Below, piece after piece: positions 1-39,819 of a DNA stretch of 39,819 nucleotides. The notes beneath the pieces were generated by a model that had not been told where the DNA came from, made no database searches, and was given only the letters and a program-made list of their open reading frames with translations. The stretch comes from Planctomycetota bacterium (GTDB lineage Bacteria > Planctomycetota > B129-G9 > JAJDCN01), in assembly GCA_029260815.1 (NCBI GenBank), contig JAJDCN010000339.1, positions 1-39,819 of the forward strand. The letters run 5' to 3'. Position 1 is the stretch's first letter. Each line of letters opens with the position of its first letter. The translations under genes were made by a program, and so were the position numbers.

Positions 1-90
1 CGACAGGCGTGCCCTCCGGCTTGGCGAGGTAGGGGACGCACCGCAGGAGGCCGCCGGAGGGCCGAGGAGCAGCAACGGAATGCAGAGAAG
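1..90. other. Chromosomal flank left of the element
   Basis: Sequence outside the left attachment repeat. It holds a 10-bp inverted repeat (11-20 with 53-62, GCCCTCCGGC/GCCGGAGGGC) separated by 32 bases, too far apart for an ordinary terminator. No gene is recognisable in so short a stretch. If the element excised, this flank would lie directly downstream of the tRNA gene. Confidence 0.6.
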
Positions 91-140
91 AGTGGTGGGC
101 GTTACTGGACTCGAACCAGTGACCCCCAGCTTGTCGAGCT
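91..140. repeat. Left attachment repeat (orphan tRNA-Val 3' fragment)
   Basis: Fifty bases identical to 39652-39701. Read on the minus strand it runs from the anticodon stem through the T-arm and acceptor strand to the encoded CCA. The matching 5' part of the tRNA is absent beyond base 140, so this copy cannot make a tRNA. It marks the element end distal to the integrase. A repeat starting in the anticodon stem fits integrases that cross over at the anticodon loop. Confidence 0.93.
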
Positions 141-892
141 CGCCGTCAGCTATGCGAGGACCGCAAGATACTGGGGTTGGAGGGCAGCGCCGAGAGCTGC
201 TTGGGCACATGCTTGTCAATCGAAGTCTAGATCACAACACGATCCAACTCGCCGTGGATCTCCTCCAAGCCTCCGAGACGGCCGGAAACCCGAGCACGCT
301 AGTTCGTGCGGCAGCGGTGCTTCTCGTGGGGAAGCTGGGCCCGCACGACGGGGGGTAGCTGCCGCACGCCACCGCAAGTGCATGAACTCCGGCTTGACAG
401 GCCGGAGCGCCCGCTGCGCACGTGGCGGCGGGGGCGTTGGTTGCGATCCGAGCGCGATCCGATGTTGACGTGGATTGCACTGTTCCTGAGCCCGCCACTG
501 CACGACCTCGCAGGAACGACTCCCATTAGCAGGACTTGCGACGCGCCGCGGGAAGGCCGTCAGAGTCAGGGCCAGCGCACACAGCTTCCCCGTCAGGCGA
601 CGACGCTGCACCGTGTGCCCGCCATGTTGCGTGAGGCGGCAGTGTGTCTCCATCCAGGCCGCGCGCGCCACGGCGGGCTTCACGGGTGCCTGCGTCTCGA
701 AGTCCAGCACCTTTGAGGAGATCGGCGCCTGCCCGTGCTGCGCCTGCATAGCGCGGCCTGAGTTGATTCGCGAGTCCGTCGTTGTTCGTGGGGGAGGTTC
801 GCCTTCTGCGCTGCGGAAGTTGCTCAATCGGTCCTACCCGTGCTCCGAAACGGCCGGTCAAGGTCGTGGGCCGCGACCGAGAGGACTAGCCA
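141..892. other. Left-end region without a convincing gene
   Basis: About 750 bases inside the left attachment site. Open frames exist on both strands but are Arg/Pro-rich, overlap one another and lack a good ribosome-binding site or recognisable domain. One frame running 92-358 is in phase with the integrase through the attachment repeat and could become its C-terminus after excision. A segment at 199-219 (GCTTGGGCACATGCTTGTCA) resembles 39505-39525 inside the integrase gene and 14145-14165; it may be an arm-type binding site or common debris. The rest shows nothing I can name. Confidence 0.5.
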
Positions 893-899
893 CTAGTCC
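883..899. terminator. Short hairpin at the end of the immunity gene
   Basis: GGACTAG (883-889) and CTAGTCC (893-899) form a 7-bp stem with a 3-base loop. The stem overlaps the stop codon of the minus-strand SUKH gene (893-895). It is not followed by a T-run on the minus strand, so it may be a weak or Rho-assisted terminator or only a chance palindrome. Confidence 0.35.
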
Positions 900-1378
900 C
901 TACGTAAGTCCGGATGGACCCACACACTGATGATGTCCTCCGGTCGCAGTTCGGCGTCTGACGGACCATGTGGCTGAAGGGCCTGCGTGAATGCGGCGAA
1001 CGACGTGTGAAGCGGGGCCAGCGCGCGATCCGCAACTTCCTCATGGTCCCAAAACAGCACGGCTCCTGTGCGAATGTCCACGCACACCAGGTTTCCACCT
1101 TCTGCTTCCGCCACGGGAAGCAACTCATCTCCGAATTCCTTTCGCATCCCCGCGCGCCTCGCAAGCATCTCCACAGATCCAAGAAACACTTGGACTCCCG
1201 AGTCGTTCTGCTGGGATGCAATCTGGAAGATGTTGCCTTCGGGCGTCGCGCCGTTGCATCGCCTCAGGAACTCGAGCAGGTCACGCGGAAGTGCGCGTCC
1301 CAGTCCTCTCTCCAGTGAGGACAGCTCCTCTCCGGTGATGCCTCGATTCTCCTTGATGAGCTTCAGTGCCATGGGCAT
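893..1378 (-). CDS. SUKH-family (SMI1/KNR4-like) immunity protein
   Basis: 161 residues. The N-terminal half carries the SUKH signature: an acidic helix (ITGEELSSLERGLGRALP), then a DLLEFLRRCNGA segment and a hydrophobic strand pattern through VQVFLGSVEML. SUKH proteins are established immunity partners of polymorphic toxins, particularly HNH/WHH-type nucleases, and neutralise the cognate toxin in the cytoplasm. The gene begins only 3 bp after the stop of the RHS gene, whose C-terminus is a WHH nuclease, so the pair is almost certainly co-transcribed toxin and immunity. The start at 1378 has a purine-rich AAGGGGAAG upstream; an in-frame ATG at 1372 is an alternative. There is no signal peptide, as expected for an immunity protein. 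Confidence 0.9.
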   Translation of the reverse strand: MPMALKLIKENRGITGEELSSLERGLGRALPRDLLEFLRRCNGATPEGNIFQIASQQNDSGVQVFLGSVEMLARRAGMRKEFGDELLPVAEAEGGNLVCVDIRTGAVLFWDHEEVADRALAPLHTSFAAFTQALQPHGPSDAELRPEDIISVWVHPDLRRD

Positions 1379-1381
1379 GCG

Positions 1382-4300
1382 CTACTTCCCCTTCAGTTTC
1401 TTTCGCTCCCGAAGAACCGCCGCGCCGCCAGTGTGTCTTGCCTCGTCGTGGATCCTCTTCGGCAGGAGGAGCATCGTCTCGCCGTCCTCGACGTGATGCC
1501 AAGTGAATCCCTCGGGCGTACATGGGAGACCCGCTGCCGCGTTGGCCTTCGCGGCATCTGTTTTGTTGCGTCCCGTAAGCCCCCGAAGCCGGACTCTCGC
1601 GCGCGCGAATGGCCGGAAGTGGGGGAACCCCTCGGAAGTGAAGTACACGCCCGACGGGTGCCGGCGCCCCGCGAACTTGTAATTGATCGGACGGCGGCCG
1701 TTCACTAGACGAAGACCGGGAGACGTTCCTGAGCCGGGAATCGTGGCGGTACGCGCACCCGCGGCAATGCTCGAGGCAGTCTTGCCATGCCGCAGCGCCT
1801 TTGCCAGCGTTACGCCTCCTCCGACGAGCTCAGCAGCTGCCGCGACCCCTCTTCCCGCCGCAGCAGCAGTGCTGAAGGTCTTGTCGTTCGTGAATAGGTG
1901 CGGTAGTAGGCCCCCGCCAGTGACTTGATCAAGCGCTCCCCATACACCTCCGCCTGCGACCTTGCCTAGCTCGGCAAGATCTCCGTCTGCCCACGCCTCT
2001 GCGGCAGTGACTGCGCTCTTCGCCGCAGCCTCCGCCGAGTGCACGGCGGCCTCTCCGGCCGCCTTCACGTAGGGAGAGGCGGCCCGTCCAAGTCTCACGT
2101 ACCCTTGGATCATCGGGTCTTCCCGAAAAGTCCTGCCGACGGACGCTTCGAAGAGGAGCCCCGGCACGTGCTTCGCCATGCTCAGGAGCTTCTTCCACCA
2201 CGGATCGTCACCATCCAATCCAAACGGATCTGTCCAGTTGGTGGGGGAGCTTGAGACGTACTGATAGAGGTTTGGCCCAGGCGCGTAGCCGAGGGGATCG
2301 CGCTGAAGGAAGCGCCCGATGGCCGCGGAGTAGTACCTCGAGCGGTAGTACTCTAGTCCGCTCTCCTCGTCGTGGAATCGACCCGTGTACATCCACGGGT
2401 TGCCGAGTGGGTCGCTCGACTGTGTCGTCGAGTTGCGCGTGATCGTCACCGAGCCGTAGGGGTCGTAGCGGTAGCTCACCACCACGGCCTCGTTCATGTC
2501 CGTGATAGCCATCACGGACCCGAGTGCGTTGCGGTGATAGAAGCTCCGCGTGGACTCCGTGGTGTTGGCGTCGGAGTCGAAGTCCAGGACATCGGCCTGC
2601 TTGAGCATCAGGACTTCGTCGATGACCTGGCCGAATACGAACTCGCGTACCAAGACGTTCGAGCCGTCGTACACGGCGACGGTCTCGTTGCCCGAGTGGA
2701 TGTAGCGCTCGACGTTGGTCTGATCGTCCTTTTCGACCCGGCGGCCCAAGGCGTCGTACTCGTACTCGGCGATCGTCGTTGAGGCCTGCTTGATGCGAAC
2801 GATCTGGTTCTTGTAGTCGTACTCGTACTTCTGGCTGCCGTCGTCCGTCAGATTGCCGTTCTTGTCGTGGACGTAGGTGTAGCTGCCTACGGCTGTGTAC
2901 TGGTTCAGGTTGTTGTCCGTGTAGGTCGTCGTCGTCGCGCTCTGGCCGTACGGCGTCACCTTCACGGAGGAGCGGTTGCCGTCGTCGTCCAGCGTGTATT
3001 CGACCTTCTTGGTGTACGAGTTGCTCGACGGCGCTGTCACGTCCGTCGAACCCACCCAGGCTGTGGTGAGGCGCCGGGCCGCGTCGTAGTCGAAGGCGTC
3101 ACCCGCTGAGCCCGCCCCGCCGAAGCGTTCGTAGAGCCGATCGTGGTTGTCGTCGTAGGCGTACTGGAGGTCCACGAGCGTCGCTGCGCCCGAAGACTGA
3201 TGATGGATGCGTTCGACCTCGCCACGGAATCCTGTGTAGCTGACGTTGGCCTTAGCTCCGTTCTGGAACGTGACGCGGTTCACGCGCGTTCCGGTGTAGT
3301 CGTACGACGCGATCGTGTTCGTGCCGTCCGTCACGGTCGAGAGGCGGTCGATGTCGTTCCACGTGCGGTCGAGATCCAGGCCCGAGGGGTAGAGCTCCGT
3401 GATCACGTTGCCGACGGCGTCGTAGGTCTTCTTCACCGTCTTCGTGTAGGCCGTGCCGCCCACATAGGACTGCTTCTCCTCGTACACGCCCGAGGACAGT
3501 CCGATCACGCCGTAGGTGAACTCAACCTTGTAGTCGTTGTCTTCCGCCTTCGTCATGCGGCCAGCGCCGTCGTACGTAAAGGTCTCGCTGGTCGTGCCGA
3601 GGAAGCCCGTCGCCCTCGTCACCGTGCGCGACGTGCGCTGGTTGTTGTCGTCGTAGACATCGTCGATGACGTTCCCAGCCGCGTCCGTAGTCTTGGTGAT
3701 GTTGTCAGCGTCGTCGTAGACGTACGTGATCTTCTCCAGGTCCGGGTACTTGAGCTCTGTCACCCGGTCCAACGCATCGAACGTGTACGTCGACGTGTTG
3801 CCCGCATCGTCCTTGTGGGTCGTCATCCGGTCGTTCTTGTCGAAGCCCCACTCGGTTACGACCGCCGAGGTGAAGTCCTCGATCGTGGTTCCCGTGGCCA
3901 GCGCCACCTCCTTCTTGGTCATTCGACCTGCGGCGTCGAACGTCCAGCGCGTCGGGTCGCCCTCCGCGTTCACTCTCCAGAGGAGGTTGCCTCTGCTGTC
4001 GTAGCCGTACTGGACTTCGAGTCTGTTGAGGCTGTCGTTGCGATCGATCTCGACGTAGCTCGTCCGGCGATTCAGTTCGTCGTAGCCGGCCTCGTACTCG
4101 TGCGTCACGGACGTCATGCCCACGACCTCTTCGATGGACCACGCCGTCGGGTTGCCGTTCTTGTCCAGCGTCCAGGTCGTCTTGTTGCCCAGCGCGTCCG
4201 TCACCTTCGTCCGGCGCCAGGCGTTGTCGTACTCGTACGTCGTATCCTTGCCTCGGGCGTTGGTGATCGTCTTCACGTGACCCGTCTTGAATCGCTCGAC

Positions 4301-6565
4301 CTCCGTTACCGCGTTCGAGTAGGTCGTGCCGGGGTCCTTGTGGACGTCGGAGATCTCCCAGAGCCGCCCGCGCTCGTCGTAGTCGTAGTTGCGCTCCTGG
4401 AGGAGTACGTCTGCGCTGTCGTAGCGGCGCAATCTCGTTACGCGCCCGTTCTTGTTGAGTGAGACTTCGGCGTAGTGGCCGATCGGGTCGGTGGCCTTCG
4501 TGCGTCGGTCGAAGAGGTCGTAGGTGTGGTCGGTGTCCTTGTCCCGGCCATTCGTCACGGTGATCAGATTGCCGTTGGCGTCGTAGGCAAACTCCGCCTC
4601 CGACGCCTCGGTCGCCGTCTCCCCGCGTGTGATCTTGCTGATGTAGTCTCGCTCATCGAAGTCCCACTTGACCTTGTTGCCTTCAGGCTTGGTGACGCGG
4701 ATGCGGTTACCACCCACGTCGTAGGCCAAGGTCGTCGTTCGTGTAGTCGAGACGTCGATCTCTTCGACGACCGTTAGGAGCTCGTCCTCGTCCGTGTACG
4801 TGAAGCTTGTCGTGATCCACGGATTGGCCGTGACCGTGTCGCCGTCCTCGTCCTTGTTCTGAATCTCGACCTTGGTCAGGTTGCCGTTGGCGTCGTACTC
4901 GTACTTCGTCTCGTCGGATAGGGGTGTGGGCGCTGTGCGCTTCGTCAGGCGCCGGAGGTTGTCCCATTGGAGGGAGGTGGCGTTGCCGCGCGCGTCCGTG
5001 ATCGACGTGATGTTGCCGGCAGAGTCGTAGGCAAACGAGGTCTCTAGGTCCAGTCCCGTCGAGTCCACCTCGATCTTCTCGAGCAGGCCCCAAGTCGAGC
5101 CGGTCGTCGCAATGTAGTGGTACTTGGTGACCTTCTCTTCCTCGTCGGTCACCTGGGTGATCTGCCCGTAGGTGTTGTAGGTGATGTCCTTGTCGGCTGT
5201 TTGCGTTGCGGGATCCGTCACCGTCGGATAGGCGATCTTCGTGACGTTGCCGTCGCTGTCTCTTGTGAAGCTTGTCTGGTCGCCCATGGGGTTCGTGTAC
5301 GTCACCATGAAGTTGCTGGTGTAGGTCCACGTGTGGACGATGTCCGATGCGTCGGTCGAGGCCGTGTCTGTCGTCTTGTGGCGCCGCTCAGTGAGGTTGT
5401 CGCTGCCGTCCCACGTGTAGTCGATGCGATTGCCGCGCGGGAACACCACGGTGACGACCTGGCCGCCAGAGTAGGTGTACTCCGTCGCGTACTTGGCGAC
5501 CGAGCTCACGTACATGTCGGTCTTCGTGATGTTGGCGCCAGTGTGATGGGCGCGGTGGATGTTGCCGTTGCGATCCGTGCGGTCGGTGCGACCGCTCACA
5601 AGCGTGTACTCAACGTCGGCGCCATCGATGGTCACCTTGTCGATCTTCGCCGTCGATCCGACCCAGGTGTACTCGTTGACCGTGTTGCCGCGCCCATCCT
5701 CGATGCTGGAGATTCGATCGGAGGCGTCGTAGGAGATCGTGGTCGTGATGCCGCTGACCTGCTGTGCGGTTGCGGGCGTGTCGATCGTCTCCAGGTTGCC
5801 GTTCGTGTCGTAGCCAAACTCCCACTTCTGACCAGAGGGGATCTCGATCTCGCTGAGGAAGCCGTCGGCGTTGTGGTCGAAGCTGAACGATCCCCCGCGT
5901 GTGTCCGTCAGGCCGGTGATCTGGTAGCTGCTGTTGTAGGTGAAGTCGAGTTCGTTGCCGTTGCGGTCGGTGTACTTGTCCGGCATGCCGTTGGCGTCGA
6001 AGAGCATCTCGGCGCCGTACTTGTCGGTCAGCTTGTAGATTCCCGAGCTAGGGGACGTCAGGGTGTGGTGCACGCTGCAGTCTTGTGTCGAGTAGTCCGT
6101 GCCGTCCCAGTCGTAGGTCACAACGAGACCAGAGGAGTCGCGCCAGTGAATCTGGTGCCCACCGTTTCCGTCGGGATCCTCGGGATCTAGCTCGTCGTAC
6201 TCGACGGTGTGTTCGAACGAGAGGATGAAGCCGTTGCCGACCTGTGTCATGCCGGATCGGTAGCTGCGCCACGAGAGGGAGATCGGGAAGTCTCCGCCGA
6301 CGCCCCGCAGGCGGCACAGGTCGTACGTGAACACGAGCTCGGTGGTGACCCAGTTCACGTTCTCGGCTGACCACAGCGCCGGCCGGGGGCACGGGGGGCA
6401 CCAGCAACCAGCACACTCCTGCTGGGGCGACGTGTTGCTCCAGAAGGGCGAGGAGTACGTGGTCGCTTCAGCGACACGGGGCGCGGGAACAAGCAGCGCG
6501 GCTACGCCCACGAGCACCGCAAGGACAACGACGAACGGACCATAGCGACGGATCTGGCGTGCCAT
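1382..6565 (-). CDS. RHS/YD-repeat polymorphic toxin with C-terminal WHH nuclease domain
   Basis: 1727 residues. I place the start at 6565 (MARQIRRYGPFVVVLAVL), which has GAGGGAG six bases upstream and begins a clear signal peptide ending near APRVAEA; the frame stays open further upstream but encodes Arg/Pro-rich junk. After a Cys-rich N-terminal stretch come dozens of YD repeats (patterns such as YDANGNLTKV and YDDADNITKTTD) that build a hollow shell in this family. The RHS core ends at about residue 1450 with the conserved GRFLQRDPLGY...DPFGL motif. The last 277 residues are the variable toxin tip: an Ala-rich linker, then TWHHVEDGETMLLLP and HDEARHTGG, the hallmarks of the WHH branch of HNH/Endo VII nucleases (W1689, H1690, H1691). 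The signal peptide argues for Sec export rather than type VI loading. The likely target is nucleic acid in competing cells. Confidence 0.93.
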   Translation of the reverse strand: MARQIRRYGPFVVVLAVLVGVAALLVPAPRVAEATTYSSPFWSNTSPQQECAGCWCPPCPRPALWSAENVNWVTTELVFTYDLCRLRGVGGDFPISLSWRSYRSGMTQVGNGFILSFEHTVEYDELDPEDPDGNGGHQIHWRDSSGLVVTYDWDGTDYSTQDCSVHHTLTSPSSGIYKLTDKYGAEMLFDANGMPDKYTDRNGNELDFTYNSSYQITGLTDTRGGSFSFDHNADGFLSEIEIPSGQKWEFGYDTNGNLETIDTPATAQQVSGITTTISYDASDRISSIEDGRGNTVNEYTWVGSTAKIDKVTIDGADVEYTLVSGRTDRTDRNGNIHRAHHTGANITKTDMYVSSVAKYATEYTYSGGQVVTVVFPRGNRIDYTWDGSDNLTERRHKTTDTASTDASDIVHTWTYTSNFMVTYTNPMGDQTSFTRDSDGNVTKIAYPTVTDPATQTADKDITYNTYGQITQVTDEEEKVTKYHYIATTGSTWGLLEKIEVDSTGLDLETSFAYDSAGNITSITDARGNATSLQWDNLRRLTKRTAPTPLSDETKYEYDANGNLTKVEIQNKDEDGDTVTANPWITTSFTYTDEDELLTVVEEIDVSTTRTTTLAYDVGGNRIRVTKPEGNKVKWDFDERDYISKITRGETATEASEAEFAYDANGNLITVTNGRDKDTDHTYDLFDRRTKATDPIGHYAEVSLNKNGRVTRLRRYDSADVLLQERNYDYDERGRLWEISDVHKDPGTTYSNAVTEVERFKTGHVKTITNARGKDTTYEYDNAWRRTKVTDALGNKTTWTLDKNGNPTAWSIEEVVGMTSVTHEYEAGYDELNRRTSYVEIDRNDSLNRLEVQYGYDSRGNLLWRVNAEGDPTRWTFDAAGRMTKKEVALATGTTIEDFTSAVVTEWGFDKNDRMTTHKDDAGNTSTYTFDALDRVTELKYPDLEKITYVYDDADNITKTTDAAGNVIDDVYDDNNQRTSRTVTRATGFLGTTSETFTYDGAGRMTKAEDNDYKVEFTYGVIGLSSGVYEEKQSYVGGTAYTKTVKKTYDAVGNVITELYPSGLDLDRTWNDIDRLSTVTDGTNTIASYDYTGTRVNRVTFQNGAKANVSYTGFRGEVERIHHQSSGAATLVDLQYAYDDNHDRLYERFGGAGSAGDAFDYDAARRLTTAWVGSTDVTAPSSNSYTKKVEYTLDDDGNRSSVKVTPYGQSATTTTYTDNNLNQYTAVGSYTYVHDKNGNLTDDGSQKYEYDYKNQIVRIKQASTTIAEYEYDALGRRVEKDDQTNVERYIHSGNETVAVYDGSNVLVREFVFGQVIDEVLMLKQADVLDFDSDANTTESTRSFYHRNALGSVMAITDMNEAVVVSYRYDPYGSVTITRNSTTQSSDPLGNPWMYTGRFHDEESGLEYYRSRYYSAAIGRFLQRDPLGYAPGPNLYQYVSSSPTNWTDPFGLDGDDPWWKKLLSMAKHVPGLLFEASVGRTFREDPMIQGYVRLGRAASPYVKAAGEAAVHSAEAAAKSAVTAAEAWADGDLAELGKVAGGGVWGALDQVTGGGLLPHLFTNDKTFSTAAAAGRGVAAAAELVGGGVTLAKALRHGKTASSIAAGARTATIPGSGTSPGLRLVNGRRPINYKFAGRRHPSGVYFTSEGFPHFRPFARARVRLRGLTGRNKTDAAKANAAAGLPCTPEGFTWHHVEDGETMLLLPKRIHDEARHTGGAAVLRERKKLKGK

Positions 6566-6845
6566 GAGCATCTCCCTCGCGCGCCACTGGGAAGGACTCT
6601 GGGCGCGACCAATGCTCCGGTTCTGCCTGAGGTGAGGGCCCAGCTTCAATCGCCGCGTACGAATGTAATTCAAATGAAAGACACGAGTCGGCCGTCTCCA
6701 AGGGGAGTCCGGCGTCCCTGTCGAGCGGCGGCCGCACCAGGGTTTCTCCCGACGGCGGGGCGTAGCGCATGTCCGCCCAGCGTCACGCTGGTTGTCAGGC
6801 CTGCACGAGGCACTACCCTGGTTGGACCTGTCGGGGAGACACGGA
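6566..6845. promoter_or_regulatory. Divergent control region between the RHS toxin and its putative regulator
   Basis: 280 bases separate the start of the minus-strand RHS gene from the plus-strand OmpR-like regulator. The stretch 6658-6682 is distinctly AT-rich against GC-rich surroundings (ATGTAATTCAAATGAAAGAC), as expected of a promoter or operator, but I cannot fit a clean -35/-10 pair. A purine-rich GGGGAG lies about 7 bases before the regulator start. Confidence 0.45.
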
Positions 6846-7550
6846 ATGAGCGGGGAGAGGATCCTCATAATCCATCGGCGTCAGCGCGTGCGTGATCGCA
6901 TCCGGCGCTACCTGAAGGCTGCGCCCGGCGGGCTCAGCGTGAATCGCCTTTCTGATGATGAGTTGGCGCTCTCCCGTCTCCAGGTCCTTCGTCCTCACGT
7001 AGTGGTGCTTGGCTGTCGGTTCGACAGCGACGTTGATTGTTGGCGTCTCTGTCGTTCGATCCGCAGGCGCCATCCCCGACGTGAGTTGGGCATCCTCGCA
7101 GTCGTCTCCTGCCTCGAGGACGGGTACGAGTCGCGCGCTCTACTTGAGGGGGCCGATCTCTGTCTCCATGCAGAGCGCCTGAGTCGGGACGTCGTGCAGA
7201 CGAATGTGGCAGGTCTCGTGCAGCGGGTCGGTCGGCGTCGGGACCGCCGCCTGCGTCTGGGCGCCCTGACTCTTGTTTCACAAGGACGGTGGATGCGGGT
7301 GCGGGGGCGCAAGGTGCAACTCACGCCAACGCAGTTCAGCGTCCTCTGGCGCCTCGCCCAGGCTCCTGAGCGGCTCCATTCGGCGCGGGCGGTCATTGGG
7401 TACGGTGACTCTGTGCCACCGGAGAAGGCTGAGCAACTGGCGTACATCCACATCCACAGGCTCCGTAAGCGCCTCGGAGAGGACTCAGGGCTGATCAGGA
7501 GCGTGAGGGGCATTGGCTACGGCCTAGACCTCAAGTGGCAGGCTGGCTAG
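6846..7550 (+). CDS. OmpR-type winged-helix regulator with degenerate receiver domain
   Basis: 234 residues; ATG 6846 with GGGGAG upstream. Residues 1-125 keep the receiver layout (RILIIHRRQ strand, VVVLG strand, ILAVVS strand) but the conserved acidic pair after strand 1 is missing, the phosphoacceptor Asp position reads Gly/Cys in VVVLGCRFDS, and the conserved Lys region reads LCLHAERLS. Phosphorylation-based switching is therefore unlikely. Residues 150-230 form the DNA-binding winged helix: VQLTPTQFSVLWRLAQ, a recognition-helix segment AYIHIHRLRKRLGED and the wing GLIRSVRGIGYGL. It is divergent to the RHS gene, so control of the toxin, perhaps as a constitutive or ligand-gated factor, is a reasonable inference. 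No histidine kinase gene is nearby. Confidence 0.85.
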   Translation: MSGERILIIHRRQRVRDRIRRYLKAAPGGLSVNRLSDDELALSRLQVLRPHVVVLGCRFDSDVDCWRLCRSIRRRHPRRELGILAVVSCLEDGYESRALLEGADLCLHAERLSRDVVQTNVAGLVQRVGRRRDRRLRLGALTLVSQGRWMRVRGRKVQLTPTQFSVLWRLAQAPERLHSARAVIGYGDSVPPEKAEQLAYIHIHRLRKRLGEDSGLIRSVRGIGYGLDLKWQAG

Positions 7551-7583
7551 GTGCGATCGCGTGCTCTGTGCCTCATGCCGGCA

Positions 7584-7901
7584 CTAGTTGATGGTCGAAT
7601 CGCCGTCTTCCTTCTCGTCGTCGTTCGCGAACAGCCCGGCGCGCTCGATACGGTCCATGACGAAATCGTCGACGTCGCCAACCACCTGGAATCGGAGCTG
7701 CCCATGCTTCACGGCCACCCTGATGAGGCCGGCCATGACCAAGTGCATCACGCCGCGGGTGCTCTGGAAATCGGTCAGCCAGTCGATCGCTACGGCTTGT
7801 TCCGCCTCGGACCCGTCGGCAAGGTGTTCGAGGAATGCCCGTCGTTCGGCCTTCTCAAGCTCTGGCGTGACGGACGTGTAGGACGCGAGATTCGGGTCCA
7901 T
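7584..7901 (-). CDS. Small acidic protein of unknown function
   Basis: 105 residues from ATG 7901 (MDPNLASYTSVTPEL), with AGAGGAG ending 2 bases before the start; a further in-frame ATG at 7943 would add 14 residues. The composition is balanced and protein-like, with an amphipathic helical N-terminus (ELEKAERRAFLEHLADG), a middle segment VMHLVMAGLIRVAVKHGQ and an acidic tail NDDEKEDGD. I recognise no family. It converges on the OmpR-like regulator, the two stops lying 33 bases apart, and stands alone on its strand. It could be an immunity-like or anti-toxin protein, but nothing in the sequence proves that. Confidence 0.6.
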   Translation of the reverse strand: MDPNLASYTSVTPELEKAERRAFLEHLADGSEAEQAVAIDWLTDFQSTRGVMHLVMAGLIRVAVKHGQLRFQVVGDVDDFVMDRIERAGLFANDDEKEDGDSTIN

Positions 7902-8027
7902 GGCTCCTCTCGTGCATGTGTCGGAGCTGAAGCGTCCCACCATGGCGTACTCAGCCCCTCATGCGCAACCCCCTGCCGAACGGTCTCACGGGCCTTTGCC
8001 GCTTGAGTACTTCAGCGGCGGCGCTCT

Positions 8028-8132
8028 CTAGGGCTCTGAGGTGAGTACGGCGACCGCTGAGGCAAGCAGCAGGAGAACCAGAACGAAGTTCCCCCCTCGA
8101 AGCGAGGCGCGGATTGTGCGCGGGTGGGGCAT
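8028..8132 (-). CDS. Possible 34-residue single-pass membrane peptide
   Basis: A short frame starting ATG 8132 encodes a basic N-terminus (MPHPRTIRASLRGG), then a hydrophobic run FVLVLLLLASAVAVL, ending TSEP. The positive-inside then hydrophobic layout is that of a small membrane protein. No clear ribosome-binding site precedes it, so it may be a chance frame. It lies in the gap between the small acidic gene and the PLD locus. Confidence 0.3.
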   Translation of the reverse strand: MPHPRTIRASLRGGNFVLVLLLLASAVAVLTSEP

Positions 8133-8254
8133 GTCGCGAGCATAGCACTCCTCAGAGTCCACGTGCGATGTGGCCCCTTGATGGCGCTGACAACTCGCCA
8201 TAGGCTCGGGGATGTGGAATCGCCAATCGGACGGATTGGCTGGAGGAGTGGGAC

Positions 8255-8446
8255 ATGCCGAGGGTGTTCTCTCTCGCGTCGTGGAACGTCGAGCATTTCA
8301 ATGGGAAGCGCAGGCGCACGGATCGCGTCGTGGACTTCCTCATGGACAAAGGGCTGCAGGAGTTCGATGCGTCGCACTCCCTGGCGGCGTGGCTCCGGGA
8401 CTTCGCCAGGACGGAGAAGCGGGGCGTCGCGGAGATGCTCGAGTGA
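8255..8446 (+). pseudogene. Truncated endonuclease/exonuclease/phosphatase (EEP) family gene
   Basis: 63 codons from ATG 8255, well placed after GGAGGAG. The first 30 residues (PRVFSLASWNVEHFNGK, then RVVDFL) are the typical first strand of the EEP fold, including the Asn of the SWNVEHF motif that helps bind the catalytic metal. The family normally exceeds 250 residues; here the match stops after DFL and is joined in frame to about 30 residues (EFDASHSLAAWLRDFART) that look like the C-terminus of something else. I read it as an internal-deletion remnant whose start and stop survive. It sits about 100 bp upstream of the PLD-family gene, so the two probably formed one locus of phosphodiester-cleaving enzymes. 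Confidence 0.65.
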
Positions 8447-8552
8447 GTGCAGGGGAGCATCAAGGCCGCCGCGCCTTGCTAGCGAGCCCGGGACACTTGG
8501 GCCATGTGCTTAGCCCTAGGTGCAGACGATGACGTCGTGAGGAGAGGTGGAC

Positions 8553-10310
8553 ATGCGGGTATCAGCCAAGAAGGAAGGCTTCTCTGTGCACGCAATCTCG
8601 GGCACTCGTGCGGTCATCTTGGCCATGAACGCCCGGGAAGACGCTCTTCAGGACTTCCTCGGGTTCGGGATCGGCATTCGTTCGCCAGGCGATGGCGCGA
8701 TTCGCTGGCTACGAGGGTTCAAGTGTTTCGCGACGTTGGAGCCCACTCCGACGCGCGGCCAGCGGTTCGAGACCGTCGAACATCCCATTCAAGGCTTTAT
8801 GTGGGGACACTACTGGGCAGACCCCGATCAGGAGTATCGATACGTCGTACGTCCGCTGTTCTTGCCAGCGAGCGGCAAGTTGGACGACCTCAGGCACGGC
8901 GCGGATCTTGAGGTGACGATTCGCACCGAGAAGGAGGACTCCGGTACGCACTCCATCTACTTCAATCGCGGCGCGATCGTGAGCCAGGCGTACGCGGAGA
9001 AGTTCCAGAATGACAACAACCTGACCGCCGCCGAGCTGAAGGCCGAACTCAACGACAAGGATGCTGAGAGGACCAAGTGGCTCTCGCGCGGCCTGCTGGA
9101 GGGGGCACTGGGCTTCATTGCACAGGCGAAGTCGAGTCGATTCTCGCTGCACTGCTGCTTCTACGAGCTGACGTACCCTCCCATTCTGAAGGCGCTTGCT
9201 GATGCGGCCGCGGCGGGCGCCGAGGTGCAGGTCACCTTCGACGCCGACCACTTCAAGCGCAGCCGTAACCGCCGCGAAGAGTCCGCGCAGGGGAAGCGCA
9301 ACCGCGAAGCGATTGAAGCGTTCAAGGGGCGGCCGCGCTTGCACTTCAAGGAGCGGATCCACTACATCTCGCTGACGCACAACAAGTTCATGGTGCTGCT
9401 GGACAATGGGCGGCCCGTGCAGGTCTGGACGGGCTCCACCAACATCACCCCCTCCGGCTTCTGTGGTCAGTCGAACACGGGTCACGTCGTCCGCAATGAG
9501 GCCGTCGCGAAGCAGTTTGAGGACTACTTCACCCTGCTGGCTCGTGACGAACAGCGTGAGGCCCTAAAGGTGTTCACTGGCGCGGCCTCGCCCAACCCTC
9601 CCGACAGTTTGCCCCCAAACAGCATCACGACCCTGTTCAGCCCTCGTCGTGGCGAGTCGATGATGGATTGGTACGGGGGGCGCGTTGAGGGCGCCAAGCA
9701 GACGGTCATCCTCACCTCGGCGTTCGGCGTGACCACGAAGCTGGCGAAGTACTTCGACAATGACCGTGACTACCTGCGCTACATCCTGATGGAGCAGAAG
9801 AGCCGTGGGGCTGGCGCGCAAGCGATGATCGAGCGCGACAAGGACACGCGGATCGTCCTTGGCCAGGGCCTTGGCTACACAGGCTCCATGGGAAACTGGC
9901 GGAAGGTGCCAGGCTTCAAGCTTGAGGAGTGGATGTGGCGCGAGCATCACTACCGCAGCTCCGGGCACGTGTTCTTCATCCACACCAAGTACATGGGCAT
10001 CGATGTGCTTACTGATGACCCGATCGTGTTCACCGGCTCGGCCAACTTCTCGCCGAACTCCCTCACATCCAACGACGAGAACATGCTCCTGATCCGAGGA
10101 GACACTGGCGTAGCGGACGTGTACCTGACGGAGTTCTTCCGGCTGTTGAACCACTTCTACTTCCGCCAGGTCGCGAACCGGAGGGCGAGGGACGGAAAGA
10201 GCGATTCCGGCGTGCGTTGGCTGGCGGAGGACGACAGCTGGGTGTGGGGCCACTATCAGCCCAGCTACTACCGATCAAAGCGCCGGGAGTTGTTTGGCGT
10301 GCCAGCCTAG
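8553..10310 (+). CDS. Phospholipase D superfamily protein with two HKD motifs
   Basis: 585 residues. ATG 8553 has AGGAGAGG 5 bases upstream; a GTG at 8547 is in frame but overlaps that site. Two PLD catalytic motifs are visible: H276-N-K278 followed by D284 and GSTN (294-297), and H477-T-K479 followed by D484 and GSANFS (495-500). PLD-family enzymes use the paired histidines to cleave phosphodiesters in lipids or nucleic acids. The N-terminal 180 residues form a separate domain I do not recognise. There is no signal peptide or membrane segment, so a cytoplasmic role is likely. In a mobile island next to an EEP remnant, a nuclease or phosphodiesterase used in defence is plausible, but a phospholipase is equally compatible with the motifs. 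Confidence 0.88.
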   Translation: MRVSAKKEGFSVHAISGTRAVILAMNAREDALQDFLGFGIGIRSPGDGAIRWLRGFKCFATLEPTPTRGQRFETVEHPIQGFMWGHYWADPDQEYRYVVRPLFLPASGKLDDLRHGADLEVTIRTEKEDSGTHSIYFNRGAIVSQAYAEKFQNDNNLTAAELKAELNDKDAERTKWLSRGLLEGALGFIAQAKSSRFSLHCCFYELTYPPILKALADAAAAGAEVQVTFDADHFKRSRNRREESAQGKRNREAIEAFKGRPRLHFKERIHYISLTHNKFMVLLDNGRPVQVWTGSTNITPSGFCGQSNTGHVVRNEAVAKQFEDYFTLLARDEQREALKVFTGAASPNPPDSLPPNSITTLFSPRRGESMMDWYGGRVEGAKQTVILTSAFGVTTKLAKYFDNDRDYLRYILMEQKSRGAGAQAMIERDKDTRIVLGQGLGYTGSMGNWRKVPGFKLEEWMWREHHYRSSGHVFFIHTKYMGIDVLTDDPIVFTGSANFSPNSLTSNDENMLLIRGDTGVADVYLTEFFRLLNHFYFRQVANRRARDGKSDSGVRWLAEDDSWVWGHYQPSYYRSKRRELFGVPA

Positions 10311-10364
10311 TCGCTGCCGTGCGCCTGATAGGGCGCCGCCCACGCGGCTTGCCTGCTGCTAACC

Positions 10365-10403
10365 GCCCGCTACGCGGGCCTTCCGCGCGCGAGACTTCTC
10401 GCG
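10365..10403 (+). terminator. Tandem hairpins after the PLD gene
   Basis: Stem 1 is GCCCG/CGGGC (10365-10369 with 10375-10379). Stem 2 is CGCGAGA/TCTCGCG (10388-10394 with 10397-10403). They lie 55-95 bases after the PLD stop codon. There is no T-run, so intrinsic termination is uncertain. Confidence 0.45.
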
Positions 10404-10447
10404 TGTGTGAGGCAGCGACGGGAACGGTGGCCACAATGGTCGCAAGT

Positions 10448-10490
10448 GACCTGCCCCCAATGAAACGGTCCAGCTACAGGGGGGCAGGTC
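10448..10490. repeat. 11-bp inverted repeat resembling an IS end
   Basis: GACCTGCCCCC (10448-10458) pairs with GGGGGCAGGTC (10480-10490) across 21 bases. A partial copy in the opposite orientation lies at about 14293-14313 (GTAGCTGGGGCAGGTCACT), where the two outer blocks are joined without the middle. Dispersed copies with inverted ends suggest IS or MITE debris. Confidence 0.5.
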
Positions 10491-10679
10491 CCCAAACCCC
10501 AAGACCTGGACTGACATTCGAGGATCAGGTCAAGAGCCCACAACGCGCTACACTGATGAGTGTGGAATATCTGAGAATCAAACGGGCGCTCCTCTTGACG
10601 GGGCATTGTCGCCAGTCCCCGCGATCGACGGTGCGGCCATTGCCGTCCGCGAACGAATCACATCAGTGGGAGGAGTGAC

Positions 10680-13010
10680 GTGGGCGCCTTCGAACAAATC
10701 CACCATGACGCCGGGCGCTACTCGCCCGCTGCCGCGGCCGAGCGCTATGTTCTGCCGCCCACGGGCATGCCCTCTCCGGATCAGAACTACCTGATCATTG
10801 GACCCAGGGGCGCCGGCAAGACAATCATGTTGAAGACGATGTTCTCGCGGTGGTCCGCGCGAGGCGATCTCCTGCCAGCGTACATCGAGCTTGACCGCTG
10901 GATTCAGGGCTGCGCAAGTGAGGTGGGCCGCGAAGAGGAGTCCGTAACACCGCGTGTCAGAGTAATGACGGATTGTCTCCGCCTCGCTACAGCGATGGGC
11001 TTGATTCATGGCGTCGCCAAGGCGGCCGAAGCGCTGATTGGCCAAGACCTTGCAACTCAGATCGTTGTGCCAGCCTTGCAGTACTCGAATCTCAGCACCA
11101 ACGTTGAGGAGGCGGTTGGTTCGGTCCGCAAGACGATCAGGCGCTGCATCACCGGCTCTGACTCCGGCGCGCCGGAGCCCCCCCATATACCCGCAGTAGC
11201 CGAGATACTCGGTGAACAGGCTCGGGCGGTCGGCGGGCGTGAGCTAGTTCTGCTTGTCGATCAGATAGACCAAGCCCCGTCCAGGGTGTTCGGTCCGGTC
11301 ATCTCTCTCCTTCGTCGGCACACTCACTGCATCGCCATTCTAGCGACTCGTCCGTGTCCCACGGCTCCTCAGCCTGCATTCCTGCCAGGGGACTGTGTGG
11401 CTGGAGACTCGTACCAGGCATGGAATCTGGATAGAGAGTCATTGGGGGATCCGTGGCAGCGCTTCCTGGGTGAAGTGCTGGCCAAGCTCCCTCTCGATGG
11501 CGTCCAGTCCAGACTCCAGGAGAGTGTCGGCGTGCTAGCGAATCTGACCTGGCCGTCACTCCGATCCGCCATCCGGATTGCGAAGGCTACAGCGCGCATG
11601 GCACCAGCAAGCAGCTTCGACGTTGCATGGCAGCAAGCACTCGCCGACGAAGCGGCCAGTCACGAGAATCTCGTGGAGTCCGCCCTGAGCGCCTGGTGCG
11701 ATCCACATGCGGTTCTACGCGACTGGCGCAAACGGGCAGTCAAGAACGCTGAGGCACCCGAGGACATTCGGTCTGGGAAGGTGAGTATCCGGGCATTCAC
11801 TCGGTTGAAGCTCCAAGCAGATGTTCTGTTTGAGGTTGCGCCAACGCCCGCATCCAGGCTGATACGCGTGGCCCTCCAGGCCGGCGTACTATCACCGACG
11901 AGAGATGCGCCATATGTACTGGACCACATTCCCCGGCGGCTTGAGGTCTCGCCGCTGCTCTTTTACCCAATCCTGCCTGGTGTGCCGACGACCGCACGCA
12001 CCACACAAGCCGTGTGGGATACGACGAAGGAGCAACTGAAGCCGCTAATGCGCGCCGGATTTGCACCCAAGGCGCCGAGACTGAAGCGCCTCTTCGTCTC
12101 ACACTGGATGAGTGATTGGGGCGGAGACAGCCCTGAGCTGTTTGCGTCTCTGTCAAATGCACTGCATGGCGTGATCGACGTTCGAACGGGTGCCTCCGTC
12201 GACGGGAACTTGTCCACAACCATCCTCAGCCAACTCAAGGAGTGTGACGCGGTTGTGTGTGACTTTGGAACGCCTAGGAGAGAGGTGTATGTCGAGTACG
12301 GATGGGCGATTGGTAACGAAATGCCCGTCCTTCACGTTGTGGTAGACGAAGACTGCATCGAACGCCTTCCCCATTGGCTCGCCCATCTGACAGTCCGGCC
12401 GTATGGGAGAGAGACCGAGAGAGAGGCACTGGCAGCGCGTGTACGGGCACTTCTGAGCCGGCGCCTTAGCACGGAGGAGCAGTTCAAGTCTCTTGGACCA
12501 ACCACTCTCAGGCGCACGCCGGAACCAAACGTAGTCAGTGTCCTGACGTCGGCGGAGACGGAGAAGTCAGTGTTGCAACGCTGCCGGCCTCTCATCGAGG
12601 AACATGGCTTCGTAATGCGACACCTAGTGATCAACAGTAACGACCCGGGAATGCTTGCACAGACGATCCTGGCGGCTCGGTGCGCTGGTAGCCTTGTCAT
12701 CGCGCTAGATGGCTCGGAGCACGACTACCTCGGGCTGGTCGCCGCGGCCATACTCCACGCTCGACCGAGCATGCGGACTACGAAGGCTGCTCGAACGAGG
12801 CCCAAGGCGCGAAAGAAGGTCCAGTACTCAACCAAGCTCAGGACGGTGTTCGTTCTTCCAACAGAACCCAGCCTCGGACTGCCAAAGCTACTCACCGGGC
12901 ATCCACGGACTGTGGTGACTGCCGACTATTCGGAACTCAGAACAAAGCTCGGTCTGCGAATCGCAGAGCTTTCGAAGTGGTTGCGAGCTGCGGGCAGAAA
13001 GACAACATAG
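10680..13010 (+). CDS. P-loop ATPase fused to TIR/NDT-like domains (candidate defence sensor-effector)
   Basis: 776 residues, GTG start at 10680 with GGAGGAG upstream. Residues 30-330 form a P-loop NTPase: Walker A GPRGAGKT (41-48), Walker B LVLLVDQID (189-197), and a sensor-like IAILATRP near 220. This resembles STAND/Sll1717-type ATPases. Residues 469-595 look like the TIR / nucleoside-deoxyribosyltransferase-like fold: KRLFVSHWM strand, ILSQLKECDAVVCDFG, then VYVEYGWAIGNEMPV, where E539 occupies the place of the family's catalytic Glu. Residues 617-695 look like a second, degenerate copy (VVSVLTSAETEKS, ILAARCAGSLVIALDG) without that Glu. Established TIR/NDT relatives in defence cleave NAD or bind nucleotide signals. 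The next gene starts immediately after the stop codon, so they form an operon. Alternative: a nucleotide-modifying enzyme with an ATPase module. Exact function is inference. Confidence 0.8.
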   Translation: MGAFEQIHHDAGRYSPAAAAERYVLPPTGMPSPDQNYLIIGPRGAGKTIMLKTMFSRWSARGDLLPAYIELDRWIQGCASEVGREEESVTPRVRVMTDCLRLATAMGLIHGVAKAAEALIGQDLATQIVVPALQYSNLSTNVEEAVGSVRKTIRRCITGSDSGAPEPPHIPAVAEILGEQARAVGGRELVLLVDQIDQAPSRVFGPVISLLRRHTHCIAILATRPCPTAPQPAFLPGDCVAGDSYQAWNLDRESLGDPWQRFLGEVLAKLPLDGVQSRLQESVGVLANLTWPSLRSAIRIAKATARMAPASSFDVAWQQALADEAASHENLVESALSAWCDPHAVLRDWRKRAVKNAEAPEDIRSGKVSIRAFTRLKLQADVLFEVAPTPASRLIRVALQAGVLSPTRDAPYVLDHIPRRLEVSPLLFYPILPGVPTTARTTQAVWDTTKEQLKPLMRAGFAPKAPRLKRLFVSHWMSDWGGDSPELFASLSNALHGVIDVRTGASVDGNLSTTILSQLKECDAVVCDFGTPRREVYVEYGWAIGNEMPVLHVVVDEDCIERLPHWLAHLTVRPYGRETEREALAARVRALLSRRLSTEEQFKSLGPTTLRRTPEPNVVSVLTSAETEKSVLQRCRPLIEEHGFVMRHLVINSNDPGMLAQTILAARCAGSLVIALDGSEHDYLGLVAAAILHARPSMRTTKAARTRPKARKKVQYSTKLRTVFVLPTEPSLGLPKLLTGHPRTVVTADYSELRTKLGLRIAELSKWLRAAGRKTT

Positions 13011-13994
13011 ATGTCGGCTGCGACCACCATGAGTAACTTCGTGGCCTCTAGGCCGAACTTGACCGGTCCGTTGTACTGGCTTGGTGCGGCAAGCTTTGAA
13101 GAGCGGTGCCTGGGCAGTGCGCGAGTACTCGCGGAATTCGGCGGGTCACTCGAAGCAGGGCTCATTGTCGACTACGCAACAAAGATAGAGCCGGGCGGCG
13201 CTGGACAGGAGCTTAGAGCCAAGTACCGGAAGGCACTGTTTGACAGCTTGCCTGCGCGGGACCTGCCTCTTCAAGCGTATCGCTTCGGTCCGATGATCGG
13301 GGCACTGGAGTCTATTGAGAGGTCATGGGGTGGCAATCGCGCCACTACGCTGGTTGTCGATGCCACATGCTTCACCAAGATCCACTCGGTAGCACTCGGG
13401 TACTGGCTTGCGACCCAGCGTTGCGTCAAGGATGTCCTGGTCGCGTACACTCGTCCAATTGAGTACGGCACAGAGGTAACGAACGTGCAGGCGCGTGGAA
13501 GGTGGGTAGAGACCATCGTTGCACCTCTGGGTTTCGACCCACAGCTCACGAGCGGCGAAACGACAGGACTACTCCTTCTAGGTCACGAGGGTAGCAGGTT
13601 GCGGCTCGCGGTTGATGCGCTTGAGCCCGACGGTGGTCTGGCAATCCTCGCAGGCGCTGAGGACAGCGCCCTCACTCGGATCTCGGAGTGGAAGAACGGG
13701 TGGTTGCTTGGGCAAGCTGCGGAGGATGGGATCGACCTTGAGACGGTCGACTTCTTCTCTGCGCAGGCAATGCGCAAGTCGGTCTCAGGCGTCGCCGCGC
13801 AGGCACGGGCCGCGAACGCTCGGATGGTCATCTATCCCTTCGGACCGAAGCCGCACGTGATTGCGGCGTCGTTCTACGCCGCAGTCCTGGCACCGCGGCG
13901 ATCCTGGATCAGCTACCCCGTACCCAAGTCGTACTCGTTGACGTACACGTCAGGGGTGGGGCTGACGTACTGGGCGAGCATTCGACTCAGTTAG
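13011..13994 (+). CDS. Unrecognised Rossmann-like partner of the ATPase-TIR/NDT protein
   Basis: 327 residues; ATG 13011 directly abuts the upstream TAG, so translation is probably coupled. A second ATG at 13029 is possible but lacks a better ribosome-binding site. The first half alternates strands and helices: LYWLGAASFEERCLG (21-35), LIVDYATKI (51-59), TTLVVDATCFTKIH (112-125) and DVLVAYTRPIEYG (141-153). The last 50 residues hold a compact motif run, YPFGPKPHV then SYPVPKSYSLTY. The SFEERCLG, DATCFTK and AYTRPIEY segments look like a conserved ligand or nucleotide pocket of a CARF/Rossmann type, but I cannot assign a named family. Strict adjacency to the ATPase implies joint function, perhaps as the regulatory or effector half of a defence pair. 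Confidence 0.75.
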   Translation: MSAATTMSNFVASRPNLTGPLYWLGAASFEERCLGSARVLAEFGGSLEAGLIVDYATKIEPGGAGQELRAKYRKALFDSLPARDLPLQAYRFGPMIGALESIERSWGGNRATTLVVDATCFTKIHSVALGYWLATQRCVKDVLVAYTRPIEYGTEVTNVQARGRWVETIVAPLGFDPQLTSGETTGLLLLGHEGSRLRLAVDALEPDGGLAILAGAEDSALTRISEWKNGWLLGQAAEDGIDLETVDFFSAQAMRKSVSGVAAQARAANARMVIYPFGPKPHVIAASFYAAVLAPRRSWISYPVPKSYSLTYTSGVGLTYWASIRLS

Positions 13995-14014
13995 ACGCGT
14001 GTAGTTCACGTGTC
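13994..14014 (+). terminator. Hairpin after the ATPase operon
   Basis: GACGCGTG (13994-14001) pairs with CACGTGTC (14007-14014) with one G-T wobble and a 5-base loop, starting at the last base of the stop codon. A short GTTGAGCTT follows. It is well placed to end the two-gene transcript. Confidence 0.45.
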
Positions 14015-14018
14015 GTTG

Positions 14019-14095
14019 AGCTTCCCCCGGTCTGGTGGACACCTACCCCGTGTGGATCTCAGTTGCCGCGAGCGCAGCCTGTCGAGCTGGGGGTC
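14019..14095 (-). mobile_element. Relic of an IS3-family terminus
   Basis: The segment GGTGGACACCTAC...GTGTGGATCTCA...GCAGCCTGT closely matches the end of the IS3 fragment at 34574-34632, and the outer bases read on the minus strand (TGTCCACCAGACCGGGGGAA) look like an IS3 terminal repeat. Only the last codons and end of the IS remain, with frame-breaking changes. Two more copies lie at 27914-27976 and 34560-34630. Confidence 0.55.
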
Positions 14096-14449
14096 ACTAC
14101 ATGGCGGGCGCCACGGATGGGGCTTCCCGAGGGGCCGCAGGGATGCTTGGGCGCATGCTTGTACACGAATCGCGGCCGGAGGATTTCGTGATGCTATCGG
14201 TCGAGCTGTTGCTTGCGTCGAGGGATTCCACGAACTCACGAATGCTCATCTTCGCCGGGAGGGTGACCATGCAGAGCTCGCACGAGTGACCTAGGTAGCT
14301 GGGGCAGGTCACTGGGCCAGTACAGGCTTCCCACCAGGTTGCCCAAGACCCCGTTCAGGTCCATGCCGTGCTTCGCTCTCGCGATGACTGGCACTCAGCG
14401 GACTTGGACCTCATGACAAGGTTGGCCAGGCGCGGTAGGTTGACGCGCT
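14096..14449. other. Debris between the ATPase operon and the metallopeptidase gene
   Basis: No confident gene. A plus-strand frame through 14289 encodes MLGRMLVHESRPEDFVML and then VELLLASRD, which resembles the left-end frame at 199-340 (LLGHMLVNRSLDH, VDLLQASE); both may be fragments of one lost small gene. At 14293-14313 there is a partial copy of the inverted-repeat element at 10448-10490. The remaining 130 bases show nothing recognisable. Confidence 0.45.
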
Positions 14450-17400
14450 GTGGGGAAACGCTACGCCGTCATCGCCTTGATGCTCTTGGCCGGAATCGGG
14501 GCATGGCTTTGGCCCATGGCGGAGGATGAGGACCCCTGGGCATTCTCCATCGATGTCCCGTACACGGATGAGACCAACCCCTTCACGGAGGAGCGGCTGA
14601 GGGCGCGGCTCGCGCGAATCACTCCGCTCGTGGAAGAGGTCGTGGGGCAGGCGATTCGGACGGACGAGCTGCGGATCACCATCGCGGACGGTTTCGTGGC
14701 CGCGCACCGGGAGCTTCAAGAGGCCTACCCGCACCTGCTCGATCCGACCGGGCCTGATTACGCCTTCGTGCCACTCTTCCTGACGTACCTGAACTTGCAG
14801 GAACAGTGGGCTTCCCTGCTCGGCCGGTATGTGCCGCAAGCGAAGACGATCGAGTTCTACCCATTCATGTTCGAAGCCATCGAGCCCGAGGACCTGGACG
14901 CCCTGATCGACGTGATCCTTGCGCATGAGCTTGCCCACGTCTGGCAGGACCAGAGGTTCGGCGCGTTCGAGCACGAGGGCGTGGAAGACACGACGGAGAC
15001 CGCTCTCGCACGGGCTGCCGTCGTGGAGGGCACGGCCGAGTTCGTCTCGCGGGAGGTTGCCAAGCGCCTGGACGCTGTCTCTTCCTTCGACCTGGTGGCG
15101 TCCAAACGAGACGAGCAGACGGAGAAGAGGACCGGGACGCCGACGCAGCGGGCCATCGCAAGGTGGCAGCGTTGGGCCTACGGGGAGGGCCTGCGGTTTG
15201 TCGAGACGGTGCATGCCGAGCTTGGGGCCCCGGCGACCTGGCAGCGGTTGTTCGGCGCGATGCCGTCGAGCGTTTGGAGCATCGAGCATCCGAAGGCGTG
15301 GGCTGAGCGCCCTGGCACACCGAGCGCCGACCTGGATGCTTGGGCAAGCCGCCTGCTCTCGATCCTGGAGGCCCATCGGCCGAGGTTCGACTCGCAGCGC
15401 AAGTGGGGGCATCGACCGCTGATCCGGGAAGACGTCGTTGAGCGTCTGGGCTCGGCCGGCCTGTCGATGGTGTCAGGTCCCTGGGAACGACTCCAAGGAG
15501 GCGTCCTCTTTGCCGGCACTCCGAAGCGCGGTCCTCTGGCTGGAACCAGCTTCCTGCTTCGGGCATGGCGGTTCCCCACGGACGGCGATGCGCTCGAAGC
15601 ACGCGCGGCACTTGAGGGTGCCTTCGCGAGACTCGGCCCCCGGGCCTGGGCGGGCAAGGACGTCGAACAGACTCTTGGAGCGACACGTGTACGCGTGGGG
15701 CCGAACGGCGCCGTCGTGCGTTCATCGCTTGTCTTCGATGACGCTCCCTTGCACGCCCACGAGGGGGCGTGGGGTCTGCACGGACACGGGTCGATGGTGT
15801 TCGAGGTCATCGGTTGGCGCGATGGAATCGGACCTGCGCTCCTGGACATCTTGGACGCGGCCGTCAGGGCCGTGACGGATGGGGAAGCGATCGACCTCGC
15901 GATCGGCGGTGTCGCCACGGCGGAAAGTCCCTACGTCAAGCTGGGGGAACTGCGAGGCGGCTCGTCCGCAGGGCCGGCGCCCTTGGGTGCAGAGACGCTC
16001 GCAGCCCTCCGTGACGAGTGGATCGCTCGCGTCCTAGCCGGCAACACGGGCGAACGCGCACTTCTCCAGTGGCTTCAAGCAGAGCCAAGGCCGCCCGCAG
16101 CGTGGATGACCGCTGTTGGCCCGGCCGCTGGTGAGGAGGAGCTGGAGGGAGTCGAGAGGGGCCGCCTCCTTCTGGCCGCCCTCCTGCACGAGGATGCCGA
16201 GCTCAGGCGGTTTGCCCTCGGTGCTATTGCGGAGCGGCGTTGTCGCCTGCCCCCGTGGAGTGCGGATGTCGTAGCTCGGATCGCCCTTCTGACCGGCGAC
16301 GAGGACCCCTGGGTGCGGGCCGTGGCCGTTCGAGCGGCCGAGGCCATGGCCAAGCAGAAGCCGTTGGGTGAAGCTCGGATCGATGCCTTGGCGTCAGATG
16401 CTTCCCCGGCGGTGCGCGCAAGCCTGGCCGTGAGTCGGGGGGTGCTGAAGACGCGTAGGCGCTCGGTGCTTGCGCAACTCGCAGCGGACTCTCACCTGGC
16501 CGTGAAGCGAGCAGCAGATGCCGAAGATCCTGACCAGGGGAAGGGGACAGGGGCCTTCGTGGATCGGGTGTTGGAGATCTCCCGGCGGAAGGACGGAGAG
16601 GCGCCTGCTCCGCGTGAGGACGGCCCGGTCGATCCGACCGCCGCGTTCAACGTCATGTTCGAGGCGATGCTGACGAACTCCATGGGCAAGAACCAGGAGG
16701 AGTTGGAGCGCCGCATTCGCCGATTCCTCGTGGAGGGCGATGCCTCTGTCCGCGTCATGGCACTCCAAGCCATCCAGTTCATGGGAGGCGCCCGCCAGCG
16801 CTTCCTCCCCGAGCTCGTGCGAGCCTTCGATGTGGCTCTTCCCCGCCACGGGGCGTCGATGACGCTCTGCAAAGGTGGTCTTGACCTGACCCCTGCGCGA
16901 CGTCACCTGCTTGCCATGGTGGCCCACCCGTGGTGGCGGGTACATGTGCTCCGCGCGATCGCCGCGAACGAGCTCGACCTGCCGGAGGACGTCTCCAAGC
17001 AGGTGACCGACTGGATGGGCTCTCGCGACCTGCTGTTGCGCGCTGCGTCCGCTCTGCTTGTCTTGCGGCTGGATGCCGATGACGCGAAGCCCCTGAAGGT
17101 GCTCGAAGGTGCCTGGGCGGCGCTTCCCTCCGACTGGCGCGTGCAGGCCCTCGAGGCTGTGAGGACGCACCGACCCGGGAGCAGCGCGGCTGCCCGGCTT
17201 GAGCAACGGGCGCTGTACTCGGGCTTCCGCGAGGAGAGAAACGTCGTGTTCGACGCGCACAGGGACGGGACGTTCGACGAGCCGTACGTGCGGGCGCTCC
17301 TGGACGGCATGGCCCGTTCCAGTCCCGAGGTCGTGGAGGAGTACTGGTCGCACATCCTGGACAAGGCGTGGGATCCGGGCGACGAGGAACTGCAGCTGAT

Positions 17401-18046
17401 CCGACGGTTGCTTGCTGAGTACCTCCGGCGGTGGCGGACCGGTGGAGGGCTGCCGAAGATCGCTAGCTCGGGCCTGTTTCGATCCTCCTGGCCTGATCTC
17501 GGCAAGTCGAAGCCGTTCGTCGAAGAGGTCGATCGGTGTCTTCTGGACGAGCGCCCGTCCAATCTGAAGTTCGCGCTCGCGATGATTCGGTCCCTTGCAG
17601 AGGCGGAGGCCTATCCCGAGTCGCGCGAGGTGCGCGATGCGGTGAACCGTCTCCTCTCCCTGCAAGACGCCCCTGCCGACTTCCCACGACATGTGGAGGA
17701 CGACTTCGTACAGGTGCTCGGGGAGCGAGAGGGAGTCGATGCGACGGCCGTCAAGGCGGTGCTGCGTCGTTTCGCGTGGTCGGGATCGAGTGACGAGTCC
17801 TACATCGACGTCGAGGACTTCATCAAGGGCCACGCCGATCGCATGACCGCAGCCGTCGAGTTGGTGCCGGAGCTTCTCGACACGGGGACCGAACGAAGTG
17901 TAGAGGCAGCCCTCGAGGTTTTGAACATCGTCGGTCCGAAGGCCAGGCACCTGCTGCCGCGACTTCGTGGGCTGTCGAGGAGGGCCCTTCCCACGTGGCG
18001 CGAACGGCTCCAAGATGCCATCTTGTCGATTGAGGAGGACGACTAG
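14450..18046 (+). CDS. Exported HExxH metallopeptidase-like protein with HEAT repeats
   Basis: 1198 residues from GTG 14450; no strong ribosome-binding site. The N-terminus (MGKRYAVIALMLLAGIGAWL) is a signal peptide or anchor. Residues 30-260 form a gluzincin-like domain: H159-E160-L-A-H163 zinc motif in LAHELAHVWQDQ, and E193 in VVEGTAEF as likely third ligand. After a linker domain (residues 320-500), the C-terminal 600 residues are alpha-helical HEAT-like repeats (for example LRRFALGAIAERR, VRAVAVRAAEAMAK, VRVMALQAIQFMG). Family knowledge suggests secreted or periplasmic proteolysis with HEAT repeats as binding scaffold. It opens a run of exported proteins on the plus strand (14450-25191). 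Substrate unknown. A pseudo-enzyme is possible, but all zinc ligands seem present. Confidence 0.85.
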   Translation: MGKRYAVIALMLLAGIGAWLWPMAEDEDPWAFSIDVPYTDETNPFTEERLRARLARITPLVEEVVGQAIRTDELRITIADGFVAAHRELQEAYPHLLDPTGPDYAFVPLFLTYLNLQEQWASLLGRYVPQAKTIEFYPFMFEAIEPEDLDALIDVILAHELAHVWQDQRFGAFEHEGVEDTTETALARAAVVEGTAEFVSREVAKRLDAVSSFDLVASKRDEQTEKRTGTPTQRAIARWQRWAYGEGLRFVETVHAELGAPATWQRLFGAMPSSVWSIEHPKAWAERPGTPSADLDAWASRLLSILEAHRPRFDSQRKWGHRPLIREDVVERLGSAGLSMVSGPWERLQGGVLFAGTPKRGPLAGTSFLLRAWRFPTDGDALEARAALEGAFARLGPRAWAGKDVEQTLGATRVRVGPNGAVVRSSLVFDDAPLHAHEGAWGLHGHGSMVFEVIGWRDGIGPALLDILDAAVRAVTDGEAIDLAIGGVATAESPYVKLGELRGGSSAGPAPLGAETLAALRDEWIARVLAGNTGERALLQWLQAEPRPPAAWMTAVGPAAGEEELEGVERGRLLLAALLHEDAELRRFALGAIAERRCRLPPWSADVVARIALLTGDEDPWVRAVAVRAAEAMAKQKPLGEARIDALASDASPAVRASLAVSRGVLKTRRRSVLAQLAADSHLAVKRAADAEDPDQGKGTGAFVDRVLEISRRKDGEAPAPREDGPVDPTAAFNVMFEAMLTNSMGKNQEELERRIRRFLVEGDASVRVMALQAIQFMGGARQRFLPELVRAFDVALPRHGASMTLCKGGLDLTPARRHLLAMVAHPWWRVHVLRAIAANELDLPEDVSKQVTDWMGSRDLLLRAASALLVLRLDADDAKPLKVLEGAWAALPSDWRVQALEAVRTHRPGSSAAARLEQRALYSGFREERNVVFDAHRDGTFDEPYVRALLDGMARSSPEVVEEYWSHILDKAWDPGDEELQLIRRLLAEYLRRWRTGGGLPKIASSGLFRSSWPDLGKSKPFVEEVDRCLLDERPSNLKFALAMIRSLAEAEAYPESREVRDAVNRLLSLQDAPADFPRHVEDDFVQVLGEREGVDATAVKAVLRRFAWSGSSDESYIDVEDFIKGHADRMTAAVELVPELLDTGTERSVEAALEVLNIVGPKARHLLPRLRGLSRRALPTWRERLQDAILSIEEDD

Positions 18047-18200
18047 CCCACTGCGTGCACCCTGGCCGCGTCATGGAACTCGTCCAGTCTCTCGTCGAGA
18101 CCAAGGTCTAGCATCCGGCCCGGTACGCAGGTGCGGGTCCTTCCGGGTGGACGCGAAGTCGTCACGCTGGCAGAGTCCTATCGTCGGTGGAGTGTGGACC

Positions 18201-21200
18201 GTGCAGAGAGTTGCCGCAGCGATCGCCCCTCTTGTCATTGCAGCATGCGTTGTGTGCCTGCCCTGCGTCATGGCGGAGGACGACGCATCCGGTGGGGCGC
18301 GCTCCTCGCTCGTCCACATTCGCGTCATGGACGGAACGGTGCCCGCGCGTGCACAAGTCGAGGTGCGACGGCTCTCAGACGTAGCCCTACCGAGAATCGG
18401 GTTGGAGCCTGTGACGGGCGCCCCGGTGGTGAAGTCGCAGAGCGACGCGCGCGGGCTCTGTGAGTTGAAGGGGTTGCTTGCGGGCCGGTACCAGATCCGA
18501 GCGGCCCTTGAGGGGCATGCGCCGATCTACGCAACGATCCGCGTGCCTAGCGCGGACGCACGGGTCGAGCTTCGAATGAGCAGACCAAGCGGAGACCACA
18601 AGCTGAGGGGGCGTGTGGTATGGGACGACGGCAAGCCCTTTGAGGGCGTCGTCGAACTGACCACAAGCGTGTGGTTCTCGACGGCCGACGCTTGGTGCGA
18701 CGGGGCCAGCTACGCCAAGACAGCGAAGGACGGTTCCTTCCAGTTCGAGGGATTGGCCGCCGGGGAGTGCTTCGTCAACGTCTCCCAGCCTGGGCGTTTC
18801 CGGCACCCTCATGGCTGGGCCCTGCGCATTCCAATGGATGGTCCCTGCTTGCTCGTCGCAGACGACGAGCTTCGCCGACGCACGCTGCGAGTGGTGCAGG
18901 CGTCGGACGACGCGCCGGTAGCGCGCGCCAATACCACCTCGCTGCAGTGGGGATGGCCGTTCGCCAAGGGCGAGACGGACTCCACCGGGCTAGTCACCGT
19001 CTACGGTGCGTACGGCGAGGCTACCGTTTCGATCTCGAAGCCCGGCCTTGAGGCTGCACGGGTGAACCTTGGGGAGTCCGCCGCGGAGCTGAAGGTCGCG
19101 CTTGGGCGCGGCGGGACAGTCGAGGGTGCGGTTCAGGGCGACGATGGCACGCCTGTGAAGGGCGTCCAAGTGGCGGCTGTTCGGGAGGATCCGGACGCAG
19201 GTGACGGGCAGATTCTGACCGCGACCACGAATGATGAGGGGCGCTACCACATCAAAGGCTTGGCCGAGGGCCCCTGGCTCTTCGTCGCCGTGGGGGCGGG
19301 CCAGATGAGCGTCGATCAGCGCCTTTGGACCGAGGCGGGTCGCGCGGCCAGCGTCCTCGAAGTACCCAAGGGCAAGACCCTGAAGCACGCCATGGTCGTG
19401 CGTCCGGCAGGCACGCTTGAGGTGCGTGTGACGGACGCGGATGGCAAGCCGGTCAGGGACTGCGCAGTCAGGGTGGAGCCCAAGCAGGCGGGCACGTACT
19501 ACGGCTTCTGGAGCCAGGCGCCCTTGGGAGAACTGCTCTCCGGCCGCACCGATGCCAAGGGGGTTGCTCGCTTCGACACGTTGGTTCCGGGGCTTGCCTA
19601 CTGGATCGAGGCTCAGGTCCTGCATACGTCTCAGCGTGTGGCCTCCACACCGCTGAGCGCGTCCAAGACCAGTGTGGCTTCCGTCACCGTCCCTGCAGTG
19701 AAGTCCCTGGAGGTCAGGGCCGTCGATGCCGAGAGCGGAGCACCCGTCGCGGGTGCCTTGGTCACGGTGTACGAGAGCCGGTCCGGCCTCGACACGCGTT
19801 GGAGCACGGACAGGGAGGGCCGAGCGCATATCCAGATTCGGACCGACGAGGACCTCCTGGTGGAGTGCGAGAAGCTCGGCTACTTCGATCCCGAGCCTGT
19901 GGAGCTGCTTGAGGGCAAGCCGGCCGTCGTGCGCCTCAAGGCGAGCAGTTCGATCAAGGGCCGCGTGCTCGCGCCTGTGGGCATGGGCGCGAGGCTCGTG
20001 CACGTGAAGACCGACCTGGGCTTACCGGCGGGTCAAGGATCCCCCGGCCGATCCTCGGCGTGCAACGTGCCGGCCGGGCAGACATTCGAGCTCCTTGGGC
20101 TGCAGCGCGGCTCGTACAAGGTCGTGGCCGAGATCTCATGGCGGGGGAGGAAGTACAGAGCGGAGGCGCTAGCGGAGACAGGCGCTGTGAACGTGCGCCT
20201 TACGCTCTCTCCTCACAAGGAGGACCCAGGGCTGCGTGTTCGCGTGCTCGACCCAAGCGGGAAGCCCGTTCCTCACGCGAGCGCGTCGCTGTACGCCCAA
20301 GGACCGAGCCTGAACCTCGCGCCGGAAACGGGGAAGGTCACGGAGGGCCTGTACCGGGCCAAGATCCCCGAAGGGACCACGCGACTCTGGCTCGAGTTCC
20401 ACAGTGCACGCGACGAGGCCGGAAGGAGCCTTGACCTCGGACCGTTCTTTGTCGGGCCCATCGCACCCTCCGAAGTGCCCGCGCAGGTGAGTCTTGCTCC
20501 AGGTCTGCGGCTCGCCGGACGCGTCGTGGACGGGCAGGGCAAGGGTGTCCCCGGCGTTCGGCTATCCGCACACCTCATGCGTGAGGGGCACGAACGGGTC
20601 GGGTACGGATACGCCGGGCCCGCCCATGCCGAAGCGACGACGAGCGAAAGCGGCGGCTACGTGTTCGAGGGGCTCGGCAAGTGGCGCTATCAGATCGAGG
20701 TGCAGAAGGCCGAGGGGTTCTCAGCCGCGGACCCCTTGCAGGGCGTGAAGCCGGGCGCTCGCGTACCCGACCTGTCTATCCGAAGGGCCATCCGCGTGAA
20801 GCTGCAAGTCGTCGACTCAGGGAGCAAGCCCGTGCGCGGAGCGCGGGTCGTACTCTGGTGGAACACGAGGCAGGGCTTCCCGCGGGGGCACCGCTCCGCG
20901 ATGCAAGCGCATCTGACGGACGCTGGGGGAGCGATCTCCTTCGACGACCTTCATCCCAAGCGAACGTACCGCATGCAGATCTCTGCACCCGACCGTCGGC
21001 CTGGACTGCGTGGGATCACGATCGAGCGCTGGACGCCGAAGGATCAGACGTTTCGGTTCGAGCCGGCACTGGAGATCAGCGGGACGGTGAAGGACCAAAC
21101 CGGGCGCCCTCTCGAGGGCATCCGAGTCGGTCGGCTCACCGGGCCGCGTCCCTGGTTTGTAGCGAGAACGGATGCAGAGGGGCGGTACCGCTTCACCGAC

Positions 21201-21839
21201 CTGCGCGCCGGGGAGTACGAGATCGCGCTGCATGACAACCTGGGGCGGACGGCCCAACCGCTCCCCAAGAGAACAGTCGCAGCCGGGGCGAACTCCGTCG
21301 ACTTCAAGATCGACACGCGGCGCGTGCTCCGCCTTCGGCTGATTCCCACCGAGGTCTCGTCCCAGCCTGTCTCGCTCATCCTGGCCGTGAGGGGGCCTGG
21401 CTCCTCGCCTAGGCCTGTGTCGGTCGATAGGCAGGGGATCTCCTACGTGCTGGACCTGGATCCTGCTCAGGAGTACACGCTGTTCAGTGGCCCCACCCGG
21501 GAGGGCCGGTGCTTCTACAGGACTGGCGTGAAGCCCGGGGGGGATGTGCTTGAGGTAAAGCGGAGCAAGGGCGTGGTCGCGCAGGGGCGGCTTGAGCTCC
21601 CCGAGGGGACGCACTTCGTCGGCCTCGTCGGGCGGGCGACGATGGGACCCTTCGCTGCACCGGTCAAGGTCTCTGCCGGAGGCGCCTGGATTCTTGCCGG
21701 AGTGCCTGCAGGCACCACGTGGCAGGTCCAGATCACGGGCATCGGCGGCGGGCGGCACTACTCCGCTCGGGGGAAGGTCACGGCTGGTGCGAAGGACGCT
21801 CCCAGGCTGGTCATGAAGGAGCGGCGGCCTGGCAAGTAG
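18201..21839 (+). CDS. Exported protein with multiple carboxypeptidase-regulatory-like domains
   Basis: 1212 residues from GTG 18201, which has GGTGGAG 8 bases upstream; an in-frame GTG at 18192 is the alternative. The frame is open further upstream but encodes Arg-rich shadow sequence. The N-terminus (VQRVAAAIAPLVIAACVVCL, cleavage near MAEDD) is a signal peptide. The remainder is a string of beta-sandwich repeats of the CarboxypepD_reg type, each with a motif like RVVDGQGKGVPGVRLSA, VRVTDADGKPVRDCAV or GRVVWDDGKPFEGVVEL followed by a GxYxFEGL turn. Such repeats act as structural or carbohydrate/protein-binding modules and carry no peptidase activity of their own. The gene lies 154 bp after the HEAT metallopeptidase gene. 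Very large secreted proteins of this kind are common in Planctomycetota. Confidence 0.88.
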   Translation: MQRVAAAIAPLVIAACVVCLPCVMAEDDASGGARSSLVHIRVMDGTVPARAQVEVRRLSDVALPRIGLEPVTGAPVVKSQSDARGLCELKGLLAGRYQIRAALEGHAPIYATIRVPSADARVELRMSRPSGDHKLRGRVVWDDGKPFEGVVELTTSVWFSTADAWCDGASYAKTAKDGSFQFEGLAAGECFVNVSQPGRFRHPHGWALRIPMDGPCLLVADDELRRRTLRVVQASDDAPVARANTTSLQWGWPFAKGETDSTGLVTVYGAYGEATVSISKPGLEAARVNLGESAAELKVALGRGGTVEGAVQGDDGTPVKGVQVAAVREDPDAGDGQILTATTNDEGRYHIKGLAEGPWLFVAVGAGQMSVDQRLWTEAGRAASVLEVPKGKTLKHAMVVRPAGTLEVRVTDADGKPVRDCAVRVEPKQAGTYYGFWSQAPLGELLSGRTDAKGVARFDTLVPGLAYWIEAQVLHTSQRVASTPLSASKTSVASVTVPAVKSLEVRAVDAESGAPVAGALVTVYESRSGLDTRWSTDREGRAHIQIRTDEDLLVECEKLGYFDPEPVELLEGKPAVVRLKASSSIKGRVLAPVGMGARLVHVKTDLGLPAGQGSPGRSSACNVPAGQTFELLGLQRGSYKVVAEISWRGRKYRAEALAETGAVNVRLTLSPHKEDPGLRVRVLDPSGKPVPHASASLYAQGPSLNLAPETGKVTEGLYRAKIPEGTTRLWLEFHSARDEAGRSLDLGPFFVGPIAPSEVPAQVSLAPGLRLAGRVVDGQGKGVPGVRLSAHLMREGHERVGYGYAGPAHAEATTSESGGYVFEGLGKWRYQIEVQKAEGFSAADPLQGVKPGARVPDLSIRRAIRVKLQVVDSGSKPVRGARVVLWWNTRQGFPRGHRSAMQAHLTDAGGAISFDDLHPKRTYRMQISAPDRRPGLRGITIERWTPKDQTFRFEPALEISGTVKDQTGRPLEGIRVGRLTGPRPWFVARTDAEGRYRFTDLRAGEYEIALHDNLGRTAQPLPKRTVAAGANSVDFKIDTRRVLRLRLIPTEVSSQPVSLILAVRGPGSSPRPVSVDRQGISYVLDLDPAQEYTLFSGPTREGRCFYRTGVKPGGDVLEVKRSKGVVAQGRLELPEGTHFVGLVGRATMGPFAAPVKVSAGGAWILAGVPAGTTWQVQITGIGGGRHYSARGKVTAGAKDAPRLVMKERRPGK

Positions 21840-21925
21840 GAGGCTGGGGCTCGGGCCCTCTGGGATCACGCTGCAACTTCGAGCTGCAGGCATCAAGCAC
21901 TCCGCGGCCGAGCCTGATGAGTTAG

Positions 21926-21946
21926 CCCCCGAGACGTGCACGGGGG
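21926..21946 (+). terminator. GC hairpin between the repeat protein and the protease gene
   Basis: CCCCCG (21926-21931) pairs with CGGGGG (21941-21946) around a 9-base loop, about 90 bases after the upstream stop codon. A short GGTGTTG follows instead of a T-run, so the terminator call is tentative. Confidence 0.4.
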
Positions 21947-21952
21947 GGTGTT

Positions 21953-21969
21953 GACTGCATGGTGCAGTC
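21953..21969 (+). promoter_or_regulatory. Inverted repeat over the first ATG of the protease gene
   Basis: GACTGCA (21953-21959) and TGCAGTC (21963-21969) form a perfect 7-bp stem with a 3-base loop that begins within the ATG at 21959. It could be an operator, an RNA hairpin that hides this start, or a hint that the true start is the downstream ATG at 21986. Confidence 0.35.
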
Positions 21970-23560
21970 TTCCGATGATCGCAGCATGTGGAGATTCCCG
22001 GCTCTGTTGACGGTGCTGCTTGGTGTTCTGCCCATCTGCAGCGACGCGGTCGCGGATGAAGCCGACGCTCCGAAGAAGCTGAGTCTCGCGGCCCTGCACA
22101 AGCGCACTCTTCCTTCTGTGGTCCAGGTCATGACCGATCGAGGGAGCGGAACGGGATTCTTCGTCAGCTCGGACGGGGCGGTCCTCACGAACTGTCACGT
22201 TGTTGCCGGAGCCAAGCGTATCGAGATCGCACTGCACGATGGGAAGAAGGTGAAGTGCGAGGGCGTCCTGGCGCTCGATCAGGACCACGACTTGGCTCTG
22301 CTGAGCACAGCCGGGAAGGGGTATCCAGCTCTGAAGCTGAAGGGATCACCACAGCCGCCCCCCGGGACTCCCATCGCAGTCATCGGCAATCCGAAGGGAC
22401 TGAGAGGATCGGTGACCGAGGGAATCGTCTCGGCCAACCGCACCCTCGGGGGCGTGAGGGTTGTCCAGATCACGGCTGCCATCTCGCCCGGATCGAGTGG
22501 ATCCCCGGTAATCGACATGCAGGGCGCTGTCGTTGGGATCGCTGTGTACTCGCTGCGGGGAGGGCAGTCACTCAACTTCGCTGTACCGGCGAGCTTCGGC
22601 GCCACCCTGGACACCGAAGGCGACCTCAAGCCGATATCAGTGGTTGCCGATCTCGCGCCCAGCAGCAGATTCTTCGGGTCGAAGGTCGCCACGGCGATGA
22701 TCGCTGCAGAGCGCGCCAAGGACTTCGGCAAGATGATGAAGCTCGGTCTAAAGGCAACGCGAGCCTACGAGGATGACGCGAATGCCTGGTGGGGACTGGG
22801 GTTGGCTTACGCTCATCTCAAGTTCACCGCCGAGGCAGTGAGCGCGTTCAAGAAGGCCGTAGCACTGGACTCTGAGCACGTCGCCGCATGGCATGCGCTG
22901 GGGCTTGAACTCATGCTGGCCAAGAAGCCGCGCCAGGCGCTTGCCGTAATGAAGCAGGTCACACGCTTGGAACCCCGCGAGCGCAAGTACTGGTCGCTCA
23001 TGGCTGTCCTCCAGATCGACTTGGATGATCTCGACGGAGCGCTCGCTAGCACCAAGAAGGCAATCTCCCGCGGCGGAACGGCCGGGGACTTCCTACGCTT
23101 GGCTCGCCTGCAATACTCCCGCAAGGCCTACGATGACGTAGTTGTCGCGTTGCGGGAGGTACGGCGACTAGATCCCGATGACGCCGATGTGTGGCTGATG
23201 TTCTCGCAGGTGCATCTGGCCAGGGGGCGGCACGACTGGGCAGTGCGAGCGTACAAGGGCTACTTGAAGATGAAGCCCAAGGATGCTGATGTCTGGAGCC
23301 GGCTTGGGCAGAGCTACTTGGAGCTGAAGCGCAGGCCAGAGGCCCAGGCCGCGTTCGCACGTGCTGCGACGCTTGATCCAAGCAACTCGCTGGCCTGGAT
23401 GGCTCTCGTGAAGCTCCACTTGCGGCGTGGCGACTACCCGCGAGCCTATGGTGCAGTGAGGCGCCTCTACAAGGTCGACTACGATGCTGCCGTGGTAGCG
23501 CATGACCTAGTTGACTCGCGGGCTCCCAGAATCATCCGACGCCTATACGGCATTCGGTGA
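21959..23560 (+). CDS. Exported trypsin-like serine protease with TPR repeats
   Basis: 533 residues from ATG 21959; the in-frame ATG at 21986 begins directly at the signal peptide (MWRFPALLTVLLGVLPI). Residues 50-215 are a DegP/HtrA-like trypsin domain with a complete triad: H80 in LTNCHVVAG, D111 in DQDHDLALL and S180 in SPGSSGSPVID. There is no PDZ domain; instead residues 230-520 are tetratricopeptide repeats (WWGLGLAYAHLKFTAEAV, WSRLGQSYLELKRRPEA and others), which normally bind proteins. A protease-TPR fusion of this layout is frequent in Planctomycetota. It is likely periplasmic or surface-exposed and follows the repeat-protein gene by 119 bp, perhaps in the same transcription unit. Substrates unknown. 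Confidence 0.9.
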   Translation: MVQSSDDRSMWRFPALLTVLLGVLPICSDAVADEADAPKKLSLAALHKRTLPSVVQVMTDRGSGTGFFVSSDGAVLTNCHVVAGAKRIEIALHDGKKVKCEGVLALDQDHDLALLSTAGKGYPALKLKGSPQPPPGTPIAVIGNPKGLRGSVTEGIVSANRTLGGVRVVQITAAISPGSSGSPVIDMQGAVVGIAVYSLRGGQSLNFAVPASFGATLDTEGDLKPISVVADLAPSSRFFGSKVATAMIAAERAKDFGKMMKLGLKATRAYEDDANAWWGLGLAYAHLKFTAEAVSAFKKAVALDSEHVAAWHALGLELMLAKKPRQALAVMKQVTRLEPRERKYWSLMAVLQIDLDDLDGALASTKKAISRGGTAGDFLRLARLQYSRKAYDDVVVALREVRRLDPDDADVWLMFSQVHLARGRHDWAVRAYKGYLKMKPKDADVWSRLGQSYLELKRRPEAQAAFARAATLDPSNSLAWMALVKLHLRRGDYPRAYGAVRRLYKVDYDAAVVAHDLVDSRAPRIIRRLYGIR

Positions 23561-23682
23561 CGGCTTCGAGGTCGCTGCGTCCGCTGCGATGGACCTGCGG
23601 GATGCCGCGGGGCAGGAGAAGGACTCATCGTGCCCCCGAGTAGGGGTGAAGCTAGACTCGGGCGACTTGAGGGAGGTGGATG

Positions 23683-25191
23683 ATGGCTATGTCGCGGTGG
23701 ACCGGCATCTCAGTGCTCATCGGAGCGCTGCTCGTACTGCTCTTCCTCGGCGGGTACCCGAATGCCAACGCTGAAGATGGCGCGGACGCGGGCTCTCAGG
23801 CATTCGAGGAGCATCTAGCCTACTGCCGCTGGGCCGACGCCTCCGCCACGGCCAAGACGGGCGAGCAGCGTGAGCGGGTTATCAGGGAGGCGAAGGACCC
23901 ACACCTCGACTACGCCTGCCTGACGTCCTTCACCCGCTCCGGCGACGATCGATACGTGCGCTGGCAGGTCCGGTTCGTCACGCGCCCGAAGATCATCGCC
24001 TCTTGCCGCATCAACATCTACCTGGTTACGGACACCCGGATCCAGCGCATGACCAGCCGCTGGATCCAGGACGTCATGCGGGGTGAGCACATCGCAAACT
24101 TCGCTTTCGACAAGGCATGGAAGAGTGCCGAGGGCATGCCCGTCGCCGCACGCGTTGAGCTCTGCTACCGAGGGCGTGCCGTGGATGTCATGACCAGCGG
24201 CAAGCTGTTGACCGCAGAGTGGTGGAAGCGGGACATCTCGGGCGGCTTTCTCTGGTGGGGCAAGAACGGCGAGGTTGGCCCGGAGAGCAAGTCCTTCCGC
24301 ATTGTGAGTACCGACCGGAAGAAGTGGAGCCTGACCACGGTCCGCAACTCGTTCCGGCGCAACGACCGACGGCCGCCGCGCCCCGGTCTGGAAGGTACCG
24401 ACGTGCTGCCCAAGAACGAGGGGAGCATGCCGTCCCTTCCCAAGCCCCACGGAGCTTGGGTCCCGCCCACGAAGCGGCCCGTCGACGCTGCATCAGCCAA
24501 GGCCAATATCCAGCGTGGCACAGCGGAACAGTTCGAGGAACTGGCGAAGAAGCTCAACGCGGCCGAGAGGATGCTGCCGTACGGACCTGATCAGCGGGTG
24601 CTCTCTCAACTCAAGTCCGTTGAGCGCGCGGCGAGGAAGCTGGGCTTCGACACCATCCTGGCGCGTGCGCTCGTCACGGAGGCGCAGGTTGCCAGGCAGA
24701 AGAAGTCCGGGCTGCGCAAGAGGCTGAAGATCAAGCGCTTGGACATTGGCAAGCCCACCGCAGATACCGAGGGGTACTGGCTCGCGACCATCTACTTCCA
24801 GGCGCCCAAGGAAGTACGCGAACTCGTCAGACTCAACATCTACACGCTGACGAAGTCCGGGAAGCTCTACGGCAGCTACATGGTGACGAAGCTCGCCTGG
24901 GAGAAGGGCTCCCAGGAGTTTGCGCAGGTGTTCCTGATCGACAGTGCAGACATCACATCAACGGACCCGCTCGTGAAATGGCGGGCAGAGATCGGCTTGC
25001 GCGGCATCTGCTGTGATTCAGAGGAAACGTCCGGGCGGGCGGAGAAGTCGTGGTGGCTAGCGCCGGTGGTGGCTGCGCACAGAAGCCGCGACGCCAGGGC
25101 CGACTCCACGGGCATCCATCGGATGCAGCACTGGGGCCGGATCCGTGAGAGCGAAGCCGGCGATCGGCTTCAAGCACCGGCGAAGAAGTAG
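23683..25191 (+). CDS. Exported protein of unknown function with a duplicated domain
   Basis: 502 residues from ATG 23683, where GGGAGG lies at ideal distance; ATGs at 23680 and 23689 are alternatives. The N-terminus has a signal peptide (GISVLIGALLVLLFLGGYP, cleavage near NANAED). Two similar segments are visible: RWQVRFVTRPKIIASCRINI then RVELCYRG in the first half, and YWLATIYFQAPKEVRELVRL then RAEIGLRG near the C-terminus, both followed by a KSWW- or WWGKNG-like turn. They are probably two copies of one beta-sandwich domain of roughly 130 residues. The middle is a charged helical linker (AEQFEELAKKLNAAERML). I do not recognise the family. It ends the run of plus-strand exported genes and converges on the GYF gene. 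Confidence 0.8.
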   Translation: MAMSRWTGISVLIGALLVLLFLGGYPNANAEDGADAGSQAFEEHLAYCRWADASATAKTGEQRERVIREAKDPHLDYACLTSFTRSGDDRYVRWQVRFVTRPKIIASCRINIYLVTDTRIQRMTSRWIQDVMRGEHIANFAFDKAWKSAEGMPVAARVELCYRGRAVDVMTSGKLLTAEWWKRDISGGFLWWGKNGEVGPESKSFRIVSTDRKKWSLTTVRNSFRRNDRRPPRPGLEGTDVLPKNEGSMPSLPKPHGAWVPPTKRPVDAASAKANIQRGTAEQFEELAKKLNAAERMLPYGPDQRVLSQLKSVERAARKLGFDTILARALVTEAQVARQKKSGLRKRLKIKRLDIGKPTADTEGYWLATIYFQAPKEVRELVRLNIYTLTKSGKLYGSYMVTKLAWEKGSQEFAQVFLIDSADITSTDPLVKWRAEIGLRGICCDSEETSGRAEKSWWLAPVVAAHRSRDARADSTGIHRMQHWGRIRESEAGDRLQAPAKK

Positions 25192-25312
25192 CCGATCACC
25201 GACGTGCCCGAGGGCAGCGCTGTCCAGTGGCCGTGCCATCAAGCGGCGAGGTCTTCACGCTGCTCTGGATGCGCCGCACGCCTCCAGCGGGGCCAGGGCC
25301 ATGGCGTCGTGG

Positions 25313-27352
25313 CTAGGGGCCCGAGGGGCGTCTACGCCAATGGCCGCTGACCCACATGCCGGAACGAGTGCGCTGCGGCGGCACCCATACCCGACCGCGG
25401 CTGTAAGGAACCACGTCGACCGCGCGGCGGTTCGAGATCGCGGACTTCTTCTTCTTCTCCTTCGTGCCGCCACTGCCAGCCGCATGGACAACTGCCCTCA
25501 GGGGCTTGCCGAGTGCCTTGTCGCCGGACGCGATCGTCGGCTCATGTCGGTAGGTGATGGCTCGCCCATCAAGGAACCGCACGCGACCGAGGCGGATCGC
25601 CGTATGTCGGTCCAGGTCCTTCATCGCCACCTTGCGGAGCCAGTTCCCCTGCTCCCTTGTGATCGTCGCCTCCGGCACATGGACTTCAACCTTCTGGGTC
25701 TGCGTCTCGCCCGGTCGCAAGGGGATGCTTCGGACCGGGAACGTCATCTCGCCAGTGGTAGCTCCGGCAGAGAACACAATCTCACCTGTGAGACCCATGA
25801 CGCCAGACGGAACGTCAACAGCGGTGACCCGGATGTACAGCGTGACGATCTCTCCGTCTCTGTTCCGTCGGTAGCGCGTCCAGCGACGTCCCCACGGATC
25901 CGTCCAGATGTACTTCTTCTTGACCCAGTTCACCTTGGCGACCTTGTTCGTCACGCGAAGGCCGAACACGGGTCGGTCAAGTTGGGCTGCGTCCTGCTCC
26001 GTGGGCTTCCCCCATGCCTTGGCGCTGGGCCACTTCGCCTTGTCCGAAGTAGCTCCAGCGTCAGGCTTGGACACGTCTAGCCCGTCAGGAACATCTTCAA
26101 GCTCTGCGAACTCGGGGACCGGAGGCTTGAGAAACTGGCGGATCTCATCTGCGAGTCCGCGAGCAAGCGCGAGACTGTGTTCTGCATCTTCGATGTAGCG
26201 AGAGAGCAGGCTGGCCACGTCGTCAGCGTCACCGGTGAGGAGCCGCGACGCGGCCGAAAGACTATGCTGCGCCTCAGCTACTGCGGACAGGCCAGCTGAA
26301 AAGAGCTTGAGGGCGTCAGCGAGAGGCGGCCCATCCAGGCTTGAGGAGCGGACCATCTGTCGCAGATCCGCCAGTTCATCCTCGATGCGATCTGCCTCGG
26401 ACTCGGCAGCTTGGATCGCCTTGCTCTCGGCGCTCTCGAGCTCTCCCGCGGCGGGCTTGATGCTCGATGTCTCTTCCGCGACCGGCAGCGCTCGTGCAAG
26501 CAGGTCATGGCACCGTCGAGAGCGGCTCAGGTAGGTACGCCACGCTCGCACTAGATCTGCAAGCTTCCCCTCGGCAACAGCCCTCTCGCCTCGGGTGCGC
26601 GCGCGTTTGGCCATGCTCTTGTGAACACGCCAGCCAGCTGGAGCGAATCCCACGCCTCCTCCGGCCTCGAATGCGGCCGTGGGAATGGCCCACGTCGTGG
26701 GATCCGCCGGGTCTACATCCCGCAACCCACGACTAAGCGTTGCGATGGCCTCCTTGAGTCGACTGGTGTCCAGGTCATGCGCCGTAGCCTCTGCTACGTC
26801 AGCTCGAAGCCGCTCGATCGCATCTGCAGTGCTGCGGCGGAACTCCAAGCGGAGCCGCTCGGCTGTCTGCGCTGCCTGATCGACAGGGGTGTGCGGTGCC
26901 TCGGGCGGAACAGCAGGGTCTCGGATCGGGGGGGACGCCTTGGTACCGCCGTCAGCGGGCTCCTTTGTGCTCGCCTCTCCGACCGTCGGCGGCGCGTCAC
27001 GGAACGGGACACTATTGATGGCCCAGACCGCAGCCACGAGTACGAGAGAGGCGACGAGGAGCGGGGCGACGAGCGAGAGCTTGCTCGAAGGCGGGCCCGT
27101 GCGAGTTCTTGTCCTTCGGGCGGGCGAACGCGTGGGACGCACAGGAGCAGGGGGCTCCTGGGATGCCGGAGCGGGAGAGAGGGGGAACAGATGGGGAAGC
27201 GATGTCCCAGCTGTCCAGAACTCGCCGTCGCTGGAGTACCACATGTCGGGACGTGCTCGTCCCTCAGCGATGTAGCGTCTGACGCGCGCCTCGTCGTACG
27301 GGCCCTGAATCGTCCCATCACGCTGGCGGATGTAGTACTCATCCCAGCCCAT
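25313..27352 (-). CDS. GYF_2-domain protein with one transmembrane segment
   Basis: 679 residues from ATG 27352. Residues 1-55 match the GYF_2 (DUF4339) pattern: YYIRQRDGTIQGPYDEARVR, then WYSSDGEFWTAG. A Pro/Arg-rich linker leads to one transmembrane helix at 93-114 (VAPLLVASLVLVAAVWAI), placing GYF inside and the rest outside. Residues 155-440 are charged and helical, probably coiled coil (RLRLEFRRSTADAIERLRAD). The C-terminal 210 residues are beta-rich (VFGLRVTNKVAKVNWVKK, VTLYIRVTAVDVPSGVMGL) and vaguely like the duplicated domain of the neighbouring 502-aa protein. GYF_2 domains bind proline-rich or cytoplasmic partners and are abundant in Planctomycetota. The start has only a weak ribosome-binding site. 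Function unknown. Confidence 0.82.
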   Translation of the reverse strand: MGWDEYYIRQRDGTIQGPYDEARVRRYIAEGRARPDMWYSSDGEFWTAGTSLPHLFPLSPAPASQEPPAPVRPTRSPARRTRTRTGPPSSKLSLVAPLLVASLVLVAAVWAINSVPFRDAPPTVGEASTKEPADGGTKASPPIRDPAVPPEAPHTPVDQAAQTAERLRLEFRRSTADAIERLRADVAEATAHDLDTSRLKEAIATLSRGLRDVDPADPTTWAIPTAAFEAGGGVGFAPAGWRVHKSMAKRARTRGERAVAEGKLADLVRAWRTYLSRSRRCHDLLARALPVAEETSSIKPAAGELESAESKAIQAAESEADRIEDELADLRQMVRSSSLDGPPLADALKLFSAGLSAVAEAQHSLSAASRLLTGDADDVASLLSRYIEDAEHSLALARGLADEIRQFLKPPVPEFAELEDVPDGLDVSKPDAGATSDKAKWPSAKAWGKPTEQDAAQLDRPVFGLRVTNKVAKVNWVKKKYIWTDPWGRRWTRYRRNRDGEIVTLYIRVTAVDVPSGVMGLTGEIVFSAGATTGEMTFPVRSIPLRPGETQTQKVEVHVPEATITREQGNWLRKVAMKDLDRHTAIRLGRVRFLDGRAITYRHEPTIASGDKALGKPLRAVVHAAGSGGTKEKKKKSAISNRRAVDVVPYSRGRVWVPPQRTRSGMWVSGHWRRRPSGP

Positions 27353-28038
27353 GCGCCGACTCTATCACATCGGGCGACCGAGCTCCGGCCACAACGTGCT
27401 GCGGGGAGGGTCCCGCTAGCCGGGCAGACTAGTGAGCAGAGAAGCGCTGGGGCATGCAGGGCACAGCGAACTCAGCACTCACTGTCACCCCCGAATGATG
27501 TCCACGGCCGCTCTCACGTCGTAGTACTCACAGCGACGTGCTGGTTCGCCTACCCAGTGACCCTCACATGAACCAAGCCGATCAAGTGCTGCTCGCGCGA
27601 CGCGCTGGGTACAGCCCGAGAGCTGGGCTACTTCCGGCACAGCACGCGAGATCGGGAGCAATCCTCGCGCTTCAGCGTCCCTGGCACCATGGCTCAGGTG
27701 GCCCGTGTTCGCATGAGTTGGGTAGATGCGACTGGGCCTCGGGCCACTGCTGCTCCCCGGGTGATGGATGTGGCGACGCTTCGGCACGCGGACTCCCTGC
27801 ACCTTCATCGGCCACCGCAGACTTGCGGCTTGAGTGGCCCGGCTTACGGCGGTGGTCGCCGCGCTACCGCACGGCGTCGCCCGAGGCTTGGGTTCCTCTG
27901 CTGGCGTTGATTCGGTCTTGCGGGGATCTACGAGTGGGGATCTCCACGGCCGTGAGCGTAGCCTGGCGAGCTGGGGGCGGCTCACCCATGCCGGTGCCCG
28001 GCGCCCAAGACGCCTGGCGAATCGGCTATGCGACTTGA
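27353..28038. other. Intergenic region with IS and gene debris
   Basis: 686 bases with no confident gene. On the minus strand at about 27488-27640 a frame reads VPEVAQLSGCTQRVARAALD and then YYDVRAAVDIIRG before a stop, suggestive of a helix-turn-helix gene end, but the frame upstream is Arg/Pro-rich and appears broken. An IS3-end relic lies at 27914-27976. Everything else is unremarkable. Confidence 0.45.
27914..27976 (-). mobile_element. Second relic of an IS3-family terminus
   Basis: GTGGGGATCTC, GAGCGTAGCCTG and GCGAGCTGGGGG align in order with the relic at 14019-14095 and, for the first part, with the IS3 end at 34574-34632. The outermost terminal repeat is no longer recognisable. Same orientation as the other two copies. 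Confidence 0.45.
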
Positions 28039-30045
28039 CTACGCAAGCCTGAGGCTCGCGAGCACGTCACGGAGTCGGGCGTCCATCCACTCCGAGAATC
28101 CGCGAACGGCGCGGAGCTGCTCTCGCCAATGATGTACGTCTTCCGCAAACTTGTGTCGTTGGGGTCCGGTCAGTACGCGTCGAATGGCGCTCTTGGTACC
28201 GCTGGAGAGACTGCTGAAGACAGTCAGCGCGAATAGCGAGTCGCGCCGTTCATCGTCATCAGCGTGCGCCTCCGCGGCCATGGCCAGGAAGTGTGGAAAG
28301 TGAATGTCCCAATCGCCCCGCTCTCTGACTTGAACCTCGACCAATGCGTCAAACAGCAACGCAAGGCACTCAATCGAAGTCCCGGCAAGAACGCGCGCTC
28401 TCCACTCTGAGGATGACAGCAACGTCCAAAGGCCCCCTGCCAGCTCCGGAGCGGCTCCGTAGGCGTGCGCTCGAATGCCGCTGACCACGAAGTTGTCGTG
28501 CATCTCTTCGCCGCGAGCAATCTCCTTGAGCATCTCCAGAGCGGACTCAACTGCTTCCATCCTGCCCACGGCTTCGAGGAACACCTGCAGTTTCTTGCTG
28601 TAGTCCTCCTCCGTGCTGGCTTCTACGGCACTCTCGATAACATCTCGTAGCGGAAGTGCCAGGGTGTACGGGAGCACGGAACTCCCCTCCGCGATCGCCG
28701 ACATGCTGACGAAGTGGTCAAGCGCAGCGTCTCTGATCACTTCTTGGACGTCGTCCGGAGCCGTGTCGTTATCTGCGAAGTACATGGGGTCAGAGAGCTG
28801 GGCGAGCAACGCTAGGCCCCACATGGCGCCAGAGTCATGTGTCGCGAACCGCAGGAGAGAGGGCTCAAGAACGGGGTGCATCAACTCCCAGGTGACGTTC
28901 GCTATTCTGGAGACCTCGCTGAGGTTCTTCTCGCGCACCTGCCGCAGCACCTCCTCCTCGTGGCCGAAGGCAGTGGCCACGCGCTCAGAGACCCACCACG
29001 CAAGAGCAGTCACGCCTTCGCTTGAAGTCCCGGGAAAGAGGCACATGAGGTGCTTCGAGTAGTGACGCGCCAGTGCATGGCGGAGATGCCATGCCTGCGG
29101 ACGGCGATGTGCTGAGTCTCCGTCACCCAAGGGCGCTAGCACCCATCGCAGTCTCGTCAGGAGCTCACCGAACTTCGTCGGAGGTACTTGATCTGGCAGG
29201 TACACGAAGACCTGGCAGGCGTGATACTGCGCCAAGGGGCTTCGCCCTTCGTCTGCCCAACGCCAGACTTCACCCCAGATGTCGAGGCTCTCTCCGCCAC
29301 CGTCAAGGAACCGAGACACCAACGCTCCAGCTGACAACTCGCCGTCCAGCGGCAAGTGACCAAGTCGCTCGAAGTATCCCTGCAGAAGGGACTCCAGACC
29401 CTGGGCTTCGGATTGGAGTCCAGACAGAAACTCCAGGCACTCATCTTGCTTGGGGAGGGGAGTGACCGCCCCGAATAGGGACCTCGCCGACTCCTCAGTA
29501 GGCGCGAAAACTGCCCTGATGAACTCTCGGAATCCGAGATTGAATGTGACAGCGAGGCATTGCCGGACGCCGGCCAGGTTCAGGAGGAAGTCGCCCTTGA
29601 TTGCGTCGTGGAGAGCTAGTCCGATCGCTTTCCACTCGTCCCCATCTCCAATGAGCTGGGAGGATCCATCTACTGCCTGGCCATGAGTGGACGCCAGGAC
29701 CGACTGCGGTTCTTCCGAGGCTGTTTCGCCCAGCGCCTCTAGCGCGTGTGTACGTTCAGCCGACGTCAATCCCAGGACGCCATCTCGCAAGCGCTGAACC
29801 TTCTTCGCGTCGCCCACGCCATAGACGATCAGAGGCCCCCTCACTCCGCCGAGCCATGACCACTCCTCCGGAGTGTCGACGATCGTTGCCTCCACGTAGT
29901 CCGTACGAGAGATGAGTCCCCCGCGCTCCAGGATCACCGCGTTCTTCGACTCAAGTTGCTCCGCCTCACCAAGCGAGTAGCCCACGAGGCGCGACCGCAG
30001 CGCCCTCATTGCCTGTGCGACTTCCTCCGGGCTGTACTTAGGCAT
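28039..30045 (-). CDS. Helical 668-aa partner of the hydrolase-TPR-PIN protein (unrecognised)
   Basis: 668 residues from ATG 30045. The ATG overlaps the end of the upstream gene by 8 bases (GATGCCTAA), with GGAGAT 8 bases before it, so translation is coupled. The N-terminal 100 residues look like a separate mixed domain: PKYSPEEVAQAMRALRS, AVILERGGLISRTDYVEA, GPLIVYGVGDAKKVQRL. The remainder is alpha-helical with many Trp and Leu heptad-like spacings (VSRFLDGGGESLDIWGEVWR, LRHALARHYSKHLMCLFPG) and may form an alpha-solenoid. No catalytic motif, membrane helix or signal peptide is visible. I do not recognise any family. Its fixed, overlapping position behind a hydrolase-TPR-PIN fusion suggests it forms a complex with it, as sensor, adaptor or inhibitor. 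Confidence 0.8.
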   Translation of the reverse strand: MPKYSPEEVAQAMRALRSRLVGYSLGEAEQLESKNAVILERGGLISRTDYVEATIVDTPEEWSWLGGVRGPLIVYGVGDAKKVQRLRDGVLGLTSAERTHALEALGETASEEPQSVLASTHGQAVDGSSQLIGDGDEWKAIGLALHDAIKGDFLLNLAGVRQCLAVTFNLGFREFIRAVFAPTEESARSLFGAVTPLPKQDECLEFLSGLQSEAQGLESLLQGYFERLGHLPLDGELSAGALVSRFLDGGGESLDIWGEVWRWADEGRSPLAQYHACQVFVYLPDQVPPTKFGELLTRLRWVLAPLGDGDSAHRRPQAWHLRHALARHYSKHLMCLFPGTSSEGVTALAWWVSERVATAFGHEEEVLRQVREKNLSEVSRIANVTWELMHPVLEPSLLRFATHDSGAMWGLALLAQLSDPMYFADNDTAPDDVQEVIRDAALDHFVSMSAIAEGSSVLPYTLALPLRDVIESAVEASTEEDYSKKLQVFLEAVGRMEAVESALEMLKEIARGEEMHDNFVVSGIRAHAYGAAPELAGGLWTLLSSSEWRARVLAGTSIECLALLFDALVEVQVRERGDWDIHFPHFLAMAAEAHADDDERRDSLFALTVFSSLSSGTKSAIRRVLTGPQRHKFAEDVHHWREQLRAVRGFSEWMDARLRDVLASLRLA

Positions 30046-33000
30046 CGCCGACGATCTCCAGCATGAGATCGACCGCATCCTCCCTTGCCATGGCAAGGGA
30101 CTCGTATGTCGTGCTTGCTGCTCGATGACCGATCGCTGGATCAACGCGTTGCGCGGAGAGGGACAGCAAGAGATGCGTTAGAAGCATCTTGTTGTTCAGC
30201 TTCGCTACAACGCGTCCGTTCACGCCCATGTTACGGGGTGGCGACGGTAGCAGTTCGGACACGATCCAGTCTGTGAGTGAGGTTGCTGCCTCCTGTGGGA
30301 ACTGCCCTTCGGCCCAGACGAGAGCGATGAACTCCGCCGCCTCCTGGACCCACGCTTGGTAGAAGCTCGTGGCGACAAGCCGTGGTGGCTCAGTAGGCTC
30401 CGGGCCAGTAAAGAGCCCAGGGTCGCGCATGCAGTCATGCACATAGGCGGCCACATCTCTAAGTTCTACGCCGGGGAGATTCTCTGCGTACTTTGCTGCA
30501 AGTCTGTAGAGCACTGCTGCTGGAACAACCAAGAACCGATAGCGCCACCGAACCAGCTGCAGAACGGCGTCTGCGAACGCGTCCTGTGTTATCGCGCCGT
30601 GTGCGGCCATAGCAGCCAACAGCGCGTCTGAGCCAAACGATTGGTCCCTTAGATGCCGCCGTGAGTTGAGAATCTGTCCTTGGCAGAACCGATCATCAGC
30701 GAGCAGTGGGAGATTGAGTCTGTCGGCAAGGAGCGTGGCGCCGACCGAGAGATCGAAGTCAGACTTCTCGTCGCCGTCTTCCTGCCCAGCGAACAACTGT
30801 CCTCTGACGCGTGTGATCCGAGCGTCGCTTCGAACTGCCTCGCGCAGATCTGTCAGTCGTTCTCTGACGCCATCTCTGAACTCGTACCCGGCGTATTCTC
30901 GTCGGAATGTCTCACGCTCAGCGCTGTCCATGTGTACTTGGAAGTTGCCTAGCACCGACTCCATTACGCCGAACTGGTGTAGTGCCTTCAGGGACAGATA
31001 ATCCGCGCGGAGCGGTTGCCCGAGTTGGATTGCTGACGCATGGGCGTGCCCATTCTCTCGTCGCGACAATCTACCTACCTCGTCCCGGCGCGCTGCGTCC
31101 ACTACTCCAGCGTCCGCCAGCTTCTCGACAACATCTGCGGCCTTCAGGCTGCCATCCTTCGTGTCGTACTCCGCCAAGAGAGGGTGATCTCCCGGGTCAT
31201 TGAGCTCTCGCGCAATCAGCGTCCCATCGTCGAGGGCCGCTCTAATCGCGTCGAGTGCTTGCCGCTGGGAGGGCTGAAAGTCAAAGAGCCTCCCCAAGTG
31301 TTGAAAGAGGTGACCGGAGTAGTCTGCTGGAACGGACACACCTCCTAAGAACGTCAAGGCTTCATCCAGAAGTCGGAGTCGATGTAGGGTGATGAGCGCT
31401 GAGAGATCGCTGACAACCGCGGTGCCTTCACTTGGCATGCCGACACGTGCGAGATCAGTAGCTCCAGTCTCATTCTGTCGGACGTAGAAGGAGTTCGATG
31501 CGTAGAGGTTGAGGTGACCCCAAGCGTCTGGCTCTTCTGCGACCCAATCAACCTCCTGCGTTCTGATCTCGTGCCCCAGATACGGCGTGTTCCCTCGGAG
31601 AAGCTCCACAAGCGTCCACGGTATCTTCCCGTGGAGGTACTCGCGGTGTCTGGCCTTGTCTTGCTGCCTCGACTCCTCCATGAACGTGACAAGGTCCTCC
31701 AACTTCTTGGGCTGGACAATCTCTCGCTCCGCTCGGCCCGACTCCTGGAGAGCTTGGATCTGCGAGAGCGCATCGGGCGCATTCGCGTCATTCCCGGAGG
31801 CATACGCGAGACTCATGAACAGTTGGAGGTAGTCGATGTTCTCCCATTGAGCATCCCGGAATGGTTCAATCGAGGAGAAGGCCAGTTCCGCTCTGCCTAG
31901 GGCCAGGAGTAGCTTCGCTCGGTCCAGGATGACTCCGATCGTCGGATCCCCCCGGGCGATGAGTGCGTCCAGGATGTGGAGAGCCTCTTCCTCCCTGTCG
32001 GCCTTCAGCAGTGCGGCGGCCTGGTTCTGCAGGTGCTCGGGCTTCGTCGGCTCAAGCTCCGCCAACTTGGCGAACTGGACTGCCGCCTCCTCGTACTCGT
32101 CACGTTGCCATCGAGCGTGTGCGAGATTCCGGACCGGACGCACGTCGCGAGGTGTCAAGGAAACCAACTTCTCGAGCGCAGGAATGAGGATTCCCAACTT
32201 GTCCTGGGCGATTGCCTCCTCTGCCACTGCACGGAGTAGGTTGGGATGAGCGAGTCGCTCGCTTGCGGCCACAAGAGCGGTGAGAGCCTCTTCGTCCTCT
32301 CCCGCGAACTTGTGGGCACGTGCTCTTAGTTGCAGCCAGTCCGCGTCGTTATCGTCTCGGAGTTCCTCAAGTTGATCGAGAGCCTGCTTGGTCTTGTTTG
32401 TCGAGAAGAGCCTCTGAACCTCCTTCATCCTGACAATCCGGTCATGGCCTTCGAGCAGCCTCGGCTCAAGCTTGCGAACGGCGCTTTGTGCGCTTGCACC
32501 CAGCGTGGTGGCCAGTTCGCTGAGGTAACCCCAGATCTGGAGCCGCTCCTCTCGATCCGTTGCCGACTCTGCAAGCTCGAGAATCCGCGTGAATGCACTT
32601 TCTGGGCGTTCTAGAGACGTCTCCTCAATCTGTGCGGCGAGGAGCTTTGCATCGATCGAATCCGGGTGCTCTTCAAGCAGTCGGTTCACATGCTCGGCCG
32701 ATGCGGTGCCCATTCCTCTAAGAAGCGTTCGGGCTAGTTCAAGAGGAATAGGAGTCCGAGTGGACATCAGTGGGATCAGCGCCTCGCATGCCTCTCGCTC
32801 GCCCAGGAGGAACAACGTCGTCGCATTCCTCGAAACTACTAGCGCCTCGTCGTCTGAGTCGATGAGTCCTCGCGCTAGTATCAACTCTACAGAAGGCTGC
32901 AATCGACTCTTCACCTCAAGCAGCGCATTGCGCTCGTCGTCGGTGAGATTGGCGGGAGTCAGCCCGGACGTTCCGTCGCGCTGCTTGATCAGCCGTACCA

Positions 33001-33937
33001 GAAGGGCATTTGCAAGTGCGACTTGAGCGCGGCGAGAAAGGGATGGATCGTCGAGTCCTTCAGCTTGGACGACGAGTTCTCTAGCGGTGTCGATGTTCCC
33101 TATGCGAGTCTGCTCGGAAATCCCATCGACTAGCCAGTGTGACTTCTCCTGCTCTTCCGTCACGTCTCGGTCGGCGACGGATAGTGCATCTTCGATCCAA
33201 CTTAGCACTTGAGCGTAGCCATCCGCCGACTTGGACTTCGGTTTGACAATGGCCTTGTGAGATCCAGGGATCGTGCGAGTTTGGTCCCGAGGCATGGCTA
33301 GGCAGGCACTCAGGCGATCCACCCAGAAGTCGTGACCCGCTACGAGGGCCCATGTCCGAATCGTGCGCCTGTTCTCCGCATCCTCGTGCGAAATGTGGCT
33401 AGCAAGGGCCTCGTTGACCTCAGTAATGAGGGGGTTGTGGGTCCTTAGGACACCAAGGTCTTGCCCCACAAACGGAATCCAGCGCAACAGCCAATGTGAC
33501 CCAGCTTGGGGCGTGGCAAGCAGGAGGATGGCCCTCAGCTTCGCGAGTGCGCGCTCCTTGTTGCCGTCAAGCATGCTTCTCACTGCGCACTTCAGAAGCA
33601 CACCCCCGAGGCTATGCCCGACAAGCACAACTCGCTCGTGCTCTAGGGCGTCGATGGTATCTGCCAGTATTCGAGCCTGGACTGTCAACTCGGTTGAGCG
33701 AAACGGCCTCCGGTACCACAGTGTGTCGTACTGAAACAGCCCGACATCGCAGCCGACATCTTCGAAGATGAACTCGGGCAGGCGACCCCATGTCGCATAT
33801 CGTCTCCCGGCAAGGCCGTGCGCGAAGAGTATGAGGGACGTGCCGTCGCCACCTCGCGGTCGATGGACGACAAGCCCTTCCCGATCCGCAGTCCCGCGGG
33901 GCAGAGGTTTGAACTCGTCCTGTACCTCTAGGTGCAT
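30038..33937 (-). CDS. Alpha/beta-hydrolase-TPR-PIN-like fusion (candidate new defence effector)
   Basis: 1299 residues from ATG 33937, with GGAGAT about 8 bases upstream. Residues 20-250 are an alpha/beta hydrolase: oxyanion strand LILFAHGLAG, nucleophile elbow GHSLGG with S109, probable acid D207 in DFWVDRL and His227 in PGSHKAIVKP. This type of hydrolase is known as an N-terminal domain of bacterial NACHT/STAND-like and defence proteins. Residues 260-780 are helical repeats, clearly TPR in ALDQLEELRDDNDADWLQLR and YEEAAVQFAKLAELEPTKPE. From 841 a PIN-like nuclease domain is suggested by VVSDLSALITLHRLRLLDE and, at about 1063-1085, FDLSVGATLLADRLNLPLLA followed by DDRF, the order of acidic residues seen in PIN folds. 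The final 200 residues are helical. Without signal peptide it is cytoplasmic. A serine hydrolase plus a metal nuclease in one chain is unusual. Confidence 0.85.
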   Translation of the reverse strand: MHLEVQDEFKPLPRGTADREGLVVHRPRGGDGTSLILFAHGLAGRRYATWGRLPEFIFEDVGCDVGLFQYDTLWYRRPFRSTELTVQARILADTIDALEHERVVLVGHSLGGVLLKCAVRSMLDGNKERALAKLRAILLLATPQAGSHWLLRWIPFVGQDLGVLRTHNPLITEVNEALASHISHEDAENRRTIRTWALVAGHDFWVDRLSACLAMPRDQTRTIPGSHKAIVKPKSKSADGYAQVLSWIEDALSVADRDVTEEQEKSHWLVDGISEQTRIGNIDTARELVVQAEGLDDPSLSRRAQVALANALLVRLIKQRDGTSGLTPANLTDDERNALLEVKSRLQPSVELILARGLIDSDDEALVVSRNATTLFLLGEREACEALIPLMSTRTPIPLELARTLLRGMGTASAEHVNRLLEEHPDSIDAKLLAAQIEETSLERPESAFTRILELAESATDREERLQIWGYLSELATTLGASAQSAVRKLEPRLLEGHDRIVRMKEVQRLFSTNKTKQALDQLEELRDDNDADWLQLRARAHKFAGEDEEALTALVAASERLAHPNLLRAVAEEAIAQDKLGILIPALEKLVSLTPRDVRPVRNLAHARWQRDEYEEAAVQFAKLAELEPTKPEHLQNQAAALLKADREEEALHILDALIARGDPTIGVILDRAKLLLALGRAELAFSSIEPFRDAQWENIDYLQLFMSLAYASGNDANAPDALSQIQALQESGRAEREIVQPKKLEDLVTFMEESRQQDKARHREYLHGKIPWTLVELLRGNTPYLGHEIRTQEVDWVAEEPDAWGHLNLYASNSFYVRQNETGATDLARVGMPSEGTAVVSDLSALITLHRLRLLDEALTFLGGVSVPADYSGHLFQHLGRLFDFQPSQRQALDAIRAALDDGTLIARELNDPGDHPLLAEYDTKDGSLKAADVVEKLADAGVVDAARRDEVGRLSRRENGHAHASAIQLGQPLRADYLSLKALHQFGVMESVLGNFQVHMDSAERETFRREYAGYEFRDGVRERLTDLREAVRSDARITRVRGQLFAGQEDGDEKSDFDLSVGATLLADRLNLPLLADDRFCQGQILNSRRHLRDQSFGSDALLAAMAAHGAITQDAFADAVLQLVRWRYRFLVVPAAVLYRLAAKYAENLPGVELRDVAAYVHDCMRDPGLFTGPEPTEPPRLVATSFYQAWVQEAAEFIALVWAEGQFPQEAATSLTDWIVSELLPSPPRNMGVNGRVVAKLNNKMLLTHLLLSLSAQRVDPAIGHRAASTTYESLAMAREDAVDLMLEIVGDA

Positions 33938-34559
33938 TCCGCAGCATCTCCGTCGTCAGAGCCTACTCCACTTCCACGACTCAGGTGATGCGCTTGAGGG
34001 CCGCGTTGTGCGTCGACCGACACCCCCCCAACTCTGTGCCGTTCGGAAGTCGGCCACATGCTCGGTTCGCTCTGGGTGGTCCGCAAAGGTGCTGCGTTTC
34101 ATGCCCCCGGGGTGCGAAGCTGCCCGACCAGCCCTGGCCAAGTCGAGATCCGCCGTTTGCAGCTAGTAGGGCTAGGATCTTCACCCCTAGGGCATGCCTC
34201 CCCGGTCGGGGTCTGGAAGCGCAAACGCTCATTTGATCGGTCAAACGGTCGAGGTGCGTCCCGTCTTCGCCATTCCCCCCGCTTTGAGTTCCCTCGTGGG
34301 GGTTTCAGGACGCCGAAGATGGTCCCGAGTCGGTTCAGGGTGACGGCTACGAACGACATCGAGTGAGCATCCGAGTGAGCACCCGGTGTCCCGGAGGACG
34401 GTGTCCTTCGGATGCCCCCTAGGGTCCAGCCCCACCCTTCCCCGAGGTTCTTCACCGACTCCTAGGGGAGTGTGCTCAAGCACCAAACGAAGCCTCACGG
34501 CTTTGCTTCATGGCTTCCCTGCTCCGCCTTCCTCGACGTCTTGTGGCGAAGTGCAAAGT
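33938..34559. other. Region upstream of the hydrolase operon, no gene seen
   Basis: 622 bases that should contain the promoter of the hydrolase operon, which I cannot place. Frames on both strands are Arg/Pro-rich and overlapping. There is a near-tandem 12-base repeat (GAGTGAGCATCC then GAGTGAGCACCC) at about 34362-34385. The sequence resembles decayed mobile-element DNA and leads into the IS3 fragment. Confidence 0.45.
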
Positions 34560-34940
34560 GGAGTTGACCCGTTTCGGTGGACACCTACGCAGTGGGGATC
34601 TCAGGGGCCGCCAGGGCAGCCTGTTCGTACTTGATCGGTGACTTGTAGTCGAGGGCGGAGTGCCTCCGACGCGGGTTGTAGAAGCCTTCGATGGACTCGA
34701 AGATGGCCATCTCGGCCTGCGCCCTGGTCTTGAACCTGTGGCGGCGAGTCAGCTCATGCTTGAGCGTCGCGAAGAAGCTCTCGCACATCGCGTTGTCGTA
34801 GGAGTCGCCCACCGAGCCCGTAGAGGGGCGCAGCCCCGCGGCGCCGCAACGGTGCCCGAACGCGAGCGAGGTGTACTGGCAGCCCTTGTCGCTGTGATGG
34901 ATCACGCCCACGGGCTGGCGCTGGCGTACCGCCATGTCGT
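34560..34940 (-). mobile_element. Truncated IS3-family insertion sequence (one end only)
   Basis: Contains the 3' end of an IS3-type transposase gene and the adjoining terminus (minus strand TGTCCACCGAAACGGGTCAA, ending near 34560). The other end and the 5' two-thirds of the element are missing; the match breaks in a G-tract at about 34936-34945. It is the best-preserved of three related IS ends in the window. Confidence 0.8.
34585..34935 (-). pseudogene. IS3-family transposase, C-terminal fragment
   Basis: 116 codons matching the C-terminal third of an IS3 OrfB/DDE integrase: VIHHSDKGCQYTS carries the second Asp of the DDE triad, GDSYDNAMCESFFATLKHE carries the conserved YDNA region and the final Glu, and YNPRRRHSALDYKSP is the typical end. 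The first Asp and the whole N-terminus, including OrfA, are absent, so it cannot transpose by itself. Reading frame is intact through the fragment, so truncation is fairly recent or the piece is small enough to have escaped damage. Confidence 0.9.
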
Positions 34941-35270
34941 GGGGGGGGTACTCGCGCTCGTGGGACTCCTCAGCCTGCTATCGGACGAGGCACGGGAGGC
35001 CCTCTGGCAGTTCCTCGCGGCGCCTTGGCTGTAGCGACTCGCTTCTCGGCCAGCCTGGCCTGTCCCTCGGAAACTTGTTAGTTGTGCGGGCAGGCCATCC
35101 ACAGTCTCTCAACAGGTTGTTCACTAGGTTGAGTTCCGCCCGAGCCCCAGAGTTGGGCCCGAAGCGGGGACTACACAAGATTAGCACTCGCGCTGGGACT
35201 GACGTAACCCATGCGCAAATAGTGACTTGTGTTTGCGGAGACGCTAGCCGCAAGTATCGTCTCGCCCGGT

Positions 35271-35289
35271 TGCGCGCCGCCGGCGCGCA
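35271..35289. repeat. 19-base GC palindrome
   Basis: TGCGCGCCG and CGGCGCGCA are perfect inverse complements around a single central C. It lies 34 bases before a longer hairpin and about 170 bases before the 210-aa gene. A protein-binding site or part of an RNA leader is possible. Confidence 0.55.
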
Positions 35290-35322
35290 GCGTGCTTCAG
35301 CTGGCTTCAGCAGGAGTTCTTG

Positions 35323-35354
35323 GGGCCCCGCGTCGGTTGGACGACGCGGGGCCC
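35323..35354 (+). terminator. Strong 13-bp GC hairpin
   Basis: GGGCCCCGCGTCG (35323-35335) pairs perfectly with CGACGCGGGGCCC (35342-35354) around a 6-base loop. It has no T-run on the plus side (GCTTCATG). It could be a terminator without U-tract, an attenuator for the gene at 35462, or a replication/transfer signal of the element. Confidence 0.55.
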
Positions 35355-35461
35355 GCTTCATGTCGTACGCAACTCGTACGGTCCCAGCACAAGAACTGCA
35401 ACTAACGCTGAAATGGCGGAGTCGTCCAACCGGCTGCGCCGAGTCCGGAAAGGACAGCCGC

Positions 35462-36094
35462 ATGAGCCGCAAGACCGCAGCCGCGCCCAAGAGGCGACTC
35501 TCATTGACTGACTTCGTTGACATCGTGTCGAAGAAGGGGCGCCCGAAGGCGACCAAAGTGCGCCAAGTCTCTACTCGGGATGAATACCACCCGGCACACG
35601 ACTACTACCGGACGACTCGGGAGAAGCTGATTGAGCACGCACGAGGACTCGTCGGCGATGCCCATCTCGATCTGTTCGCCGCATCCGTGCCTCTCAACAA
35701 GCAAGAGAATGTAGCGAGGATTGTCTCGGGATACCGTCGCTGGCGGGGCCGCAAGCGCGTGCGCTGGTTCGATCCGGCGGTTGGCCCCTTCATCGCGGAC
35801 GGCATTGAGATCTCGGTGAATCCCGAGATGGGCGTGGTCGTAGGAGGCACGTCGCACGTCGTGAAGCTGTACTTCAAGTCAGAGAAACTGAAGAAGCTGG
35901 ACATCGATGTCATTCATCACCTGATGGAACGGACCCTTCGGAAGCAGAGCCCTCGAGGTGCAGTGATGTGCATTCTCGACGTGCGCCATGGCAAGTTGAT
36001 TGTCCCGACGAAGAAGATCCCGGAGTTGGGGCAGATGCTTCGCGCTGAGATTGCGTACATCGCGCAGATGTGGGGACCTCAGCGCGGGCCGTAG
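35462..36094 (+). CDS. Protein of unknown function, basic N-terminus
   Basis: 210 residues from ATG 35462 with AAAGGA about 8 bases upstream. The frame is open further upstream but across hairpins and IS debris, so this start is preferred. The N-terminus is basic (SRKTAAAPKRRLSLTDFVDI, then SKKGRPKATKV), consistent with nucleic-acid binding. Residues 55-190 look like a compact mixed domain: KLIEHARGLVGDAHLDLFA, VPLNKQENVARIVSGYRRW, GIEISVNPEMGVVVGG and VVKLYFKSEKLKKLDIDV. No family recognised. It stands alone, with non-coding DNA on both sides, close to the recombination module; a role in element maintenance or defence is possible but not shown. Confidence 0.7.
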   Translation: MSRKTAAAPKRRLSLTDFVDIVSKKGRPKATKVRQVSTRDEYHPAHDYYRTTREKLIEHARGLVGDAHLDLFAASVPLNKQENVARIVSGYRRWRGRKRVRWFDPAVGPFIADGIEISVNPEMGVVVGGTSHVVKLYFKSEKLKKLDIDVIHHLMERTLRKQSPRGAVMCILDVRHGKLIVPTKKIPELGQMLRAEIAYIAQMWGPQRGP

Positions 36095-36548
36095 CCTGCT
36101 CGCTGACTTGGCACCGAAAGCTGAGCCAGTTCGTTGGGGGGCAACTCAGGCAAGGACTGTCGTGGAGGCACCCCAGGCGGGAAGCCCGATGTGGGTCCCT
36201 AGATGCTAAGGAACGAACGTGAGGCGCAGCGGGATGGCGGGCTTCGCCACCGGTCAATGTTCCCGACAGGTCCAGGCCTGGCGCATCTGCGGCTCCAGGC
36301 TTCCGCCGCCGCGTGTCAGATCACGCCGCGCGTTCGAAGCAGTCGGGTGAAACTCCCGCCACTCGCCTGGGGCGCCAGTGCCCAGGGGCCCGGTGTAGTT
36401 CCGTCGTTCGTGTCACGATCCGCGCCGAGCCGCACAACCCATTGACCCTGCGTGACTTGCCAACGCACGGGCAGGCTGGTCGCCCTCCGTGTAGACGGAT
36501 CCGGTACTCGGCGGTGCAGGTACCCGTGCGCCGGCCCGGACGCTCCCG
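36095..36548. other. Structured non-coding region
   Basis: 454 bases with no plausible gene but several short stems: CCTGGG/CCCAGG (36366-36371 with 36381-36386), GGG-TGAAAC-TCCC near 36343-36356, and a TGGC/GCCA stem near 36109-36124. The strings CTAAGGAACGAACGTGAGG and AGTCGGGTGAAACTCCCG have the flavour of group II intron domain I, but no maturase gene or conserved GUGCG start and domain V was found. It may be an intron relic or an uncharacterised structured RNA. Confidence 0.35.
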
Positions 36549-37406
36549 CTACGTGAGGAGGTGCGATACGTCAGGGAGCCCTGCGCCCGGGACCTCCTCC
36601 AGGGTGACAGGGCGTACTTCCACCCTTCGCGACCAAGCAACGAACACTGGATTGTCGACCGTGGATCGGATCCACGAGATGGCTTCGCCGAACCGGGGCA
36701 GCGCTCGGGACGCCAAGAACGGCGTCGTGGTTGAGCCTGTCAGCCCGAAGAATTCGCCAGGGACCGGGATCCAACGGAGCACGCTCCGGTCAGTCCAGAA
36801 GGCTCCGATGAGGCGGGAGGCTCGCTCCGCCGAGCGCTTGCGCCATCGGCGGCTCATGGGCCGCAGATCGGCTTCCGAGGCGTAGCGGGAGCTTCGGCAC
36901 AGGACGGCGCTCCAGTGGCCAGGAGGCGGGTCTTCCCCGCAGAAGACGTCCTCGAAGGCGAACGGGTTCTTCGAGGCGTACGCGCGGCCACATGGAGTGC
37001 GGAGCACCTGCTCGCCGCGGCTCAGGTAGGGGGCCATGATCGCGTAGAGCCCGTAGCGTGGCAGGACCGCGGCCGCCCCACGTGTTCCTAGTGCCGTTCG
37101 CCTCGGCGGTCTCGCCGGTGCCTTGGATGTGCGGTGCTGGCGGATCCATGTCTCCTGCGACATCCCTGTCAGGGAGCGCACCCAGCCGTCGATGTCCTCG
37201 GCCGTGAAGAAGACCGGGCGTCCTTGCACACCGCCACCACGAACGGGCAAGACGTTCCGTCGGCGACGGATCTCCAGGGCATTTGCCGTGACATCGATGC
37301 CGATCATCTGCAAGTAGCCGGCAAGGCCGTTCCACCCTTCGACGCGTGAGGGGCGGAGCAGCGGGCCGAGCTCGATGTCAGCGTGGCGGTCGTCAGGGAG
37401 CTTCAT
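36549..37406 (-). CDS. Unrecognised protein with possible N-terminal DNA-binding domain
   Basis: 285 residues from ATG 37406; earlier in-frame starts would add Arg/Pro-rich sequence. The N-terminal 100 residues read ELGPLLRPSRVEGWNGLAGY, then IGIDVTANALEIRRRRNVLP and VFFTAEDIDGWVRSL, which resembles a winged-helix or excisionase-like domain ending in an aspartate-rich helix. The remainder (VLPRYGLYAIMAPYLSRGEQ, WIPVPGEFFGLTGSTTTPF) is not recognised. The ribosome-binding site is weak. It is transcribed away from the excisionase-like gene at 37659, sharing a 252-bp control region, so an accessory or regulatory gene of the element is a fair guess. Confidence 0.6.
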   Translation of the reverse strand: MKLPDDRHADIELGPLLRPSRVEGWNGLAGYLQMIGIDVTANALEIRRRRNVLPVRGGGVQGRPVFFTAEDIDGWVRSLTGMSQETWIRQHRTSKAPARPPRRTALGTRGAAAVLPRYGLYAIMAPYLSRGEQVLRTPCGRAYASKNPFAFEDVFCGEDPPPGHWSAVLCRSSRYASEADLRPMSRRWRKRSAERASRLIGAFWTDRSVLRWIPVPGEFFGLTGSTTTPFLASRALPRFGEAISWIRSTVDNPVFVAWSRRVEVRPVTLEEVPGAGLPDVSHLLT

Positions 37407-37593
37407 GGTCTGAAGCCTAGTGCCCCGGAGCGCGCAGCGGCGATCGCGCCACCGTTTCCTCGGCCGCCAAGCCGGAGGTGCGGGGGGGGTAATGGTGGCG
37501 ATCTGCCCACCAAGGAGGGGTTCCGGTGCAGGATGCGATCGTCGATGGTGCACAAGGTGCGCCGCGACCCGGCGTGCAAGTCGCTCGTCGGAA

Positions 37594-37608
37594 CTCACCA
37601 CTAGTGAG
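37594..37608. promoter_or_regulatory. Palindrome in the divergent control region
   Basis: CTCAC (37594-37598) and GTGAG (37604-37608) with a perfect CACTAGTG core at 37599-37606. It lies about 50 bases before the HTH gene at 37659 and between divergent genes, a fitting place for an autoregulatory operator. Confidence 0.35.
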
Positions 37609-37658
37609 GTGCCCGTCGTTCGGCGGGTTGGGCATACCTCGCTGAGCGGAGATTACCT

Positions 37659-37925
37659 ATGTCTCAAGAGGATCGCTTCCTCGTCCTCAGCGAAGCTGCT
37701 GAAGATCTCGAACTCTCAGTCGCCGAGGTACGTCGCCTCGTCGAAGAGGGTGAACTCGAAGGCCATCGCGACGAGCCCACCGGCCCGTTGTTGATCACCA
37801 AGGAAAGCGTCGATGACTACGCCGATGAGGCGGATGACGACGCTGACGAGGATGCCTTCGACCGCGGCTACAACGAAGGTCACGCCGATGGCCTCGCTGA
37901 AGCCGACCACCAAGAGGACGACTAG
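37659..37925 (+). CDS. Small helix-turn-helix protein with acidic tail (excisionase-like)
   Basis: 88 residues, ATG 37659 after GGAG at good spacing. The first 50 residues have the MerR/HTH_17 layout of excisionases: FLVLSEAAEDLELSVAEVRR, then GELEGHRDEPTGPLLI and an ESVDDYADE helix. The last 35 residues are very acidic (DEADDDADEDAF), with a repeated GYNEGHADGLAEADH stretch, unusual for a pure DNA binder; it may recruit or inhibit a partner. A strong terminator follows 14 bases after the stop codon, so it is transcribed separately from the second HTH gene and integrase. Likely role: regulation or directionality of recombination. Confidence 0.8.
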   Translation: MSQEDRFLVLSEAAEDLELSVAEVRRLVEEGELEGHRDEPTGPLLITKESVDDYADEADDDADEDAFDRGYNEGHADGLAEADHQEDD

Positions 37926-37938
37926 TCGTCCTCTCGTC

Positions 37939-37965
37939 GGGGCGGCCCTCTCTGAGGGCCGCCCC
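37939..37965 (+). terminator. Terminator after the first HTH gene
   Basis: A perfect 12-bp stem, GGGGCGGCCCTC (37939-37950) with GAGGGCCGCCCC (37954-37965), and a 3-base loop, followed by GGTTCTG. The strongest terminator-like structure in the window; it separates the 88-aa gene from the 74-aa gene and integrase. Confidence 0.85.
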
Positions 37966-37983
37966 GGTTCTGAGAGGCCAAGC

Positions 37984-38208
37984 ATGGCCAAGGAAGAACC
38001 CCAGAAGGCAGGCGTCGCAGGTCTGCCGCAGCTCCTGAAGGTCGCCGAGGTGTCGACGATCTTGAACGTCGATCAGCGAACGCTGCGCGCCTGGATCGCA
38101 GCCCGGAAGATCGGCGTCGTGCGCCTGTCTAGCCGCTGCCTGCGCATTCCGTCAGGCGAGCTCGAGCGTTTCATCGAAGAGCGTCTCGATGGGCCGAAGA
38201 CGCGCTGA
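37984..38208 (+). CDS. Excisionase-like helix-turn-helix protein
   Basis: 74 residues from ATG 37984 with GAGAGG upstream; the frame is open earlier but through the terminator. The body is a complete HTH_17 domain: LPQLLKVAEVSTILNVDQRT, LRAWIAARKIGVVRL, then SRCLRIPSGELERFIEERLD. Excisionases of this type bind near attachment sites, bend DNA and steer the integrase toward excision, and often regulate the int promoter. It ends 70 bases before the integrase start, so the two are likely co-transcribed. The only other candidate for the excisionase is the acidic-tailed gene just upstream. Confidence 0.88.
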   Translation: MAKEEPQKAGVAGLPQLLKVAEVSTILNVDQRTLRAWIAARKIGVVRLSSRCLRIPSGELERFIEERLDGPKTR

Positions 38209-38278
38209 ACGAGGTCCAGGACGCTCGGCCTCTTGGGGTCACCACAACTCGTTAGAATGGGGACGTTGGAGGTATGCC

Positions 38279-39724
38279 ATGCGTGTGTTTCGCCCTACAT
38301 GGAAGCGGGACGGCAAGACCCGCGAGGGAACCGTCTACTGGGTCTCAGCGACGGTCAACGGTTCGCGTCTGCGCAAGACGACCGGCTGCCGCGACAAGCG
38401 CGCAGCCGAAGAGCGTGCGCGCGAGATCGTCCGTCATGCCGAGCGCAAGGCTGCCGGACTGATCGATCCGTGGCAGGAGCAGCAAGAGCGTCCGCTTGCC
38501 GAGCACGTGGCGGACTTCGAAACCACGCTTCGGGCCCGAAACCTCTGCGCTCAGCACATCGCCGATCGCACGAGCTGCCTCCAGAAGTTCGTAGACACAT
38601 CGAAGGCGAGACGGCTCTCTGACCTCGATGAGGTGAAGGCGAGCCGTTGGTTGGAGCAGGAACGCCTCTCGGGCCTCGCCGCGCGCACCGTGAACCGTCG
38701 CTACCAGGCCTTGCGTCAGTTCGGCCGTTGGCTGACGAAGACCAAGCGCGTTGCGTCCGATCCGTTCGAGGGGCTCTGCCCGCTCAACGAGGCGGCCGAT
38801 CGGCGCCACGTGCGGCGGGCGCTCAATGCGGACGAGTTGTCCCGCCTGCTGGAAGCTGCGGAGCGCAGGCCGCTTGAGAATGCGCGAGCGCAGCGTACGA
38901 CCTGCGGGGTGACGCCGGTCGAAGAAGCCCGCCTGAAGGCGCTCGGAGCCTCCAGGGCACTGCTCTACGACCTTGCCGCCGGCACGGGGCTGCGCAAGGG
39001 AGAGCTCAAGCGCTGCTGCTGGCGCGACCTCGACTTCGAGCGACGCTGGGTCACGGTGCCTGCCGCCTCGGCCAAGTCGCGCAAGCTGCAGGGTGTGCCG
39101 CTGCGCCAGGATCTCGTCATCAGGTTGCAGGCGCATCGTCCGAAGGACGCGGTGGGGGGCGACCTCGTCTTCCCGGGCGCGTCGTTCCCGTCGCTGCGCG
39201 CATTCAAGCGCGACCTCGTCGCCGCGGGGCTGGCCCTGGTCGAGCGCCGGACGTTCGATGAGAGCGGTGAGCGCTACAAACAGCCGCGCGAGATCTTCGA
39301 CACGGAAGACGACTCGGGCCGGCGCATCGACTTCCACTCGCTGCGCTACACCTTCGTCACGAGGCTTGCCCAGGCTGGCGTGCACCCGCGCGCCGCGCAG
39401 GAGCTCGCACGCCACGCCAAGATCGAAACCACGATGGAGATCTACACGGACCTGAGTCTGTTGGATCTTCACGGCGCGGTGGAGCAAGCCGCCGGGCCGG
39501 ATCTGCTTGGTCACATGCTTGGTCAAAAACCTGCCAGCACAACCGACAACGCTTCATCACGTCGCACCAAGCGCGTTCGGCGGTGGGCACGCAAGGCGGC
39601 GCGCAAACGCGCAACGAATCGGCCCCCGGCGCGAGAAGTGGGGAGGGAAGAAGTGGTGGGCGTTACTGGACTCGAACCAGTGACCCCCAGCTTGTCGAGC
39701 TGGTGCTCTAGCCAACTGAGCTAA
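38279..39724 (+). CDS. int: Tyrosine recombinase / integrase of the element
   Basis: 481 residues; ATG 38279 with TTGGAGG 6 bases upstream, preferred over an open extension to 38189. The N-terminus has an arm-binding-like basic domain (VFRPTWKRDGKTREGTVYWV), residues 80-170 a SAM-like core-binding domain (LAEHVADFETTLRARNL), then the catalytic domain. Visible catalytic residues: R239 in GTGLRKGELKR, H353 and R356 in FHSLRYTF, H379 in ELARHAKIETT and nucleophile Y389 in MEIYTD. It catalyses strand exchange between attachment sites at the tRNA gene. The C-terminal 20-odd residues (VTGLEPVTPSLSSWCSSQLS) are translated from the att repeat and antisense tRNA, and would be replaced after excision by sequence from the left end. 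It is the only integrase in the window. Confidence 0.96.
   Translation: MRVFRPTWKRDGKTREGTVYWVSATVNGSRLRKTTGCRDKRAAEERAREIVRHAERKAAGLIDPWQEQQERPLAEHVADFETTLRARNLCAQHIADRTSCLQKFVDTSKARRLSDLDEVKASRWLEQERLSGLAARTVNRRYQALRQFGRWLTKTKRVASDPFEGLCPLNEAADRRHVRRALNADELSRLLEAAERRPLENARAQRTTCGVTPVEEARLKALGASRALLYDLAAGTGLRKGELKRCCWRDLDFERRWVTVPAASAKSRKLQGVPLRQDLVIRLQAHRPKDAVGGDLVFPGASFPSLRAFKRDLVAAGLALVERRTFDESGERYKQPREIFDTEDDSGRRIDFHSLRYTFVTRLAQAGVHPRAAQELARHAKIETTMEIYTDLSLLDLHGAVEQAAGPDLLGHMLGQKPASTTDNASSRRTKRVRRWARKAARKRATNRPPAREVGREEVVGVTGLEPVTPSLSSWCSSQLS
39652..39701. repeat. Right attachment repeat inside the tRNA-Val gene
   Basis: Identical over 50 bases to 91-140. It covers the tRNA from the anticodon stem to the 3' CCA, plus two bases beyond. 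It also encodes the integrase C-terminus. The flanking base on each side differs from the left copy, defining the repeat exactly; near-identity (GAAG) continues just outside on the integrase side. Confidence 0.93.
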
Positions 39725-39730
39725 ACGCCC
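39654..39730 (-). tRNA. tRNA-Val (anticodon GAC)
   Basis: 77 bases including an encoded CCA. Acceptor stem GGGCGTT/AACGCCC, D-stem GCTC/GAGC, anticodon stem CCAGC/GCTGG, 5-base variable loop, T-arm ACTGG-TTCGAGT-CCAGT all pair perfectly. The anticodon loop reads TCGACAA, giving GAC (valine). Position 33 is C instead of the near-universal U. The 3' part is supplied by the integrated element's attachment site and the gene remains complete. The integrase gene overlaps it on the opposite strand. Confidence 0.95.
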
Positions 39731-39819
39731 ACGCGTGCGCGGGGGCAGGTTGTACCACCGCCCCGGGGAGGAGCAATATCGCGCGCGGGGCGGGATCCGG
39801 GGCGGCAGCGGTCCCCGTG
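39731..39819. other. Chromosomal flank right of the element
   Basis: Sequence upstream of the tRNA gene. It is GC-rich and should contain the tRNA promoter on the minus strand, but I cannot identify -35 or -10 hexamers. No gene is visible. Confidence 0.5.

Follow-up and report, generated by a model that had tools for sequence, protein, structure and literature searches.

A Planctomycetota tRNA-Val island whose integrase gene is predicted to lose a conserved C-terminal tail upon integration

The analyzed stretch of DNA, hereafter the window, is an entire contig of 39,819 bp (G000:C267) from a fragmented genome of 352 contigs, which by its looks is a metagenome-assembled genome (MAG). The named relatives of the window integrase are found mostly in Planctomycetota MAGs. 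An exact 50-bp direct repeat (91–140 and 39652–39701) corresponds to the 3′ end of tRNA-Val (gac), and the tRNA gene is intact at the right end only. An intact tRNA-Val gene together with a displaced 3′ fragment typically marks an island that has integrated into a tRNA gene; with the integrase located between the two, the window meets the criteria for a tRNA-targeting genomic island of the Islander type. The features of the locus are as follows:

91–140, no strand: left copy of the att core (attL), the displaced tRNA-Val 3′ fragment (exact 50-bp repeat)
141–358, plus strand: conserved integrase tail, residues 475–546 of the 546-aa form, in frame with int only in the excised circle
189–219, plus strand: putative arm-type sites in the tail coding region, in the same orientation as those at 39496–39526, which they match
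37813–38208, plus strand: small HTH_17 protein, directly upstream of int (Pfam HTH_17, E 3.1e-10)
38279–39724, plus strand: tyrosine integrase (int), integrated form, 481 aa (Pfam Phage_integrase PF00589, E 4.6e-19)
39496–39526, plus strand: putative arm-type sites inside int, two TGCTTGGTCA units 12 bp apart, matching 189–219
39652–39701, no strand: right copy of the att core (attR), the 3′ part of tRNA-Val, crossed in frame by int (exact 50-bp repeat)
39654–39730, minus strand: tRNA-Val (gac), intact, the integration target rebuilt by the element (ARAGORN)

The integrase gene starts with an ATG at 38279. The residues R239, H353, R356, H379, and Y389 (Tyr codon at 39443–39445), which occupy conserved alignment columns, fulfil the criteria for a tyrosine integrase (catalytic R, H-x-x-R, H, and Tyr). 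The HTH_17 protein may be a candidate excisionase, a role inferred by analogy with the Myxococcus phage Mx8, in which uoi has the same position. The cargo of the island was located at 1382–6868 (minus strand), 8547–10310, 13011–13994, and 17967–23560, and included an Rhs-repeat protein with a C-terminal WHH/colicin-type DNase domain, a PLD protein, a CARF-like protein, a carboxypeptidase-regulatory-repeat protein, and a trypsin-TPR protein. No phage or conjugation families were detected among the large ORFs of the window that were scanned. The contig begins exactly 140 bases ahead of the first element-specific base (141), as a de Bruijn assembler with k = 141 would leave it if two continuations existed for the flank plus core; the sampled population may also have contained empty sites or other insertions. 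At the right end, the distance differs from this 140-base pattern.

The excised circle was represented by an in silico join of position 39701 to position 141. This junction is a prediction without sequencing behind it; neither a circular junction nor an empty site was seen. According to the original prediction, the integrase frame enters the attachment repeat in phase, with a codon starting at 39653, terminates within the antisense tRNA at residue 481, and in the circle extends to position 358 as a protein of 546 residues. The analysis bore out all of these points. The repeat copies are exact and their offset of 39561 equals 0 mod 3, the integrated gene ends with a TAA at 39722–39724 inside the antisense tRNA-Val, and the joined frame stays open up to the stop codon ending at 358. 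A stop or frameshift at the predicted junction was looked for and is absent in the window element. The claimed replacement of about 23 terminal residues for about 88 held with respect to the change of the C-terminus; the numbers did not, because they were counted from codon 459, and residues 459–474 are encoded by the core and are identical in both forms. Residues 1–474 are common to the two forms and are followed either by 7 chromosome-coded residues (WCSSQLS), with the stop codon supplied by the tRNA-Val gene region, or by 72 element-coded residues. All catalytic residues remain in the integrated 481-aa form. Thus, a difference in the C-terminus between the integrated and excised states is strongly supported. 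Because the tail gained on integration is not conserved, the event is better viewed as a conserved tail being lost than as one functional tail being exchanged for another.

When the window is considered alone, the 72-codon tail could be a product of chance: shuffled left arms matched the length of the tail frame in 16% of cases (P = 0.16), and another frame after the core is open for 108 codons. Given the G+C content of the region, a long frame after the core is not surprising, and the significance therefore comes from the relatives and not from the window. In 30 of 40 Planctomycetota integrase loci, window included, the frame extends into the 3′ end of an oppositely oriented tRNA gene, and among these 30 it meets the tRNA in all three tRNA phases. 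A left att copy was found upstream for 18 tRNA-reading elements, which together with the window formed a paired set of 19; the 18 islands are approximately 6 to 45 kb in length and represent nine tRNA types, and their circles were joined in silico. The elements f3 and f4, whose integrases stop well before the core, were excluded from the statistics. In the 19 elements, the int frame after the core had a median length of 67 codons, compared with 8.5 in the other two frames (Mann–Whitney p = 9e-6) and with a shuffled expectation of 28 (Wilcoxon p = 5e-5).

The tail is not required by every member of the superfamily, since some related integrases end before any tRNA and have no tail. No recognizable tail was found in any frame in e13, e14, and g19. 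At another locus (L144, G385:C111), two closely similar tandem integrases have a common 51-bp tRNA-Met core, which is not followed by a tail in any of the frames; this may be a variant whose tail was lost. Another integrase of the window's host (L025, 1180–4008, G000:C36) reads through an entire antisense tRNA-Pro and remains open into an apparent host nadC-like gene, as a frame of 942 aa.

The expectation that the left-end frame would be conserved in sister elements was met, both by tail motifs and by substitution patterns. The motif LA.IV.AWP.LP..IR.AM..LV, which defines the first tail family, is common to 13 paired elements, whose islands occupy different tRNA genes; all 13 carry it in the int frame, and no other frame contained it. 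In a leave-one-out HMM test of the first twelve elements, eleven scored 19 to 54 bits, and e58 was weak at 7 bits. Three further islands were found tail first and their integrases paired afterwards; all three were in frame, with exact cores of 44–67 bp. Of the 392 genomes of the phylum that were searched, 94 contained the first-family motif, as a rule within short orphan frames, and where an antisense T-loop was found upstream of it, the frame was usually open through the T-loop. In a tandem array, a single uninterrupted frame of 390 aa encodes the catalytic domain of the integrase, the antisense-tRNA core, and the tail; the fused gene thus occurs naturally wherever a core is followed by a second left arm. 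The host genome of the window contains eight first-family motif sites (G000:C324, C113, C122 (two), C193, C19, C26, and C232), and many such islands or their remnants may have passed through it. First-family tails are also present at L251 and L254 of a MAG labelled Actinomycetes (CSMAG_2756) and were absent from the 12 other searched genomes not labelled Planctomycetota; the tails of CSMAG_2756 may reflect a transfer or a mislabelled MAG.

The tail of the window, with its conserved motif at 236–337, belongs to a second family (LA..LL..AETA.DP.PLI.AARALL), which was detected in 12 of the 294 Planctomycetota genomes searched, one of them the host genome of the window. Tails of this family usually lie just downstream of an antisense-tRNA peptide and in frame with it; in the window, the tail motif comes directly after attL and shares the int frame across the core. 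Among the paired elements, g6 has the integrase closest in sequence to that of the window (55% identical); this element is inserted at tRNA-Met and carries a second-family tail, which aligned with that of the window with a score of 65, compared with a maximum of 54 in 2000 shuffles. In g6, however, a TGA interrupts the int frame within the core, and an ATG in the same frame comes after it; the tail of g6 may thus be a separate product, or this element may be in decay. The e64 tail was only weakly supported as a member of the second family (not by pairwise shuffles; HMM E 0.006). A second left end in the host genome (L230, G000:C58:28357-28458) has a window-type tail in frame with the antisense-tRNA peptide TGLEPAT. 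Homology between the two tail families was not shown (hhalign probability 1.2%).

Searches beyond these loci were largely negative. The 72-aa tail of the window had no convincing relatives in viral contigs or in the 59 nearest genomes. The tail alignment was too divergent for a pattern scan of the viral contigs, and neither tail is covered by a model in Pfam or NCBIfam. Viral contigs also contained no close relatives of the window integrase and gave no match to the one circle-form integrase searched against them. No natural circular genome of the group was seen in phage and plasmid records, which contained only distant integrases (<32% identity among the matches listed). No published description of these tails was found in open-licence full texts.

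Comparison of the window tail with the closest tail (G244:C20) gave a dN/dS of 0.375 in the int frame, or 0.33 without the repeat, and values of 1.2 and 0.89 in the other two frames. For a close pair of tails within one genome (G244:C65 and C53), dN/dS was 0.19 in the int frame versus 0.88 and 2.2. Since the ratio is well below 1 only in the int frame, these sequence comparisons indicate that the tail is kept by purifying selection as a protein. An AlphaFold model of the 92-aa left-end frame was poor (mean pLDDT 55.6) and too weak for a fold search; it placed low-confidence helices at residues 33–47, 52–68, and 71–86, and the tail is probably helical.

Repeats resembling integrase arm sites are also present at the locus. 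The segments 39496–39526 and 189–219 aligned with a score of 40, whereas the maximum was 34 in 500 and 28 in 300 shuffles. In 15 of 19 elements, including the window, a direct repeat within the frame flanks the core before and after it, at p < 0.05 versus shuffles; the repeat often consists of two units approximately 12 bp apart and lies approximately 105–200 bp before the core and 25–90 bp after it. In position and symmetry the paired repeats fit arm-type integrase sites, an assignment inferred without binding data. If they are such sites, the stretch after the core would be both an arm of attP and a protein-coding sequence.

The closest known parallel is Mx8. Its attP likewise lies inside int, the gene crosses a core resembling an antisense T-arm (peptide STGLEPV in the GenBank record), and a small gene, the excisionase gene uoi, is located just upstream (order uoi-int in the record). 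As in the window, a long C-terminus gives way to a short one on integration and the catalytic domain is kept: 112 C-terminal residues are exchanged for 13, and the modified integrase is less active. The window meets the criteria of this type, with attP in the int frame, a frame open to a downstream stop in the predicted circle, and an altered C-terminus next to a retained catalytic domain. The two integrases have no significant sequence similarity (BLASTP E 0.33), and for this reason the window integrase, which works like that of Mx8 insofar as the lower activity of its integrated form can be inferred, was not assigned as a close relative. Moreover, Mx8 is a single phage, whereas the Planctomycetota islands form a large family in which two tail motifs are conserved; a similar test gave no paired arm repeats in Mx8. 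The authors of Islander have pointed out that the Mx8 and SSV integrases extend across attP. In the archaeal suicidal integrases of the SSV1, pTN3, and pT26-2 type, attP is also inside int and integration splits the gene; however, the N-terminal part is thereby severed from the catalytic domain, and those truncated enzymes that have been tested lack activity. The window integrase does not meet this SSV-type criterion, as the whole catalytic domain is left and the C-terminal tail alone is removed. A review has described self-disrupting recombinases as exclusively archaeal. In the Dehalococcoides ssrA islands, the dsiB recombinase frame crosses the att site into the target RNA gene, and, according to its authors, the circular form might be needed for full function; DsiB, however, is a serine recombinase for which no conserved tail was shown. 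Streptococcal ICEs in rumA have attR inside the integrase gene but encode a serine integrase and use a protein-coding target. Finally, in the integration-dependent immunity of mycobacteriophage BPs, attP lies in a gene and integration shortens a regulatory protein, but the gene encodes a repressor instead of an integrase, and its long form is degraded through an ssrA-like tag.

Taken with these precedents, we consider it quite probable that attP lies inside int, that the circle yields a full-length enzyme, and that integration truncates this enzyme and lowers its activity so that the element settles; the effect on activity is inferred, and none was measured. In the circle, int would read through the antisense tRNA 3′ core into the conserved tail, and the resulting 546-aa enzyme would recombine attP with the tRNA gene, thereby removing its own tail. 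Integration would cut int at the core, leaving the tail as an orphan frame at the left end. The chromosomal gene would then end inside the rebuilt tRNA gene as a 481-aa form with its catalytic residues and a few unconserved terminal residues, dictated by the tRNA gene and the sequence beyond it. The full-length form would act best on attP and attB, and the truncated form would be less active, keeping the element integrated; for excision, either the upstream HTH protein would have to act as an excisionase or a tandem or incoming copy would have to provide the full-length enzyme. The lower activity of the truncated form is the weakest step, expected only by analogy with the modified integrase of Mx8, and the direction of control is taken from Mx8, whose integrase has no significant similarity to that of the window. 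A control role for the change of the C-terminus, proposed in the original prediction, is supported only by this analogy and by tail conservation, without activity data. A broader version is put forward tentatively, as possible rather than probable: self-truncation would be the main directionality switch of a large, mostly uncharacterized class of Planctomycetota islands, the tail would be needed for efficient integration, only tandem or incoming copies would re-supply the full-length enzyme, and orphan tails would be both a record and a reservoir.

Other explanations of the left-end frame were weighed against this one. A frame open by chance, in a G+C-rich region without stops and behind an antisense T-arm open in all frames, would suit the window-only statistics and the 108-codon frame, but it is hardly tenable given motifs conserved across many tRNA genes, their int-frame position in all 13 motif-bearing survey pairs and all three tail-first pairs, and dN/dS values well below 1 solely in that frame. 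At the family level, the conserved in-frame motifs and dN/dS refute it. It also seems improbable that the left end is conserved only as DNA, that is, as a second attP arm with integrase sites and a by-product frame. Although most elements have matching repeats approximately 25–90 bp past the core, coding for similar peptides on both sides (LLGHML, LAPMLAP, and LTGPLTG), the conserved motif of the protein is encoded downstream of the repeats, the DNA there varies while the protein is kept, and the ratio remains low once the repeat is removed. Most likely, both functions, as arm DNA and as protein, are present in this stretch. The TGA and following ATG of g6 would be natural if the tail were a separate small left-end protein with its own start in or after the core, its agreement with the int frame being historical. 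We hold this to be very unlikely, as no stop intervenes in the 13 motif-bearing and three tail-first pairs, the agreement holds although int meets the tRNA in all three phases, and the tandem array provides a natural fusion.

A less remote alternative, still unlikely in our judgment, reverses the direction of control: the truncated form would be the more stable or active one, and the tail would be an inhibitory element or degradation tag limiting the circle form. The tagged long form of the BPs repressor provides a precedent. However, the tails end in varied residues without an ssrA-like tag, their conserved part is an internal, predicted-helical motif that better fits a structural module, and Mx8, the closer analogy, goes the opposite way. 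A tail that limits the circle form is not excluded.

The favored reading, a full-length integrase in the circle and a truncated one in the chromosome, concerns an arrangement already known in kind from Mx8, the serine integrases of the streptococcal rumA ICEs, and DsiB. What is new is its breadth within one phylum, the two conserved tail families, the selection on the tails, and the arm-like repeats in frame. It explains why many integrases of the group end in antisense-tRNA peptides such as TGLEPVT, and it means that integrases read from such integrated islands are truncated versions of the gene of the circle. The orphan tail, in turn, is a precise marker of island left ends. The statement that self-disrupting recombinases are exclusively archaeal would need amending, and the arrangement offers a simple, testable explanation of how an integrated island might keep itself in place.
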